The position numbers and the translations under genes are program-made. A stretch of DNA of 64,000 nucleotides from an uncultured beta proteobacterium (lineage in GTDB: Bacteria; Pseudomonadota; Gammaproteobacteria; Burkholderiales; Burkholderiaceae_C): assembly GCA_903822435.1 (NCBI GenBank), contig CAIJPE010000039.1:1-64000 (forward strand), written 5' to 3'. Shown piece by piece: positions 1 to 64,000 of this stretch. Positions within the stretch are counted from its first letter, which is position 1. Each line of letters begins with the position of its first letter. The notes beneath the pieces are model-generated. The model was not told the DNA's origin. It saw only the letters and a program-made list of their open reading frames with translations, and did not search any database.

Positions 1-337
1 AGCGCTTGGTGTCGAACGAGGCGAGCTTGGCATCCCGGCCCTTGTGCTCGGTGTGGCAGCTGCGGCATTGCGGCTGCGTCTCGCGCTTGCCGTGAAAGCC
101 ATTGTGCAGTCGGATGTCTTCGCCCACGTCCTTGTGGCAGCTGGTGCACAGCTTGTCTTGCGCGTTGCGGTCGAAGCGGGAGTGGCAGGCCTTGCAGTCA
201 CTCTCCGTCTTGACATGGCCCTGAATTACCGGCCCCGGGGCCAGTACCGACTCCAGCGACTGAGCCTGCACGGGACGCAGTCCCGCCAGGCACAACAGGC
301 ACAGCAAGGCCAGACCCAGATGGCGCACAAACGTCAT
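1..337 (-). CDS. Multiheme cytochrome c, 3' part outside window (partial)
   Basis: The gene reads leftward off the window edge, so only the first 112 residues are visible. An N-terminal signal peptide (MTFVRHLGLALLCLLCLAG, ending near VQA) is followed by three CXXCH haem-attachment motifs (CKACH, CTSCH, CRSCH), spaced as in cytochrome c3/c7-like multihaem proteins. The product should be exported to the periplasm and carry several covalent haems. The ATG at 337 is chosen because it directly precedes the signal peptide; the frame is absent from the ORF track because no stop lies inside the window. It follows the b-type cytochrome gene by 43 bp, so the two probably share a transcript and an electron path. 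Total haem number and family are unknown. Confidence 0.85.
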   Translation of the reverse strand, partial: MTFVRHLGLALLCLLCLAGLRPVQAQSLESVLAPGPVIQGHVKTESDCKACHSRFDRNAQDKLCTSCHKDVGEDIRLHNGFHGKRETQPQCRSCHTEHKGRDAKLASFDTKR

Positions 338-380
338 CGCGGTGGCCGTGGCCACCCGCCGGAACCCGCCATGGCGCGAA

Positions 381-1307
381 TCAATATGCATGCACCGCGA
401 TGACGTGGACGACGGCGCTGATGACGAGGATGTAGACGAAGGGCACATGCGCGACGTGCCACCACGAGAACAGCCGCTCCCATGCACTGAAGAGGGCCAC
501 GCGCTGCGCCCCCACCAGGTACTTGTCCACCATCAACCGGGCCCCGCGGACGCGCCCCTCCAGCGTGCGTCGCGACCAGCCCTCGGTGTGGGCCACCGCG
601 ACCAGGCGGCGGCGCAGTTCGGCATGGCATGCCCGCTGCGCGCGCCAGCGCATCCAGGGCATGACGAAGACGACGCGCACCACCTCCAGGCCCGTCATGG
701 CGCGGCGGTTCAGCGCCCAGCTCTCGAATTCGCGGCAGATCTCCACGACCTTGGGCGCGAATCGCAGCCGCGCCGCTGCAGACTCGCTCGCGTCCAGGCT
801 GCTGCGCATCTGGCCCAGCGTCAGCTTCTCGCCGTTCAGGTTGCGATGCAATTGCAGATAGAGAAAGCGCCCGATCACGCCGCTGGCAGCCACGGCCACC
901 ATGGAATAGAAGGCCACGCCGGCGTTCAACGAGCCAATCTTGAAACCCGAATGCAGCAGGATCAGCAAGGGCCCCGCGACCCCCAGCACCATGTGCCCGA
1001 TGAACCAGCCCTTGGCGGGCCCCAGGCCGTGCATGAAGCGCAGATGCTTGCGCATCGGGTAGCCCAGCAGCAGCAGCATGCCCACGCCCCCCGCCACGCC
1101 GAGCCAGTAGGCGACATCGGACTTGCTGTCATACAGGCCCAGCCGCGTGAAGCCCCAGGCGCCCAGCACCAGCGCCGTCAGCAACAGGTACAGCCAGCCC
1201 TCGCTGCGCGCGCTGCCGGCGACCTTGGCCGCGGCGCGTGCGTCGGCCCGCGGCTCGTCGCCGATGGCTTGCGCAGAGGGGTCCTCGATGGCAACTGTGT
1301 TGGGCAT
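381..1307 (-). CDS. Putative b-type cytochrome-like integral membrane protein
   Basis: A 308-residue membrane protein with hydrophobic segments near residues 45-65, 75-95, 110-135, 140-160 and at the C-terminus. Paired histidines sit in or next to helices (GHMVLGVAGPLLILLHSGF; WWHVAHVPF with HVIAVH at the end), a layout like ferric-reductase or b561-type dihaem membrane proteins. A soluble, Arg-rich loop (about residues 165-270) separates the first helices from the last. The likely role is passing electrons between the quinone pool or a cytoplasmic flavoprotein and the multihaem cytochrome encoded just downstream. An in-frame GTG at 1337 would add ten charged residues; the ATG at 1307 is preferred. 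Haem binding is inferred from histidine placement, not from a family I can name with certainty. Confidence 0.7.
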   Translation of the reverse strand: MPNTVAIEDPSAQAIGDEPRADARAAAKVAGSARSEGWLYLLLTALVLGAWGFTRLGLYDSKSDVAYWLGVAGGVGMLLLLGYPMRKHLRFMHGLGPAKGWFIGHMVLGVAGPLLILLHSGFKIGSLNAGVAFYSMVAVAASGVIGRFLYLQLHRNLNGEKLTLGQMRSSLDASESAAARLRFAPKVVEICREFESWALNRRAMTGLEVVRVVFVMPWMRWRAQRACHAELRRRLVAVAHTEGWSRRTLEGRVRGARLMVDKYLVGAQRVALFSAWERLFSWWHVAHVPFVYILVISAVVHVIAVHAY

Positions 1308-1436
1308 ATTTCTCGATTTCGTGCGATTCGTTCGCACCGCTGTCCAAACGGTACTTTCGGCCGATTTGCAGCCGACTTGACTCAGTTTAGACAGGCCATT
1401 GACCGCTCTCTTAAGAAGTTAATCAGCCTTGCGAGA

Positions 1437-1493
1437 GCATTACAGTCGCTCACCAATCAGGTACGACTATCGCGCCGCCAAGCGCATTACAGT
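1437..1493. repeat. Two direct copies of GCATTACAGT in the divergent promoter region
   Basis: Exact 10-bp copies lie at 1437-1446 and 1484-1493, 47 bp apart start to start, in the 194-bp gap between the divergent b-type cytochrome and Fe-S/FAD oxidoreductase genes. The second copy ends just before the oxidoreductase start, overlapping where its ribosome site would be. Direct repeats of this kind can be response-regulator or activator sites, but nothing in the window proves it. Confidence 0.4.
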
Positions 1494-1501
1494 TTGTGGA
1501 A

Positions 1502-2812
1502 ATGGAATCGAATCAATACCTTTTTCTGTACGCCAGCATCGCGGCGGCATTCGTGGGCTGGCACGTGGTCCGGCGCGAGCGCCGCCAGAAGGTCGAGGTC
1601 GCACAGCTGAAGCAGGCCGAGGTCGCCGGGCTCAACGAGCCGGCTTCACTGCATCCCGTGGTGGACCCCGACCGATGCCTGGGTTCCGGAGCCTGCGCGC
1701 GAGCCTGTCCCGAACAGGCACTCGGCGTGGTCAATGGAAAGGCCACGCTCATCAACGCCTCGGCGTGCATCGGTCATGGCGCCTGCTTCAACGCCTGCCC
1801 CGTGCAGGCGCTCACGCTGGTGTTCGGCACCGAGAAGCGCGGCATGGACATCCCGCACATCAGCGCCGATTTCGAGACCAACGTGCCTGGCGTGTTCATC
1901 GCCGGTGAACTGGGTGGAATGGGGCTGATCCGCAAGACGGCCGAGCAAGGGCGGCAGGCGATGGCTGCCATCCGCAAGCGCAGCGGCGACCACAAGGCCC
2001 CGCTCGACGTGGTCATCGTCGGCGCGGGCCCCGCAGGCATTTCGGCCGGCTTGAGCGCCATCGCCCACAAGCTGCGCTACAAGATCATCGAGCAGGAGGA
2101 TTCACTGGGGGGCTCGGTCTACCACTATCCGCGCAACAAGCTGGCCATGACCGCGCCTGTGCAGCTGGACCTCATCGGCACCGTGCGGTTGGGCACCGAG
2201 GTGCAGAAGGAAAAGCTGCTCGAATTCTGGAACGACGTGGCCTCCAAGACCCAGCTGGCCATGAGCTTCAACGAACGCTTCGAGGGCCTGGACAAGCATC
2301 CCGACGGCACCTATCAGGTCCGCACCTCCCGGAGCTCGTACCACACGCGTTCGGTGCTGCTGGCGCTGGGGCGCCGCGGCACGCCACGCAAGCTGGGCGT
2401 GCCTGGCGAGGAACTTCCGAAGGTCGTCTACCGCCTCGTCGATCCCGAGCAGTACGCCGGCCGACCGGTGCTGGTTGTGGGTGGCGGCGATAGCGCACTG
2501 GAGGCCGCCATCGCCCTGGCGGAGCAACCCGGCACCGAAGTCGCCCTGTCGTACCGGGGCGAGGCTTTCGCGCGGGTCAAGGAGAAGAACCGCCTGCGCC
2601 TGGACGAGCATGTGCGCGCCGGCCGCATCCAGTGCCTGCTGAAATCGCAGGTGCTGAGCATCGATCCCGACAGCGTGCAGGTCTCGCGCCAAGGCGATCC
2701 GGTGCTGACCCTGCGCAACCACCACGTCGTGGTCTGCGCGGGTGGCGAACTGCCCACGCCGCTGCTGCGTTCGATCGGCATCCGGTTCGAGACCAAGTTC
2801 GGCAAGGCCTGA
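1502..2812 (+). CDS. Membrane-anchored Fe-S / FAD-NAD(P) oxidoreductase
   Basis: A 436-residue fusion. It has an N-terminal hydrophobic anchor (about 5-22), a two-cluster ferredoxin module (about 55-105), a linker with the segment TNVPGVFIAGELGG, then a thioredoxin-reductase-like FAD/NAD(P) unit with two Rossmann motifs (VIVGAGPAG near 165 and VVGGGDSALEAA near 325). The ferredoxin motifs are CLGSGACARACP and CIGHGACFNACP, so the usual second cysteine is Ser in one and His in the other. The protein likely moves electrons between NAD(P)H and a membrane carrier on the cytoplasmic side. It is divergent from the b-type/multihaem cytochrome pair and may be its partner. A GTG at 1496 could add two residues. 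The physiological acceptor is unknown. Confidence 0.82.
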   Translation: MESNQYLFLYASIAAAFVGWHVVRRERRQKVEVAQLKQAEVAGLNEPASLHPVVDPDRCLGSGACARACPEQALGVVNGKATLINASACIGHGACFNACPVQALTLVFGTEKRGMDIPHISADFETNVPGVFIAGELGGMGLIRKTAEQGRQAMAAIRKRSGDHKAPLDVVIVGAGPAGISAGLSAIAHKLRYKIIEQEDSLGGSVYHYPRNKLAMTAPVQLDLIGTVRLGTEVQKEKLLEFWNDVASKTQLAMSFNERFEGLDKHPDGTYQVRTSRSSYHTRSVLLALGRRGTPRKLGVPGEELPKVVYRLVDPEQYAGRPVLVVGGGDSALEAAIALAEQPGTEVALSYRGEAFARVKEKNRLRLDEHVRAGRIQCLLKSQVLSIDPDSVQVSRQGDPVLTLRNHHVVVCAGGELPTPLLRSIGIRFETKFGKA

Positions 2813-2842
2813 AGGCCGGGCGTGCGGCGTAGGGCCGCAGGG

Positions 2843-4213
2843 TCACGGGAAGTGGAGTTCCAGGTGCAGGCCGCCCAGGGGCGACGTGCTCAGCCGGATG
2901 GTGGCGCCGTGCGCGTCGGCCACGGACTTCACGATCGACAACCCGAGCCCGCAGCCCTGGCGCTCAACCCCCTGGCCGCGGTAGAAGCGCTCGAAGATTC
3001 GGGGCTGCTCGTCGACCGGCACGCCGGCCCCATCGTCCTCCACCCACACCACGGTGCCGGACCCTTCGGCGCGGGAGCCCACCACCACCTCGCCACCTTC
3101 GCGGGCGTGTGCCACGGCGTTGTGCAGCAGGTTGCGGAGCATCGCTCGCAGCCCGAATTCCGACCCCTGGATCGCTTCCACCCCCAACAGCGTGGTGATC
3201 CGCAAGCGCCGCTGGGTGGCCTCGGCGCCGACATCGTCCAGCAGCCGCTCGAAAAGTGACCCCAGGTCCACCTGGCCACGCTCTCGTGAAAGTCCCAGCG
3301 GGTCGCTGGCCAGCGAGTCGGTGCGGGCCAGATCGAGCAACTGCGTCACCAGGTGCGCGGCCTGGTCCACGCCGTCCTGCAGCGATAGCAAGGCCTGCCG
3401 ACGGGCCGGCTCGGCCATGCCGGTCCGCAGCAGCAGCTGCGCCTGGGCATGCAGGGCGGCCAGCGGCGAGCGCAGTTCGTGCGCGGCTGCGGCCGTGAAG
3501 GAGCGCTCGCTCCGCAACGCCGCCTCGACGCGGCGCATCAGTTGATTGATGCCACCCACCACGGGCGTCAGCTCGGCTGGCAATCCGTCCATCGGCAACG
3601 GGCTGAGATCGGCCGGTCCGCGCCGTGCCAGGTGCCTGGCCGCCGGCTGCAGCGGCGACAGGGCCAGCCGCAGCAACGCCGATGCGAGCAGGCCCAGGGC
3701 TGTTGCCGACACGCCGACGCCGATGGCCAGAGGGCCGCCGAAGACGTCGGCAAGGTTCAGCCGTAGGGAAATGGGTTCGGCCACCTGGATCAGGTTCGTG
3801 CCTGCGGGTTCGCGCAGGGCAATGACGCGAAGCGACTGGCCCGCCACGGTGCGCGTGGTCCAGCCCAGCGGGCCCAGCGGCGCCAAGGGCTGATCGCGCG
3901 GCGCATTCGGGCTGCTGACCAGCAAGCGACCGTCTTGCGACCAGATCTGGTAGCGATAACGTAGGCTCGCCGGCCCATCCTGGTCGACCGGATCCAGGCT
4001 GTCGCCCTCGCGGGCGACCTCTCGGATCTCATGGTCTGCAAAGACCGCCAAGGTCTGGGCCAGATCTTCCAGGCGGGCATCGAAGAGCATCGCGTCCTGC
4101 CGCTGCACGACGGTATAGATGGCCACGGCACCGGCCACCCAGGCCGACACGCAGACGACGCCGACCAGGCTGAGCATCCGCCCGTGCAGTGACCAGGGGC
4201 GCCGTGCCTGCAT
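2843..4213 (-). CDS. Two-component sensor histidine kinase (QseC/TctE-like)
   Basis: A 456-residue kinase with a transmembrane helix near 13-33, a periplasmic sensor of about 120 residues, a second helix near 158-185, a HAMP-like linker, a HisKA domain with the phospho-acceptor His at about 245 in AAAAHELRSPLAAL, and an HATPase domain showing N (RNLLHNAVAHA), G1 (VEDDGAGVP), F (FERFYRG) and G2 (GCGLGLSIV) boxes. It starts 3 bp after the response regulator stop and is the last gene of the leftward ccm/mto string, so it should phosphorylate that regulator. The periplasmic signal cannot be read from sequence. Its place at the end of a cytochrome operon suggests a metal, redox or envelope signal. 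Confidence 0.93.
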   Translation of the reverse strand: MQARRPWSLHGRMLSLVGVVCVSAWVAGAVAIYTVVQRQDAMLFDARLEDLAQTLAVFADHEIREVAREGDSLDPVDQDGPASLRYRYQIWSQDGRLLVSSPNAPRDQPLAPLGPLGWTTRTVAGQSLRVIALREPAGTNLIQVAEPISLRLNLADVFGGPLAIGVGVSATALGLLASALLRLALSPLQPAARHLARRGPADLSPLPMDGLPAELTPVVGGINQLMRRVEAALRSERSFTAAAAHELRSPLAALHAQAQLLLRTGMAEPARRQALLSLQDGVDQAAHLVTQLLDLARTDSLASDPLGLSRERGQVDLGSLFERLLDDVGAEATQRRLRITTLLGVEAIQGSEFGLRAMLRNLLHNAVAHAREGGEVVVGSRAEGSGTVVWVEDDGAGVPVDEQPRIFERFYRGQGVERQGCGLGLSIVKSVADAHGATIRLSTSPLGGLHLELHFP

Positions 4214-4216
4214 GCC

Positions 4217-4900
4217 TCAACGTTCGGCGTACAGGGCGTAGCCGCGTCCGCGCACGGTCTTGATGAGTGCGGGGCCGAGCTTGCGCCGCAGGTGATGCAC
4301 ATGCACTTCCACGGCGTTGCCGCAGAGTTCGTCGGGCCCGGCGCCCGAGGTGGCCTCGGCCAGTTCTTCGCGGCTCAGGACCTGGCCCTTCCGGCGGATG
4401 AGCGCCTCCAGCAACCAGAACTCCCGGTTGGTCAGTTTCAGGTAGCGGCCGTCACAGGACACGGTGCGGCTGGCTGGCATCAGTCGCAAAGGGCCGTGAC
4501 GCAACACGGTCTCGAGGGGCCCGGCCATGCCCCGCCGCCGCTGGACGGCCCGCAGGCGGGCCGAGAGCTCGTCCAGGTGCACGGGCTTGACCAGGAAGTC
4601 GTCGGCGCCCAGATCGAGCAGCCGCACCCGGTCCTGCACCTGCTCGCGCGCCGTCACCACGATCACCGGCAAGTCGAAGTCGGCCGCTCGCAGGCTCTTC
4701 AGCGCGTCTTCGCCCGGCATGTCCGGCAGGCCGAGATCCAGCACCATGCAGTCGAAGCGTCCCGAGCGCAACGTCGGCTCGATCTCGCGGCCCGTGGCGA
4801 TCCATTCCACGTGCACGCCCTCGAGCCCCATCCAGGACCTCAAGGCACCCGCCAGGCGGGCGTCGTCCTCGGCCAGCAGCAGCCGCTTGAGACCGCTCAT
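4217..4900 (-). CDS. OmpR/PhoB-family response regulator
   Basis: A 227-residue regulator. The receiver domain (1-115) has the acidic pair near residues 11-13, phospho-acceptor Asp55 in MVLDLGLPDMPG and the conserved Lys in LVKPVHLDELSARL. The winged-helix DNA-binding domain (about 130-225) contains LTNREFWLLEALIRRKGQVLSREEL and ends VRGRGYALYAE, typical of the QseB/TctD subgroup. It overlaps the ccmI stop by one base (TGATG) and is 3 bp from its kinase gene, so the pair is translationally coupled to the cytochrome maturation genes. Candidate targets include the mto/ccm promoter and the divergent region at 1308-1501, but no site is demonstrated. Confidence 0.95.
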   Translation of the reverse strand: MSGLKRLLLAEDDARLAGALRSWMGLEGVHVEWIATGREIEPTLRSGRFDCMVLDLGLPDMPGEDALKSLRAADFDLPVIVVTAREQVQDRVRLLDLGADDFLVKPVHLDELSARLRAVQRRRGMAGPLETVLRHGPLRLMPASRTVSCDGRYLKLTNREFWLLEALIRRKGQVLSREELAEATSGAGPDELCGNAVEVHVHHLRRKLGPALIKTVRGRGYALYAER

Positions 4901-6201
4901 CAGCGTACCGGTTCGGCGATCTCGAGTTGCAGGTTGCGGCTGCCCACCGCCACCGGCGCGGACAGGGTCTGCCAGTCCCCGGGCGCTGGCATCGCGTTGC
5001 CGCTCTTGCTCACCCGAGCCCCGACCACCACCATCGGTGCGGAAGACAGCTTGGCCGCAGGGCTCATGGCCAGGCTGTCGTCGAGTTTGAAGTCCAGTGG
5101 CAAATCGCTCACCTTCTTGCGCAGGATCGCCAGCGGCATCTTCGATCCGCTGGGGGCCCGTGCGAAGATGAACACCACATCGTCTGCCGAGACACCCTGC
5201 AGCCCGGGCTTCAGGCTGACCCGGCCGGTCACCACGGCTGCTTCACCGCTGGCGGAGGGTGAGCCGGGTGCGGCTGGTGCGGCTGGTGCCGCGGCGGCGG
5301 CCTCCGCGCCCGGTGCCGCCGCCGGCGCTGCCAGACCCGCCAACGCATCCGCTGCAGGCATTCCCGCTCTCTGGCGGGCTTCGTTCAGCGCGCCGGCGAG
5401 CTGCTTGGTGAAGTCGCTGGCCGGATCGGCATTGCGCACGGCGCTTTCCCAGTGCGAGACCGCCTGCGCGTAGTTCCCCTGGTTGAAGGCGATGGTTCCC
5501 GCCAGCGCGAGCGCCTTGACGTTGTTCGGGTCCAGCTTGACGGCCTGCATCACCAGCCGAGTGGGCTCTCCGTCGAGCGAACGGTTGTTCGAGACTGCCA
5601 GCGCGTCGGCATAGTCGGCAATCGACTGCGCGTCCTGCGGCCGCAGATCCATGGCCTTCTTGTAGGCCTGCAAGGCCTCGGCCGGCTTGTTCTGGGTCGT
5701 GTAGGAGCGCCCCAGCATGGCCCAGCCTTCGGCGTCGTCGGGTTTTTCCTTCAATCGCTCGGCCAGCCGCGCGATCATCGCCTCGATCTGCGCGGCATCG
5801 CTGGAATGGGGGGCCCCTTCGGCGGCCGGGCCGGCCTGGCCCGGGGACACGTTCCAGCCCCCCGGGTTGCCCAGCCAGGCATAGCCCGCGGCGGCGAAGA
5901 CGACGACGAAGCCGGCCAGTCCTGCCACCAGGCGGCGAGAAGGCCGGCTGGCGGGGGCCGTCTCCGGGGCCGGCACGGGCGCAGGCATGGCGGGCGCTGC
6001 AGCCGGAGGCATGCCAAGTTCAGCCCCACTGAGCACCAGGGCCACGATCTGCTGCTCGAGCGACTCTCGTGCACTGCGGGCTGCCTCCCCGGTCAGCACG
6101 CCTTCGGCGCCGAGCGCCTCCAGTTGCGCGAGCTGTCGCTTGAGCTTATCGAGAGATGCCGCGGTCGCTTCCATCTTCGGGTGTGTCGGGGTCGAAGTCA
6201 T
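4900..6201 (-). CDS. ccmI: Cytochrome c maturation TPR protein CcmI
   Basis: CcmI chaperones apocytochromes c to the haem lyase CcmFH in the periplasm. The 433-residue product has a cytoplasmic helical N-terminus, one membrane helix (about 90-110, RRLVAGLAGFVVVFAAAGYAWLG), TPR repeats (about 150-270, e.g. EGWAMLGRSYTTQNKPAEALQAY), an Ala/Pro-rich linker and a C-terminal beta domain (TGRVSLKPGLQ to the end) typical of CcmI. The usual extra N-terminal membrane helix is not evident. The track start overlaps ccmH by 56 bp; an ATG at 6174 (MEATAASLDKL) would reduce this to 29 bp and is equally plausible. It is coupled to ccmH upstream and the response regulator downstream. Confidence 0.92.
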   Translation of the reverse strand: MTSTPTHPKMEATAASLDKLKRQLAQLEALGAEGVLTGEAARSARESLEQQIVALVLSGAELGMPPAAAPAMPAPVPAPETAPASRPSRRLVAGLAGFVVVFAAAGYAWLGNPGGWNVSPGQAGPAAEGAPHSSDAAQIEAMIARLAERLKEKPDDAEGWAMLGRSYTTQNKPAEALQAYKKAMDLRPQDAQSIADYADALAVSNNRSLDGEPTRLVMQAVKLDPNNVKALALAGTIAFNQGNYAQAVSHWESAVRNADPASDFTKQLAGALNEARQRAGMPAADALAGLAAPAAAPGAEAAAAAPAAPAAPGSPSASGEAAVVTGRVSLKPGLQGVSADDVVFIFARAPSGSKMPLAILRKKVSDLPLDFKLDDSLAMSPAAKLSSAPMVVVGARVSKSGNAMPAPGDWQTLSAPVAVGSRNLQLEIAEPVR

Positions 6202-6607
6202 CGGGATCGGCTTGCAGGCGCCGCTTGAGCACGAGGATCAACCCGCCCACTGCGGCGGCCAGCAGCAAGGGCGGGCCGACCCACAAGAGGGCCGTGGTGG
6301 CCTTGAAGGGTGGCTTGTAGAGCACGAAATCGCCATAGCGATCGGTCATGTAGCGGCGGATCTCGTCCTCGCTGCGGCCCTGGCCCAGCTGCTCGCGGAT
6401 CTGTTGGCGAAGGTCGGCGGCCAGGTCGGAATGGGAATCGGCGATGGTCTGGTTCTGGCACACCAGGCAGCGCAATTCGCTGGCCAGCAGCATCATCCGC
6501 GCTTCCTGCTCGGGGTTTGCGGCCACCTCCGCAGCTTCCTTCGAATACGCAAGCGGTGCGACCAGCAGCCAGGCGGCCAGCACCAGCAGGATCAGGCGAT
6601 CAGCCAT
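6146..6607 (-). CDS. ccmH: Cytochrome c maturation thiol oxidoreductase CcmH
   Basis: CcmH keeps the apocytochrome CXXCH cysteines reduced for haem ligation at the periplasmic face. The 153-residue protein has a signal/anchor sequence (MADRLILLVLAAWLLVAPLA), the signature SELRCLVCQNQTIADS with the redox pair CLVC, a helical bundle (DLRQQIREQLGQG), and a C-terminal membrane helix (about 105-128) with a short cytoplasmic tail. Length and order match single-domain CcmH/CycL. It overlaps ccmG by 8 bp. Confidence 0.96.
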   Translation of the reverse strand: MADRLILLVLAAWLLVAPLAYSKEAAEVAANPEQEARMMLLASELRCLVCQNQTIADSHSDLAADLRQQIREQLGQGRSEDEIRRYMTDRYGDFVLYKPPFKATTALLWVGPPLLLAAAVGGLILVLKRRLQADPDDFDPDTPEDGSDRGISR

Positions 6608-7124
6608 TGAGCTTCTTCAGCAAGGGTTCGATCTTGTCGTGCAGCACTTCCGGGGTCATGGGCCCCACGTGCTTGTAGCGTACGACGCCGGTCCGGTCGA
6701 TCACGAAGGTCTCTGGCACGCCGTACACGCCATAGTCGATGCCGATGCGTCCGTCCGGGTCGGTGAGTGATTCGGTGTACGGGTTGCCCAATTGGCGCAG
6801 CCAACTCAGGCCTGCAGCCGCATTGTCCTTGTAATTCAGGCCGTAGATGGGCACCGGCGAGCGGGGTGCGAATTGCACCCACACAGGGTGTTCGTCGCGG
6901 CACGGCCCACACCAGGAGGCCCAGACGTTGAGGATCCAGGGCTTGCCCACGAGATCGTCACGGCTGATGTTCTGCCCGGGTCGCGCCAGCAGGCTGGCGC
7001 GAAAGGCCGGCGCCGGCTTGTCGATCAGCGGGCTGGGCACCTCGTGGGGATCGAGCTTCAGGCCGAAGGCCAGAAACCCCGCCAGCACCAGAAAGGCTGC
7101 CAGCGGCAGAAGGTACCGGTTCAC
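6600..7124 (-). CDS. ccmG: Thiol:disulfide interchange protein CcmG/DsbE
   Basis: A membrane-anchored periplasmic thioredoxin that reduces CcmH and apocytochrome thiols. From the GTG at 7124 the product is 174 residues: an N-terminal helix ([22 protein letters not shown]) and a thioredoxin fold with the active site WASWCGPCRDEHP and the TFVIDRTGVV segment containing the cis-proline region. The track ORF begins far upstream inside ccmF; the GTG start is chosen because it gives a GTGA overlap with the ccmF stop and starts right at the signal anchor. Confidence 0.95.
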   Translation of the reverse strand: MNRYLLPLAAFLVLAGFLAFGLKLDPHEVPSPLIDKPAPAFRASLLARPGQNISRDDLVGKPWILNVWASWCGPCRDEHPVWVQFAPRSPVPIYGLNYKDNAAAGLSWLRQLGNPYTESLTDPDGRIGIDYGVYGVPETFVIDRTGVVRYKHVGPMTPEVLHDKIEPLLKKLNG

Positions 7125-9100
7125 GCAGCCGCCTCCTGCGCAGGCGAGGCCGAGACCGAGCGTTGCGGCACGCGATAACGGCGGTCGCTCAAGGCCAGCA
7201 CGCCGCCGGCCATCATCATCAGGCAGCCGCCCCAGATCCAGACGATGAAGGGCTTGTGCTGCACGCGGACGATCCATTCGCCGCTCGGCAACTGTTCACC
7301 CATCGAGATGTAGAGGTCGCGCAGCGGGTTGCTGTCGACCGCCGCCTCTGTCATCGGGTTCTGCTGCACCCGGTAGATCCGCTTTTCGGGCAACAGTGTG
7401 GCGCGCAGGCGATCGCCGCTGTAGACCTCGATGCGGCCCTGGGTCGCCACGTAGTTGGGCCCTTGGACGTCGCGCAGGCCCGTCATCTTGAAGGTGTAGC
7501 CGCCGACTTCGGTGCTGTCTCCAGGGCCCATCTTCACGTCGCGTTCGGTCTCGTAGGTCTTCACCATGGACACACCGAAGGCGAAGGCTGCCACGCCCAG
7601 GTGGGCCGCCAGCATGCCCCACATCGCGAGCGGCAGCTGCCGGGCGCGATGGACCACTTGCGCGGCGCGGGCTCCCGGCGGCAGCAGGCGTTCCTTCAGG
7701 TCCAGGCCCAGGCTGGCGACGATCCAGAATGCCATCAACAGGCCACCGGTGGTCAGCACGCCGAAGCGTCCTGCAACGGCCTGAACGGCCAGCGCGGCGG
7801 CCAGCGCAACCACCAGCACCCAGCGCAGCCGACGCACCATGGGGCCGGCCTCGTCCTGCTTCCAGCGGGTGAGGGGGCCGATGCCCATCACCACGACCAG
7901 CGGCGCCATGAGCAGCCCGAAGACGGTGTCGAAGTAGGGCGGCCCGACGCTGATCTTGCCCAGGCCCAGCGCATCCAGGAACAGCGGGTAAAGCGTGCCC
8001 AGGAGCACCGCGCCGCAGGCCACCGCCAGCATCATGTTGTTGACCAGCAGGAGGGACTCGCGCGAAAACAGGCCGAAGCGCTGCCCGAGGCCGACCTTGG
8101 GTGCTCGCCATGCGAAGAGCGCCAGCGAGCCGCCGATCACGATCACCAGGAAGGCCAGGATGAACAGGCCGCGGCGCGGGTCGGTGGCAAAGGCGTGGAC
8201 CGAGCTGAGCACGCCCGAGCGGACCAGGAAGGTGCCCAGCAGCGACAGGGAAAAGGCCACGATGGCCAGCCAGACGGTCCAGACCTTGAAGGTGCCGCGC
8301 TTCTCGGTGACGGCCAGGGAATGGATGAGCGCGGTGCCGGCCAGCCAGGGCATGAACGAGGCGTTTTCAACCGGGTCCCAGAACCACCAGCCGCCCCAGC
8401 CCAGCTCGTTGTAGGCCCACCAACTGCCCAGGCCGATGCCGAAGGTGAGAAACACCCAGGCGGCCGTCGTCCAGGGCCGAGTCCACCGCGCCCAGGCAGC
8501 GTCCAGGTTGCCGCCGAGCAATGCCGCGATGGCAAAGGCGAACGCGACGCTGAAGCCCACGTAGCCCATGTACAGCATGGGTGGGTGGATGACCATGCCC
8601 GGATCCTGCAGCAACGGGTTCAGGTCGCGCCCGTCCTGTGCCGCCGGGATCAGGCGGTCGAAGGGATTGGAGGTGAGCAGCATGAAGAGCAGGAAGCCCA
8701 CCGCCACCAGACCCATCACGGACAGGATGCGGGCCTGGAACGGGCGCGGAATCCGGTCGCTGAAGCTGGCCACCGCCACCGTCCAGACGTTGAGCATCAG
8801 CATCCACAGCAGCAGCGAACCTTCGTGCCCGCCCCATACGGCCGCAAAGCGGTAGTACAGGGGCAGCGCCGAATTCGAGTTGGATGCGACGTAGAGCACC
8901 GAGAAGTCGTTGCGCAGGAAGCTGGCTGCCAGGGCCGCGAAGGCCAGCACCACGAAGACGGCCTGCCAGCGCGCGAGCGGCTTGCCCAAGGCCATCCAGT
9001 CTTCGCGGCCGCGCTGGGCACCGACCATCGGCAACACGCCTTGCGCCAAGGCCAGGCCCAGGGCGAAGAACAGGCACAGGTGTCCGAGCTCGGGAATCAT
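7121..9100 (-). CDS. ccmF: Haem lyase subunit CcmF
   Basis: The large integral subunit of the haem lyase that attaches haem to apocytochromes in the periplasm. The 659-residue, many-helix protein carries the tryptophan-rich haem-handling motif [18 protein letters not shown] (about residues 235-250), conserved histidines (e.g. [23 protein letters not shown]) and a large periplasmic domain near the C-terminus (about 500-620). Length is normal for CcmF. It overlaps ccmE (ATGA) and ccmG (GTGA) by four bases each. Confidence 0.97.
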
Positions 9101-9570
9101 TTGGCGGCTCCGGCTTCGCCCTGTGCCAGCGTCGCTGCCATGCGATTGCGCATCTTGTCGGCGCGCTGGAGCGCGTCGGCTGCCTCGGGGGGCATGTAGT
9201 TCTCGTCGTGCTTGGCCAGCACTTCGCGCGCGGTGAACACGCCGTCGGTACCGAGCTGGCCCTGCGCGACCACGCCCTTGCCTTCCTTGAACAGGTCGGG
9301 CAGCACGCCTTCGTAGCGCACAGGGACGGTCTTTGCGGTGTCGGTGACGGTGAAACGAACCGTCACACCTTCGCGCACCACGGTGCCCGCCTGCACCAGC
9401 CCGCCGATTCGAAAGGTCCGGCCCTGGGGCGCTTCCTTCGAGGCAATCTGGCTGGGCGTGTAGAAGAAGACGAGGTTGCTGTTGAAGGCGTTCAGCACCA
9501 GCCCGGCGGCCACACCCAATGCCAGCAAGGCGCCCCCGATGATCGCCGCTCGCTTTTGACGTGGCTTCAT
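9097..9570 (-). CDS. ccmE: Periplasmic haem chaperone CcmE
   Basis: CcmE binds haem covalently through a histidine and hands it to CcmF. The 157-residue product from the ATG at 9570 has an N-terminal anchor (about 8-28), an OB-fold domain ([16 protein letters not shown] onward) and the haem-binding segment [12 protein letters not shown] with the key His and Tyr. The track ORF includes 35 upstream residues from the ccmD frame; [13 protein letters not shown] is chosen as start because it gives an ATGA overlap with ccmD. The C-terminal tail after MPPE is somewhat long and charged. Confidence 0.96.
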
Positions 9571-9731
9571 GACTGTGCTCCGTGTTCGAGTTGTGCCAGC
9601 GCGGCCCGGCGACGATGAGAGGCCAGCAACGGCTCGATCACCATGATCGCCAGCGTCATGCCGTAGGAACCCCACACATACAGGCCGTAGCCGCCCATGT
9701 GCAGGAAGTCGTCGAATGAGTTCCAGTGCAT
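9567..9731 (-). CDS. ccmD: Haem exporter accessory protein CcmD
   Basis: A 54-residue small membrane protein with the family pattern: an aromatic start ([24 protein letters not shown]), one transmembrane helix ([13 protein letters not shown]) and a basic tail (SHRRRAAL). CcmD helps release holo-CcmE from the CcmABC complex. The ATG at 9731 is preferred over the upstream track start since it begins at the conserved region and leaves 4 bp after ccmC. Confidence 0.93.
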
Positions 9732-9735
9732 CGCG

Positions 9736-10500
9736 TTATGTCCTCGGCGCCGCTTGCTGGCCACTTGCCAGCCGGCGCACCCAATCGGTCTGGTCTTCCT
9801 GCTCGAGCACGATGGCCCGGGCCCTGGTGAAGACTACGGCGAAACTGTAGGCCCAGAAGCTGAAGGTCATCAGCAACATGGCCACCAGCATGGTGCTGGC
9901 CATTTTCGGAGCGGCGGTCATGCTGATAGAGGAGCCCTGGTGCAATGTGTTCCACCAACGCACCGAAAAATAGATGACCGGCACGTTGACGGCGCCCACC
10001 AGCGCCAGCAAGGCCCCGGCGTGCGCCGCCCGGCGCACATCATCGATGGCGGCGACCAGAGCCATGTAACCAATGTAGAGAAGCAACAGGATGAATTCAG
10101 AGGTCAGACGGGCGTCCCAGACCCACCAGGTGCCCCAGGTCGGCTTGCCCCAGAACGAACCCGTCCACAACGCAATGACGGTGAACAGCGCACCGGTGGG
10201 GGCCAGCGCCTGGGCGTACATCGAGGCCAGGCGGGCATTCATGATCCAGCCCCACGCGGCCCAGAACGCCAGAATCAGGTAGATCAGCATCGACATCCAC
10301 GCGGCCGGTACGTGGATGAAGATGATCCGGTAGGCGTCGCCCTGCTGGAAATCGGTGGGCGCGATGCCGAAGCCGACCCACAGACCGGCCAGTCCCAGGG
10401 CGATGGCCAGCGCCCAGAACCACGGCACCAGCGTGCCCGCGAGTGCATAGAAGCGGGAAGGCGCGGCGAAGGTCGACCATCGAAGGGCAGGGGCGTTCAC
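9736..10500 (-). CDS. ccmC: Haem exporter membrane protein CcmC
   Basis: CcmC loads haem onto CcmE at the outer face of the cytoplasmic membrane. The 254-residue protein has six predicted helices and the tryptophan-rich motif WGTWWVWDARLTSE (about 135-148). Conserved histidines flank it (IIFIHVPAAW before; a second in the RWWNTLHQG segment after). Length is typical. It lies 3 bp from ccmB and 4 bp from ccmD, inside the continuous maturation operon. Confidence 0.97.
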   Translation of the reverse strand: MNAPALRWSTFAAPSRFYALAGTLVPWFWALAIALGLAGLWVGFGIAPTDFQQGDAYRIIFIHVPAAWMSMLIYLILAFWAAWGWIMNARLASMYAQALAPTGALFTVIALWTGSFWGKPTWGTWWVWDARLTSEFILLLLYIGYMALVAAIDDVRRAAHAGALLALVGAVNVPVIYFSVRWWNTLHQGSSISMTAAPKMASTMLVAMLLMTFSFWAYSFAVVFTRARAIVLEQEDQTDWVRRLASGQQAAPRT

Positions 10501-10503
10501 GGT

Positions 10504-11172
10504 TCAGTCCATTGAAATGCGCAAGGCCGCCGCGGTGGCCAGGGGTGCCCCGAGGACGGACAGGATCAGCAAGGCACCCAGCAGCGAGAAGTGGGCCCCT
10601 GGCGACAGGCCCCCGTCGACGGCGCCGACGGCGCCAGTGCCGAAGATCAGCGCCGGTATGGTCAGCGGCAGGACCAGCAGGAAGACGAGCGCCGCACCGC
10701 TGCGCAGGCCCAGCGTCAAGGCCGCTCCCACGGCGCCGAGCAGGCTCAGCACGGGCGTGCCCAGCAGCAGCCCCAGCATCAGCGTGCCGATGGACTCCAT
10801 CCGCATGCCGAAGAGCACGCCGAAGAGCGGTGCCGCCACGACCAGCGGCACGCCGGTGGTCAGCCAATGGGCCAGCACCTTGCCGACCACCAGCAAGAGC
10901 AACGGCTGTGGCGAGAGCAGCATCTGCTCGAGAGAGCCGTCCGCGGCGTCACCGGCAAACATCTGGCTGACCGAGAGCATGGCGGCAAGCAACGCGCAAA
11001 CCCACACGACACCTGGGGCAATCTGGCGAAGCGTCTGAGCTTCAGGACCCACGCCCAAGGGAAACAACCCCACTGCGACCGTGAAGAACCCCAGCGGCAG
11101 CATCACTTCGACTCTTCGGCGACTGGCCAACAACAGGTCACGCTTGGCGATGGCCAGCACGACGGCCGTCAT
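10504..11172 (-). CDS. ccmB: Haem exporter permease CcmB
   Basis: The 222-residue six-helix membrane partner of the CcmA ATPase. Recognisable segments are AIAKRDLLLASRRR at the N-terminus, VGLFPLGVGPE, and FAGDAADGSLEQMLLSPQPL, typical of CcmB. The ATG at 11172 is chosen; the track ORF runs far upstream through another frame of the cymA-like gene. An 80-bp spacer separates it from that gene, the widest gap among the genes from mtoA to the sensor kinase. Its normal partner ccmA lies 5 kb upstream, beyond the four cytochrome/porin genes. Confidence 0.96.
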   Translation of the reverse strand: MTAVVLAIAKRDLLLASRRRVEVMLPLGFFTVAVGLFPLGVGPEAQTLRQIAPGVVWVCALLAAMLSVSQMFAGDAADGSLEQMLLSPQPLLLLVVGKVLAHWLTTGVPLVVAAPLFGVLFGMRMESIGTLMLGLLLGTPVLSLLGAVGAALTLGLRSGAALVFLLVLPLTIPALIFGTGAVGAVDGGLSPGAHFSLLGALLILSVLGAPLATAAALRISMD

Positions 11173-11252
11173 GCTGGGCCGCAAGGCAGATGCATTCGGA
11201 TATCTTGCATGCGTGCCGCCATTGTAAGGGTGGCACGCGCGGGGATTGGTCC

Positions 11253-11840
11253 TTACTCGTCGGGGTCGCGGTACTCCTTGGGCAGGTGGTGTGCGATGCC
11301 TTTGTGGCAATCGATGCAGGTCTTGCCTTCCTGCTGGGCGCCCATGTGCTTCTTGTAGATGCTCTGCTTCTGCTTCTCCGAACTCATGGCGTCGAAGTTG
11401 TGGCAGTTGCGGCATTCGCGCGAGCCGGTGGCCGACATGCGCGCCCATTCGTGCGTGGCCAGTTCCATCCGCTTGGCCTCGAATTTTTCCGGGGTGTCGA
11501 TGGTGCCGATCAGTTTGCCCCAGACTTCGCCGCTGGCCTGGATCTTCCGGGCCATCTTGTGCGTCCAGTCCTTGGGCACATGGCAATCGCTGCAGATGGC
11601 CCGCACGCCGGTGCGGTTTTTGAAGTGGATGGTTTCCTGGTATTCCACGTACACGGTGTCGCGCATCTCGTGGCAACCGGTGCAGAAGGCCAGCGTGTTG
11701 GTGGCCTCCATGCCCGTGTTGAAGGCCCCCCAGAACAGGATGCCGCCCACGAAGCCCAGCACCAGCAGGGTCAGGAGGCCGTACTTTGCGCTCGGCCGGC
11801 GCAGGAACTGCCACGCGCGCTTGATTTTTCCGTCGCTCAT
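11253..11840 (-). CDS. cymA: NapC/NirT-family tetrahaem quinol cytochrome (CymA/MtoC-like)
   Basis: An inner-membrane tetrahaem cytochrome that exchanges electrons between the quinone pool and periplasmic cytochromes. The 195-residue protein has one N-terminal helix (about 18-42, GLLTLLVLGFVGGILFWGAF) and four haem motifs: CTGCH, CSDCH, CRNCH and CIDCH, the number and order typical of NapC/NirT/CymA. It overlaps the mtoB-like gene by four bases (ATGA), so it belongs to that module. In an Fe(II)-oxidising system it would feed electrons from MtoA/MtoD to ubiquinone; in a reducing system the flow would be opposite. The symbol follows CymA usage; MtoC is equally apt. Confidence 0.92.
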   Translation of the reverse strand: MSDGKIKRAWQFLRRPSAKYGLLTLLVLGFVGGILFWGAFNTGMEATNTLAFCTGCHEMRDTVYVEYQETIHFKNRTGVRAICSDCHVPKDWTHKMARKIQASGEVWGKLIGTIDTPEKFEAKRMELATHEWARMSATGSRECRNCHNFDAMSSEKQKQSIYKKHMGAQQEGKTCIDCHKGIAHHLPKEYRDPDE

Positions 11841-14521
11841 TGGAAGCTGACCAGGTAGGAAACGGTTACGGTGTGCACCGTGAAGCTGGGTGCCTGCTCG
11901 AAAGTGGGCAGCACGCCCGCCAGTCCGCCGGCCTGCAGGCCGTCGTAGGCCCAATCGGTGGCCTGCATGTGCTGGTAGAGGTAGCCCACGCGCACGGCGC
12001 GGCTGTCGTCGAGTCGCCAGCGCAGCCCGGCCCGCAACTCCACCGTGCGGGTGGTGATGTCGGGCAGCGGCGTGGCGGCAATGTAGTAGGCCGCCACGGT
12101 GCCGGCCGCCGCACCGGTGACCGCCAGCGGGTTGTTGGCATAGTTGCCGCCGGCCGTGTCGTTGGCGGTGCGCGCCGAGGTGTACGACAGGCCGCCGCTC
12201 AGATCGAGCTTGCCGCCGGCCAGGTTCTTCTGCGTGCCCGCGATGCCCAGTGTGCTGACGCGGTCGCGGTTGTCGGCCTTCCAGTCCAGGCAGGGGTCGA
12301 TCTTGTTGTTGGCGTTGCGCAGCGCGATGGTGGCGAAGCAGCCGCCCGAGATCGCCGTGAAGCCGTTGACGTTGACGGCCGTGCTGTTGGCCGTGTAGCT
12401 GTTGCCGGCGCTGGTGGTGTGCTGGTCCTCGAAGGTGACATAAGCCGCGAGACTGGTGTTTTCGCTCGGCGCCCAGCTGCCGTCCAGGTTGGCCGTCCAG
12501 CCGCGCGCCTTCTGCAGGCCGTAGACCGAGTGCGTGTAGTCGTCGCCATTGAGGTCCAGGCCCGCCTGCAGGCTGACGGTGTCGCTGGCCTGCCAGGTCA
12601 GGGCCGACCGCAGCTTGTCGCGCTTGCGGTCGGCCATGTCGTAGCGGCGCATGCCCGGCAACTCGCTGATGCGGTTCTGGTTGGCATACAGGCTGTTGGA
12701 CAGTGCGTTGTTGTTGGCGAAGAAGAACGCAGCGGGGCTGCCGGCGGCCGGCAGGGGGTTCAGGCCCAGCGCCGGCCCGTAGCCGGTCACGCCCAACTGG
12801 GTCATGGTGCCGTAGGCAGTGCTGCCGCCGGGCGCCCCGGTGGGCGACACATTGGCCATCGGCACCAGGGCCAGGAAGGCGTTTTCGTTGTAGTCCACCG
12901 TGCGTTCGGCGTGGGTCAACCCGACCCGGCCGCTCAAGGAATCGGTGGCGTTGAACAGCAGTTCCAGCCGTACCGTGTCTTCGTCGGTCTTGTTGGCGTC
13001 CGCGCAGGCGATCCAGCTGCCGTTGCACCAGTGGTCGACCTTCTGCTTCTGGTAGCCCACCCGCACGGTCTGGCCCGGGGCCAGCCTGTAGTCGCCGTCC
13101 AGGTCCACCTGGTGCAGCTTGCGGCTGTAGGCCCGGTTGGCGTTGATGTTCGCATTGGAGCCCAGGCCCAGCGTGGGGTAGGCGCCGTTGAATACCGAAC
13201 TGCCGGCGTTGCCGCTGCGCAATTCGCTTGCGTCATAGAAGGCGTAGTTGTTCACGGGCGTCTGGTTGTCGCGCTCGTCGAACTTGTAGGCCGCGGACAG
13301 GTTTAGCCCCGCGATCGGCCTCGAGGCCAGGCGCAGGTGCAGTGCACGGTTGACCACCAGGGCCTGCGCCGAGCCCTGCGGCACCAGCACCGTGCTGATG
13401 TCGGTGACGAAGGGCGCGTTCTGGGTGCTGCGGCCAAAGCTCACGCCGCCCGACAGCCGCGTGCTGCTGCCCAGGCGGTACTGGGCATTGACGCCGAGCT
13501 GGTGCAACTCGTTGCTGGGCGCCGAACTCATGGTCTGCGAGTTGGGCGCTGATCCCGGCGTGGCCCAGTTGGCCCAGGTCATCGAGGGCACGTTGTTGGT
13601 CAGCGTCGACAGCAGGTAGTGGCTCTGAACCACCAACCGGTCGCCCGTGTAGTTCAGGCCCAGCGTGATCTGCTCGTGGCTCTGGTCGATCAGGTCGGGG
13701 ATGATGGTGGAAATGTCGCCGCCGGTGAAGCGCGTGATGGTGCCCATGGCCTTCAGGCCGTTGCGGTCTTCGTGGCGCAGGTTGGCCGTGAGGTCCCAGC
13801 GGCTGTCGAGATTGAGCAGTGCGTTGAACTCCAGCCTCTTGCGCTGGGTGCCCAGGCGTACCGTCTGGAAGGCCGGCAGGTCGGCCGACTGGATGGCCGA
13901 GGCCGTGGCCAGCTGGGCCGCCGTGGGCGCCGTGTACACACCGCTGACCAACCCGTTGGAGGCCGTCACGTCGCTGGACAGGCCGCGGGCGTTGGCCCCC
14001 GTGGCGCTGACCCGGGGCACCAGCGGCACCAGCCAGTTGGAGGGCAGGGTCAGGACGTGGGTGCCGGCGCCCAGCAGGGGCGTCTGGTAGGTGTCGGAGC
14101 GGTTGCGCTGCAACTCGTCGTACGTGACGCTGAAGCGCCCCTGGCCCTGTTGCGAGGCCTCGGCCCCCAGGCTGCGTGAATCGGTGCCCAGCTGCAGGCC
14201 CCAGACGCGCCAGCGCGACGCATCGTCGCTGTCCCAGCGGCCGCCGCCGCGCAGGTCGAAGGCACCCACGCCGAAGGTGCCCTTGCGCTTGATGCCGTCG
14301 TATTCGTGGGCCTTGGCCGACGCATCGCTGGTGTTGCCGATGCCCACCTCCACCGTGGACGTGGGTTGGGTCAATGCCGCCGTGGCGGCGTCTTCGGCCA
14401 GCGCCATGCGGGGGGTGCAGACGGTGCCGGCCGCCCCCATGGCCAGCAGGGCGCCCCGCAGAGCGGCCACCGAAGGCCGCAACGCGCAGGCACGGGGAAT
14501 GGGGAGGTGCAGAAGGGACAT
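11837..14521 (-). CDS. mtoB: MtrB/PioB/MtoB-family outer-membrane porin
   Basis: An outer-membrane beta-barrel that sheathes a decahaem cytochrome to carry electrons across the outer membrane. The 894-residue product has a long signal peptide (cleavage near MALAEDAA), then repeated amphipathic strands rich in Tyr, Asn, Asp and Gly (e.g. TLGLNYTGDRLVVQSHYLLS, VRVGYQKQKVDHW) and ends in an aromatic residue pattern (TVSYLVSFQ) typical of barrels. It is longer than Shewanella MtrB (about 700) and nearer PioB. A GGAG ribosome site precedes the ATG. It lies 27 bp after the decahaem gene, the diagnostic MtrAB gene pair. No surface MtrC/OmcA cytochrome is present in the window. Confidence 0.93.
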   Translation of the reverse strand: MSLLHLPIPRACALRPSVAALRGALLAMGAAGTVCTPRMALAEDAATAALTQPTSTVEVGIGNTSDASAKAHEYDGIKRKGTFGVGAFDLRGGGRWDSDDASRWRVWGLQLGTDSRSLGAEASQQGQGRFSVTYDELQRNRSDTYQTPLLGAGTHVLTLPSNWLVPLVPRVSATGANARGLSSDVTASNGLVSGVYTAPTAAQLATASAIQSADLPAFQTVRLGTQRKRLEFNALLNLDSRWDLTANLRHEDRNGLKAMGTITRFTGGDISTIIPDLIDQSHEQITLGLNYTGDRLVVQSHYLLSTLTNNVPSMTWANWATPGSAPNSQTMSSAPSNELHQLGVNAQYRLGSSTRLSGGVSFGRSTQNAPFVTDISTVLVPQGSAQALVVNRALHLRLASRPIAGLNLSAAYKFDERDNQTPVNNYAFYDASELRSGNAGSSVFNGAYPTLGLGSNANINANRAYSRKLHQVDLDGDYRLAPGQTVRVGYQKQKVDHWCNGSWIACADANKTDEDTVRLELLFNATDSLSGRVGLTHAERTVDYNENAFLALVPMANVSPTGAPGGSTAYGTMTQLGVTGYGPALGLNPLPAAGSPAAFFFANNNALSNSLYANQNRISELPGMRRYDMADRKRDKLRSALTWQASDTVSLQAGLDLNGDDYTHSVYGLQKARGWTANLDGSWAPSENTSLAAYVTFEDQHTTSAGNSYTANSTAVNVNGFTAISGGCFATIALRNANNKIDPCLDWKADNRDRVSTLGIAGTQKNLAGGKLDLSGGLSYTSARTANDTAGGNYANNPLAVTGAAAGTVAAYYIAATPLPDITTRTVELRAGLRWRLDDSRAVRVGYLYQHMQATDWAYDGLQAGGLAGVLPTFEQAPSFTVHTVTVSYLVSFQ

Positions 14522-14548
14522 GAGTGTCTCCTTGAAGGGGTGCCGTGG

Positions 14549-15541
14549 TCAGCGCTGGAACTTCGCGCCGGCGGGGTGGTTGGAGCCGTGGACCAGCACG
14601 TGGCAGTTCAGGCAGGCCCTTCCGACCAACTGGGCACGCGCCGCGGCGTTGGCCAGCGGGTTGATGCCATTGACCGTGGTCAGGTTGCCCCCGGCGAGGT
14701 TCGCGCCGCTGTTGGCCTGTGCGCCGTGGTCTCCGCTGTGGCACTGCTGGCACAGCATCGGCGGCCGGGCCTTCAGCAAAGGCGCGTTGGTCGAGCCGTG
14801 CGGCGTGTGGCAGGTGGTGCAATCTTCGGCCACCGGGGCGTGCTCCCACAGGAAGGGGCCGCGCTTCTCGGCGTGGCAGCTGGTGCAGGTGGCGTTGACC
14901 GAGTCCTTGGCCAGCAGCTTGGGCCCGGTCGTGCCGTGCGGGTTGTGGCAGTCGCTGCAGGCCATCTTGCCGGCGGCCAGCGGGTGGGTGGAGATGCGGT
15001 GCGTCTGCGCGCGCTCGGTCTTGTGGCAGGCAAAGCACACCTCGGGCTGCGTGGCCTTGGTCAGCACCGGGTCGGTCTTGCGGTGCACCGAGTGGCAGGC
15101 TGCGCAGGGCACGTTGCGCGACTCGTGTGCGCTGCCGTCCCAGTGCATGCGCAGCCCGCCCTTGTGGCAGGCGATGCAGGTCTCGCTCTGGATGCGCGGG
15201 TCGCTGGCATGGTTGACCGTCGTGTCGGTCTTGTAGACGACTTCGGGCGCCGGTCGGCTGGCGTTGCCCAGGCCCTTGCCGCCCGCCACGTGCTCGTTGC
15301 TCTTGCCGTGGCAGGACTGGCAACTCGGCGTGCGGCTGTCTGCCTTCACGCCGTGCCGTGTTTGGTAGATCGAGAAAATCGGCTTGTTGTCGGTCTCGTC
15401 GTGGCACTTGGTGCACACGGCGTCCTGCGCCAACGCTTCCACCAGCCTCGGCGTCGGGCTCGGGGCCTCGGCCGCCAGTGCCGGGGTACCCATCAGGCAG
15501 GCGAGCGCCAGCCCGACGCACAACCGCGTCATCCAGACCAT
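14549..15541 (-). CDS. mtoA: Periplasmic decahaem cytochrome c, MtrA/MtoA/PioA (DmsE) family
   Basis: Exactly ten CXXCH motifs can be counted in the 330-residue product: CTKCH, CQSCH, CIACH, CAACH, CFACH, CSDCH, CTSCH, CTTCH, CQQCH and CLNCH. A signal peptide ends at about residue 23 (GTPALAAEA). Length and haem count match MtrA/MtoA rather than the larger surface cytochromes. The protein would lie inside the MtoB barrel and act as the trans-outer-membrane wire. The start at 15541 has a GGAG site seven bases upstream; M4 is a possible alternative. With MtoB, the CymA-like protein and the MtoD-like protein it reproduces the gene set described for neutrophilic Fe(II) oxidisers. Fe(II) as the donor is inference. 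Confidence 0.95.
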   Translation of the reverse strand: MVWMTRLCVGLALACLMGTPALAAEAPSPTPRLVEALAQDAVCTKCHDETDNKPIFSIYQTRHGVKADSRTPSCQSCHGKSNEHVAGGKGLGNASRPAPEVVYKTDTTVNHASDPRIQSETCIACHKGGLRMHWDGSAHESRNVPCAACHSVHRKTDPVLTKATQPEVCFACHKTERAQTHRISTHPLAAGKMACSDCHNPHGTTGPKLLAKDSVNATCTSCHAEKRGPFLWEHAPVAEDCTTCHTPHGSTNAPLLKARPPMLCQQCHSGDHGAQANSGANLAGGNLTTVNGINPLANAAARAQLVGRACLNCHVLVHGSNHPAGAKFQR

Positions 15542-15602
15542 CTTCGTCTCCTTGCAGGGCAGCCCGGGGGCGCGGCTCAGGCCGCGGGGGGCCGCGGGGG
15601 GC

Positions 15603-15965
15603 TCAGCGCGACAGGATCCAGCCGATGAGGTTCTTCAACTCGGCGGGGTCCTTGACCTTGACGATCTTGTGTTCCTCTTCGTGTCCGTCGGGGAACTTGG
15701 CCTTCTCACCGGTGGTGAGATGCGTCGTCAAGCGGGCCTCGGCGTCGGCCTTGCCCTTGTATTTCGCTGCTACCTCCTGGTAGGAGGGACCGTCCTTCTT
15801 CTTTTCCACCCCGTGGCACTTGAAGCAGTTGTTCTGCCTCGCGGTGGCCTCTGCCGCCGCCGCGTCCACGGCCATCGCGGATCCGGTGCCGGTGGCCAGG
15901 CACAGGGCCAGGCCAAGGGACTTGCCAAAATTCCGGATCGATTGCCTTGTCGGTTTGTTCGTCAT
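15603..15965 (-). CDS. mtoD: Small monohaem cytochrome c, MtoD-like
   Basis: A 120-residue protein with a signal peptide (ending near GSAMA) and one haem motif CFKCH at about residue 47, followed by a lysine-rich body (VEKKKDGPSYQEVAAKYKGK) that resembles class I periplasmic cytochromes. It would shuttle electrons in the periplasm between the MtoAB wire and inner-membrane acceptors. Its position before mtoA supports the MtoD role. No methionine occurs after the haem motif, so the usual His/Met ligation is impossible; a His in FPDGHEEEH is the best candidate sixth ligand. A GGAG site precedes the ATG. A 244-bp regulatory gap separates it from ccmA. Confidence 0.85.
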   Translation of the reverse strand: MTNKPTRQSIRNFGKSLGLALCLATGTGSAMAVDAAAAEATARQNNCFKCHGVEKKKDGPSYQEVAAKYKGKADAEARLTTHLTTGEKAKFPDGHEEEHKIVKVKDPAELKNLIGWILSR

Positions 15966-16047
15966 GTGCGCTCCGTTCGCTTCAGGTTGTCTGGCCTTCG
16001 AGGGCCGTGCGCCAGGACTTCAGCGCATTCTTTTTGTTCAGGTTGCC

Positions 16048-16053
16048 AAGGTA
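16048..16053 (-). promoter_or_regulatory. Weak candidate -10 element for the mtoD transcript
   Basis: On the minus strand TACCTT is a loose -10 match. It would put transcription start near 16041 and the FNR-type box around -60, a class I activator position. There is no clear -35, as expected for an activated promoter. This is a guess that 5' end mapping could settle. Confidence 0.2.
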
Positions 16054-16093
16054 CGCCTTTGCGGGCGCGTCGGGGGTCTTGATTCACCGATCC

Positions 16094-16107
16094 TTGATGC
16101 GAATCAA
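16094..16107. promoter_or_regulatory. Perfect FNR/ANR-type binding site upstream of mtoD
   Basis: TTGAT-GCGA-ATCAA matches the FNR/ANR/DNR consensus TTGAT-N4-ATCAA at every fixed position. It lies about 130 bp upstream of the mtoD start and downstream of ccmA, so it can control the leftward cytochrome/porin and ccmB-I genes independently of ccmA. An overlapping wider repeat (TTGATTC at 16079 with GAATCAA at 16101) also occurs. Control by low oxygen would suit micro-oxic Fe(II) oxidation. No fnr gene is in the window. Confidence 0.75.
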
Positions 16108-16131
16108 TCCTGGTCCGCGCTTGGGCCGAAC

Positions 16132-16143
16132 CTTGACGTCAAG
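16132..16143. promoter_or_regulatory. 12-bp perfect palindrome CTTGACGTCAAG
   Basis: A perfect 12-bp palindrome 24 bp from the FNR-type box in the same gap between ccmA and mtoD. It looks like a dimeric regulator operator. No cognate regulator can be assigned; the OmpR-type regulator of this operon would more usually bind direct repeats. Confidence 0.4.
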
Positions 16144-16176
16144 CGGCCCTGTCATCCGTTCGTTGGCGAACATAGC

Positions 16177-16198
16177 GAGGCGCCGGGCGCCTCTTTTT
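16177..16198 (+). terminator. Rho-independent terminator reading rightward
   Basis: A perfect seven-base stem (GAGGCGC / GCGCCTC, loop CGG) is followed by TTTTT on the plus strand, 12 bp from the 3' end of ccmA. In the minus direction the hairpin is not followed by a T-run, so it should not stop ccmA transcription. No plus-strand protein gene lies upstream, so it may end a small antisense or regulatory RNA from the ccmA-mtoD gap, or block readthrough into ccmA from the left. Confidence 0.6.
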
Positions 16199-16209
16199 CA
16201 TTGCCGGCG

Positions 16210-16899
16210 TCAGCGTGCGGGTTTGCCCGAGGGGGCGCCCAGCATGTGCTCGCGCAGGCCTGCCAGTGGCACGCTCTGGTGGCTGGTCAGCAGCACGGCG
16301 CCGCCGCGCCGGCCCTGTGCCGAGATCAACTCCGACAAGGTCTGCACGCTGGCCGTGTCGAGCGAGTCGTAGGGCTCGTCCAGGATCCAGGTTCGCGGTG
16401 CATCGTCCAGCGCCAGCCGCGCCAGGGCGCCGCGCCGACGCTGACCCTGCGAGAGCGTGCGGACGGCCGCGTTGCGGTGGGCCGACAGGCCGGCGCGCTC
16501 CACCGCGGCGCGGGCCCGTTCGGCCGCATCGGGCAGGCCCGCCAGGCGGGCCAGGAAGCTCAACGATTCGAGCAGGCTCAGGTCGTCCTTCAAGGCATTG
16601 GCATGCCCGATGTAGACCACCCCCGTGCCGGCTTGCGCCCGGGCCTTGCGCAGCGGCTGGCCGTTCCAGGTGACCACGCCCGCTGCCGGCTCCGACAGGC
16701 CACAGAGCATGCGCATCAGGCTGGTCTTTCCGCTGCCGTTGGTGCCGCGCAGCCATGTCAGCGAGCCCGGCGGCAGGGCGATGTCGAGTTGCTCGAACAG
16801 GAGGCGCCGGCCGCGACGGCAACTGAGCCCGCAGCCTTCCAGCAGCCCGGTCGGCTCGGCGGGTGCGGTGGCGGTGGTGGTGGCGGTGGCGGTGGGCAT
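16210..16899 (-). CDS. ccmA: Haem exporter ATPase CcmA
   Basis: The ABC ATPase that powers CcmB/C-dependent release of holo-CcmE. The 229-residue product has Walker A GTNGSGKTS (about 50), signature TLSQGQRRRGALARL (about 145), Walker B TWILDEPYDSLD and switch LLTSHQS. The CcmA start (LLEGCGLSCRRGRRLLF) is preceded by an unusual Thr/Ala stretch, MPTATATTTATAPAEP, encoded by GGT/GGC-type repeats. It is separated from ccmB by the four mto-type genes although all run in the same direction. The 244-bp gap before mtoD with its own regulatory sites suggests ccmA can be transcribed apart from the rest. Confidence 0.95.
   Translation of the reverse strand: MPTATATTTATAPAEPTGLLEGCGLSCRRGRRLLFEQLDIALPPGSLTWLRGTNGSGKTSLMRMLCGLSEPAAGVVTWNGQPLRKARAQAGTGVVYIGHANALKDDLSLLESLSFLARLAGLPDAAERARAAVERAGLSAHRNAAVRTLSQGQRRRGALARLALDDAPRTWILDEPYDSLDTASVQTLSELISAQGRRGGAVLLTSHQSVPLAGLREHMLGAPSGKPAR
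16864..16896. repeat. GGT/GGC trinucleotide-like repeat in the 5' end of ccmA
   Basis: A run of GGT and GGC units encodes, on the minus strand, the Thr/Ala-rich N-terminal extension of CcmA. Length changes in multiples of three would only alter this dispensable-looking tail. Confidence 0.6.
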
Positions 16900-16990
16900 C
16901 GGTGCGATGATCGGCGCCCGGACTCTAGCCGAGCGCGGCGCCCCCCGCGGCCCGGCCCCGGCCCGATGCCCCGGACCGGGCTGCGGCGCA

Positions 16991-17011
16991 GCAACGCTGG
17001 CGTTACGTTGC
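16991..17011. promoter_or_regulatory. Nested inverted repeats between divergent ccmA and hydrolase genes
   Basis: AACGC-TG-GCGTT (16993-17004) is nested in GCAACG / CGTTGC (16991-16996 and 17006-17011). It sits in the 152-bp gap between ccmA (leftward) and the lipoprotein hydrolase (rightward), a likely place for an operator. Function is not known. Confidence 0.3.
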
Positions 17012-17051
17012 GGGCCGACAGTGCCGGGTGCAACCCGAGGCGCAACCGCTC

Positions 17052-18356
17052 ATGAAGGCTACCCCGTTGGCAAGAAACCGGCCGCCCTGGTGGGCCGCGC
17101 TGAGCCTCGCATCAAGCCTGTGCCTGTGCCTGGGCCTGGAGGGCTGCGCCACGCCCGAGGCCGGCTCGCACCGCGCCGAGGCGCCGCCGACGGCCCTCGA
17201 GGCGGCCGCCCTGCGGCAGTTTGCCGCCCAGGGCTATGCGGCACTGGAACACCATGCCGTGGACACCCGCACTCAGGAGTGGATCGTGGCGGGCCAGCCG
17301 GTGGCGCTGGCATGGACCGCGCCGTTGGACGCGCCGCCGGCCGACGGCTGGCCGGTGGTGATCTACCTGCCGGGCCTGGGTGAATCCAGCATGGCCGGGA
17401 TGGCGTGGCGGCAGGCCTGGGCCGAGGCCGGGTACGCAGTGTTTTCGGTGCAGGCGCTGCCCGAAGACGCCCACGCGTGGCAGTCGGAACTGGCCCGAAT
17501 GGGCGAGTTCAAGGCGCTCGGCCGCCAGCGCTACGGCGGTGCTGCCCTGGCCGAGCGCGTGCGCCGGCTGGACGCCGTGCTGTCCCAGGCCCGGGCGGCC
17601 GCAGCGGCGACGAACCCGGCCGGTCGGACCTGGCCCGCTCCCGACTGGCGCCGCACGGTGCTCGCCGGCTTCGACCTGGGGGCCTACACCGCGATGGCCC
17701 TGGTGGGCGAGCAGGTCCGCGGCGCCGACCTGGGGCCAGCGCCCCTCGGCGGCGTGACGGTGCGGGCGGCCATCGCCCTGAGTCCGTACGCCGACCTCAC
17801 CGCGGGCGGCATCGACACCCGCTATGCCCAGGTCCGCACGCCCGTGCTGTGCATCACCAGCGATGCCGACGGCGATGCCCTGGGCCTGGTCACCAGCCCG
17901 GCGCTGCGGCAGGCGCCCTATGAAGGCATGCCGCCTTCGGGCAAGGCCTTGCTCACCGTGCAGGGCTTGAGCCACGCCCGGCTGGCAGGGTCGGCGGCGG
18001 CCGGGACCGCTGGCCGTGACGATGGCCCGGCCGCTCCACGCGAGCCCGGCGCCCAGGCCACGCGCCCGGAAGGGCCGGACCGCGACCGCGGTGGCAGCGC
18101 CGGCACGGCCAACCCCGGCGGACGGCGGCGGGGCGCGGCTGGCGAGCTGGCGGCGGCGCGCACCCGCAGCCCCGCCAGCGCGGAGCCGGCGGCCGGGTTG
18201 TCGGCCAGCGTTCAACAGATGCGGCTGATCGTGGCGCAGGACGTGAGCACCGCCTTTCTGGATGCGCACGTCAAGAACGACGAATTGGCTCGCAATTGGT
18301 TGGCCTCCGGTGCCAGCCGCTGGCTCGCGGCCGGTGCGGCCTTGCGCCAGAAGTAG
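17052..18356 (+). CDS. Lipoprotein with alpha/beta-hydrolase fold, altered nucleophile motif
   Basis: A 434-residue predicted lipoprotein. The signal ends in the lipobox LGLEGC at about residue 30. The body resembles dienelactone/chlorophyllase-type alpha/beta hydrolases: GWPVVIYLPGLGESS, then RRTVLAGFDLGAYTAM where the nucleophile elbow GXSXG is expected. Asp replaces Ser in GFDLG, so ordinary esterase chemistry is doubtful. About 80 residues rich in Gly, Pro, Arg and Ala (roughly 310-390) form a disordered insert before the helical C-terminus (LIVAQDVSTAFLDAHV). The track start is eight residues earlier; the ATG at 17052 begins the signal peptide. Function unknown. Confidence 0.75.
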   Translation: MKATPLARNRPPWWAALSLASSLCLCLGLEGCATPEAGSHRAEAPPTALEAAALRQFAAQGYAALEHHAVDTRTQEWIVAGQPVALAWTAPLDAPPADGWPVVIYLPGLGESSMAGMAWRQAWAEAGYAVFSVQALPEDAHAWQSELARMGEFKALGRQRYGGAALAERVRRLDAVLSQARAAAAATNPAGRTWPAPDWRRTVLAGFDLGAYTAMALVGEQVRGADLGPAPLGGVTVRAAIALSPYADLTAGGIDTRYAQVRTPVLCITSDADGDALGLVTSPALRQAPYEGMPPSGKALLTVQGLSHARLAGSAAAGTAGRDDGPAAPREPGAQATRPEGPDRDRGGSAGTANPGGRRRGAAGELAAARTRSPASAEPAAGLSASVQQMRLIVAQDVSTAFLDAHVKNDELARNWLASGASRWLAAGAALRQK

Positions 18357-18364
18357 GCCGTTGT

Positions 18365-18380
18365 CCCTGCATGGGCAGGG
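18365..18380. other. Small hairpin CCCTGC-ATGG-GCAGGG
   Basis: A perfect six-base stem with a four-base loop lies just after the lipoprotein hydrolase stop. It lacks a T-run, so it is at best a weak terminator or an mRNA 3'-end stabiliser. Confidence 0.35.
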
Positions 18381-18404
18381 GCGCACCAAGCCGGGGCTGG
18401 CATG

Positions 18405-18433
18405 TTGCGTGCAAGTGCATGGGCTGTTGTATT
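18405..18433 (+). promoter_or_regulatory. Candidate promoter of the peptide ABC operon
   Basis: TTGCGT and TGTATT are spaced by 17 bp and lie about 20 bp before the binding-protein start, with a CGGAG ribosome site between. The short palindrome TTGC-GT-GCAA overlaps the -35. The match is modest and only the location supports it. Confidence 0.25.
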
Positions 18434-18451
18434 CCAATCGGAGTCCCATCC

Positions 18452-20074
18452 ATGTCCTTTGCCTGCCCGAGCCGTGCCCCCCGGCTCATCCACCGGCTGA
18501 TCGCCGCCGGCCTGATCCTGGCCGCCACGGTCGGCGCCCGGGCCGAGACCGTGGCCCGCTACGGCATCTCCATGGCCGATATTCCGCTGACCACGGGCCA
18601 GCCCGACCGGGGCGCCGGGGCCTACCAGTTCACCGGCCACACCATCTATGACCCGCTCATCGCCTGGGAGGCCAATATCGGCACCCGGCCCGGCAAGCTC
18701 GTGCCGGGCCTGGCCACCGAGTGGAAGGTCGATCCCAAGGACCAGAAGGTCTGGCGCTTCACCCTGCGCAAGGGCGTCAAGTTCCACGATGGTTCCGACT
18801 TCACGGCCGACGCCGTGGTGTGGAACCTCGAGAAGGTGCTCAACGACAAGAGCCCGCAGTTCGACGCCAAGCAGGCGGCGCAGGTGCGGCCGCGCATCCC
18901 CTCCATCGCGAGCTTTCGCAAGATCGACGACCACACGGTGGAGATCACGACCAAGGACGTCGACGCCCTGTTCCCTTACCAGCTGCCCTGGTTCCTGATC
19001 GGCAGCCCCGTGCAGTGGGAGAAGTTGGGCCGTGATTGGGCCAAGGTGGCGCTTCAGCCCTCGGGCACCGGGCCTTTCAAGCTCGACAAGCTGGTGCCGC
19101 GCGAGCGTGCCGACCTGGTCAAGAACGCCAGCTACTGGGACAAGACGCGCATCGCCAAGACCGATCGCATCGTGCTGCTGCCCATCCCCGACGCCCTGAC
19201 GCGGGCCAACGCCCTGCTCAACGGCCAGGTCGACCTGATCGAGACGCCGCCGCCCGATGTGCTGCCCCAGCTCAAGGCCTCAGGCTTCAGGGTGGTGCAG
19301 AACGTCACCCCGCATGTGTGGCCGTATCACTTCAGCACGCAGCCCGGTTCGCCCTGGCTGGACGTCCGCGTGCGCAAGGCCGTGAACCTGGCGATCGACC
19401 GCGACGCCATCGTCAAGCTCCTGGGCGGCCAAGCCGTGCCGGCCAAGGGCCAGCTCGACCCCACCAGCCCGTGGTTCGGCAAGCCCAGCTTCGACATCAA
19501 GTACGACCTGCCTGCCGCCCGCGCGCTGATGGCGCAGGCCGGCATCACCAAGGCCAACCCGCTGAAGGCCAAGGTCATCATCGCCCAGGGCGGTACGGGG
19601 CAGATGCTGTCGCTGCCGATGAACGAGTTCATCCAGCAGAGCCTGGCCGAGATCGGCATCCAGATCGAGTTCGAGGTGGTCGAGCTCGAGAACCTCTACC
19701 TGCACTGGCGCTCGGGGGCCAAGGCCGACATGAACGCCGGCAAGGGCATCACCGCGATCAACCTGGGCTATGTCACGGCCGACCCCTTCTACGCCCTGAC
19801 GCGCTTCGCCTATGGCCGCTATGTGGCGCCCAACGGCGTGAACTGGGGCGGCTACGACAACCCGAAGGTCAACGAAGCGATCGACAAGATCCGTGTGAGC
19901 TTCGACACCAAGGTGCAGGACCAGTTGCTCGCCTTCGTGCACCAGCAGATGGTGGACGACGCCCTGATGCTGTGGGTGGTGCATGACACCAACCCGCACG
20001 CCCTGTCGCCCAAGGTCAAGCAGTTCGTGCAGGCGCAGCACTGGTTCCAGGATCTGACCACCATCGGCATGTAA
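18452..20074 (+). CDS. ABC transporter substrate-binding protein, peptide/opine family 5
   Basis: The periplasmic receptor of the Dpp/Opp-type importer encoded downstream. The 540-residue product has a signal peptide (ending near VGARA), then the family 5 signature WRFTLRKGVKFHDGSDFTADAVVWNLEKVL (about 105-135) and typical C-terminal features (YDNPKVNEAI, VHDTNPHAL). Length is normal. The track ORF starts earlier; the ATG at 18452 has a CGGAG site and begins the signal peptide. The M20 amidohydrolase in the same cluster suggests the ligand may be an acylated amino acid or short peptide, but the sequence does not fix it. Confidence 0.93.
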   Translation: MSFACPSRAPRLIHRLIAAGLILAATVGARAETVARYGISMADIPLTTGQPDRGAGAYQFTGHTIYDPLIAWEANIGTRPGKLVPGLATEWKVDPKDQKVWRFTLRKGVKFHDGSDFTADAVVWNLEKVLNDKSPQFDAKQAAQVRPRIPSIASFRKIDDHTVEITTKDVDALFPYQLPWFLIGSPVQWEKLGRDWAKVALQPSGTGPFKLDKLVPRERADLVKNASYWDKTRIAKTDRIVLLPIPDALTRANALLNGQVDLIETPPPDVLPQLKASGFRVVQNVTPHVWPYHFSTQPGSPWLDVRVRKAVNLAIDRDAIVKLLGGQAVPAKGQLDPTSPWFGKPSFDIKYDLPAARALMAQAGITKANPLKAKVIIAQGGTGQMLSLPMNEFIQQSLAEIGIQIEFEVVELENLYLHWRSGAKADMNAGKGITAINLGYVTADPFYALTRFAYGRYVAPNGVNWGGYDNPKVNEAIDKIRVSFDTKVQDQLLAFVHQQMVDDALMLWVVHDTNPHALSPKVKQFVQAQHWFQDLTTIGM

Positions 20075-20108
20075 GCAGCCGCCCCTTGCCCACTTCCGAC
20101 TCCTGACC

Positions 20109-21062
20109 ATGCTGGGTTACCTGCTCAAGCGCCTGCTGTATGCGCTGCCCACGGCGCTGGGCGTGACCATCGTGTCCTTCCTGCTGGTGTACATCGCACC
20201 GGGCGACGCGCTGAACGCCGTGGCACCCGCCGATGCGCCGGCCGAGGTCATCGAGGCCTTGAAGGTCACCTATGGACTGGACCGCCCGCTGCCCGTGCGC
20301 TACGGGTTGTGGCTGGCGCGGGCGTTGCACGGCGACCTGGGTGCGTCCATCGCCACGGGCCGAGCCGTGGCTTCCGAGGTCGTCAGCGCGGTGGGCAACA
20401 CGCTGCTGCTGGCCGCCGCCGCGGCGCTGGTGGGCGTGAGCCTGGGCTGCGTGCTGGGTGCGCTGGCGGGCTACCGCGCGGGCAGCTGGGTCGACAGGCT
20501 GGCCAGTGCCTTGTCGGTGGTGGGCGTGAGCATCCCGCACTACTGGCTGGGGCTGGTGTTGACCATCGTGTTCTCGATCAAGCTCGGCTGGCTGCCGGCC
20601 ATGGGGGCCAGTCCGGGTGGATCGGGCGTCTGGGAATGGGACGTGGCACACCTGCGCCACCTGCTTCTGCCGGCGGCCACCCTGTGCGTCATCCCCATGG
20701 GCATCGTCACGCGCACCGTGCGGGCCCTGGTGGCCGAGACACTGAACCAGGAATTCGTCGTGGCGCTGCGGGCGCGGGGCCTCGGGCCCTCGGCGATCTT
20801 CGTGCACGTCGCGCGCAACGCCCTGCCCACGGTGCTGGCGGTGGCCGGGCTGCAGGTTGGCTACCTGATGGGTGGCTCCATCCTCGTCGAAACGGTCTTT
20901 GCCTGGCCGGGCACGGGCTTCCTGTTGAACACGGCCATCTTCCAGCGCGACCTGCCGCTGCTGCAGGGCACGATCCTCGTGCTGTGCCTGTTCTTCGTCG
21001 TGCTGAACCTGCTGGTGGACATGCTGCAGCCGCTGATCGATCCGCGCATCGCCCGCGCCTGA
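20109..21062 (+). CDS. ABC transporter permease, DppB/OppB type
   Basis: A 317-residue inner-membrane permease with about six helices. The N-terminus MLGYLLKRLLYALPTALGVTIVSFLL and the EAA coupling loop (EFVVALRARGLGPSAIFVHVARNALPT) are characteristic of DppB-type subunits. The C-terminus ends in VDMLQPLIDPRI, the usual DppB ending (YALLDPRI-like). It starts 34 bp after the binding protein gene and 7 bp before the second permease, consistent with one operon. Confidence 0.94.
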   Translation: MLGYLLKRLLYALPTALGVTIVSFLLVYIAPGDALNAVAPADAPAEVIEALKVTYGLDRPLPVRYGLWLARALHGDLGASIATGRAVASEVVSAVGNTLLLAAAAALVGVSLGCVLGALAGYRAGSWVDRLASALSVVGVSIPHYWLGLVLTIVFSIKLGWLPAMGASPGGSGVWEWDVAHLRHLLLPAATLCVIPMGIVTRTVRALVAETLNQEFVVALRARGLGPSAIFVHVARNALPTVLAVAGLQVGYLMGGSILVETVFAWPGTGFLLNTAIFQRDLPLLQGTILVLCLFFVVLNLLVDMLQPLIDPRIARA

Positions 21063-21069
21063 AGCCGAG

Positions 21070-21978
21070 ATGACCGCCATGATCCAGACAGGGCCGCGCA
21101 CCCCGGCCGAAGCCAGCGTGACGGCGCCTCGGGTGGTGCGCGGGGGTTACTGGGCCGGTGTGCTGCGCCGAATGGGCCGCGATCGCGTGGCCATGGCCAG
21201 TGCGGCCGTGCTCGCGCTCATCGTGCTGGGCGCCCTGTTGGCGCCCTGGGTGGTGCCGGCCGACCCCTACAAGGCCAGCATGCTGCGCCGCCTGCTGCCC
21301 ATCGGCAGCACGGGCTACTTGCTGGGCAGCGACGAGCTCGGGCGCGACATGCTCTCGCGGCTGATCTACGGCGGCCGCCTGTCGCTGCTGATGGGCGTGC
21401 TGCCGGTGGGCCTGGCCTTCGTGATCGGCACCACCGTGGGCCTGATCGCCGGCTACGTGGGCGGCCGTACCAACATGCTGGTGATGCGCACCCTGGACAT
21501 CTTCTACGCCTTCCCGTCGGTGCTGCTGGCGGTGGCGGTGGCCGGCGCGCTGGGGCCCGGCATGAGCAACAGCCTGATTGCGCTGACGCTGGTTTTCGTA
21601 CCCCAGGTGGTGCGCGTGGCCGAAAGCGTCACCACGCAGGTGCGTCGGCTGGACTACGTCGATGCGGCCCGCCTGAGCGGCGCCGGCGTGCTGTCGATCA
21701 TCCGCGTGCACGTCATGCCCAACGTGCTGGGGCCGGTGTTCGTGTACGCCACGGGCCTGGTGAGCGTGAGCATGATCCTCGCCTCGGGCCTGTCGTTCCT
21801 GGGGCTGGGCGTGCGCCCGCCCGAGCCCGAGTGGGGCCTGATGCTCAATACCCTGCGGTCGGCCATCTACCTGAACCCCGGCGTGGCGGCGCTGCCGGGC
21901 GTGATGATCTTCATCACCTCGATGGCCTTCAACCTGCTGGCCGACGGCGCCCGCTCGGCCATGGACCTGCGCCGATGA
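21070..21978 (+). CDS. ABC transporter permease, DppC/OppC type
   Basis: A 302-residue permease. A cytoplasmic N-terminus (about 30 residues) precedes a first helix, then the DppC hallmark LLGSDELGRDMLSRLIYGGRLSL and an EAA loop (YVDAARLSGAGVLSIIRVHVMPNVL). It pairs with the upstream permease to form the channel. Its stop overlaps the first ATPase gene by four bases (ATGA), so expression is coupled. Confidence 0.94.
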   Translation: MTAMIQTGPRTPAEASVTAPRVVRGGYWAGVLRRMGRDRVAMASAAVLALIVLGALLAPWVVPADPYKASMLRRLLPIGSTGYLLGSDELGRDMLSRLIYGGRLSLLMGVLPVGLAFVIGTTVGLIAGYVGGRTNMLVMRTLDIFYAFPSVLLAVAVAGALGPGMSNSLIALTLVFVPQVVRVAESVTTQVRRLDYVDAARLSGAGVLSIIRVHVMPNVLGPVFVYATGLVSVSMILASGLSFLGLGVRPPEPEWGLMLNTLRSAIYLNPGVAALPGVMIFITSMAFNLLADGARSAMDLRR

Positions 21979-23015
21979 CATCCGCCTCCGACCCCTCGCT
22001 CGACCGCGGCGGCCCCGCGCAGCCGCTCCTGCGCGTGCAGGGCCTGAAGAAGCACTTCGCCATCCGCAGCGGGCCTTTCGAGCGCGGCGGCAAGACGCTC
22101 CGCGCGGTGGACGGCGTGAGTTTCGAGGTGGCCAAGGGCCAGACTTTGGGCATCGTGGGCGAGTCGGGCTGCGGCAAGAGCACCACCGCGCGGCTCATCG
22201 CCCGGTTGCTGCCGGCCGATGGCGGTGAACTCGTCTTCGACGGTGAAGGCGTGGCCGAGTTCGGCGGCCTGGCGCTGAAGGACTTCCGCCGCCAGTTGCA
22301 GATGGTGTTCCAGGATTCGCAGGCCTCGCTGAACCCGCGGCTGACGGTGCTGGATGCCGTGGCCTACGGGCCGCAGGTGCACGGCGTGCCCAAGGCGCAG
22401 GCGCTGGAGCGCTCGCGCTCGCTGCTGCAGCGCGTGGGGCTGGCGCCGGCGCAGTTCGGCGGGCGTTACCCGCACGAGCTGTCGGGCGGGCAGCGCCAGC
22501 GCGTGAACATCGCCCGCGCCCTGGCCTTCGAGCCGCGCCTGCTGATCCTGGACGAGGCCGTGGCCGCGCTGGACAAGTCGGTGCAGGCGCAGGTGCTCAA
22601 CCTGCTGCAGGAGCTCAAGGCCGAGCAGGGCCTGACCTACGTCTTCATCTCGCACGATCTGCACGTGGTGCAGTACCTGGCCGACCGGGTGCTGGTGATG
22701 TATCTGGGGCAGGTGGTGGAAACGGGCCCGGTGGAAGCGCTGTATGCCGCCCCGATGCACCCGTACACGCGGGCGCTGCTGGCGGCTTCGCCGTCGATGG
22801 ACCCGGCCCGCCGCACGCTGTCGGCCCCGCTGTCCGGCGACCCGCCCAACCCCATCGATCCGCCCAGCGGCTGCCGCTTCCGCGACCGCTGCCCCCAGGC
22901 CCATGCGGTCTGCGCTTCGGCCGCGCCGCCGCTGCGCGAAGCCGGCGCAGGGCATTGGGTGGCCTGCCACATCGGTGACGCTGCCGCCGGGCACCCGGGG
23001 GCCCTTCCGGCATGA
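21975..23015 (+). CDS. ABC transporter ATPase, OppF/DppF-like
   Basis: A 346-residue ATPase with Walker A GESGCGKST (about 60), Q-loop MVFQDSQASLNPR, signature HELSGGQRQRVNIARAL, Walker B LLILDEAVAALD and the C-terminal oligopeptide-ABC extension with cysteines (CRFRDRCPQAHAVC) that may bind an Fe-S cluster. Walker B has DEAVAALD rather than DEPTSALD, common in OppF-type subunits. The ATG at 21975 is chosen over the earlier track start because it overlaps the permease stop as ATGA. Confidence 0.94.
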   Translation: MTSASDPSLDRGGPAQPLLRVQGLKKHFAIRSGPFERGGKTLRAVDGVSFEVAKGQTLGIVGESGCGKSTTARLIARLLPADGGELVFDGEGVAEFGGLALKDFRRQLQMVFQDSQASLNPRLTVLDAVAYGPQVHGVPKAQALERSRSLLQRVGLAPAQFGGRYPHELSGGQRQRVNIARALAFEPRLLILDEAVAALDKSVQAQVLNLLQELKAEQGLTYVFISHDLHVVQYLADRVLVMYLGQVVETGPVEALYAAPMHPYTRALLAASPSMDPARRTLSAPLSGDPPNPIDPPSGCRFRDRCPQAHAVCASAAPPLREAGAGHWVACHIGDAAAGHPGALPA

Positions 23016-24001
23016 GCGAGAACCTGCTGTCGGTGCGCGACTTGTGCGTGCACTTCACCGGTGCCCGCGAGACCGCGGCCGTCCGCGGACTGAGCTTCGA
23101 CGTGGCCCCGGGCGAGGTGCTCGCGCTGCTGGGTGAGTCCGGCTCCGGCAAGAGCGTGACGCTGCGGGCCCTTTTGCGGCTGCACGAGCCGCGGCACACG
23201 CGCATCACGGGCCAGGTGATGGTGGCCGGGCAGGACGTCCTGGCGATGGACGCAGCGGCCCTGCGGCGCCTGCGGGGTGGCATGGTGTCGATGGTGTTCC
23301 AGGAGCCGGGCCTGGCTTTCGATCCGGTCTACTCCATCGGCCGGCAGATCGCCGAGGCCGTGCGGGCACATGAGGGCATCGGCGCCGATGCCGCCCGGCA
23401 GCGCGCCCTGCAGATGCTCGACCGGGTGCAGATGCCGCAGGCGCGACGCCGCCTGGACGCCTTTCCGCACGAGCTGTCGGGCGGCATGCGCCAGCGCGCG
23501 ATGATCGCCCTGGCTCTGGCCTGCAGCCCGCGCCTGCTGCTGGCCGACGAGCCCACCACCGCCCTGGACGCCACGGTGCAGATCCAGATCCTGCTGCTGC
23601 TGCGCGAACTGCAGCGGGAGACCGGCATGGCGGTGATCTTCGTCACCCACGACATCGGCGCGGCCGTCGAGGTGGCCGATCGGATCGCGGTGATGTATGC
23701 CGGCCGCTTCGTCGAAGAAGGGCCCGTGGCCCCCATCGTGCAGCAGCCGCGCCACCCGTACACGGCCGGCTTGCTGGCGGCCAGTGCCGTGCAGGCCCAC
23801 CGCGGCCGACCGCTGCCAGCCATTCCCGGCGCCCCGCCCGACCTGTCCGCGCTACCGCCAGGCTGTGCCTTCGCACCGCGCTGCGCATCGGCCAGCGCCG
23901 ACTGTGCGCAGGCGCCGGCCCTGCACTGGGCGCCCGGGCCGCAGGGCTCGCGCGCCCTGGCCTGCTGGCACCCGTTGCAGCCGGCCCCGGCGAACGCCTG
24001 A
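23012..24001 (+). CDS. ABC transporter ATPase, OppD/DppD-like
   Basis: A 329-residue ATPase with Walker A GESGSGKSV, Q-loop MVFQEPGLAFDP, signature HELSGGMRQRAMIALAL, Walker B LLLADEPTTALD and H-loop FVTHDIG. The C-terminal CAFAPRCASASADC matches the cysteine-containing oligopeptide/dipeptide extension. It overlaps the preceding ATPase by four bases. The gene order here is F-like before D-like, the reverse of the common dppDF order. Confidence 0.94.
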   Translation: MSENLLSVRDLCVHFTGARETAAVRGLSFDVAPGEVLALLGESGSGKSVTLRALLRLHEPRHTRITGQVMVAGQDVLAMDAAALRRLRGGMVSMVFQEPGLAFDPVYSIGRQIAEAVRAHEGIGADAARQRALQMLDRVQMPQARRRLDAFPHELSGGMRQRAMIALALACSPRLLLADEPTTALDATVQIQILLLLRELQRETGMAVIFVTHDIGAAVEVADRIAVMYAGRFVEEGPVAPIVQQPRHPYTAGLLAASAVQAHRGRPLPAIPGAPPDLSALPPGCAFAPRCASASADCAQAPALHWAPGPQGSRALACWHPLQPAPANA

Positions 24002-24010
24002 AACCCGTCT

Positions 24011-24024
24011 GCGGCCCGGGCCGC
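24011..24024. other. Palindrome GCGGCCCGGGCCGC after the transporter genes
   Basis: A 14-base perfect palindrome followed by CCTTTA lies between the last ATPase gene and the amidohydrolase. It could fold as a partial terminator or attenuate expression of the downstream genes; the T-run is too short to be sure. Confidence 0.35.
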
Positions 24025-24071
24025 CCTTTACTTCGCTGTGATAGGGTTGTCCGAAACACCCGGAGTGACCC

Positions 24072-25361
24072 ATGGCCGAAGGCACCTCATTCGATGGATC
24101 GTTCACCCAGTCCAGCACCAGCTCGGTCTCGACGCTGATCGACGCGGCCGCACATGCCGTCGAAGCCAGGGTCATCGCCTGGCGCCGCGACCTGCACGCC
24201 AACCCCGAGCTCGGCAACCGTGAGTTCCGGACCGCGGCCATCGTGGCCGAGCACCTGCGAGCACTCGGTTTCGACGAGGTGCGCACCGAAGTGGCCCACA
24301 CGGGCGTGGTGGGCCTGCTCAAGGGCGCCCTGCCGGGCCCCGTGGTGGCGCTGCGCGCCGACATGGACGGACTGCCCGTCACCGAAGTGGTGGACCTGCC
24401 CTTTGCCTCGAAGGTGAAGACGCAGTGGAACGGCGAGACCGTGGGCGTCATGCACGCCTGCGGCCACGATTGCCACGTGTCGATCCTCATGGGCGTGGCC
24501 GAAGTGCTGGCCGGCGTGCGCGGGCAGCTGCGCGGATCGGTGAAGTTCATCTTCCAGCCCGCCGAGGAGATGCCGCCCGAGGGCGAAGACGGCGGCGCCA
24601 AGATGATGATCGAGCAGGGCGCCCTGCAGAACCCCTTGCCGCAGGCCATCTTCGGCCTGCACGTGACCTCGCGCCTGCCCCTGGGCGTGGTGGGCTACCG
24701 CCCCGGCCCCACCATGGCCAGCTCCGACAAGCTCAAGATCACCGTGCACGGCCGGCAGACCCACGGCGCCGCGCCCTGGCTGGGCGTGGACCCCATCGTC
24801 ACGGCGGCGCAGGTGGTGCTGGGCCTGCAGACCGTGGTCAGCCGCGGCCTGGACCTGACGCACGAGCCCGCGGTGGTCACCATCGGTGCGATCAAGGGCG
24901 GCGTGCGCGAGAACATCATCCCCGACAGCGTGGAGATGCGCGGCACCATCCGCACCTTCGACGAAGCCATGCGCGACGATGTCCACGAGCGTGTCACCAC
25001 GATGGCCGAGGCCATCAGCCGCGGCTCGCGCGCCACCTGCACGGTCTGCATCAACAAGAACTACCCCGTCACCATCAACGACCCGGCGCTCACGCACGCC
25101 ATGGTGCCCACGCTGCAGCGCGTGGCCGGGCCCGAAGGGCTGATGCTGGTCAACAAGGTCACCGGTTCGGAAGATTTCTCGTTCTTCCAGCGCCTGGTGC
25201 CGGGCCTGTTCTTCTTCATCGGCGTCACGCCCCCGGGCACCGACCCCGCCAAGGCGCCGTCCAACCATTCGCCGCGCTTCTACGCCGATGAGCGGGCGCT
25301 GATCCTGGGCGTGCGTGCGCTGGCCCACGTGGCCTGCGATTACCTCGAATCGGCCCGCTGA
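24072..25361 (+). CDS. M20-family amidohydrolase (hippurate/IAA-amino acid hydrolase type)
   Basis: A 429-residue cytoplasmic metal-dependent amidohydrolase that cleaves N-acyl bonds. Visible features are WRRDLHANPELGNREF at the N-terminus, LRADMDGLPV, MHACGHDCHVSILMGVAEVL with the metal-binding Cys-Gly-His and His, FQPAEEMPPEGEDGGAKMMIEQG with the catalytic Glu, and TGSEDFSFFQRLVPG near the C-terminus. It follows the ABC transporter genes by 70 bp and precedes the patatin-like gene with no spacer. It may process the imported substrate. Substrate specificity is not readable. Confidence 0.93.
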   Translation: MAEGTSFDGSFTQSSTSSVSTLIDAAAHAVEARVIAWRRDLHANPELGNREFRTAAIVAEHLRALGFDEVRTEVAHTGVVGLLKGALPGPVVALRADMDGLPVTEVVDLPFASKVKTQWNGETVGVMHACGHDCHVSILMGVAEVLAGVRGQLRGSVKFIFQPAEEMPPEGEDGGAKMMIEQGALQNPLPQAIFGLHVTSRLPLGVVGYRPGPTMASSDKLKITVHGRQTHGAAPWLGVDPIVTAAQVVLGLQTVVSRGLDLTHEPAVVTIGAIKGGVRENIIPDSVEMRGTIRTFDEAMRDDVHERVTTMAEAISRGSRATCTVCINKNYPVTINDPALTHAMVPTLQRVAGPEGLMLVNKVTGSEDFSFFQRLVPGLFFFIGVTPPGTDPAKAPSNHSPRFYADERALILGVRALAHVACDYLESAR

Positions 25362-26573
25362 ATGGAACACACCGTCCAGGTGCCCGACGAGGCGCAGGCA
25401 ACCCACGTCGTGCCGGGTGAAGAGTGCGTGCTGGTGCTGCAGGGCGGCGGGGCGTTGGGCGCCTACCAGGCCGGCGTGTTCGAGGCCCTGGCAGCCGCCT
25501 ACCGTGAGCCCACCTGGGTGGCGGGCATCTCCATCGGCGCCATCAACGCCGCACTGATCGTGGGCAACCCCCCTGAGCTTCGGGTGGCCCGCCTGCGCGA
25601 GTTCTGGGAACTGGTCAGTTCGTCCGTGCCGTCCCACTCGCAGGCCTTTGCCGCGCCGGCCTTCGGCCATGCGCTGTCGCCGGCCCGCGAGGCGCTGAAC
25701 GAGGCCAGTGCCACGCAGGCCCTGCTTTTCGGGGTGCCGGGTTTCTTCAAGCCCCGCTTCCCGCCCGCGCCGCTGCAGCCGCCCGGCACCCTGCCGGCCA
25801 TCAGTTACTACGACACCGAGCCGCTGAAGGCCACGCTGGAACGCCTGGTGGACTTCGACCGCATCAACCACGGCCACGTGCGCTTGTCGGTCGGTGCGGT
25901 GAATGTGCGAACGGGCAACTTCACCTACTTCGACACCGGCAAGCCGCACCACCACATCGACGCCCGCCACATCATGGCCAGCGGTGCACTGCCCCCGGGC
26001 TTCGCACCCGTGGAGATCGACGGCCAGTTCTACTGGGATGGCGGCCTGGTCTCCAACACCCCGCTGCAGTACGTGCTGGACCAGCCCGGCCACCCCGAGC
26101 GGCAACGGCGATTGATCTTCCAGGTCGACCTGTTCTCGGCCCGCGGCGAAATGCCGGTCAACCTGGGCGAGGTGACCGAGCGCGAGAAGGACATCCGCTT
26201 CTCCAGCCGCACGCGGCTGAACACCAGCATGGAGCTCGACCGCGAGGTCATCGCGCAGGCCGCCGCGCGCCTGCTGGGCAAGCTGCCGCCCGAGCTTCGC
26301 GACGACCCCGATGCCCAGGCCCTGGCACGGCTGCGGCATTGCCAGCATGCGGTGGACGTGGTGCACCTGATCTACCGCAGCAAGCACTACGAGACGCAGT
26401 CCAAGGACTACGAGTTCTCGCGCCAGTCGATGCTGGAGCACTGGCACACCGGCTTGGACGACATGGGCAGGAGCCTGAGCGATTCGCGCTGGGTGTCGCA
26501 TCGCCACGATGGAACCGGCGTGCACGTCTTCGACCTGACCCGCAAGCGGTCCGAGGAGGGATCTTCGACATGA
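25362..26573 (+). CDS. Patatin-like phospholipase with DUF3734 C-terminus
   Basis: A 403-residue serine hydrolase. It has the oxyanion loop [18 protein letters not shown] (about 27-45), nucleophile elbow [11 protein letters not shown] (about 57-67) and the catalytic Asp in [13 protein letters not shown] (about 225). The C-terminal third ([20 protein letters not shown]) matches DUF3734-type patatins common in PHB-making Proteobacteria. The ATG directly abuts the preceding stop (TGAATG) and its own stop overlaps the acetoacetate decarboxylase start. The tight link with decarboxylase and 3-hydroxybutyrate dehydrogenase genes suggests a role in PHB or lipid turnover rather than virulence. Confidence 0.9.
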
Positions 26574-27331
26574 AGGCCGACGACGTCCGCAAGACCGCCT
26601 TTGCGATGCCGCTCACCAGCCCGGCCTTCCCACCCGGGCCGTACCGCTTCATCAACCGCGAATTCCTCATCATCGCGTACCGCACCGACCCCGACGCCCT
26701 GCGCGCGGTGGTGCCCGAGCCCCTGCAGGTGGGTGAGCCCATCGTCAAGTACGAGTTCATCCGCATGCCCGATTCCACGGGCTTCGGCGACTACACCGAG
26801 TCGGGTCAGGTCATCCCCGTGACCTTCGAGGGCCAGGCCGGCGGGTATGTGCATTCGATGTACCTGAACGACGAAGGCCCGATCGCCGGCGGGCGTGAGC
26901 TGTGGGGCTTCCCCAAGAAGCTGGCCGCGCCGAAGCTGACGGTGGAAGTGGACACCCTGCTGGGCACCCTGGACTACGGCCCGGTGCGCGTGGCCACCGC
27001 CACCATGGGCTACAAGCACCGCCGGCTCGACCCCGCCGCGGTGCTGGCGGCGCTGAGCGCCCCGAACTACCTGCTCAAGATCATCCCCCACGTGGACGGC
27101 AGCGTGCGCATCTGCGAGCTGGTGCGCTATTACCTGGAAGACATCACGGTCAAGGGCGCCTGGACGGGCCCGGCCGCCCTGGAGCTGGCGCACCACGCGC
27201 TGGCGCCTGTGGCCCAGTTGCCGGTGCTGGAGATCCTTTCCTGCAGCCACATCCTCACCGACATGACGCTCGGCCTGGGCTCGGTCGTCCACGATTACAT
27301 GGCCCACCCATCAACTGGAGTCACCGCATGA
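26570..27331 (+). CDS. Acetoacetate decarboxylase-family protein
   Basis: A 253-residue protein of the ADC family, which converts acetoacetate to acetone and CO2 through a Schiff-base lysine. Matching segments are [26 protein letters not shown], the [13 protein letters not shown] motif containing the likely catalytic lysine pair, and [18 protein letters not shown] strong GAGGAGGG site precedes the ATG at 26570, which overlaps the patatin stop. It overlaps the dehydrogenase gene by four bases, so acetoacetate is the shared metabolite of the two enzymes. Confidence 0.92.
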
Positions 27332-28110
27332 AACTCAAGGACAAAGTCTGCATCGTCACTGGCGCCGCCAGCGGCATCGGCAAGGAAATCGCGCTGACCT
27401 ATGCCCGTGAAGGCGGCAAAGTGGTCATTGCCGACATGAACAAGCCCGCGGCCCAGGCCACGGCCGATGAGATCAACGCCGGCGGCGGCACCGCCATGGC
27501 CGTGGCCATGGACGTGACCAGCGAAGAGCAGGTCAACGCCGCGGTGGCCGAGGTCGTGGCGGCATACGGTGGCGTGGACGTGCTGGTGAGCAATGCAGGC
27601 ATCCAGATCGTGCACCCGGTGGAAGAGTTTCCCTTCGCCGACTGGAAGAAGATGCTGGCCATCCACCTGGACGGCGCCTTCCTCACCACCAAGGCCTGCG
27701 TGCCGCACATGAAGGCTTCCGGCAAGGGTGGCACCATCATCTACATGGGCTCGGTGCATTCCAAGGAAGCCTCGGTGCTCAAGAGCGCCTACGTCACGGC
27801 CAAGCACGGGTTGATCGGCCTGTGCAAGACGGTCTCCAAGGAAGGCGGCAAGTTCGGCATCCGCGCCAACGTCATCTGCCCGGGCTTCGTGCGCACGCCG
27901 CTGGTGGACAAGCAGATCCCCGAGCAGGCTGCCGCACTGGGCATCAGCGAAGACGACGTGATCAAGAAGGTCATGCTCAAGGAAACCGTGGATGGCGAGT
28001 TCACCACCGTGCAGGACGTGGCCGAGGTGGCCCTGCTCTTTGCCGGGTTCAACTCCAATGCCCTCACGGGCCAGTCGCTCATCGTCAGCCACGGCTGGAA
28101 CATGCAGTAA
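27328..28110 (+). CDS. 3-hydroxybutyrate dehydrogenase (SDR family)
   Basis: A 260-residue short-chain dehydrogenase interconverting D-3-hydroxybutyrate and acetoacetate with NAD. It shows the cofactor motif [19 protein letters not shown], the catalytic Ser in YMGSVHS and the [10 protein letters not shown] pair (Tyr, Lys), plus the HBDH-specific [23 protein letters not shown] segment. The C-terminus [11 protein letters not shown] is also typical. It overlaps the acetoacetate decarboxylase gene and is 1.4 kb from a PHB depolymerase gene, which supports PHB/ketone-body metabolism. Confidence 0.95.
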
Positions 28111-28144
28111 CTTTGCTGCACTGCGGGAATGCTTCGTGCATGGC

Positions 28145-28162
28145 GTCAGGGTAAGCCCTGAC
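28145..28162. other. Hairpin GTCAGGG-TAAG-CCCTGAC followed by a C-run
   Basis: A perfect seven-base stem with a TAAG loop, followed by seven C residues, lies between the dehydrogenase and cupin genes. It has no T-run, so classic termination is unlikely. It may be an mRNA processing or stabilising element, or a copy of an interspersed palindrome. Confidence 0.45.
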
Positions 28163-28186
28163 CCCCCCACGCCGAAGGAGCCTTCC

Positions 28187-28624
28187 ATGACCGATGCCGT
28201 TGCACCCCCCACGGACACCGCGTTCTCGCATTGCAAACCCCGGGACACCGTCTATCGCAGCGACGGTCTGCGCGACTTCTTCCTCTACCGCGACCTGGGC
28301 GTGGCCGAAGCCACCAAAGGCAAGGTGCTGGCGCAACTGGTCATCGCGCACAACGCACCCGAGAAGGGCACCGGATGGCACCGGCACGAGGCGGACTTCC
28401 ACATCGTGATCATGCTGCGCGGCTGGGCCCGCTTCATGTACGAAGACCAGGAGACGCTCGTCAGCGCCGGTGACTGCGTGCACCAGCGCCCGGGTGTGAA
28501 GCACTACCTGTTCGACTATTCGCCCGACATGGAGTACCTGGAAGTCGTCGGGCCGGCCGACTTCACGACGGTGGAGGTGGCGCCGGTGTGCGACATCCCG
28601 CCGGTGGAAGGCTGGGCCCTCTGA
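28187..28624 (+). CDS. Cupin-domain protein
   Basis: A 145-residue single-cupin protein. The metal-binding region TGWHRHEADFHIVIMLRGWARF (His-X-His-X(3-4) and His/Glu positions, about 64-85) and the second motif VSAGDCVHQRPGVKHYLFDYS are clear. A GAAGGAG site precedes the ATG; the track ORF starts far upstream in the dehydrogenase frame. It is separated by a hairpin from the dehydrogenase gene. The reaction is unknown; small cupins can be dioxygenases, isomerases or ligand sensors. Confidence 0.85.
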   Translation: MTDAVAPPTDTAFSHCKPRDTVYRSDGLRDFFLYRDLGVAEATKGKVLAQLVIAHNAPEKGTGWHRHEADFHIVIMLRGWARFMYEDQETLVSAGDCVHQRPGVKHYLFDYSPDMEYLEVVGPADFTTVEVAPVCDIPPVEGWAL

Positions 28625-28653
28625 GGCCGCTCCCGGCGCAGCGCCGGACGGCC
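28625..28653. terminator. Long imperfect hairpin between convergent genes
   Basis: GGCCG-CTC-CCGGCG / CGCCGG-A-CGGCC can fold into an 11-pair stem with a small bulge. It fills the gap between the convergent cupin and GST genes and could serve both, although neither side has a T-run. Confidence 0.35.
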
Positions 28654-28657
28654 GCCG

Positions 28658-29317
28658 CTAGAACTCGACCTCGAGTTCGTCGATGGCCTCAGGCTCCAGC
28701 AGCGCCGCAGCCGTCCATTCCTGCATCTCGGGCATGGCCATGATGGCGCGGCAATAGGCGGCGCAGGCGGCGTCTTCGACCGTCACGTCGTAGGTGATCA
28801 GCCGCGTCACGACGGGTGCGTACATCGCATCGGCCATGGTGCGGTGCGCGCCGTACAGGTAAGGCCCGCCGTGTGCATCCAGGCAAGTCTTCCAGATCTC
28901 CAGCACGCGGGCGATGTCGGTCTGCGCGCGGCTCCAGACCTTGTAGCCCGGGAAGTGGCCCTTCAGGTTCATGGGCAGGGCCGAACGCAGGCTGGTGAAG
29001 CCGGAATGCATCTCGCCGCAGATGGCTCGGCAGTGCGCGCGGGCCGCGCGAGCGTCCGGCAGCAACCCGGCCTTGGGTTTGATTTCGTTCAGGTATTCGG
29101 CGATGGCCAGGGTGTCCCAGACCGTGACGCCACTGTGCCGCAGGCAAGGCACCAGCATCGAAGGCGCCAGCAGCAGCATCTCGGCCTTGGCGTCGGCGTC
29201 GTCGGGGGCCAGCATCAGCTCTTCGAAGTCGAGCCCTGCGAAGCGGGCCAGCAGCCAGCCACGCAAGGACCACGACGAATAGTTCTTGCTGCTGAGGGTC
29301 AGCGTGGTGCGGGCCAT
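28658..29317 (-). CDS. Glutathione S-transferase family protein
   Basis: A 219-residue protein with a thioredoxin-like N-domain (TLTLSSKNYSSWSLRGWLLARFAGL; likely catalytic Ser in KNYSSWS) and a helical C-domain with the capping motif region (RTMADAMYAPVVTRL). The DTLAIAEYLNE segment is the usual glutathione-contacting TxAIxEYL-type motif. The ATG at 29317 is chosen; the track start 14 residues earlier lies in the upstream gap. Its natural substrate is unknown. Confidence 0.9.
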   Translation of the reverse strand: MARTTLTLSSKNYSSWSLRGWLLARFAGLDFEELMLAPDDADAKAEMLLLAPSMLVPCLRHSGVTVWDTLAIAEYLNEIKPKAGLLPDARAARAHCRAICGEMHSGFTSLRSALPMNLKGHFPGYKVWSRAQTDIARVLEIWKTCLDAHGGPYLYGAHRTMADAMYAPVVTRLITYDVTVEDAACAAYCRAIMAMPEMQEWTAAALLEPEAIDELEVEF

Positions 29318-29467
29318 CGTTTGTCTCCTGTTCGCACCCTGCCATGGTGCAAGCCACATGCCAATCCCGTGGCTGGATCAAAAAATGGGCCTTCGGCGCC
29401 GTGACTGGTCCGTAACTTGCCTGTTTCCCGGCCTCTGCCACCGCATTTGCCAGGCGCTCCCGACCCG

Positions 29468-30715
29468 ATGCTCTATTCTGTATTCCAGGCCTTCCAGGAC
29501 GGCATCGGCCCGTGGCAGTTCTCGGCCGCCTGGTCGGCCCAATGGATGGGGTTCGGCCTGCAACAACTGGGTGAATGGCCTGCGCCGCCCCTCTCGCGCG
29601 AGATGGCGGCAGCTTCCGAGGTCTTCTCGCGCCTGAGGCTCACGCACGCGCGGCCCAGTTTCCACATCGACAGCGTGCGCGTGGGGGGCCCTGGCCTGGA
29701 GCACGACGTGCCCGTGGTGCAGACAGCCGTGCAGGTGCGGGCCTTCGGCACCCTGCTGCACTTCCAGCGCGCCGACGCCGACCCGGCCAACCCGCTGCCG
29801 CGCGTGCTGATCGTGGCACCGCTGTCGGGGCACTTCGCCACGCTGCTGGCCGACACCGCGCGCACCATGCTCGAAGACCACGACGTGTACATCACCGACT
29901 GGCACAACGCGCGCATGGTGCCGCTGTCCGCCGGCCGTTTCGGCCTGACGGAGTACGTCGAGCACGTCATCGGCTTCATCGACGCGCTCGGGCCGCACAC
30001 GCACCTGGTGGCGGTGTGCCAGCCTTGCGTGCCGGTGCTGGCCGCCGTGGCCCTGATGGCGCAACAGGATCACCCCGCGCAGCCGCGCAGCATGACGCTA
30101 ATGGCCGGGCCCATCGATTGCCGCATCAACCCCACGCAGGTGAACCTGCTGGCCACCAGCAAGCCCATCGAATGGTTCGAGCGCAACCTGGTGCAGACGG
30201 TGCCCTGGCGCTATCCCGGTGCCCACCGCCGCGTGTACCCGGGCTTCCTGCAACTGACCGCGTTCATGGCCATGAACCCCGAGCGCCACAAGAAGGCCTT
30301 CATCGACCTGTACGGCCACCTGCTCAAGGGCGAGACCGAAGCCGCGGAGGCCACCATTCGCTTCTACGACGAGTACTTTGCGGTGAACGACCTGCCGGCC
30401 GAGTTCTACCTGGAGACCGTGGCCGAGGTCTTCCAGCAATACACCCTGGCCAAGGGCGAGTTCAAGGTGCAGGGTCAATTGGTGGACACGCGCGCCATCC
30501 GGCGCACGGCGCTGTTCACGGTGGAAGGCGAGCGCGACGACATCTGCAGCATCGGCCAGACCGTGGCCGCGCACGACCTGTGCAGCGCCATCAAGCCCTA
30601 CATGAAGAACCACCACGTGCAGCTGGGCGTGGGCCATTACGGGGTGTTCAGCGGCCGGCGCTGGCGGCAGCAGATCTACCCGCGGGTGCGGGAGATGATC
30701 CACATGGTCAACTGA
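29468..30715 (+). CDS. phaZ: Intracellular polyhydroxybutyrate depolymerase PhaZ
   Basis: A 415-residue enzyme that mobilises stored PHB granules. It starts MLYSVFQAFQDGIGPW like Ralstonia PhaZ proteins and carries the cysteine nucleophile motif LVAVCQPCVPVLAAVALM in place of a serine lipase box. The catalytic-Asp and His regions are FTVEGERDDIC and LGVGHYGVFSGRRWR. Length is normal for intracellular PhaZ. The ATG at 29468 is preferred to the longer track start. It lies near the 3-hydroxybutyrate dehydrogenase gene, so depolymerisation products could be oxidised to acetoacetate. Confidence 0.95.
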   Translation: MLYSVFQAFQDGIGPWQFSAAWSAQWMGFGLQQLGEWPAPPLSREMAAASEVFSRLRLTHARPSFHIDSVRVGGPGLEHDVPVVQTAVQVRAFGTLLHFQRADADPANPLPRVLIVAPLSGHFATLLADTARTMLEDHDVYITDWHNARMVPLSAGRFGLTEYVEHVIGFIDALGPHTHLVAVCQPCVPVLAAVALMAQQDHPAQPRSMTLMAGPIDCRINPTQVNLLATSKPIEWFERNLVQTVPWRYPGAHRRVYPGFLQLTAFMAMNPERHKKAFIDLYGHLLKGETEAAEATIRFYDEYFAVNDLPAEFYLETVAEVFQQYTLAKGEFKVQGQLVDTRAIRRTALFTVEGERDDICSIGQTVAAHDLCSAIKPYMKNHHVQLGVGHYGVFSGRRWRQQIYPRVREMIHMVN

Positions 30716-30716
30716 C

Positions 30717-31058
30717 TCATTTGCCGATGTTGTCGATGGCGCGATCCATCATCCTGTCGCGCATGGAGGTCTCTTCCTGGGGGGCCAGAAGTTCGCGCAC
30801 ATTCGGCACCGAAGCCGCCCGTGCCGCGGCCCGCGGGCCCGGCACCACCGTCACTGCACCGGCCGTGACGGCCTGAGGCCGGCTGCCGGCGGGGCAGGCG
30901 CCGTCGGTGTAGAGCACCTGCGCGCCCTGCACGCATTTGTGCAACCCGGCTGCCGGGCCCGCCGCGCGGTCGCGATGGAGATAGACCCAGGCTGCCGTCG
31001 TGCCGGCGGCTACCACCACGGCCAGCCCGACCATCGGACCTGTCGGCCTGCTGCTCAT
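30717..31058 (-). CDS. DUF4124-like small membrane-anchored protein
   Basis: A 113-residue protein with an N-terminal helix (about 8-27, VGLAVVVAAGTTAAWVYL) and the DUF4124-like core LHKCVQGAQVLYTDGACPAGSR containing two cysteines that could pair. The rest is Ala/Val/Arg rich with a charged tail (SMRDRMMDRAIDNIG). It is probably periplasmic and of unknown function. It converges with phaZ with one base between the stops, so both rely on signals inside each other. Confidence 0.75.
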   Translation of the reverse strand: MSSRPTGPMVGLAVVVAAGTTAAWVYLHRDRAAGPAAGLHKCVQGAQVLYTDGACPAGSRPQAVTAGAVTVVPGPRAAARAASVPNVRELLAPQEETSMRDRMMDRAIDNIGK

Positions 31059-31076
31059 CGGACTTGGTCGACCCGG

Positions 31077-31616
31077 TCAATCGGCAAAGGCCACCGTGTC
31101 GGCCGGCACGGCCTGCACCCGCGGGCCGAAGCTCTGGATGTTGGACAGCGTGGCGTTGTGGTGGGCGCGGATGAGCGCGGCGCTGGCGTGCGCGGCGTCG
31201 TGGGTGGTGTGCGCGTCCGACGCCAGCGTGACCGGAAAGCCCTGCGCCAGGGCGCGCCGCGTGGTGGTGTCCACGCAGTATTCGGTGGCATAGCCGCAGA
31301 TCACCAGGCGGTCGCAGCCCCATTGCGCCAGGTGCTCGGCCAGCGGCGTGCGCAGGAATGAGTCGGGCGTGGTCTTGTGCAGCACCGTGTCGCCGGGCTG
31401 CACGTCCAGGCTGAGCTCGAGCTGCCAGTCCTGCGAGCCCTCGGTCAGGAAGCCGCCCTTGCCCTGGTGCTGGACGTAGACCACCGGCGCACCGGCCCGC
31501 CGCGCCCGCGCGACCAGCCCGCGGATGCGGCCCAGGACCGCATCGGCCTCGAAGGGGCGGGGCTGCGGCTCGAACAGGCCCCGCTGCACGTCGATCACGA
31601 GGAGGGCGGGCTTCAC
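31077..31616 (-). CDS. Isochorismatase-family cysteine hydrolase
   Basis: A 179-residue hydrolase of the isochorismatase/nicotinamidase superfamily. It shows the catalytic Asp in LLVIDVQRGLF, a lysine in LHKTTPDSFLRTPL, and the nucleophile in ICGYATEYCVDTTTRRAL, with the pre-Cys cis-peptide pattern. The start is a GTG at 31616; the longer track ORF runs into the neighbouring thioredoxin gene in another frame. Substrate unknown: amidase or pterin-like hydrolase roles are possible. Confidence 0.88.
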   Translation of the reverse strand: MKPALLVIDVQRGLFEPQPRPFEADAVLGRIRGLVARARRAGAPVVYVQHQGKGGFLTEGSQDWQLELSLDVQPGDTVLHKTTPDSFLRTPLAEHLAQWGCDRLVICGYATEYCVDTTTRRALAQGFPVTLASDAHTTHDAAHASAALIRAHHNATLSNIQSFGPRVQAVPADTVAFAD

Positions 31617-31632
31617 GGCTGGATCGTGCGCG

Positions 31633-32091
31633 TCACTTGGCCGGCGCAGCGACCTGGGCGAAGAAGCTGTAGATGCCGTCGTCGCCCATCTTGCGGGCGT
31701 CGGCCAGTTCGCCGGCGCGGGTGGCGTAGACCACCTTCCCCTCATCGGACAACACGGCCACGGCCGGGATGCCGTTCTTCAGGGGCACGCCGTAGCCCTC
31801 GGCAATCTCGACGTTCCTGTCGAAGCGGCCCACGTTGACCTTGACCACCTTGAAGTGCTGCTCGATCAGGTTCGCGCTGCGGCCGCTCTTGAAGGCCAGG
31901 TCGAGCACCTTGCAGTCACCGCACCAGTTGGCGCCGAAGACCACCAGCACGGGCTGATGGGCCGGGCGGGCCGCGCCCAGGGCGGCCTGGATGTCGGCGC
32001 GGGCATCGGCGGCTTCGTCGTACACGGCCGTCGGGGCCGCGGCGGCGAGCCCCGTGACGACCATCATCAAGGCGGCAAGGCGTCGGCGCAT
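31633..32091 (-). CDS. Thioredoxin-family periplasmic protein
   Basis: A 152-residue protein with a signal peptide (MRRRLAALMMVVTGLAAAAP) and a thioredoxin fold whose active site is FGANWCGDCKVLDLAF. Such WCGDC proteins are probable periplasmic disulfide reductases or thiol sensors. The cis-proline region is GIPAVAVLSDEG. It is 16 bp upstream of the isochorismatase start and likely cotranscribed with it. Confidence 0.88.
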   Translation of the reverse strand: MRRRLAALMMVVTGLAAAAPTAVYDEAADARADIQAALGAARPAHQPVLVVFGANWCGDCKVLDLAFKSGRSANLIEQHFKVVKVNVGRFDRNVEIAEGYGVPLKNGIPAVAVLSDEGKVVYATRAGELADARKMGDDGIYSFFAQVAAPAK

Positions 32092-32232
32092 GGGTTCGGG
32101 TCCTCGTGGGCGCTGGGGCGGTACAGGAAGGTGAGTCGCGCGGCCGCGCCTGTCGCGGCTGCACCGGGTGAAGCATACTCAATGCCGCGGACAGTTCCGC
32201 TGGCCCAGCGCAACCAGCCCGAGTGCCACCCC

Positions 32233-32709
32233 ATGAATGATTTCCTTCCCCCGCCTGGCGACGAAAGCGGCGCCGGCCACGCTTATGCCGCGCTGTACAA
32301 CGTGGTGTATTGCAGCCGTGCCAGCGCCGGCGTGGGCGAGGCAGACGTACAGCGCATCGTGGCCACCGCGCAGCGCTGGAACCCCGAACACGGCATCACC
32401 GGGATGCTGGTGTTCGGCAGCGGCATCTTCTTCCAGTGGCTGGAAGGCCCGCGCGACAACATCCGGGCTCTCATGGGCCGCCTGCGCGCCGACGCGCGCC
32501 ACGGCGACATCGTGGAACTCAGCGAGGTCGAGGAAGTCCGGGAGCGGCTGTTCCCCGACTGGGCCATGGAACTCGTCACGGCCGACCATATCCGCGAGGT
32601 GCTGCGGGACGCCCGCGACAACGCGAGCGACGCGAACCACGAGCGTGCCCTCGACCGGTTGCTGGAGCACCTGGACTCGGGCGCGCTGAGCGGACTGACG
32701 CCGGCCTGA
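32233..32709 (+). CDS. BLUF-domain blue-light sensor
   Basis: A 158-residue stand-alone BLUF protein that should bind FAD and respond to blue light. Key residues line up with known BLUF domains: Tyr in YNVVYCSRAS, Asn in RWNPEHGITGML, Gln in GSGIFFQWLEGPRDN, and Trp/Met in FPDWAMEL. No output domain is fused, so it must act through a partner; the C-terminal helices (about 105-150) are the likely interface. The ATG at 32233 follows the domain boundary; the track ORF starts 0.7 kb earlier without support. Confidence 0.92.
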   Translation: MNDFLPPPGDESGAGHAYAALYNVVYCSRASAGVGEADVQRIVATAQRWNPEHGITGMLVFGSGIFFQWLEGPRDNIRALMGRLRADARHGDIVELSEVEEVRERLFPDWAMELVTADHIREVLRDARDNASDANHERALDRLLEHLDSGALSGLTPA

Positions 32710-32735
32710 GCCGGCGCCCGCGCCTGCAGGCTCAG
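32706..32735. terminator. Inverted repeat covering both convergent stop codons
   Basis: CTGAGCC (32706-32712) and GGCTCAG (32729-32735) form a seven-base stem that includes the BLUF stop codon on one arm and the nitroreductase stop on the other. It may serve as a shared 3'-end hairpin. There is no T-run. Confidence 0.4.
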
Positions 32736-33376
32736 ACCTCGGTGATGAATTCCGAGCGCGGCCGGCGGACCTTCTTCAGGTTGACAAGCCAATCGCCTTC
32801 GGCCGCGCGGTAGCCCACGGGCATGATGGCCACGCTGCGCAGGCCCCGCGCCGGCAGGCCCAGGATCTCGTCGAGCGCCTTGGGGTCGAAGCCTTCCATG
32901 GGCGTGCTGTCCACATCCTCGAAGGCCGCTCCCATCAAGGCTGCCGACAGCCCGATGTAGGCCTGCCGGGCGGCGTGCTGGAAGTTGACTTCCGCCGGGC
33001 GCTGCGGGTAGCTGGACAGCAGCATCTGGCGATAGTTCTCCCAGCCTTCGTTCTTGAAGCCCCGCAGTTCGTTGGTCAGGTCGAACATGTGGTTGATGCG
33101 TTCGGCGGTGTAGTTGTCCCAGGCCGCGAAGACCAGCAGGTGCGAGCTGTCGGTGACCTGCGCCTGGTTCCAGGCGATGGGCTTGATGCGCTCGCGCACC
33201 TCGGCGCTGGTGACGACCACGATCTCATACGGCTGCAGGCCGCTGGAGGTCGGTGCCAGTCGGGCGGCTTCGAGGATCCGTTCCAGCTTGTCGGCCGGCA
33301 CCTTGCGGGTGGGGTCCATCTTCTTGGTGGCGTAGCGCCAGTTCAGTCGGTCGATCAGGGGGGAGGACTGCGTCAT
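32732..33376 (-). CDS. NAD(P)H-dependent nitroreductase-family flavoprotein
   Basis: A 214-residue FMN oxidoreductase of the NfsB/YfkO type. Typical segments are LNWRYATKKMD at the N-terminus, RLAPTSSGLQPYEIVVV (flavin contact), HAARQAYIGLSAALMGAAFEDVDSTPMEGFD, and GLRSVAIMPVGYRA. It probably reduces nitroaromatics or quinones. The ATG at 33376 is chosen because conserved sequence starts there; the extra 73 residues of the track ORF lie in the 209-bp gap before the divergent helicase. Confidence 0.93.
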   Translation of the reverse strand: MTQSSPLIDRLNWRYATKKMDPTRKVPADKLERILEAARLAPTSSGLQPYEIVVVTSAEVRERIKPIAWNQAQVTDSSHLLVFAAWDNYTAERINHMFDLTNELRGFKNEGWENYRQMLLSSYPQRPAEVNFQHAARQAYIGLSAALMGAAFEDVDSTPMEGFDPKALDEILGLPARGLRSVAIMPVGYRAAEGDWLVNLKKVRRPRSEFITEV

Positions 33377-33533
33377 GAAAGGGCTTCCGTGAGGGTTCTT
33401 CGGGGGGTGCGCAAACGGCGCGGATACTACGGGAATATACGGACAGTCGGCCGGCGTCGGTCGTTCCGATCCAGGACTGCTGCGTTGACGCAAAACGCAA
33501 CAATGGCGCCGGGCACCCGCCTGAAGCCGCACC

Positions 33534-33569
33534 GCCCTGTCCGCCGGCGCGGAACAGCCGGGACAGGGC
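33534..33569. other. 9-bp perfect inverted repeat before the SNF2 helicase gene
   Basis: GCCCTGTCC (33534-33542) and GGACAGGGC (33561-33569) are separated by 18 bases and end 16 bp before the helicase ATG. It could be an operator, or in mRNA form a hairpin that affects translation start. Confidence 0.45.
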
Positions 33570-33585
33570 CCCTGAGAATGTCCGG

Positions 33586-36039
33586 ATGTCCACACCCGCT
33601 GTCCCGCCTGCGCTGCCGTCTGCGCACGCCACGGCCTTCCAACCCCGTCTGACGCTGCAGACCCTCACCCGTGGCGACGGCCTGCTGGGCCTGCGCGCGG
33701 TGCCCGGCTTCGGGCCGAGAGGTGGCCAGCTCACGGTGGCGCGGGTGGATTGGACCTACCGCCGGGCCGAGGGCCCGCCCTGGAGCACCCCCGCGCCGGC
33801 CAGCGTGCTGCAGTCCCGCCCCTGGCCGGTGCCCGCCGGCCGCGACCTGGCCGCGGAGGCCGACGCCCGCGACCGGCTCGGGTCGACCGCGCTCCGGCCC
33901 TTGCCGCCGCAAGCGGTGCAGTGGCGCAGCCCCGAGGCGGCCGTCGGCCGTGAAGACCTCTGGTGCCTGCCCGAGGAGAGCCACTACGCCGACTTCTGGG
34001 CCGATGAGGTGCCGCGCCTGCAGGCCGCGGGCTGGCAGGTGCTGGTGGCGCCGGGCTTTGCGCACTTCAGCGTGCCGGTGTCGCGCTGGCGCGTGGCCTT
34101 CGATCCCGCCAGCGGCCAGGAGCTGGGCCGCGAGCCGTTGGCGCGCGACCCGGACGCGCAGCCGCTGGCGGCCCTGCGCCAGCCGCCCGGCCAGGGCTCG
34201 TGGCTGCTCAGCCTGGGCGTGGAAGTGGACGGCGAATGGCTCGACCTGGTGCCGATGCTGGCCGATCTGCTCAGGCGCGACGGCCGCTGGCTGAAGACGC
34301 AGGAGCTCGCGCTGGTCCACGACGCGGCCGTCGTGGTGCTGCGCGCGCCCGGCGGGCGTCGCATCGAGGCCCCGGCCGGCCCGCTGAAGGCCATCGTCGG
34401 CGCCATGCTCGACCTGTTGACCGATCCGCGCCGCAAGGAAGGCGTTCTGAGCCTGTCGGCCTGGCAGGCGCAGCAGCTGCAGGGCCTGGTGGACGACCAC
34501 AGCCTGGCCGCCCGGGCCGGGCCCCAGGGTGCCTGGCAGGTGCAGGGCGACGAAGGCCTGCGCGACCTGGTGCAACGCCTGCGGCAGGCGGGCAGCCCGC
34601 CGGCCGTGCCCATGCCGCAGGGCCTGGGCCTGGCCCTGCGGCCTTACCAGCAGGAGGGCGTGGCCTGGTTGCAGACCCTGCGCCGGCACGACCTGGCCGG
34701 CATCCTGGCCGACGACATGGGCCTGGGCAAGACCGCGCAGGTGCTGGCCCATCTGCTGATCGAGCAGCAGGCCGGCCGGCTGGACCTGCCGGCGCTGGTG
34801 GTGCTGCCCACGTCGCTGATTGCCAACTGGCAGGCCGAGGCCGCGCGCATCGCCCCGGCCCTGCGCGTGCTGGTGCTGCAGGGCGCCGGCCGCGCCGCCG
34901 ATTTCGCGTCCATACCCGGGCACGACGTGGTCTTCACCACCTACCCGCTGCTGTGGCGCGATGCCGAGGTCCTGCAGGAGCAGGCCTGGCACTTGCTGAT
35001 CCTGGACGAGGCCCAGATGGCCAAGAACTCCGGCAGCCGCACCGCCCGGGCCTTGCGCGGACTGCGTGCCCGGCACCGCCTGTGCGTGACCGGCACGCCG
35101 CTGGAAAACCACCTGGGCGAGCTGTGGGCGCACTTCGACCTGTTGATGCCGGGCTTCCTGGGCGATGCGCGCACCTTCGCCCGCCTGTGGCGCAAGCCCA
35201 TCGAGGAGAACGGCCACACCGCGCGCGCCGCCGTGCTGGCCGGCCGGGTGCGCCCCTTCATCCTGCGCCGGCGCAAGCAGGACGTGGCCACCGAGCTGCC
35301 GCCCCGCACCGAGTCCATCCGCCACGTGCAGCTCCGGGGCCAGCAGCGTGCGCTGTATGAAAGCGTGCGCCTGGCGGTGGACGAACGCATGCGCCGCGTG
35401 CTGCAGAAGACCGGCTTCAAGGGCGCGCAGATCGCGATGCTGGATGCCCTCTTGAAACTGCGGCAGGTGTGCTGCGACCCGGGACTGGTCAAGGGACCGA
35501 AGCTGCCGGCCGGCATGGAGCGCGCCAAGATGGGCCTGCTGCTGGACATGCTGCCCGCGCTGGCGGCCGAAGGCCGCTGCGTGCTCGTGTATTCGCAGTT
35601 CACCGAGATGCTGGATCTGGTGCGGGTCGAGCTGGACGCCATCGGCATGCCCACCCTGAGCCTGACCGGCGACACCCCGCCTGCCCGACGCGGGGCCGTC
35701 GTGCGCGACTTCCAGGCGCGCACGGTACCGGTGATGCTGGTGAGCCTGAAGGCCGGTGGCGTGGGCCTCAACCTCACCGCAGCCGACACCGTCATCCACC
35801 TGGACCCTTGGTGGAATCCGGCCGTGGAAGAACAGGCCACCGCAAGGGCCCATCGCATCGGGCAGAACCAGCCGGTCTTCGTCTACAAGATCGTCGTGCA
35901 GGGCAGCATCGAGGACCGCATGCTGGCCCTGCAGGCGCGCAAGAGCGCGCTGGCCGCGAGTGTGCTGGGCCACGATGCCGAAGGCGCGGCCAAGTTCAGC
36001 CTGGAAGACCTGCAGGGCCTGCTGGCCCCGCTCGATTGA
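33586..36039 (+). CDS. SNF2-family DNA-dependent ATPase/helicase
   Basis: An 817-residue Swi2/Snf2 ATPase. The N-terminal 340 residues are family-specific and Pro/Ala rich. The motor shows LRPYQQEGVAWLQ, Walker A ADDMGLGKTAQ (about 378), Walker B ILDEAQMAKN (about 473), VTGTPLENHLGELW, and the second lobe with VLVYSQFTEMLDLV, LKAGGVGLNLTAADTVIHLDPWWNP and RAHRIGQNQPVFVYK. Such proteins move along duplex DNA and are linked to repair or transcription recycling. It is 10 bp upstream of the SUI1-like gene and may be cotranscribed with it. Confidence 0.94.
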   Translation: MSTPAVPPALPSAHATAFQPRLTLQTLTRGDGLLGLRAVPGFGPRGGQLTVARVDWTYRRAEGPPWSTPAPASVLQSRPWPVPAGRDLAAEADARDRLGSTALRPLPPQAVQWRSPEAAVGREDLWCLPEESHYADFWADEVPRLQAAGWQVLVAPGFAHFSVPVSRWRVAFDPASGQELGREPLARDPDAQPLAALRQPPGQGSWLLSLGVEVDGEWLDLVPMLADLLRRDGRWLKTQELALVHDAAVVVLRAPGGRRIEAPAGPLKAIVGAMLDLLTDPRRKEGVLSLSAWQAQQLQGLVDDHSLAARAGPQGAWQVQGDEGLRDLVQRLRQAGSPPAVPMPQGLGLALRPYQQEGVAWLQTLRRHDLAGILADDMGLGKTAQVLAHLLIEQQAGRLDLPALVVLPTSLIANWQAEAARIAPALRVLVLQGAGRAADFASIPGHDVVFTTYPLLWRDAEVLQEQAWHLLILDEAQMAKNSGSRTARALRGLRARHRLCVTGTPLENHLGELWAHFDLLMPGFLGDARTFARLWRKPIEENGHTARAAVLAGRVRPFILRRRKQDVATELPPRTESIRHVQLRGQQRALYESVRLAVDERMRRVLQKTGFKGAQIAMLDALLKLRQVCCDPGLVKGPKLPAGMERAKMGLLLDMLPALAAEGRCVLVYSQFTEMLDLVRVELDAIGMPTLSLTGDTPPARRGAVVRDFQARTVPVMLVSLKAGGVGLNLTAADTVIHLDPWWNPAVEEQATARAHRIGQNQPVFVYKIVVQGSIEDRMLALQARKSALAASVLGHDAEGAAKFSLEDLQGLLAPLD

Positions 36040-36049
36040 AAGAACGCCC

Positions 36050-36415
36050 ATGCCCTCCATGCGCAAGCCGGCCGCCGGCGGCCTCGTGTATTCCACCGAC
36101 AGCGGCCGCATGTGCCCCACCTGCCGCCAGGCCGTGGCCGACTGCCGCTGCGGCCAGCCGGCAGCGCCCCAGGGCGACGGCACGGTGCGCGTAAGCCGCG
36201 AGACCCAGGGCCGCGGGGGCAAGGCCGTGACCCTGGTGCGCGGCGTGCCGCTGCAGGGCGAGATGCTGGCCGCCCTGGGCAAGCGCCTGCGCGCGGCCTG
36301 CGGCGCGGGTGGCACGCTGAAGGACGGCGTGCTGGAGATCCAGGGCGAGCACCGCGACCGGGTGGTGGAGCTGCTCCTGAAGGAAGGCTTCAAGGTCAAG
36401 AAGGCGGGGGGATGA
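36050..36415 (+). CDS. yciH: SUI1/YciH-family translation factor
   Basis: A 121-residue bacterial homologue of eIF1. An N-terminal zinc-ribbon-like part (CPTCRQAVADCRC) is followed by the SUI1 core VRVSRETQGRGGKAVTLVRGVPL and VLEIQGEHRDRVVELLLKEGFKVKKAGG. Bacterial YciH is thought to influence start-site selection on the ribosome. The start at 36050 follows the helicase stop by 10 bp; ATG 36059 is an alternative. Together with RIO1-like kinase and RNA helicases nearby it adds to a translation-related set. Confidence 0.93.
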   Translation: MPSMRKPAAGGLVYSTDSGRMCPTCRQAVADCRCGQPAAPQGDGTVRVSRETQGRGGKAVTLVRGVPLQGEMLAALGKRLRAACGAGGTLKDGVLEIQGEHRDRVVELLLKEGFKVKKAGG

Positions 36416-36468
36416 CGCCCGGTGGACGGCATGCGATACTGGATATCCATACAGATCATCGCCCGCCC

Positions 36469-36981
36469 ATGCACGCCCAGACGATCGACGCCGATCAAGC
36501 CACCCAAGCCACCGAAGTCCCCGAAACCCTGCACGAGCCGCGCCTGTGGCGCGACCAGGGCTGGACGGCCCGCGTGGTCAAGAACAACGACGACGAAGGC
36601 TGGGCCGTGGAAATGATCAAGGCCGGCGAGCCCGAGCCGGCGCTGGTGGGGCCGTGGACCATGGGCCGCGACAAGAAGAACCCCAAGCCGCTGGACACCA
36701 ACGCCTTCAACACCCTGGTCAAGACCGCCAACGAGGTGCTGCGCCGCTCCGAGCAGGCCCTGCAGGATCGCCTGCACAAGGAATTGCGGCTGGACACGCC
36801 CGAAGGCCGCATCACGGTCACCCTGGACATCGTGCCCGACGACGACAACCCGCACGCCCTGCTGGCCGCCCGCGATGCCCAGGGCGGCCTGCTGGGCCAG
36901 CAGCGCGTGGGGGCCGATTTCAAGCTGGGCGCCACCAGCGCCGCGGCCTGGGTCGAAGGCGGCTGCCTGCGGCTGGACTGA
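36469..36981 (+). CDS. Conserved hypothetical protein
   Basis: A 170-residue soluble acidic protein with no family I recognise. The core WRDQGWTARVVKNNDDEGWAVEMIKAGEPEPALVGPWTMGRDKKNPKPLD is followed by a helical region (FNTLVKTANEVLRRSEQALQDRL) and beta-rich end (RITVTLDIVPDDDNP). No signal peptide or membrane segment is seen. The ATG at 36469 gives a clean start after a CCCGCCC stretch with no clear ribosome site; earlier in-frame starts overlap the yciH end. It is 53 bp after yciH. Function unknown. Confidence 0.75.
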   Translation: MHAQTIDADQATQATEVPETLHEPRLWRDQGWTARVVKNNDDEGWAVEMIKAGEPEPALVGPWTMGRDKKNPKPLDTNAFNTLVKTANEVLRRSEQALQDRLHKELRLDTPEGRITVTLDIVPDDDNPHALLAARDAQGGLLGQQRVGADFKLGATSAAAWVEGGCLRLD

Positions 36982-37001
36982 GCCGCCGCCTTCCACCGGG
37001 C

Positions 37002-37508
37002 TCAGGCGGGTGAGGGCGGGGGGCCGGCCTCGGTCTCCAGCGCCGTCAGCCACAGCCGGGTGTCGAACTCCAGCTGGTGGTAGTCGGGCTCCATGTGCTG
37101 GCACAAGGCATAGAAAGGCTTGTCGTGCTCGCGCTCCTTCAGGTGCGCCAGTTCATGCACGACGATCATCTTCAGGAAGGGTTCGGGGGCATCCTTGAAC
37201 AGGCTGGCGATGCGGATCTCCCGCTTGGCCTTGAGCTGCCCGCCCTGCACCCGCGATACCGCCGTGTGCGTGCCCAGGGCGTTGCGCACCACGTGCAGCT
37301 TGGGGTCCCAGGCCACCTTGGCCAGGGGCGGGGCGCTCTTCATGAACCGGGCCTTCAGGCCGCCCACGTAGTCCACCAGGGCGCGCTCGTTGCGCACGGC
37401 GTGGGCCTGCGGGTAGCGCTGCAGCACGTGGGCCATCAGTCGGCGCTCCTGCACCAGCGGCTCCAGCCGGGCCAGCAACTCGGGCGGGTAGCCCTGCAGG
37501 TACTTCAC
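37002..37508 (-). CDS. YgjP/DUF45-like metallopeptidase
   Basis: A 168-residue cytoplasmic zinc-protein with the motif VVHELAHLKEREHDKPFYALCQHMEPDY, i.e. HExxH plus a downstream His, as in YgjP/WLM-type M48-like peptidases. The N-terminal part (YLQGYPPELLARLEPLVQERRL) is helical. It starts at a GTG (37508) that overlaps the methyltransferase stop as GTGA; the longer track ORF crosses that gene in another frame. Substrate unknown. Confidence 0.88.
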   Translation of the reverse strand: MKYLQGYPPELLARLEPLVQERRLMAHVLQRYPQAHAVRNERALVDYVGGLKARFMKSAPPLAKVAWDPKLHVVRNALGTHTAVSRVQGGQLKAKREIRIASLFKDAPEPFLKMIVVHELAHLKEREHDKPFYALCQHMEPDYHQLEFDTRLWLTALETEAGPPPSPA

Positions 37509-38143
37509 GGGCCGGCGGCTGCCGTCGGCTCGCGCTCCAGCACCAGCAGCAGGTTGTTGGCCGGCAGTTGCAGCCGCTCGCGCAGGCGCAGCCCGGCATG
37601 GCGGGCTTCTTCCAGCACCGCCGCCAGCGGCCGCAGGCCCCAGGCCGGGTCGCGGCGCTTCAGGTCGGCATCGAAAGCCAGGTTGCTCGGCGCGGTGGGC
37701 ACGCCTTCGACGATGAAGGGGCCGTAGAGCAGCAGCAGGCCCTGCGGCTTCAGGTGGCGCGCGGCGCCGCGCATCAGCCCCGATGTGACGGCCCAGGGCG
37801 CGATGTGCAGCAGGTTGGCGCTGTAGACGACGTCCACCTCGGGGGGCATGCCTTCCCAAGGGTTGGCGGTGGCGTCCAGGCGCAAGGTCGGCCTCACGTT
37901 GGGCAGGTGCCGGCAGCGCGCGGCAATGGCGGGCAGGGCGGTGGCTTCGGCTTCCGTGGGTTGCCATTGCCAGGCGGGCAGCGCCGCCGCGAAGTGGGCC
38001 GCATGCTGGCCGGTGCCGCTGGCCAGTTCCAGGGCCAGGCCCCGGGCTGGCAGCAGCCGTTCCAGCTCGGACAGGATGGGCGGTGCGTTGCGCTCTGCGG
38101 CCGGGCTGAAGGGCAGGTTGTCGGGGCTCATGGTGTTGCTCAT
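37505..38143 (-). CDS. DUF938 SAM-dependent methyltransferase
   Basis: A 212-residue class I methyltransferase. It has NAPPILSELERLLPARGLALELASGTGQHAAHFAAALP (motif I, SAM binding), QPTEAEATALPAI, and VVYSANLLHIAPWAVTSGLM (motif IV region), matching DUF938. The ATG at 38143 overlaps the RIO1 gene stop (ATGA). It is coupled to the metallopeptidase gene downstream. The methyl acceptor is unknown. Confidence 0.92.
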   Translation of the reverse strand: MSNTMSPDNLPFSPAAERNAPPILSELERLLPARGLALELASGTGQHAAHFAAALPAWQWQPTEAEATALPAIAARCRHLPNVRPTLRLDATANPWEGMPPEVDVVYSANLLHIAPWAVTSGLMRGAARHLKPQGLLLLYGPFIVEGVPTAPSNLAFDADLKRRDPAWGLRPLAAVLEEARHAGLRLRERLQLPANNLLLVLEREPTAAAGP

Positions 38144-38979
38144 CCTGCCCGCAGGCGCCGCGCTGCTTCGTCTTCCCGGGCATCGTCGATCTCGCGCATC
38201 ACGCTGCTCAGGTCCACGGCGCCCGCTTTGCGCTCGTAGCGGCCGGTCAGCGGAGAGTCCGGGTGCAGGAGGCCGCGCTGGTAGAGGTCCCAGATCTCGG
38301 CCCCGTAGGCCGTGCCGCGCAACTCGGGGGCGTCGCGGCCGAAGAAGTCGCGCAGGTTGGCCACGTCGCGCATCAGCATGCGCGGCGCGTGGTTGTTGCC
38401 CGCTGCGTCCACCGCCTGGGGCAGGTCGATGATGACCGGGCCGTCGGCTGCCAGCAGGATGTTGAATTCCGAAAGGTCGCCGTGCACGATGCCCGCGCAC
38501 AGCATGCGCACCACCTCGCGCAACAACGCGGCATGGTGTTCGCGCGCCTGCTCGGGCGTGAAGGCCACGTCGTTCAGGCGGGGTGCTGCATCGCCGTGTT
38601 CATCGGCCACCAGCTCCATGAGCAGAACGCCATCGTGGAAGTTGTAGGGCTGGGGCACCCGCACGCCAGCCGCGGCCAGCTTGTACAGCGCATCCACCTC
38701 GGCGCTCTGCCAGGCGGCTTCCTGCATCTGGCGGCCGTACTTCGTGCCCTTGGCCATGGCGCGGGCCTGGCGGCTGTTCTTGACCTTGCGGTTCTCGGTG
38801 TAGTCCACGGCCTGGCGGAAGCTGCGCTGGTTGGCTTCCTTGTAGACCTTGGCGATGCGGGTGTCCTCGCCGCAGCGCACCACGAAGACGTTGGCTTCCT
38901 TGCCGCTCATGAGCTGGCGCTGCACGTCGTCGATCAGGCCTTCGTCGATCAGCGGCTGCAGGCGTTCGGGAGCTTTCAT
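38140..38979 (-). CDS. RIO1-like serine protein kinase (PA4780 type)
   Basis: A 279-residue atypical kinase. It has the N-lobe motif MSGKEANVFVVRCGEDTRIAKVYKEANQRSFR (nucleotide loop and Lys), the hinge LLMELVADEHG, the catalytic loop AGIVHGDLSEFNILLA and the metal-binding IIDLPQAVD. RIO kinases act in ribosome maturation in eukaryotes and archaea; bacterial members are little characterised. The ATG at 38979 lies 35 bp after the Suv3-like helicase stop, and the gene is coupled downstream to the methyltransferase. Confidence 0.93.
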   Translation of the reverse strand: MKAPERLQPLIDEGLIDDVQRQLMSGKEANVFVVRCGEDTRIAKVYKEANQRSFRQAVDYTENRKVKNSRQARAMAKGTKYGRQMQEAAWQSAEVDALYKLAAAGVRVPQPYNFHDGVLLMELVADEHGDAAPRLNDVAFTPEQAREHHAALLREVVRMLCAGIVHGDLSEFNILLAADGPVIIDLPQAVDAAGNNHAPRMLMRDVANLRDFFGRDAPELRGTAYGAEIWDLYQRGLLHPDSPLTGRYERKAGAVDLSSVMREIDDAREDEAARRLRAG

Positions 38980-39014
38980 TGGCGGATTTTGCGCCAGCGG
39001 CTGCCGTGGGGCTT

Positions 39015-41351
<2,337 letters not shown>

Positions 41352-41373
41352 GAACCTCCGATTCTGGGGCCTT

Positions 41374-41379
41374 GATAAT
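41374..41379 (+). promoter_or_regulatory. -10-like GATAAT placed for leaderless dbpA mRNA
   Basis: GATAAT lies five bases before the dbpA ATG and matches five of six positions of TATAAT. If used, transcription would begin at or next to the start codon. No ribosome site precedes dbpA, and only 33 bp separate it from the divergent helicase, which supports this reading. Confidence 0.4.
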
Positions 41380-41384
41380 CACCC

Positions 41385-42821
41385 ATGACCGACGCGCCCG
41401 AATCCGACATTGCAGCCCCCGTGGCCGAAACCCCGGCGAGCCCGCTGGATTTCAGCCGGCTGCCCCTTCCGCCCCACACCCTGGCCAACCTGCAGCGGCT
41501 GGGTTATGACCAGATGACGCCCATCCAGGCGGCCAGCCTGCCCCTGGCGTTGGCCGGGCACGACCTCATCGCCCAGGCCAAGACCGGCAGCGGCAAGACC
41601 GCCGCATTCGCCCTGGCTCTGCTGGCCAACCTGAACACGCGACGCTTTGCCGTGCAGGCACTGGTGCTGTGCCCCACGCGGGAACTGGCCGAGCAGGTGA
41701 CGCAGGAGGTGCGCCGCCTGGCCGCGGCCGAGGACAACATCAAGGTGCTGACCCTGTGCGGCGGCGCCACCATGCGCCCGCAGCTGGCCAGCCTGGAGCA
41801 CGGCGCACACATCGTGGTGGGCACGCCCGGCCGCATCATGGACCACCTGGAGCGCGGCAGCCTGCGCCTGGAGGCCCTGAACACGCTGGTGCTGGACGAG
41901 GCCGACCGCATGCTGGACATGGGCTTCTTCGACGACATCGCCACGGTGGCCAAGCAGTGCCCCAGGCAGCGCCAGACGCTGCTGTTCTCGGCCACCTACC
42001 CCGAGGGCATCGCCAAGCTCAGCGCCTCGTTCATGCGCGAGCCCAAGCAAGTCAAGCTGCTGCAGGCCCATGCCGGCAGCAAGATCCGCCAGCGCTTCTA
42101 CGAGGTGCGCGAAGAAGAGCGGCTGCACGCCGTGGGCCTGCTGCTCGATCACTTCCGGCCCGTCAGCACGCTGGCCTTCTGCAACACCAAGCAGCAGTGC
42201 CGCGACCTGCTGGAGGTGCTCAAGGCCCAGGGCTTGGCGGCGCTGGAACTGCACGGCGACCTGGACCAGCGCGACCGCGACCAGGTGCTGGTGCGCTTTG
42301 CCAACCGCAGCGCCAGCGTCCTGGTGGCCACCGATATCGCGGCCCGCGGCCTGGACATCGCGCAACTGGAAGCCGTGATCAACGTCGACATCACTCCCGA
42401 TGCCGACACCCACACCCACCGCATCGGCCGCACCGGCCGCGTGGATGCCGAGGGTTGGGCCTTCAGCCTGGCCAGCCTGGACGAAATGGGCCGCGTGGGT
42501 GCCATCGAAAAGGCACTGGGCTTCACCTCCGACTGGCATCCGCTGTCCGAGCTGACGCCCGGCGGGCCTGGCCCGCTGCGCCCGCCGATGTGCACCATCC
42601 AGATCCTGGGTGGGCGCAAGGAAAAGATCCGCCCGGGCGACGTGCTGGGTGCCCTGACCAAGGACATGGGATTCGCCGGGGCGCAGATCGGCAAGATCAA
42701 CGTCAACGAGTTCTCGACCTACGTGGCCGTGGCGCAGGACATCGCGCCGCAGGTGCTGCGCAAGCTGGCCGCGGGCAAGGTCAAGGGCCGTGCGGTCAAG
42801 GTGCGGATGCTGGAAGACTGA
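41385..42821 (+). CDS. dbpA: DEAD-box RNA helicase DbpA
   Basis: A 478-residue ATP-dependent RNA helicase. It shows the Q motif (MTPIQAASLP), motif I AQAKTGSGKT, PTRELAEQV, TPGRI, DEAD motif LDEADRMLDMGF, SAT, and motif VI HRIGRTGR. The C-terminal 75 residues (IQILGGRKEKIRPGDVLGAL onward) match the RNA-binding domain that directs DbpA to hairpin 92 of 23S rRNA for large-subunit assembly. It starts 33 bp from the divergent Suv3-like gene and precedes the lipoprotein gene by 13 bp. Confidence 0.96.
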   Translation: MTDAPESDIAAPVAETPASPLDFSRLPLPPHTLANLQRLGYDQMTPIQAASLPLALAGHDLIAQAKTGSGKTAAFALALLANLNTRRFAVQALVLCPTRELAEQVTQEVRRLAAAEDNIKVLTLCGGATMRPQLASLEHGAHIVVGTPGRIMDHLERGSLRLEALNTLVLDEADRMLDMGFFDDIATVAKQCPRQRQTLLFSATYPEGIAKLSASFMREPKQVKLLQAHAGSKIRQRFYEVREEERLHAVGLLLDHFRPVSTLAFCNTKQQCRDLLEVLKAQGLAALELHGDLDQRDRDQVLVRFANRSASVLVATDIAARGLDIAQLEAVINVDITPDADTHTHRIGRTGRVDAEGWAFSLASLDEMGRVGAIEKALGFTSDWHPLSELTPGGPGPLRPPMCTIQILGGRKEKIRPGDVLGALTKDMGFAGAQIGKINVNEFSTYVAVAQDIAPQVLRKLAAGKVKGRAVKVRMLED

Positions 42822-42834
42822 GCGGGGGAACGCC

Positions 42835-43677
42835 ATGAATCCACACTGCACGCCGGGCTGGGCCGCCGCATCGATGCGGGTGCTGGGCCTGGCCCTAGCC
42901 CTAGGCCTAGCCCTAGCGCTCGCTGTCGCGGGCTGTGCCCAGGCGCCGGCCACCGGCCCGACTGAATTGCAATTGCGCCAGCCCATCACCTTGCTGGGCG
43001 AGGTGCACGACAACGCCGCGCAGCACGCCCTGCGCCTGCAGGCGCTGCAGGCCTGGCTGGCCACCGGCGCGCGGCCAGCCCTGGTGATGGAGCAGTTCGA
43101 CCGCGACCGCCAGGCCACGCTCGACCGCCTGCGGCTCCAACAGCCGCCGCCCGATGCCGATGCGCTCATCAAGGCTGCCGGGGCCCCGGGCTGGAACTGG
43201 GCCTTCTACCGGCCTTATGTCGATCTGGCCCTGCGCTACGGCCTGCCGGTCGTGGCGGCGAATGTGTCGCGCGAGGAGGCCCGCCAGGTCATGCGCGAGG
43301 GCCTGAAGGCCACCGGCTTCGACCCGGCCGTGCCGCCGGAGATCGTCCAGACCCTGTCGGACAGCATCCGCGAAAGCCACTGCGGCATGCTGGACGCGCC
43401 CACCGCGCAGCGCATGGCGCTGGCCCAGGTGGCGCGCGACCAGAGCATTGCCCGCGCCGTGGAAGCCCAGGCCGCGCGGGGCGTGGTGCTGCTGGCCGGC
43501 AATGGCCACGTGCGCACCGATACCGGGGCCCCGCGCTGGCTGACACCCGCCACCAGGGCCCGCAGCGAGTCCATCGGCGTGCTGGAGGAAGGCGTTGACG
43601 ATGGCGGACGCTACGACCGCAGCGTGCGCACGGTGGTGCAAGAGCGCGGTGACCCATGCGAAGGGATGAAGCGCTGA
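42835..43677 (+). CDS. ChaN-like lipoprotein
   Basis: A 280-residue predicted lipoprotein (lipobox AVAGC at about residue 34) of the ChaN/haem-binding TIKI-like family. Motifs include ITLLGEVHDNAAQHALRL, RPALVMEQFDRDRQATLDRL and VLLAGNGHVRTDTGAPRWL, with conserved Glu-His and Gly-His positions. ChaN-like proteins bind haem or iron at the cell surface. The signal helix LGLALALGLALALAVAGC is encoded by four rare CTA leucine codons. It starts 13 bp after dbpA, so it is probably cotranscribed. Confidence 0.88.
   Translation: MNPHCTPGWAAASMRVLGLALALGLALALAVAGCAQAPATGPTELQLRQPITLLGEVHDNAAQHALRLQALQAWLATGARPALVMEQFDRDRQATLDRLRLQQPPPDADALIKAAGAPGWNWAFYRPYVDLALRYGLPVVAANVSREEARQVMREGLKATGFDPAVPPEIVQTLSDSIRESHCGMLDAPTAQRMALAQVARDQSIARAVEAQAARGVVLLAGNGHVRTDTGAPRWLTPATRARSESIGVLEEGVDDGGRYDRSVRTVVQERGDPCEGMKR
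42895..42916. repeat. Four CTAG tetramers at 6-bp spacing in the signal-peptide code
   Basis: CTAG occurs at 42895, 42901, 42907 and 42913 in an imperfect hexamer repeat (CTAGCC/CTAGGC). CTAG is rare in most proteobacterial genomes and CTA is a rare leucine codon in such GC-rich DNA. The unit is six bases, so slippage would change the signal helix by two residues without a frameshift. Confidence 0.7.
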
Positions 43678-43682
43678 CTTGA

Positions 43683-43697
43683 AGCGGCCGAGCCGCT
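43683..43697. terminator. Hairpin AGCGGC-CGA-GCCGCT between convergent genes
   Basis: A six-base perfect stem with a three-base loop lies in the 33-bp gap between the ChaN-like gene and the molybdenum hydroxylase large subunit. It is placed to act for both strands, without clear T-runs. Confidence 0.4.
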
Positions 43698-43710
43698 CTT
43701 GAACGGCCGG

Positions 43711-45879
43711 TCAGGCCTCAGCCGAAAGCGCCAGCAGGGCTTCAGGCGTCAGCGGCAAATGTCGCGCACGCAGGCCCAGGGCGTTGTCCAAGGCATTGGC
43801 GATGGCGGCGGCCGTCGGGCCCGCGGCGCACTCCCCGACGCCCAGCGGTGGCCGGTCGGGCTGCTGCATCAGCTCGACATGCACCGCGGCCGGTACCTCG
43901 TCGAAGCCCAGTATCGGGTAATCGGCCCAGCTGCCCAGCTGGACGCCCGCGGTGGTCCAGGGCACCGATTCCTTCAGTGTCCAGCTGGACGCCTGGATGA
44001 CACCGCCTTCGATCTGGTTGACCAACCCGTCCGGGTTGATGACCTCGCCGGCATCCACGGCCACCCACACCTCTTCCAGCACGATGCGGTCGGTGACCTC
44101 GATGTCCACGACCAGGGCGCAGTAGGCCCCGCTGTTCTTGTAGCGCGCCAGGGCCAGGCCTCGGCCGCGTGCGGCACCGGCCCTTCGCGCGGGTACGGGG
44201 GCCTCATGCCAACGCGAGGCGCGCGCAGCGGCCTGCAGCACCGCCGCGGCGCGTTCATCGGCCAGGTGGGCCAGGCGGAAAGCCAGCGCATCCTGGCCCG
44301 CCAGGGCGGCCAGTTCGTCCATGGCGCTCTCGATGGCGAAGACGTTGGCAAAGGCGCCCAGCGCGCGCAGCGCCGAACTGCGCAGCGGCGGGTTTCGCAC
44401 CAGGTGGTAGCCGATGTGCCGGGCCGGCAAGGCATAGATCGGCACCGCATTTCGCTGGCCCCCGCCGGCCGGCAGTGGAAAGTCGCGCAGCGGGGGCAGC
44501 GCTGCGCCGGGGTCGCGCAGGCGCGCGGCCAGGCAATTCAGGGCGGGCGCCAGGCCTGGCCGCTGCACATGCACCGGGCTCCAGGTCTCGTGCTGCCAAT
44601 GCGCGATGCGGCCCTGCCGGTCCAGCGCAGCCGCGATCCGCACCGACATGGCTGGGCCGACAGGCGACCAGCTCAGTTCATCTTCGCGTGACCACTGCAG
44701 CCGAACCGGCCGGCCGGCGGCGCGCGCCAGCAACGCGGCATCCACAGCGGCATCGTCGGCGCCGTTGTGGCCGTAGCAGCCGGCGCCGTCCGCGTGGGTC
44801 ACGGTGACATGCGCTGCATCGACGCCGAAGAAGGTGGCGAGCTCTCGGCGCAGCGGGTAGACGCCTTGCGTGTGCGTGCAGACGGTCAAGGTGTCGCCCG
44901 CCCACCGGGCGAGCGCGCAGGACGGACCGATGGAGGCGTGAGCGAGGTAGGGCTTCGAGTAGTCGGCCTCCAAGCGATGCGCGACGTCCGAGGCGGGGGG
45001 GTGGTCCCCCACGGCGTCGACCGTGGTGTCCTCGACGGCCAACCCGCGCAGCCAGGCCTGGGTCTGCAGGCTGCCCTGGGCCGCCTCGGCCAGGGTCTGC
45101 GGCGATTCCCACTGCAGGCCCGCGCGCAAGGCCGCGGCGGCGGCCACGGCCTGTTCTTCGCGCTCTGCCGCCACTGCGACATAGCGGCCTTCGATGCACA
45201 GTGCCCGCACGCCCGCCATCGCCAGCACCGACTGCCGAAGCACCGCGTCCGCCGGGCCCGGGCGGCACGCCAGCGAGGGTGGCCGCACCACTCGCCCGTG
45301 CAGCATGCCGGGCCATTCGATGTCGTGGATGAAGCCCGCGCCGGACAGCTTGCGCGGCAGGTCGGCTCTAGGCAGCGAGCGGCCGGCCACCCTGCGGGCG
45401 GCAGCCTGCTTCGCGGGCACGTCGCCGCGGGCGGCCTGGTCGAGATCGACCTGGGCGCACAACTCGCCATAACTGAATGTGGCCAGGCTGCCGTCCGCTG
45501 AAAAGCGGCCGTCGGCGACCCGCACGGCCTCGACGCCCACGCCCAGCCGCTGCGCCGCCGCTTGCGCGAACCGGTGCCGCACTTCGGCGCAGACCTGGCG
45601 CAGGGCCATGGCCCCCAGTTCGATGGAGAGGCTGCCGGCCGTGAGGCCCTGGTCCGGGCAGCGGGCCGTGTCGCCCAGGCTCAGGCGCAGGCGGGTCGGC
45701 GCGATGTCGAGTTCGTCGGCGGCGACCTGCAGCAGCGCGGTGGCTACCCCCTGGCCCAATTCGACCTTGCCGGCGTAGACCTCCACCGTGCCATCGGGCG
45801 CCATCCGCACCCACTGCGAGAGCCGCGGGTTGTTGGCCGTGTCGGCCAGCAGGCGGTTCAGCGGCGGGCTAGCGCTCAT
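43711..45879 (-). CDS. Molybdenum hydroxylase large subunit (IorB/NdhL-like)
   Basis: A 722-residue molybdopterin-binding subunit of the xanthine oxidase family, closest in pattern to isoquinoline 1-oxidoreductase and nicotinate dehydrogenase large subunits. Key parts are VELGQGVATALLQVAADEL (pterin contact), GFIHDIEWPGMLHGRVVRPP, SKPYLAHASIGPSCALA, and the active-site Glu in PPLGVGECAAGPTAAAIANAL near the C-terminus. It would hydroxylate a carbon next to ring nitrogen using water. No cytochrome subunit gene is adjacent, unlike some NicB/IorB-type systems. It overlaps the Fe-S subunit gene by four bases and is the last gene of the operon. Confidence 0.92.
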   Translation of the reverse strand: MSASPPLNRLLADTANNPRLSQWVRMAPDGTVEVYAGKVELGQGVATALLQVAADELDIAPTRLRLSLGDTARCPDQGLTAGSLSIELGAMALRQVCAEVRHRFAQAAAQRLGVGVEAVRVADGRFSADGSLATFSYGELCAQVDLDQAARGDVPAKQAAARRVAGRSLPRADLPRKLSGAGFIHDIEWPGMLHGRVVRPPSLACRPGPADAVLRQSVLAMAGVRALCIEGRYVAVAAEREEQAVAAAAALRAGLQWESPQTLAEAAQGSLQTQAWLRGLAVEDTTVDAVGDHPPASDVAHRLEADYSKPYLAHASIGPSCALARWAGDTLTVCTHTQGVYPLRRELATFFGVDAAHVTVTHADGAGCYGHNGADDAAVDAALLARAAGRPVRLQWSREDELSWSPVGPAMSVRIAAALDRQGRIAHWQHETWSPVHVQRPGLAPALNCLAARLRDPGAALPPLRDFPLPAGGGQRNAVPIYALPARHIGYHLVRNPPLRSSALRALGAFANVFAIESAMDELAALAGQDALAFRLAHLADERAAAVLQAAARASRWHEAPVPARRAGAARGRGLALARYKNSGAYCALVVDIEVTDRIVLEEVWVAVDAGEVINPDGLVNQIEGGVIQASSWTLKESVPWTTAGVQLGSWADYPILGFDEVPAAVHVELMQQPDRPPLGVGECAAGPTAAAIANALDNALGLRARHLPLTPEALLALSAEA

Positions 45880-46355
45880 GCGGCGGGCGCGGCCAGGTCG
45901 AGCGCCCTTCGCGCGGCCCGCACGATGCGCAGGTGCGCGCCGCAACGGCACAGGTGCCGCGCCAGCGCGGCTTGCAGGGCGGCTTCGCTCGGGGGTTCTG
46001 CCTCGGCTTTCAGGGCCGCCACCGACAGCATGATGCCGTTGATGCAGTAGCCGCATTGCGCCGCCTGCAGGTCGAGGAAAGCCTGCTGAACCGGGTGCGC
46101 GCATGCCGGGGTGCCCAAGCCTTCGATGGTCGTGACCTCATGCCCCTGGACGGACCACAAGGGCGTCTCGCAGCTGTTCACCGCGCGGCCATCCAGCAGC
46201 ACGGTGCAGCTTCCGCAGGCGCCCGCACCGCAGCCGAAGCGCGTGCCCTTGAGCTGCAGGTCGTTGCGCAGCACGTCGAGCAGCAGCGTGTCTTCGCTCA
46301 CGGTCGCCTGGACCGGGTTGCCATTGACGCGAAATCGGATCGGCGTCGCGCTCAT
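45876..46355 (-). CDS. Molybdenum hydroxylase small 2x[2Fe-2S] subunit
   Basis: A 159-residue electron-transfer subunit. The N-terminal plant-type ferredoxin has TRFGCGAGACGSCTVLLDGRAVNSC; the C-terminal helical domain has AAQCGYCINGIMLSVAAL and ARHLCRCGAHLRIVRAARRAL, giving the eight cysteines for two clusters. It passes electrons from the molybdenum centre. The gene lies 31 bp after the amidohydrolase and overlaps the large subunit. Confidence 0.95.
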   Translation of the reverse strand: MSATPIRFRVNGNPVQATVSEDTLLLDVLRNDLQLKGTRFGCGAGACGSCTVLLDGRAVNSCETPLWSVQGHEVTTIEGLGTPACAHPVQQAFLDLQAAQCGYCINGIMLSVAALKAEAEPPSEAALQAALARHLCRCGAHLRIVRAARRALDLAAPAA

Positions 46356-46386
46356 GGTGCCGCACCAACAGGGTCCGGGCCCATCC

Positions 46387-47529
46387 TCAGGTCTTGCCTG
46401 CCGCGCGGCGGCGGGAGATCTTCAGCAGCCGTGCAGCAGTGCCACCCAGGATGCGCTCGCGCTCGGCCTCGTCGATGCCGCGCAGCGCTTGCACGAAGCC
46501 CACCGGATCGTCCTCGCCCATGTCGTAAGGGTAGTCACTGCCCAGCATCACCTGCTTGGCGCCCACGCGCTCGATCAGGTTCTCGAGCAGGCCGGTGTCG
46601 AAGGTGATGGTGTCGTAGAAGAAGCGCTTGAGGTAGCTCGAGGGCTTCTTCTTCAGCACGGTACGGGCATCGGGACGCGCTTTCCAGCCGTGGTCCATGC
46701 GGGCGTGGTAATGGGCCAGGAAGCCGCCGCCGTGGGCCACGCAGAACTTCAGCCTGGGGTGGCGGTCGAGCACACCGCCAAAGATCAGGTGGCTGACAGC
46801 CAGCGTGGATTCCAGAGGGTTGCCGATGATGTTGTTGAAGTAGTGCTCGGTCATGCGGTCGCCCTGGGTGAAGCCCATGGGGTGCATGAACAGCACCACA
46901 TCGAGCTCCTGTGCCTTGGCGAAGAACCGATCGAGCTTCAGGCGCGGGTCGGCCAGGTCCAGGCCGTTGACGTTCGTGCCGATCTCCAGGCCGCGAAAGC
47001 CCAGCTTCCTGACGCAGCGTTCCAGCTCACGCACAGCCAGCTTGGGGTCCTGCAGCGGCACCGAACCCAGGCCGACGAAGCGATCCGGGTGGCCAGCGGC
47101 AATCTCGGCGATACGGTCGTTGATGCCGCGCGCCAGCTCCAGCCCGAACGAGGGGTCGGCGTAGTAGTAGTACTGCGCCGGTGCTGGCGAGATGGCCTGC
47201 ACGTCGATGCCCATGCGGTCCATGTCCTTCAGGCGCGTGGCCACGTCCGACAGCTTGGGGCCGCGGTCCTTCATCTGCTGCACATTGACCTGGCGCGTCA
47301 GTGGCGTGGCGTGGACGATGGAAGGTTCCTTCTCGAAGGGCTTGAGCACCGCGGCCTTGGCGCCCACCTCGTTGTTCTGGTAGTGGCAGTGGAAGTCCAC
47401 CCGCAGGCCGCGGCGGGCCGGCCGGGGCTTGGGGGCCACGGCCGGGCCGGTGTCCATGTGGACGATGTCGTCCTGGGCTGGGCCGTGGGTGCAGTGCTCG
47501 TGGCTGGCTGCCATGCAGTGGAAGAACAT
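46387..47529 (-). CDS. Amidohydrolase family 2 (ACMSD-like) enzyme
   Basis: A 380-residue TIM-barrel metal enzyme. The metal-binding start is VDFHCHYQN; later conserved residues appear in VVLFMHPMGFT, CVAHGGGFLAHYHARMDHG and MLGSDYPYDMG (Asp). This matches the ACMSD/2-hydroxy- or amino-muconate decarboxylase group, whose members decarboxylate or hydrolyse ring-cleavage or aromatic acids. The N-terminal 40 residues with HCMAASHEHCTH are unusual and His/Cys rich. In this operon it probably acts on a pathway intermediate formed after hydroxylation. Confidence 0.9.
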   Translation of the reverse strand: MFFHCMAASHEHCTHGPAQDDIVHMDTGPAVAPKPRPARRGLRVDFHCHYQNNEVGAKAAVLKPFEKEPSIVHATPLTRQVNVQQMKDRGPKLSDVATRLKDMDRMGIDVQAISPAPAQYYYYADPSFGLELARGINDRIAEIAAGHPDRFVGLGSVPLQDPKLAVRELERCVRKLGFRGLEIGTNVNGLDLADPRLKLDRFFAKAQELDVVLFMHPMGFTQGDRMTEHYFNNIIGNPLESTLAVSHLIFGGVLDRHPRLKFCVAHGGGFLAHYHARMDHGWKARPDARTVLKKKPSSYLKRFFYDTITFDTGLLENLIERVGAKQVMLGSDYPYDMGEDDPVGFVQALRGIDEAERERILGGTAARLLKISRRRAAGKT

Positions 47530-47566
47530 CGGGTCGCTCCGTTCGGGGGTGTGCGCCGCAAGGCCT

Positions 47567-49015
47567 TCAGGCCGTTGCCGGTGCAGGCGGGGGTGTCGGT
47601 GTCGGTGTCGGGGGCCGGCGGCGGTGCCATTCGGTGTCGCGCTGGAAGGCGTCTGCAGCTTTCAGCAGAGGGCTTTCTGCAAACGGCCGGGCGACCAGCT
47701 GGAAGGCCAGCGGCAATCCCGCCTGCGAAAAGCCGGTCGGCACGCTGATGGCAGGCAGACCCAGATAGTTGATGCCGCGGGTCGCGTGGGTGACGCGGCC
47801 GATGGCCTGCATCACCGCCGCGGCGTCGCCCTCGGTCGTGGCGGCGAGGGTCGGCGTCGTCACGGGCAAGGTCGGCAGGTGCACCACATCGCACCGGGCC
47901 AGGCACTGGTCCACCCAGCCCTGCGTGATCCGCGTGCGCAAGGCCAGCGCCTCCGCGTAGCGCACGGCCGGGTAGGCAAAGCCGGGATCGATGCGCCGAA
48001 GCACCTGCTCGGCATAGTCCTGCGGACGCCCCACCACCCAGCGCCCATGCAGCGCCGCCGCTTCCACACCCATCACCAGCTGTGCCAGGGCGTTGACCAG
48101 TGCCATGTCCGGCACGGCTACCGCCACCAGCGTGGCGCCGCGGCCGGTCAGCACATCCAGGCTTCCTTGCAAGGCGGCCGCCACCTCGGGGTCCAGATCG
48201 TCACGGTAGTAGGCCTGGGGCACGCCGATGCGCATACCGCGAAGGTCGCCGTCCAGGCCGGCTTCATAGTCTTCAGCGCGGCGCTGGGTGCACAGGCCGT
48301 CTTGTGCATTGGGGTGCGCCATGAGCGTCAGCAGGCGGGCGCAGTCGCGGGCACTTTGGGCCATGGGGCCCGGGCAGTCGAGCGAAGCCGACAGGGGCCA
48401 CACGCCAGCCACGCTGACCCGGCGCCAGGTGGGCTTCAGCCCTGTGATCCCGCACATCGCGGCGGGGTGGCGTATCGAGCCGCCCGTGTCGGTGCCCAGC
48501 GAACCGAACACCAACCGGGCCGCGACCGCGATGCCCGAGCCGCTGGACGAACCGCCACAGGCATAGGCCGCGTTCCAGGGGTTGAGCCCGTGGCCGTAGT
48601 GTCCGTTGAAGCCGGTGGGGCTGAGCGCAAATTCGGCCATGTGCAGCGACCCCAGGTTGACCTGGCCGGCGGTGTCCAGTTGCTGCAGGGCCCATGCCGT
48701 GCGTGGTGCGATGTGCCCGCGCAGGATCAGCGAGCCCGCATGGCATTCTTGGCCCGCCACGCCGAACAGGTCTTTGTGCGCCAGTGGCACGCCATGCAAA
48801 GGGCCCGTTGTCTGGCCCGAACAGGCCTGCTGCTCGTCGAGGGCAGCGGCACGTGCGAGCGCCTGCTCGGCATCGATGCGGAACACGGCGTTGAGCTGCC
48901 GGCCGGTGGTCTGCAGCCGCTGCAGGGCCCAGACGGTGGCTTCTCGCGCGCTGAGCTGCCGGCTGGCGATTGCATCGGCGACGCCGACCAGATCGAGCGA
49001 TTCCAGGCCGTTCAT
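47567..49015 (-). CDS. Amidase (amidase-signature family)
   Basis: A 482-residue amidase with Ser-Ser-Lys chemistry: Lys in PLAHKDLFGVAG (about 79), the signature CGGSSSGSGIAVAARLVFGSLGTDTGGSIRHPAAMCG (about 150-185) and cis-Ser pair. It resembles the AtzE/GatA-like group that works in nitrogen-heterocycle breakdown. The ATG at 49015 overlaps the small upstream gene (ATGA); the track start is 15 residues earlier. The C-terminal tail is Pro/Thr rich. It likely hydrolyses an amide intermediate of the pathway. Confidence 0.94.
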   Translation of the reverse strand: MNGLESLDLVGVADAIASRQLSAREATVWALQRLQTTGRQLNAVFRIDAEQALARAAALDEQQACSGQTTGPLHGVPLAHKDLFGVAGQECHAGSLILRGHIAPRTAWALQQLDTAGQVNLGSLHMAEFALSPTGFNGHYGHGLNPWNAAYACGGSSSGSGIAVAARLVFGSLGTDTGGSIRHPAAMCGITGLKPTWRRVSVAGVWPLSASLDCPGPMAQSARDCARLLTLMAHPNAQDGLCTQRRAEDYEAGLDGDLRGMRIGVPQAYYRDDLDPEVAAALQGSLDVLTGRGATLVAVAVPDMALVNALAQLVMGVEAAALHGRWVVGRPQDYAEQVLRRIDPGFAYPAVRYAEALALRTRITQGWVDQCLARCDVVHLPTLPVTTPTLAATTEGDAAAVMQAIGRVTHATRGINYLGLPAISVPTGFSQAGLPLAFQLVARPFAESPLLKAADAFQRDTEWHRRRPPTPTPTPPPAPATA

Positions 49016-49224
49016 CGCGCGCCGCCGGGCTCGGCATCGGCCGCCGCGTGCTGGTCGCACCAGGCGGCGAAGGCGGCCGCGTGGTCATCGGGCGTCAACT
49101 GCGTGGCCGCGTCGGCCACACGCTGCGCAGCCGCTGTGGCGGTGGCCATTGCGGCGGCCCTGCGGTCCGAGGGCCAGTCCAAGGGTTCGAGGTCCACCAG
49201 GGCCTGGGCTTGTGCGTGGGTCAT
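49012..49224 (-). CDS. Small amidase-associated protein (GatC/AtzG-like role)
   Basis: A 70-residue, Ala-rich, mostly helical protein encoded directly before the amidase and overlapping it by four bases. A GAAGGA ribosome site precedes its ATG. Some amidases of this family (AtzE) need a small GatC-like partner (AtzG, DUF4089); position, size and helical content fit that role, but sequence similarity is not strong enough to assign the family by eye. Confidence 0.65.
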   Translation of the reverse strand: MTHAQAQALVDLEPLDWPSDRRAAAMATATAAAQRVADAATQLTPDDHAAAFAAWCDQHAAADAEPGGAR

Positions 49225-49240
49225 GGTCCTTCTCGGCGGC

Positions 49241-49942
49241 TCAATGAATGCCGAGGAAACGTTCCAGCACGTCTTGCCGGGCCTTCAGTTCGTCCGGGGT
49301 GCCTTCCCAGACCACGCGGCCCGTTTCGAAGATGCACACACGGTCGGCCACCGCGAGCGCGCTGTACAGGTTCTGCTCGACCAGCAGCACGCCCAGACCT
49401 TCTTGTCGCAACGTGCCCAGGATGGCCTCCACCGCTTCCACCATCACCGGGGCCAACCCTTCGGTGGGTTCGTCCATCAGCACGATGCGCGGCCCCGTCA
49501 TCAGGGCGCGGCCGATGGCCAGCATCTGGCGTTCACCGCCCGACAGCTGGTTGCCGCGGTGGCCTTGGCGTTCCGCCAGGCGCGGGAAGGCCTCGAAGAC
49601 ACGCCGCACACTCCATGCGCCGGTCCGACCGCGGTCCAGCATCTGCAGGTGTTCCAGCACCGTGAGCGAAGCGAACAGGCGCCGCCCCTGCGGCACGTAG
49701 CCGATGCGGCGGTTGGCGATGCGGTTGGGGCGCAGGCCGACCAGTTGGGTGTCGTCGAGCTTGATGCTGCCGGCCGTGACCCGGGGCGACCCCAGGCCCA
49801 TGACCGCCCGCACCAGCGAGGTCTTGCCCATGCCGTTGCGCCCCAGCAGCGCCACGATCTCTCCTTCGCGCACGCGCATCGACACCTCGTTGAGCACGCG
49901 CGCTTCGCCATAGGCCGCGCAGACCCCGGCGATCTCAAGCAT
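49241..49942 (-). CDS. livF: Branched-chain-type ABC transporter ATPase LivF
   Basis: A 233-residue ATPase with Walker A LLGRNGMGKTSL, GYVPQGRRLFASLTVLEHL, signature QLSGGERQMLAIGRAL and Walker B IVLMDEPTEGLAP, all typical of LivF. The C-terminal tail ends in FLGIH. The ATG at 49942 overlaps livG by 8 bp. With LivG, LivH, LivM and the binding protein it forms a HAAT-family importer devoted to this catabolic operon. Confidence 0.95.
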   Translation of the reverse strand: MLEIAGVCAAYGEARVLNEVSMRVREGEIVALLGRNGMGKTSLVRAVMGLGSPRVTAGSIKLDDTQLVGLRPNRIANRRIGYVPQGRRLFASLTVLEHLQMLDRGRTGAWSVRRVFEAFPRLAERQGHRGNQLSGGERQMLAIGRALMTGPRIVLMDEPTEGLAPVMVEAVEAILGTLRQEGLGVLLVEQNLYSALAVADRVCIFETGRVVWEGTPDELKARQDVLERFLGIH

Positions 49943-50699
49943 GGCGCGGCCTTCCCAGGTAGATCGCCTGCACCTGTTCATTGCCGCGGATCTCGTCAGG
50001 GCGGCCTTCCAGCAGCACGGTGCCCTGCACCATGCAGACCACCCGGTCCACCAGGCCCAGGGCGAGGTCGATGTCGTGCTCGATGAGCACCAGCGCCAGG
50101 GTGCGCGGCAGGCCCCGGATCACCTCGGCCATCAGCACACGCTCTGCCGGCGAAAGGCCGGCCGCGGGCTCGTCCAGCAGCAGCAACCGCGGCTCACTGG
50201 TCAGTGACATGGCCAGTTCCAGTTGGCGCTGCTCGCCATACGAGATGTCCTTGACGGGCAAGTGGCGCTTGGCCAGCAACTGGCAGCGCGTGAGCGCGGA
50301 TTCCACCGTGTCGCGCTCGCTGCCTTGAGCACCGCCGTCGCGCCAGAAGGCGAAGCGGCTGCGCGCCGTGCCGCGTGCAGCCAGCAGCAGGTTGTCTTCC
50401 ACCGTCAGGCCGAAGAACAGGTTGGTGATCTGGAAGGTGCGGGCGATGCCGCGGTGGGCCCGCGCATCCGGCGTGGCGCGGGTGATGTCGGCGCCGTCGA
50501 ACAGCACGCTGCCGCTGGTGGCCGGCGTCAGTCCGGTGATCGCGTTGAACAGCGTGGTCTTGCCCGCGCCGTTGGGCCCGAGGATGGCCACGCGCTCGCC
50601 CGCCGCCAACTGCAGCGTGACGCCGTCGACGGCCTTCAGTGCGCCGAAGTGGATGCTGACGCCCTGCAGTTGCAGCAGCGGCGCGCCGGACGTGGACAT
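49935..50699 (-). CDS. livG: Branched-chain-type ABC transporter ATPase LivG
   Basis: A 254-residue ATPase with Walker A GPNGAGKTTLFNAITG, RGIARTFQITNLFFGLTVEDNLLLA, signature ISYGEQRQLELAMSL, Walker B LLLLDEPAAGLSP and LIEHDIDLALGLVDRV, typical of LivG. The ATG at 50699 starts 10 bp after the binding-protein stop; the track ORF extends 65 residues upstream into that gene without support. Confidence 0.95.
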   Translation of the reverse strand: MSTSGAPLLQLQGVSIHFGALKAVDGVTLQLAAGERVAILGPNGAGKTTLFNAITGLTPATSGSVLFDGADITRATPDARAHRGIARTFQITNLFFGLTVEDNLLLAARGTARSRFAFWRDGGAQGSERDTVESALTRCQLLAKRHLPVKDISYGEQRQLELAMSLTSEPRLLLLDEPAAGLSPAERVLMAEVIRGLPRTLALVLIEHDIDLALGLVDRVVCMVQGTVLLEGRPDEIRGNEQVQAIYLGRPRHA

Positions 50700-50709
50700 C
50701 GGCAGGGGC

Positions 50710-51969
50710 TCAGGTCTTCTTGATGCCCTGGAAGGTGCGCGAATACGAGGGCTGCTTGAGGTACTCCTCGGGCTTGTAGGTCCAGAACTGCGACACGCCC
50801 GGGTAGGTCTCGATGGGCTTGTTCCAGTAGGTGCCGTCACCGCGCTTGACGACGTCGCGGATGAACGCGTCGTAGATCGGGTTGCCGTAGTCATCCAGGT
50901 GCACCGGCCGGCCCAGCGGCGAGCCGGTGAGGGTGGTCTTGCGCACGGCTTCCAGGAACTTGGGGCGGTCCTCGATGTTGCCGTTGATGCTCTTGATGGC
51001 CTCGGCCAGCCACATCGCGGCCGAGTAGTGCGAGAAGCCGTAGATCGACGGCAGCTTCTTGAACGCGGCCTCGTACTCGGCCACGAACTTCTTGGTGGCG
51101 GGCGCGTCGTTGCCTTCTGCGAAGTGGGCGGCGCTGATGATGCCTTCGGCCTCGGCGCCCAGCGTGCGGATCACCGACTGGTCGGTGGCGTTCTGCGCGC
51201 CCAGCAGCCTGATCTTTCCCTTCACGCCGAAGCTGGACCATTGCTGGATGAACCGGGTGGCGTCGGCGCCGGTCTCCATCGCGAACACCGCATCGGGCGC
51301 TGCCGACTGGATCTGGGCGATGTAGGGGCTGAAGTCCTGCGTGTTCAGCGGGTTCCAGTGCTGCGCGACGATGGTGCCACCGAGTTCGGTGAACACCTGC
51401 GAGAAGCCGCCGCACTGTTCGTGGCCGAAGGTGTAGTCCTGCGAGATGGTGACGATCTTGCGCAGCCCCAGCTTCTTGAAGGCGTAGTCGGCCAGCGGGC
51501 GCGACATCTGGCTGGCGGTGTAGCCGGCCACGCGGATGACGTTGGGGATGCGCTTGCGCTGAGTGAGGTCGTCCGCGGCGATGACGGGTATGAAGTACGG
51601 GATGCCGTTGGTCTTGGCGTATTCGGCCACGGCCAGGCCGGTGTTGGCCAACAGGTCGCCCACGAGGAAGTCGACCTTGGTCTGCTCGGTCAGCTTGCGC
51701 GCCTTCTGCAGCGCGATGTCGGGGTTGGAGCCGTCGTCCTCGATGACGATCTCGACGGCCCGGTTGCCGGCCTTGCGGCCGACCTGGTCCCAGTAAAGGT
51801 TGAAGCCCTCGGCGATCTCCTTGCCGCCCGAGGCGACGACGCCGGTCAGCGGCGTCAGCAGGCCGATCCTGATCGGCCCCGTGCCCTGTGCACGCACACC
51901 CGTGAAGGTGCCGAAGGTGGCCAGGCCGCCGAGCGCGGTGGAAGACTTGACGAAGGTTCTGCGGTCCAT
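50710..51969 (-). CDS. Branched-chain-type ABC substrate-binding protein
   Basis: A 419-residue periplasmic receptor of the Leu/Ile/Val (amide/urea) family. The N-terminus MDRRTFVKSSTALGGLATFG resembles a Tat-like signal with only a partial twin-arginine motif. The mature fold starts GPIRIGLLTPLTG and includes VEIVIEDDGSNPDIALQKARKL. Family members bind amino acids, amides, urea or aromatic acids, so the ligand is probably the substrate of this operon. Confidence 0.94.
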   Translation of the reverse strand: MDRRTFVKSSTALGGLATFGTFTGVRAQGTGPIRIGLLTPLTGVVASGGKEIAEGFNLYWDQVGRKAGNRAVEIVIEDDGSNPDIALQKARKLTEQTKVDFLVGDLLANTGLAVAEYAKTNGIPYFIPVIAADDLTQRKRIPNVIRVAGYTASQMSRPLADYAFKKLGLRKIVTISQDYTFGHEQCGGFSQVFTELGGTIVAQHWNPLNTQDFSPYIAQIQSAAPDAVFAMETGADATRFIQQWSSFGVKGKIRLLGAQNATDQSVIRTLGAEAEGIISAAHFAEGNDAPATKKFVAEYEAAFKKLPSIYGFSHYSAAMWLAEAIKSINGNIEDRPKFLEAVRKTTLTGSPLGRPVHLDDYGNPIYDAFIRDVVKRGDGTYWNKPIETYPGVSQFWTYKPEEYLKQPSYSRTFQGIKKT

Positions 51970-51993
51970 GGGGTTCTCCGGGGAGTGGTGTGA

Positions 51994-52929
51994 TCAGGGT
52001 GCGCCCGAACGGCGCTTGGCGAGGTGGGCGCGGAGCTTGCCGAGGATCCCCTCGGGGGCGAAGATCATCGTCAGCACGAAGAGGGCGCCGAGCACCATCG
52101 ACCAGCGCTCGGTGAAGGACGAGGCCACGTTTTCCAGCGTGACGATGACGGCGGCACCCACCCATCCGCCGAACAAGGTGCCCACGCCGCCGACGATGAC
52201 CATCAGCAGGCCCTTGACCGACTGGGCCAGGGCCACGTTGGCCGGGCTGACGAAGCTGTTGAACCAGGCGTAGAGCACGCCGGCCAAGCCCGCCATCAGG
52301 CCCGAGAAGAGGAACCCCAGCAACAGGTGCTGCGTGGTGTTGTAGCCCAGGCTGCGCATGCGGGTTTCGCTCTCGCGGATGCCCTTCAGCGCCAGGCCGA
52401 AGGGCGAACGCACGAAGCGCCACATCAGGCCCGAGGCGGCCAGGCCGACGGCCAGCACGAACCAATAGAAGACCGCGGGGTCGGCCAGCAGCATCGGGCG
52501 TGCGTTGCCCCGCAGGCCGTTTTCGCCGCCGGTGACCGATGTCCAGCGCTGGCACACCCCCCAGACGATCATGCCCAGCGCCAGCGTCAGCAGCAGGAAG
52601 TACACGCCGCTGGTGCGCACGGCCAGTGCCGCGAATACCGCGGCCACCGCCAGCGCCGCCAACAGGCCCAGCGGCAACGCCAGCCAGGGGTTCCCGCCAG
52701 CCGTGGTGACGAAGTACATGACGACGTAGGCGGCGCTGCCGAAGATGGCGCCGTGGCACAGCGGCGTTCGCCCGGTGTAGCCGGCCAGCAGGTCGACCGA
52801 CATGGCCAGCAGCGCGTAGATCAGGGTCAGCGTCGCAAGGCTGGTCGAATAGCCCGGCAGCACGGCCGGCACCAGGGCCAGGGCACCCACCACGGCAGCC
52901 GTGGCGATGACTCGGTGTCGCTGGTTCAT
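51994..52929 (-). CDS. livM: Branched-chain-type ABC permease LivM
   Basis: A 311-residue permease with about nine helices. Typical features are YALLAMSVDLLAGYTGRTPLCHGAIFGSAAY, SVTGGENGLRG, the EAA-like loop FGLALKGIRESETRMRSLGYNT and GGVGTLFGGWVGAAVI, with the C-terminal FAPEGILGKLR. A GAGGG site precedes the ATG at 52929; a start seven residues earlier (52950) would overlap livH. Confidence 0.94.
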   Translation of the reverse strand: MNQRHRVIATAAVVGALALVPAVLPGYSTSLATLTLIYALLAMSVDLLAGYTGRTPLCHGAIFGSAAYVVMYFVTTAGGNPWLALPLGLLAALAVAAVFAALAVRTSGVYFLLLTLALGMIVWGVCQRWTSVTGGENGLRGNARPMLLADPAVFYWFVLAVGLAASGLMWRFVRSPFGLALKGIRESETRMRSLGYNTTQHLLLGFLFSGLMAGLAGVLYAWFNSFVSPANVALAQSVKGLLMVIVGGVGTLFGGWVGAAVIVTLENVASSFTERWSMVLGALFVLTMIFAPEGILGKLRAHLAKRRSGAP

Positions 52930-52939
52930 GCCGGGGCCC

Positions 52940-53794
52940 TCATGTTGCACGCCCGAACAGACCGAGCGGACGGAATGCCAGCAACAAGGCCATCGGCCCG
53001 AAGATGACGAAGTAGCTGAGCTCCGGGAACCACACCTGCCCGAAGGTGGACAGCATCGCCACCGTCAGGCTTCCGATCGCGGCACCGCCCAGGCTTCCGC
53101 GCCCGCCGATGATGACCACCGCCAGGCTGTAGACCAGGATCTCGGAGTCGGCCGTGGGGTAGAGCGACAGGAAGGCGCCCCCCAGGGCGCCCGCGATGCC
53201 CGCCAGAGCCATGCCCAGCATGAATGTGGCGACGAAGACCATGCGGATGTTGATGCCCATGGCTTCGACCGTTTCCGCGTCATCGACGCCCGCGCGGATC
53301 AGCGCCCCCAGCCGCGTGCGGTTCATCAGGAGCCACAGCCCGACCAGCACCAGGACACCCACCGCCAGCACGAAGAGCCGATACCGCGGATAGAAGATGC
53401 CGAGGAAGCTCACCGCGCCGCGCAAACCCTCGGGCGTGGGCACGCTGAAGGTGTCGCCGCCGAAGAGCACCAGCGCCGCGTCGTTCAGCATCAGTGCCAG
53501 GCCCAGCGTCAGCAGAACCTGGCGCAATTCGTGGCCCTTGACGAAGCGCAGCAGGCCCTGCTCCACCAGGCCCAGGCCGGCCACCGCGACCACGGCGGCC
53601 AACAGCCCGAGCAGGAAGCTGCCGGAAGCCGTGGCTGCGGCATAGGCCACATACCCGCCCATCAGGTACATGGCGCCATGCGCCAGGTTGACGATGCGCA
53701 TCAGCCCGAAGATCAGGGTGAAGCCGCTGGCCACCAGGAACAGCAGGGCCGCGAAGGTCAGGCCGTTGAAGAACTGCAGCAGCACGAAGGACAT
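52940..53794 (-). CDS. livH: Branched-chain-type ABC permease LivH
   Basis: A 284-residue permease starting FVLLQFFNGLTFAALLFLVASGFTLIFGLMRIVNLAHGAMYLMGGY, the LivH hallmark. It continues with RTRLGALIRAGVDDAETVEAMGINIRMVF (coupling loop) and VVIIGGRGSLGGAAIGS. The ATG at 53794 lies 105 bp after the deacetylase gene, the widest gap in the operon, and the track start is 28 residues upstream. Confidence 0.94.
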   Translation of the reverse strand: MSFVLLQFFNGLTFAALLFLVASGFTLIFGLMRIVNLAHGAMYLMGGYVAYAAATASGSFLLGLLAAVVAVAGLGLVEQGLLRFVKGHELRQVLLTLGLALMLNDAALVLFGGDTFSVPTPEGLRGAVSFLGIFYPRYRLFVLAVGVLVLVGLWLLMNRTRLGALIRAGVDDAETVEAMGINIRMVFVATFMLGMALAGIAGALGGAFLSLYPTADSEILVYSLAVVIIGGRGSLGGAAIGSLTVAMLSTFGQVWFPELSYFVIFGPMALLLAFRPLGLFGRAT

Positions 53795-53899
53795 CGGATC
53801 AGGGCCGGGCAGGCGTGGACGGCGAAGCTCGCCCGGTGGACGCACGAAACGTGCCGATGCGGCCCCGCTCATGCCCATGGACCGCCATCCCCAAGGGGT

Positions 53900-54802
53900 T
53901 CACGCCTTCACGGCCTTCGACTGCTGGTACCAGTCCAGGATCTGTGCGCCGTTCCAGTGCAGCACGCCGATGTGCCGGTTGATGTGCTCGTAGACCTTTT
54001 CCAGGTAGCCGATGCGAAACGGCTGCCCGCTGATGTAGGGGTGGATGGCGATGGCCATGATCTTCGGCCGTCCCGGCACCCCCGGCTGGTCCTGCGCCTC
54101 CTGGTAGTAGCGGTCGAAGGTGTCGCAACACTTCTGTGTCCAGTAGCCCGCTTCGTGGTGCTGCACGATCATCATCGGGATGTCGTTGTTCTCCACCGTG
54201 TACGGAAGCGTCACCAGGGGCCCGTGCGCCGTTCGGATTTCGGTCGGCTCGTCGTCGTAAGGGTAGTCGCCGATGTACTTCACGCCGGCAGCGGCCAGCA
54301 GGTCGGGGGTCTCGTAGGTCTGGGTCAGGCCGGGCCCGAGCCAGCCCACGGGGCGCTTGCCGCAGAATTTCTCGAGCGTGTCCATCGAGCGCTCGATCAT
54401 GGCCTTCTGGTCGTCGACCTTGTGGATGGGCATCTGCTCGTAGGCATGCCCCATGAATTCCCAGCCGGCGTCCAGGCAGGCTTGCGCCACCCGGGGGTAG
54501 TCGACCGTGACGCGCGCGTTGATCGACAACGTGGGCTTGATGCCCAGCGCGTCGTAGAGCTTCTTGAAGCGCCAGAAGCCCACGCGCATGCCGTACTCAT
54601 GCCAGGCCCAGTTGGGCACGTCGGGCAGCAGGGGCACGCCCGTCGGGGCGGGCAACACCTGGCGCGCCATGGGCCGCGCGATGTCCCAGACCTCCAGGTT
54701 GACGATCGTCCAGACGATGACCTTGGCGTTGCCGGGCAGCTTCAGCGGCGGGCGGTCGACGATGGCGGAGAAGTCGGCGCGTTCGCGCGGCAGCAGCGTC
54801 AT
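53900..54802 (-). CDS. Polysaccharide deacetylase-like (PuuE/allantoinase-type) hydrolase
   Basis: A 300-residue NodB-fold protein like PuuE and cyclic-imidase-type enzymes. It has SINARVTVDYPRVAQACLDAGWEFMGHAYEQMPIHKV (His metal site), GWLGPGLTQTYETPDLLAAAGVKYIGDYPYDDEP and IAIHPYISGQPFR near the C-terminus. The usual first TFDD metal motif is not evident, as in PuuE. Such proteins often open or deacylate small N-containing rings, which suits the operon. It starts 13 bp after the aldolase gene. Confidence 0.9.
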   Translation of the reverse strand: MTLLPRERADFSAIVDRPPLKLPGNAKVIVWTIVNLEVWDIARPMARQVLPAPTGVPLLPDVPNWAWHEYGMRVGFWRFKKLYDALGIKPTLSINARVTVDYPRVAQACLDAGWEFMGHAYEQMPIHKVDDQKAMIERSMDTLEKFCGKRPVGWLGPGLTQTYETPDLLAAAGVKYIGDYPYDDEPTEIRTAHGPLVTLPYTVENNDIPMMIVQHHEAGYWTQKCCDTFDRYYQEAQDQPGVPGRPKIMAIAIHPYISGQPFRIGYLEKVYEHINRHIGVLHWNGAQILDWYQQSKAVKA

Positions 54803-54815
54803 GGGTGGGGCTTTC

Positions 54816-55544
54816 TCATTGCGGGTGTTCGGGTGGCGCGGCCACCGCCTTGGCCATCGGCGCGTAGCCTGCTTTCAAGATCTGTTCCAGGGTGCCGTAG
54901 AGAAACTGCGCACCCCGCTGCGACCAGTGCGCGGCAGTGTCGGCCTGGGCGGGAAGGCCCCAGGCACGGCCTTGCTGCTGCAGCGCTGCGACCACGCTGT
55001 CCACGGCCGCTGCCAGTTCGGGACGCGTCGTGTCACCGGCAAAGCCCAGGCTGTGCGACAGGTCGTTCGGGCCGATCAGGAAGCCATCCACGCTGCGGCA
55101 GGCCGCCAAAGCCGCCACCTGGGCGACCGCGGGTGCCGATTCAATCTGCGCCACGGCAAACACGCGTTCGCGCTGGCCGCGCGTCACGTACCGCACCACC
55201 TCGCCGATGGCATCGAGCTCGGCCACGGTCTCGGTGTGCGGCACCACGATGCCGTCGATGCCGCGGTCCAGGTAGCGCACCAGGATCTCGGGCTGCGCGG
55301 ATTCGCTGCGCAGGATCGCTGCCATGCCGTGGCTGTGCGCGCACCGCACGAGCGCCGTCACGCTTTCGATGTGTACCGCCGTGCGTTCGCAATCGATGAA
55401 GAGGCAGCGCGCGCCGGCCCGGGCCAGCAGGTCGACGACATCCAATGAAGCACCACCCGCGTTCACGGCCCACACCGCAGCGCCTTGGCCGAGCAGCGCC
55501 GCGAAGCGCGACGTGGCGGGGCGTTCCGTGGCCGTGAGGGACAT
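54816..55544 (-). CDS. HpcH/HpaI-family aldolase
   Basis: A 242-residue TIM-barrel class II pyruvate-type aldolase. The metal ligands appear as Glu in VAQIESAPAV and Asp in LIGPNDLSHSLG. In the HpaI family the catalytic His follows Asp-x-Glu (DGEH); here the segment reads FIDCERTAV, with Arg at that place. It could be a variant with a different catalytic base. It would cleave a hydroxy-acid product late in the pathway, releasing a pyruvate-like compound. The ATG overlaps the cysteine hydrolase stop by one base. Confidence 0.88.
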   Translation of the reverse strand: MSLTATERPATSRFAALLGQGAAVWAVNAGGASLDVVDLLARAGARCLFIDCERTAVHIESVTALVRCAHSHGMAAILRSESAQPEILVRYLDRGIDGIVVPHTETVAELDAIGEVVRYVTRGQRERVFAVAQIESAPAVAQVAALAACRSVDGFLIGPNDLSHSLGFAGDTTRPELAAAVDSVVAALQQQGRAWGLPAQADTAAHWSQRGAQFLYGTLEQILKAGYAPMAKAVAAPPEHPQ

Positions 55545-56182
55545 CAGCGGGCCTGCAATTCAGGCAGCGCCATGACCTCGCGTGCAGTCATCACGAAGCC
55601 GAAGGCGGTGCGGATGCACAGCAGTGCGGCATCGTGCAGGGCCGGATCGTCCATGGTATCGACGCAGTCGCTGGGCACGATCACGGCGTAGTCCATCGAG
55701 CACGCGGCGGTCACCGTGGACAGGATGCAGCTGTTGGTGTTGACACCCGTGACGATCAGGGTGTTGATGCCGTGCGCGCGCAGCAGCAGATCCAGGTCGG
55801 TGGCGACGAAGCAGTTGTAGCGCTTCTTGGTGTCCACCACCCAATCGCGATCGCGATCGCGCAGGCCCGGCATCACCTCGCCGCCGGGCATGCCGATGAG
55901 GTTGTGGCGCATGACGTTCTTGCGCGGATTGTTCGGATCTTCGGCGCGTGTGCGCCAGAAGGCGTTCAGGCGGATCTCGTCGGCATCACGGTACTGCGTG
56001 ATGCAATGGATGACCGGGATCGCCTGCGTGCGCGCCCAGTCGAAGAGCCCCCGGTTGGCAGCCACCACGCGCTGCGCGATCTCGGGCGTGGCCGGCATGG
56101 TGGCCACCGCCATGTCCAGGTGGCCGCGGTGCAGGTCGATGCCGACCACCGCGGCCCGCACCTTGTCGACGCCGAAGTTCAT
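55544..56182 (-). CDS. Isochorismatase-family cysteine hydrolase (maleamate/ureidoacrylate amidase-like)
   Basis: A 212-residue hydrolase with the catalytic Asp in AAVVGIDLHRGHLD, a lysine in VVDTKKRYNCF and the nucleophile in LIVTGVNTNSCILSTVTAAC. Homologues include N-carbamoylsarcosine amidase, maleamate amidase and RutB, all of which release ammonia or carbamate from linear amides. In this operon it is a good candidate for a deamidation step. It follows the alpha/beta hydrolase gene by 22 bp. Confidence 0.92.
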   Translation of the reverse strand: MNFGVDKVRAAVVGIDLHRGHLDMAVATMPATPEIAQRVVAANRGLFDWARTQAIPVIHCITQYRDADEIRLNAFWRTRAEDPNNPRKNVMRHNLIGMPGGEVMPGLRDRDRDWVVDTKKRYNCFVATDLDLLLRAHGINTLIVTGVNTNSCILSTVTAACSMDYAVIVPSDCVDTMDDPALHDAALLCIRTAFGFVMTAREVMALPELQAR

Positions 56183-56204
56183 GGGTATCTGCCTTCCGTC
56201 GGGT

Positions 56205-57455
56205 TCAGATCAGGGGGTTGGCGGACGTCTTCAGCAGCGCGGCCTGATCGATGCCGAAGCGGTCGGCCAGCCAGTCGGACAGGATCTCCTGCCCGATGGT
56301 CGGGTTGTCGTGCTGGCAATGCTCGGCGCCGGTTTCTTCGGCATCCAGCAGGCGCAGCGTGCAGTCCACGCCCTTGGCCATGCCGTAGTCGTACACCTTC
56401 CTTGCCTGCGACACCGTCAGCACATCGTGCCCGCCATGCATCACCAGGTACGGGCAGCGCATGTGCTCCAGATGTCCTTCCAGGGTGAATGCGCGTGCCT
56501 TTTCCATGGCGCTCTTCATGCTGGGCCGGCCGAAGACCCATTTGATGTGGGTCGCCAGGCCGTGGTCTTCACCGGCGGTGCCCCACATATCAGTGATGGC
56601 GAAGACGGCACCGTGCGAGATGCACGCCGCCAGGCGGTGCTCATGGCAGCCGGCGCGGGCCGCGTAGTAGCCCCCCAGGCTGGAGCCGCAGACGGCGATG
56701 CGCCGGGCGTCGACGTCGTCCCGCGTCTCGAGATAGTCGATGCAGTAGCCGATCGGCACTTCCGTGTCGGGCCGGTTGACCAGGCCCTGCCGGCGCAGCG
56801 CCCCCCCTTGGCCCGGCCCGTCGATCATCAGCACCGATATGCCGCGCTGCAGGCAGCCGTGGGCCTGCATGAACCACATCTCGTCCTTGATCGAGTCCAG
56901 GCCGCCCATGCAGATCAGCACCGGCTGCCTGGGCACGGGGAAGGGCGCGCGCACGAAGTAGGCGGGCAGCGTGGCGCCGTTCTCGTAGGGGATTTCCAGC
57001 ACTTCGCCGGCCGGGCTGAGGTGGCGCAGGTAAGCGTGGCTGCACAGCTCCATCAGCGTGAAAGTGGCCAGGCGGCGCGGGTCTTCGGGTTGCAGGAAGA
57101 ACTCGGCCTGGCGGAAGTAGTCGGTGGCCCGCAGGTAGCAGTTCATCGCGGTGCGCACGTGGCCTGCCGCTTCCTCGGTCCGAGCCCTGGAGAAGTTGCG
57201 GTCAGCGATGCGCTTCCATTCGACGTGCCAGCTCTCTTCGCTGGTGGGGTCGATGCGCGAGGCCGCCTGGAAGACCTCGCTGACGGCGCCGCCGCCTTCC
57301 TGCGTTTCTCCCAGCCCGCGCCTGAACTGGTATGAGAACCACGGCGACTGGGGCCAGTGATGCCACCCGAACGGTTCGAAGTGAGCGGCCCGGTTCTCGG
57401 TGATGCGCTCGATCGCGTTGTCGTCGCCGGTGTCGACTGCTGAGTCTGGTGTCAT
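56205..57455 (-). CDS. FrsA-like alpha/beta hydrolase (2,6-dihydroxypseudooxynicotine hydrolase type)
   Basis: A 416-residue hydrolase. The N-terminal helical half (EESWHVEWKRIADRNFSRARTEEAAGH) precedes a catalytic domain with QPVLICMGGLDSIKDEMWF, nucleophile elbow IAVCGSSLGGYYAARA, Asp region VMHGGHDVLT and a His in EHCQHDNP. This layout matches FrsA/DHPON-hydrolase proteins, which cleave C-C bonds of N-heterocycle breakdown products. It is the first gene of the catabolic operon, divergent from the GntR gene. The ATG at 57455 is chosen; the track ORF extends through the control region. Confidence 0.9.
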   Translation of the reverse strand: MTPDSAVDTGDDNAIERITENRAAHFEPFGWHHWPQSPWFSYQFRRGLGETQEGGGAVSEVFQAASRIDPTSEESWHVEWKRIADRNFSRARTEEAAGHVRTAMNCYLRATDYFRQAEFFLQPEDPRRLATFTLMELCSHAYLRHLSPAGEVLEIPYENGATLPAYFVRAPFPVPRQPVLICMGGLDSIKDEMWFMQAHGCLQRGISVLMIDGPGQGGALRRQGLVNRPDTEVPIGYCIDYLETRDDVDARRIAVCGSSLGGYYAARAGCHEHRLAACISHGAVFAITDMWGTAGEDHGLATHIKWVFGRPSMKSAMEKARAFTLEGHLEHMRCPYLVMHGGHDVLTVSQARKVYDYGMAKGVDCTLRLLDAEETGAEHCQHDNPTIGQEILSDWLADRFGIDQAALLKTSANPLI

Positions 57456-57549
57456 GGCTGGGGTTGCGCAGGGCAGGCGGGGAAATGCCGCGATCCGGTT
57501 CGTTCCTCTCCGATCAATGTACGGCGCCGCGCGGGCCAATGTCAACAGC

Positions 57550-57561
57550 TTTGTATCCAAA
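57550..57561. promoter_or_regulatory. GntR operator copy 1, TTTGTATCCAAA
   Basis: A near-palindrome with arms CTTTG/CAAAG around TATC. An identical 12-mer lies 63 bp away, about six helical turns, so two regulator dimers could sit on the same DNA face. The TTGTAT-N-CAA pattern fits FadR/FCD-type GntR sites. It is between the divergent catabolic operon and the regulator. Confidence 0.7.
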
Positions 57562-57612
57562 GTACTGAGTCTTCTCGCTTTAATGGAGGGAAGACCCTTG
57601 CATACGGCTGTT

Positions 57613-57624
57613 TTTGTATCCAAA
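57613..57624. promoter_or_regulatory. GntR operator copy 2, TTTGTATCCAAA
   Basis: The second identical 12-mer ends 8 bp before the regulator start codon, where binding would block its own expression. This supports autoregulation together with control of the operon from copy 1. Confidence 0.7.
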
Positions 57625-57632
57625 CTGCGGCC

Positions 57633-58379
57633 ATGAACAAACAGGCAGCCGACCGAAAGAAGGGGCTCGAAGGCCCGCCGGAGGTGCGCGCCTTCGAAGC
57701 GTCGGGGGGGCCGAATGCGCCTCCCCTGACGCTGGCGCAGACGGTGACCGAGCGCTTGCGGGGGGCGCTGCTCGAAGGTCGATTCGCTCCCGAAGAGAAG
57801 CTGAACGAAGCCGCCCTTTCTGCGCTGCTGGCTGTCTCGCGGACGCCGCTGCGGGCGGCCTTGAACCGCCTGGCTGCAGAAGGGCTTCTCGACTACGTCC
57901 CGAACCGCGGCTACAGCGTGCGCGGCGTCGATGTCGACGGCCTGGGCTCGCTCTTCGAAGTGCGTGGTGCGCTGGAGGGCCTGGCGGCGCGCAACGCGGC
58001 CGAGCGCGGCCTCTCGGATGCCTTGCAGGAGGCCTACCGCCAAGCGCTGGCCGAAGGTGACCGGGTGATGGCCAAGGGCCGACTGCTGCCCGCGGACCGA
58101 TCGGTGTTCAGCGACGTCAACTCACGCATCCACGCCGCCATCCTGCAGGGCGCCGACAACCGCATGCTGCAGGACATGATCCGGCTTTGCCACAACATCC
58201 CGGCGTCGTCCGAGCGCAATGTGCTGTGGGACGACTACCACTGGCTGCGCCGCAGCCATGACGATCACCACCGCCTGCTGGAGGCCATCCTGCTGCGGGA
58301 TGCACCGCGCGCCGAGCAACTCATGCGGGAGCACATCCACACGGTCAAGCTCAAGCGCGGACTGCGGGTGATGCGGTAG
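57633..58379 (+). CDS. GntR-family (FadR/FCD) transcriptional regulator
   Basis: A 248-residue regulator. A charged N-terminal tail (about 30 residues) is followed by a winged helix (LAQTVTERLRGALLEGRFAPEEKLNEAALSALLAVSRTPLRAALNRLAAEGLLDYVPNRGYSVR) and an all-helical FCD ligand domain with metal-binding-type Asp/His positions (FSDVNSRIHAAILQ, HDDHHRLLEAI, MREHIHTVKL). It is divergent from the 14-gene operon. FCD regulators usually repress until a pathway acid binds. Confidence 0.94.
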   Translation: MNKQAADRKKGLEGPPEVRAFEASGGPNAPPLTLAQTVTERLRGALLEGRFAPEEKLNEAALSALLAVSRTPLRAALNRLAAEGLLDYVPNRGYSVRGVDVDGLGSLFEVRGALEGLAARNAAERGLSDALQEAYRQALAEGDRVMAKGRLLPADRSVFSDVNSRIHAAILQGADNRMLQDMIRLCHNIPASSERNVLWDDYHWLRRSHDDHHRLLEAILLRDAPRAEQLMREHIHTVKLKRGLRVMR

Positions 58380-58390
58380 CAGCCCTTTGG

Positions 58391-60310
58391 TCAGCCCGGG
58401 GCCGACAGCGCCTGCTCGATGCGGCGCTTGTGCACCTTGGCCTTGGGCACCGGCATGTCAAACCAGCTGCGCACGTCGGCGTCCAGGCCGACGCCGTGCA
58501 TGTAGTTGTAAAGCGCCTTCTTCAGGCCCACGCCGAGGGCGTCGTGGTCGGTGCCGGTGGGGTCGATGAAGCCGACGTCGTTGCGCGCGAAGCGGCCCGC
58601 GGGCAGCGCCTCCAGCGTCACGCCGTAGGCCGCCGGGTCCAGCCCCACGGGTGAATGCACGGTGCACGCAAAGCGGTGCCAGAAGCCCGACTGGATGCAG
58701 CCGGCCGCGAAGAGCTGGCGCACGAGTTCCAGGGCGTCCACGGTGTCCTGCACGGTCTGCGTCGGAAAGCCGTACATCAGGTAGGCGTGCACCAGGATGC
58801 CGGCGTCGGCGAAGCCCTTGGTGACGCGAGCCACCTGGTCCACCGAGACGCCCTTGTTCATCAGCGCCAGCAGCCGGTCGGAGGCCACCTCCAGCCCCCC
58901 CGAGATGGCGATGCAGCCGCTGTCGGCCAGTGCCAGGCACAGCCCGGGCGTGAAGGTCTTCTCGAAGCGGATGTTGCCCCACCAGCTGATGGCCAGTTGG
59001 CGCCGCTGCAGTTCGGCCGCCAGGGCCTTGAGCGACTTGGGTGGCGCGGCTTCATCGACGAAGTGAAAGCCCGTCTGCCCGGTCTCGGCGACGATGGCCT
59101 CGATGCGGTCGCACAAGGTCTGCGCCGTGGCCGCGTCGTAGCGGCCGATGTAGTCCAGGCTGACGTCGCAGAAGCTGCACTTCTTCCAGTAGCAGCCGTG
59201 AGCGACAGTCAGCTTGTTCCAGCGCCCGTCGCTCCACAGCCGGTGCATGGGGTTGAGCATGTCCAGCAACGACAGGTAGCGGTCCAGCGGCAGGCCGTCC
59301 CAGGTGGGGGTGCCCACGTCGTCGAAGGGCACGTCGGGCTCGACCAGGTTCACGTAACGCACGTCCTGCGTGCCGCGGGGGCGCAGGAAGGTGCGCACCA
59401 GGCGGCTGGCCGAGCGCTGGCCGGCCAGGTGTTCCAGCAGGGCCAGCAGAACCCGCTCGCCGGCGTCCAGGGTGACGTAGTCGAAGTGGTCGAAGACGCG
59501 GGGCTCGGCCAGCTCGCGCAGTTCGGTGTTGACATAGCCACCGCCCAGCACGGTGACGATGTCGGGCCGGTGCGCCTTGATCGCCTGCGCCATGCGGAAG
59601 GCCGCGTACACCGCCCCCGGGAATGGCACCGAGACCAGCACCACCGTGGGCGCATGCCGGTCGATGGCCTGCAGTGTCAGGGCCTGCAGCATGCGCTCGA
59701 TCAGGTTGGGCGGCTCGGCCAGCGCCTGCGCCAGCGCGTCGAAGCTGGCTTGGCTGCGGGCCAGGCTTTCGCCGTAGCGGACGAATTCGAAGCGCGGGTC
59801 GATGGCTTCGCGTAGCAGGTCCGCCAGGTCGTTGAGGTACAGGGTCGCCAGGTGCCGGGCGCGGTCCTGCACGCCCAGCGCCCCGAAGGCCCAGGCCATG
59901 GGGTCGCCGCCGCCTTCGTCGTCGGGGTCGACGTAGGCGTCCAGCGAGGCGAAGCGCGGGCCCTCGGGCAGGAAGGCGCGGCTGCAGATGCGGTGCGCCA
60001 GGGTGGCATCGCGCCCCTGCAGGAAGGCGATGACCGGGCCGATGATGGCGGCGTGCCGCTTGAAGTCGGCACAGAAGGCCTCGGCCCGCGGCGTGCGTGG
60101 CGCGGGCCGGGCTTCGATCTCGTCGCACACGGCCTGAAGCCCCTGGGGCGACAGCAGCTGCAGGATCAGGCCCAGTGCCAGGTCTTCCTGCGCTGCATGC
60201 ACCCCGCGCGAGCGCAGGAAACCGGTGAGGTAGGCAGTTGACGGATAGGGCGTGTTGAGCTGCGTCATCGGCGGGATGAGGCTCAGCACGCGGGCGGTGG
60301 GCGCGCCCAT
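58391..60310 (-). CDS. B12-binding-domain radical SAM protein
   Basis: A 639-residue protein. The N-terminal part (about 190-290) resembles a cobalamin-binding fold (VVLVSVPFPGAVYAAFRMAQAIKAHRP, VLGGGYVNTELREL). The radical SAM barrel starts VAHGCYWKKCSFCDVS, whose cysteines are spaced CX4CX2C rather than CX3CX2C, followed by FVDEAAPPKSLKAL and ISWWGNIRFEKTF and GGLEVASDRLLALMNKG. The C-terminal part ends with a helical tail. The ATG directly follows the DUF1345 stop (TGAATG). Chemistry unknown; methylation or ring rearrangement are possible. Confidence 0.9.
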   Translation of the reverse strand: MGAPTARVLSLIPPMTQLNTPYPSTAYLTGFLRSRGVHAAQEDLALGLILQLLSPQGLQAVCDEIEARPAPRTPRAEAFCADFKRHAAIIGPVIAFLQGRDATLAHRICSRAFLPEGPRFASLDAYVDPDDEGGGDPMAWAFGALGVQDRARHLATLYLNDLADLLREAIDPRFEFVRYGESLARSQASFDALAQALAEPPNLIERMLQALTLQAIDRHAPTVVLVSVPFPGAVYAAFRMAQAIKAHRPDIVTVLGGGYVNTELRELAEPRVFDHFDYVTLDAGERVLLALLEHLAGQRSASRLVRTFLRPRGTQDVRYVNLVEPDVPFDDVGTPTWDGLPLDRYLSLLDMLNPMHRLWSDGRWNKLTVAHGCYWKKCSFCDVSLDYIGRYDAATAQTLCDRIEAIVAETGQTGFHFVDEAAPPKSLKALAAELQRRQLAISWWGNIRFEKTFTPGLCLALADSGCIAISGGLEVASDRLLALMNKGVSVDQVARVTKGFADAGILVHAYLMYGFPTQTVQDTVDALELVRQLFAAGCIQSGFWHRFACTVHSPVGLDPAAYGVTLEALPAGRFARNDVGFIDPTGTDHDALGVGLKKALYNYMHGVGLDADVRSWFDMPVPKAKVHKRRIEQALSAPG

Positions 60311-61018
60311 TCAGAACAGCCCGGCAGCGATGTTGATGGTCAGGGCCAGAACCGTGGTGTTGAAGAAGAACGCCAGGATGCAGTGCAGCGCGCCGACGGG
60401 GCGCAGTGCCGACCCGTTGAACGACACGTCGGCGGTCTGGCCCGAGGTGCCGATGATGCAGGAAAAGTACAGGAAGTCCCCGTAGTCGGGCTCGGCGGTG
60501 CCCGGGAAGGTCAGCGGCTCGGGCTGGCCGCCGGTGCGCAGGAGGTAGTAGCCGTGGGCGTAGTGCAAGGCAAAGAGCGTTTGCGTGAACAGCCACGAGG
60601 TGACCAGCGTCAAGGCAGCCAGGGCCACGTGTGCGGAGCGCATGGCGCCGGTCATCTCCTTGACCACCGCGAGCTGGGAGCCGATGGCCACCAGCACGGC
60701 CACCGACGACGCCACGACCAGGCTGAGCACCAGCGCCCGCCCCTCGGTCTGCCCGAGCGCGCGGCGCTGCATGCCGATGGGGTCGTCGTCGCGGATCATG
60801 TGCGCAGCCAGCGCCAGGTACAGCAGCGCGCCGGCATTCCACGCCACCAGGCCGCGTGCCTGGAGGTACGGGGATTGCACGAAAGGCAGCAGCCAGAACA
60901 CCACCACGCCGAACAGCACCGAAAACCACAGCCGGGGCCGTGTGGTGACCACCAGCGACAGCCGGCGAATCGGGTGCATCGGCACTCTGGCGCGCGCGCG
61001 GGCTTGGGCGTGTCTCAT
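60311..61018 (-). CDS. DUF1345 integral membrane protein
   Basis: A 235-residue protein with about six helices and the DUF1345 pattern: LARSLVAWNAG-like segment (GLVAWNAGALLYLALAA), HVALAALTLVTSWLFTQTLFALHYAHGYY and DYGDFLYFSCIIGTSGQTADVSFNGSALRP. The function is unknown. A GAGGG site supports the start at 61018. It is adjacent to the radical SAM gene and 12 bp from the DedA-rhodanese gene, so the three likely form one transcript. Confidence 0.9.
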   Translation of the reverse strand: MRHAQARARARVPMHPIRRLSLVVTTRPRLWFSVLFGVVVFWLLPFVQSPYLQARGLVAWNAGALLYLALAAHMIRDDDPIGMQRRALGQTEGRALVLSLVVASSVAVLVAIGSQLAVVKEMTGAMRSAHVALAALTLVTSWLFTQTLFALHYAHGYYLLRTGGQPEPLTFPGTAEPDYGDFLYFSCIIGTSGQTADVSFNGSALRPVGALHCILAFFFNTTVLALTINIAAGLF

Positions 61019-61030
61019 GCTTGCACGCCC

Positions 61031-61960
61031 TCAGGTCTCCAGGCCGCGGCCGGCCGCGATCCAGGCGTCGACCCCGCCGGCCAGGGGGCGCACATTGCGG
61101 AAGCCCTTTTCCAGCAGCTTGCGCGCGGCCACCACGGCCGAGGCATCGTTGGGGCAGGCGCAATACACCACCACCATCATGTCCTTGGGATGGGCCAGCA
61201 GTTCAGGCGGCAGGTGGTCGCCCGTGGATGGAATGGCCCCGGGGATGCGGCCTTCCTCGCGGGCCAGGTCGGACCGCACGTCCACGATCAGCGGGCCTTG
61301 GCCGCCGTCGATCAGGCCGGCCAGCGAGTCGACCGAGACCCGGTCCATGCGCAGCTGCCGGTTGAAGCGGTAGCGCTGCCACCACTTGCTGGCCACGTAC
61401 AGGGCGATGCCGCTCACGATCAGCATCAGGCCCCAGCGGCCGAGCTGGCCCAGCGTGGCCAGGATGTCGTCGATGGCGCTGGAGAAAAGCCAGCCCAGCC
61501 CCAGCCCCACGCCCGCCCACAGCAGCGAGCCGATGAAGTCGAAGACCAGGAAAGAGAGGGGCGCGATGCGGATGGCGCCTGCCAATGCCGTGGCCATGGA
61601 GGCGAAGCCTGGGATGAACTTGGCCACCGTGAGCGATGGCGCCCCGAATCGCGTGAAGATGGATTCGGTCTGGCGCACGCAGCTGTCGGGTGACAGCGAG
61701 ATCTTGCACAGCAGCTTCAGCACCTTGCGCCCGCTGCGCCGGCCGATGGCGTACCAGACGTGGTCGGCAATCAGGCAGGCCAGCACGGAGGTGCCCAGCA
61801 GCCCGACGATCGACAGCTGCCCGCGCGCGGCCAGGGCGCCGGTGACCATGAGCATGCCGTAGCCTGGAAAGGGCATGCCGAGCTGCTCGGCCAGGATGCA
61901 GGCGAACACGACCACCAGGCCGTATTGCGTGATCAGGTGAAGGACGGTTTCCAACTTCAC
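61031..61960 (-). CDS. DedA-rhodanese fusion membrane protein
   Basis: A 309-residue protein. Residues 1-195 are a DedA/SNARE-associated membrane domain (EQLGMPFPGYGMLMVTGALAARGQ; GRRSGRKVL; FTRFGAPSLTVAKFIPGFASMATALAG). Residues 205-305 are a rhodanese domain with the loop VVVYCACPNDASAVVAARKLLEKG containing a possible catalytic Cys. Fusion of the two links a membrane lipid/ion transporter with sulfur handling. A second, single-domain DedA gene starts at 63681 on the other side of the phosphoglucomutase gene. Confidence 0.93.
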   Translation of the reverse strand: MKLETVLHLITQYGLVVVFACILAEQLGMPFPGYGMLMVTGALAARGQLSIVGLLGTSVLACLIADHVWYAIGRRSGRKVLKLLCKISLSPDSCVRQTESIFTRFGAPSLTVAKFIPGFASMATALAGAIRIAPLSFLVFDFIGSLLWAGVGLGLGWLFSSAIDDILATLGQLGRWGLMLIVSGIALYVASKWWQRYRFNRQLRMDRVSVDSLAGLIDGGQGPLIVDVRSDLAREEGRIPGAIPSTGDHLPPELLAHPKDMMVVVYCACPNDASAVVAARKLLEKGFRNVRPLAGGVDAWIAAGRGLET

Positions 61961-61984
61961 GCCACCCGGTTCAGCCGAGCGCCT

Positions 61985-64000
<2,016 letters not shown>

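Follow-up and report, generated by a model that had tools for sequence, protein, structure and literature searches.

The first three genes of the window (the whole 64,000-nucleotide stretch analysed) are probably, with considerable room for doubt, the inner-membrane end of a PCC3 conduit together with a flavoprotein that forms its fifth component, the whole working as an NAD(P)H-to-exterior oxidoreductase. Two of these genes encode the PCC3 inner-membrane protein (IMP, P0001) and the PCC3 periplasmic cytochrome (P0003). The third encodes an NAD(P)/FAD/Fe-S flavoprotein (P0002). PCC3 has been known since 2017 and is functionally uncharacterised. Its description defines it by an IMP, a periplasmic multihaem cytochrome, a large extracellular cytochrome and a porin (PMC5566968).

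The cytochrome gene lies at positions 1–391 on the reverse strand, with ATG 337 (which gives a signal peptide) or 391 as start candidates. The IMP gene lies at 381–1337 on the same strand (318 aa, start GTG 1337 or ATG 1307). The flavoprotein gene lies at 1502–2812 on the forward strand. P0001 and P0002 are divergent and their starts are approximately 165–195 bp apart; both promoters would be expected in the intergenic region (1338–1501). A two-component pair follows on the reverse strand at 2843–4900, comprising a sensor histidine kinase (2843–4213) and a response regulator (4217–4900) assigned by Pfam, and is a candidate regulator of the cluster. A kinase and/or regulator of similar type adjoins the flavoprotein in several relatives. 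The earlier note had placed the trio immediately beside the Mto/ccm genes; the trio is indeed near ccm and mtoBA, but the kinase and regulator genes separate P0002 from them.

The first base of the window is also the first base of contig C39, a contig end, which cuts the cytochrome gene, so that P0003 shows only 3 CXXCH motifs in 131 residues. When the cytochrome of a relative was searched against this genome, the remainder of the gene turned up on contig C251, whose end overlaps the start of C39 by exactly 64 bases. The joined P0003 has 607 aa, a signal peptide and 24 CXXCH, 21 of them on C251, which bears out the multihaem cytochrome claimed from the fragment. This number falls within the range of about 21–27 haems of the PCC3 periplasmic cytochrome, and the cytochromes of the relatives have 24 or 27 haems, 21 in one. 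The next gene on C251 is an open frame of 2714 aa with 70 CXXCH, as expected for the large extracellular multihaem cytochrome of PCC3. It consists mostly of tandem repeats of approximately 267 aa with 8 motifs each, and its true repeat number may differ because such repeats can collapse in assembly. This giant cytochrome is probably located outside the cell. The ORF after it shares 46–68% identity with the gene at the porin position in the relative G015, and its C-terminal signature (...YRYELF) suggests an outer-membrane β-barrel porin.

The relatives carry the same PCC3 set of IMP, multihaem cytochrome, giant cytochrome and porin. The locus also shares the IMP motif set, the 24-haem cytochrome, the giant second cytochrome, the porin and the gene order with the PCC3 clusters of S. 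lithotrophicus ES-1 (Slit_0867-0870 and Slit_1446-1449; He et al. 2017, PMC5566968). Because the IMP motifs and the cluster set match PCC3, two of the three genes are of a known kind, and the trio cannot be called undescribed as the earlier note had proposed. Its view of the trio as a unit stands in that the genes are conserved together, but the unit is incomplete, since the giant second cytochrome and the porin also belong to it. Two differences from the PCC3 descriptions were found. The flavoprotein is apparently an addition to the described set, here and in all sampled relatives. The second cytochrome can be larger, with 92 CXXCH in G015, 91 in Rubrivivax sp. A210 (G038), 105 in G052 and fewer in others (70 in this genome), whereas 85 is the largest number given in the PCC3 description (PMC5566968).

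The IMP contains the motif W111-x3-H115-x13-H129 on TM3 (951–1007, reverse strand) and W293-x3-H297-x13-H311 on TM5 (405–461, reverse strand). Both motifs are invariant in 16 homologues, as is S152-G-x-x-G156, which agrees with the earlier description of a His-paired membrane protein. A PCC3 IMP has approximately 300 aa, five TM helices, WX3HX13H on TM3 and TM5, and SGXXG on TM4. P0001 shows this pattern, and its helices fit five TM, with a weak AlphaFold model. No Pfam or NCBIfam family matched P0001 at cut-off, including the NOX/ferric reductase family (PF01794), and a profile search of the PDB with the IMP found no relative. The mean pLDDT was 60.7 for P0001 and 44.3 for P0002; both models are of low confidence because only six and five close sequences, respectively, were used as input. 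The IMP is predicted to be a five-helix di-haem b protein. The net charges of its loops (+4.8 for TM2-3 and +11.4 for TM4-5) and the flavoprotein-first order of the fusions described below point to a cytoplasmic position of its N-terminus, of the long loop between TM4 and TM5 and of the flavoprotein. H115/H297 would then form the haem pair on the cytoplasmic side and H129/H311 the pair on the periplasmic side.

The sequence of P0002 agrees with the earlier description of a divergent NAD(P)/FAD/Fe-S enzyme with its own anchor. It has Pyr_redox_3/Pyr_redox_2 domains by Pfam, and Fer4 models match. A hydrophobic N-terminal segment (1514–1570, forward strand, as are all motifs of this gene) is followed by a basic stretch, which suggests that the protein is on the cytoplasmic side. 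The first ferredoxin motif, CLGSGACARACP (1676–1711), has Ser in place of the second Cys; this Ser is invariant in 13 aligned homologues, and the distant members in G399 and G501 have Cys here. The second motif, CIGHGACFNACP (1766–1801), has His in place of the second Cys, and His occurs in every member aligned or matched. P0002 thus lacks two of the eight Cys of a 2[4Fe-4S] ferredoxin with two CxxCxxCxxxCP motifs, and its clusters are likely of the [3Fe-4S] type or have a non-Cys ligand.

The FAD motif FETNVPGVFIAGELGG (1871–1918) is usually C-terminal, and in P0002 it stands ahead of GAGPAG, indicating a circular permutation. When residues 113–165 were moved to the end, the match to the YpdA model reached position 293 in place of 264 and that to the thioredoxin reductase (TrxR) model position 296 in place of 207. 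Compared with a shuffled tail, the permuted sequence gained 16 bits (YpdA) and 9 bits (TrxR). Judged by these alignments, P0002 is a circularly permuted TrxR-like protein. It scored 162.8 bits against the YpdA bacillithiol disulphide reductase model (TIGR04018, cut-off 339.9) and 64.8 bits against the thioredoxin reductase model (cut-off 343.45), below the cut-off in both cases. The sole invariant Cys beyond the ferredoxin motifs is C412, so P0002 has no redox-active CxxC disulphide and disulphide reduction is unlikely. Its role would therefore be electron transfer to the Fe-S clusters. A conserved basic region past the second GxGxxA contains Y351, R352, R358 and K360. These residues resemble those of NADPH-binding TrxR, which we take as a lead only. 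P0002 shares its FAD and NAD(P) domains with YpdA/TrxR-like flavoproteins, including TrxR-type ferredoxin-NADP reductases, but differs from them in being permuted and anchored, in its pair of ferredoxin motifs, where Ser and His each stand in for a Cys, and in the missing CxxC disulphide.

The co-occurrence of IMP and flavoprotein was determined in three overlapping samples (300 genomes of the order, 399 of the phylum and 100 relatives), which together held 33 distinct genomes with full-length PCC3 IMP. The flavoprotein was found in all 33. The earlier note had held that rare co-occurrence would refute the trio, and the result is the opposite. In the order sample, the IMP and the flavoprotein occurred in the identical 17 genomes and neither occurred in the other 283 (Fisher p ~4 × 10−28, a value that overstates the significance because the genomes are related by descent). 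The identical 6 of 399 genomes carried both in the phylum sample. A weak flavoprotein match in that sample (G365, 211 bits) was a different protein. Among the 100 relatives, 17 had the IMP, and all of these and two others had the flavoprotein; of the two extra copies, the one in G041 adjoins a porin of PCC3 type where its contig ends, and the one in G047 is a fragment, likewise at the end of a contig. The flavoprotein gene stands next to the IMP gene in divergent orientation in 23 of the 33 genomes and lies elsewhere in the cluster in 5. In a further 4, its contig begins within porin or cytochrome genes of PCC3. In the remaining one (G697) it is on a separate contig from the IMP, closing a ccm operon. 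The distance-matrix correlation (mirror tree) of the two proteins is uninformative because CcmF correlates equally strongly.

The flavoprotein is apparently an unlisted PCC3 component and should count as the fifth. No mention of it in connection with PCC3 was found in the main texts of open-licence papers. Searches of such papers for text linking PCC3 with a flavoprotein, and for the locus tags on either side of the PCC3 clusters in ES-1, likewise found none.

In three species, a distant relative of the IMP and an NAD(P)/FAD/Fe-S flavoprotein form one fused ORF, with two domain layouts among them. L087 and L088 encode single ORFs of 1118–1123 aa with the order Pyr_redox_3, cNMP, Fer4 and IMP at the C-terminus, and these ORFs hold two cNMP-binding stretches and several 4Fe-4S motifs. 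L089 encodes a 680-aa ORF with Pyr_redox_2, a BFD [2Fe-2S] domain and the IMP domain last. All three fusions keep both WX3HX13H motifs, and a cytochrome with 9–10 haems adjoins each. A flavoprotein of the Pyr_redox_3 layout is the unfused neighbour of the IMP relative in L091 and L094. Profile comparison showed that the fused IMP domains are homologous to the PCC3 IMP. The fusions are the best evidence that the flavin/Fe-S and haem b domains may exchange electrons, and they favour the chain from cytoplasm to periplasm suggested earlier. They occur among distant IMP relatives and not in PCC3 itself. The loci L087–L098 resemble, by description, the "Other multihaem c plus IMP" clusters without a porin of He et al. 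2017, which combine a five-helix IMP with two HX13H, a multihaem cytochrome and a further redox protein. They differ from PCC3 in having another IMP subfamily and fewer haems.

From the observed gene content, gene order, co-occurrence, motifs and fusions, we infer haem b and Fe-S occupancy, protein contacts, cofactor choice and outward direction in the following scheme. The FAD domain of P0002, held on the cytoplasmic side of the membrane by the N-terminal helix of the protein, would oxidise NADPH (or NADH), and the electrons would pass to the two three-cysteine Fe-S clusters. They would then move to the haem b on the cytoplasmic side of the IMP and on to the haem b on the periplasmic side. 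The 24-haem cytochrome would bridge the periplasm, and the 70-haem giant cytochrome and the porin would carry the electrons outside. Such a conduit may serve to dump reductant or to fill a haem store, with a logic comparable to that of NOX/ferric-reductase enzymes. In both systems there would be two b haems on HX13H pairs of two helices and a cytoplasmic NAD(P)H-FAD module. In contrast to NOX and ferric reductases, the flavin module here is TrxR-like, carries Fe-S motifs and is encoded by a separate gene, the IMP lacks the family's Pfam match, and the acceptor would be a multihaem c cytochrome.

By general bioenergetics, electrons leaving the cell by this route would move down the redox gradient and with the membrane potential. 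Electrons taken in from Fe(II) and passed to NADP+ would have to climb several hundred millivolts and also move against the membrane potential. The outward direction that we infer agrees with the expression data of ES-1, in which PCC3 transcripts were lower on Fe(II) than on thiosulphate (PMC8788666) and PCC3 was not magnetite-specific in the proteome (PMC12016527). One PCC3 IMP transcript was up in the iron-oxidising Sideroxydans CL21 (PMC12442390), which fits inward flow.

In the published model of PCC3, an extracellular donor such as Fe(II) delivers electrons through the cytochromes to the IMP and then to quinone; the flavoprotein would be an accessory beside this route, such as an NAD(P)H enzyme linked to quinone or haem b. 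We consider this rather unlikely, although it has support of several kinds. The IMP resembles quinone-reactive cytochromes b, as the PCC3 description states (PMC5566968), the cluster in the window adjoins mtoAB, a known conduit of the Fe(II)-oxidation type, and the CL21 transcript (PMC12442390) points the same way. The IMP may still hold a quinone site, which counts against a direct chain from flavoprotein to IMP. The model, however, leaves the constant presence of the flavoprotein with the IMP and the fusions of IMP relatives unexplained, and the ES-1 transcripts and proteome (PMC8788666, PMC12016527) also speak against it.

It is very unlikely that the NAD(P)H-driven chain runs in reverse, with Fe(II) electrons flowing inward and reducing NADP+ for CO2 fixation. 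The earlier note had offered this mode as a source of NADPH, and every redox module of the physical path is present. By bioenergetic reasoning, such transfer would be unfavourable in a simple transmembrane haem wire, being uphill and against the membrane potential, and no coupling subunit, such as a proton or ion channel or a bifurcating partner, is visible in the cluster. For uphill transfer ES-1 seems to rely on complexes III and I, and it lowers PCC3 transcripts on Fe(II) (PMC8788666).

The idea that the flavoprotein assists cytochrome c maturation (Ccm), perhaps by supplying reductant, is taken seriously because several flavoprotein genes adjoin ccmF/ccmI (G014, G004, G041 and G501); the gene also ends a ccm operon in G697 and is near ccm in the window. 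It would track PCC3 because giant cytochromes need much Ccm. We nevertheless rank this reading slightly lower still. In the order sample 183 of 300 genomes contain CcmF but just the 17 with IMP contain the flavoprotein, the reported coordinates put CcmF within approximately 16 kb of the flavoprotein in only 3 of these 17, and the flavoprotein has no CxxC disulphide motif. Least probable of all is that the flavoprotein senses redox state or regulates the cluster and is no catalyst. The adjoining kinase and/or regulator genes of several genomes and the cNMP-binding domains of sister flavoproteins would suit such a role, but the locus maps of many genomes with the flavoprotein show no two-component genes, and the cofactor residues of the protein are conserved throughout.

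We tentatively go further, at less than even confidence, and propose that PCC3 is an NAD(P)H-driven outward conduit and not primarily a system of quinone-linked Fe(II) oxidation. The permuted flavoprotein with its modified ferredoxin motifs would feed the di-haem b protein directly, bypassing quinone, and the two cytochromes would total approximately 95–130 haems in this lineage. The module of flavoprotein, haem b and multihaem c may have arisen on more than one occasion, in some cases as one fused polypeptide.

Many Proteobacteria, iron-cycling ones among them, have PCC3, which includes very large cytochromes. A flavoprotein partner changes its likely mechanism, and on this view PCC3 should not be taken as a marker of Fe(II) oxidation unless there is evidence of direction. 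From a constant partner of the NAD(P)H type one would expect a particular electron donor in the cytoplasm and a path through PCC3 that does not involve quinone.

An IMP-like di-haem b domain and an NAD(P)/FAD/Fe-S flavoprotein were found fused within a single ORF at three loci, L087 (3850-7206, + strand), L088 (3052-6423, +) and L089 (6774-8816, -). These fusion ORFs showed two layouts, with cNMP-binding domains in one (L087 and L088) and BFD in the other (L089), and 9-10-haem cytochromes adjoin all three. Some of these cytochromes look like FHA-cytochrome fusions. Two more short IMP-like genes were annotated in G000, the genome of the window, each beside a multihaem cytochrome: one at 232-1784 of L051 (contig C128; neighbour with 8 CXXCH) and the other at 16911-18058 of L052 (contig C208), whose neighbour is truncated at the contig end, with 5 CXXCH in the visible part.

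A 777-aa protein at locus L086 (5908-8241, -; G365:C41:67907-70240) has the permuted domain order of the PCC3 flavoprotein and is fused to a membrane Fer4_5 (NapH-like) domain and Fer4. It is possibly a separate membrane flavoprotein family.

A two-component pair (window 2843-4900) adjoins the flavoprotein gene and is a candidate PCC3 regulator. Similar kinase and/or regulator genes adjoin the flavoprotein in several relatives, namely G015, G052, G027, G043, G009, G083 and G004.

The giant PCC3 cytochrome of G000 (L108, on contig C251; 9136-17277, -) carries 70 CXXCH motifs, largely in tandem repeats of approximately 267 aa and 8 motifs each; those of other genomes carry 105 (G052:C110:15742-27708), 92 (G015:C170:8037-18521) and 91 (G038:C1:322446-332942). 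Because of this tandem-repeat build, haem number may change through repeat gain or loss. The repeats may also cause the assembly breaks at giant cytochrome genes.

The full ccm set (window 4900-15965) lies between the flavoprotein and mtoB/mtoA. Locus L033 (G019:C2) has the same order; there, a cytochrome that carries four CXXCH and a single TM segment separates ccm from mtoB. In G014:C202, G004:C27, G041:C118 and G501:C23, the PCC3 cluster itself holds copies of ccmF and ccmI between the porin (or IMP) and the flavoprotein, which suggests maturation genes dedicated to very large cytochromes.
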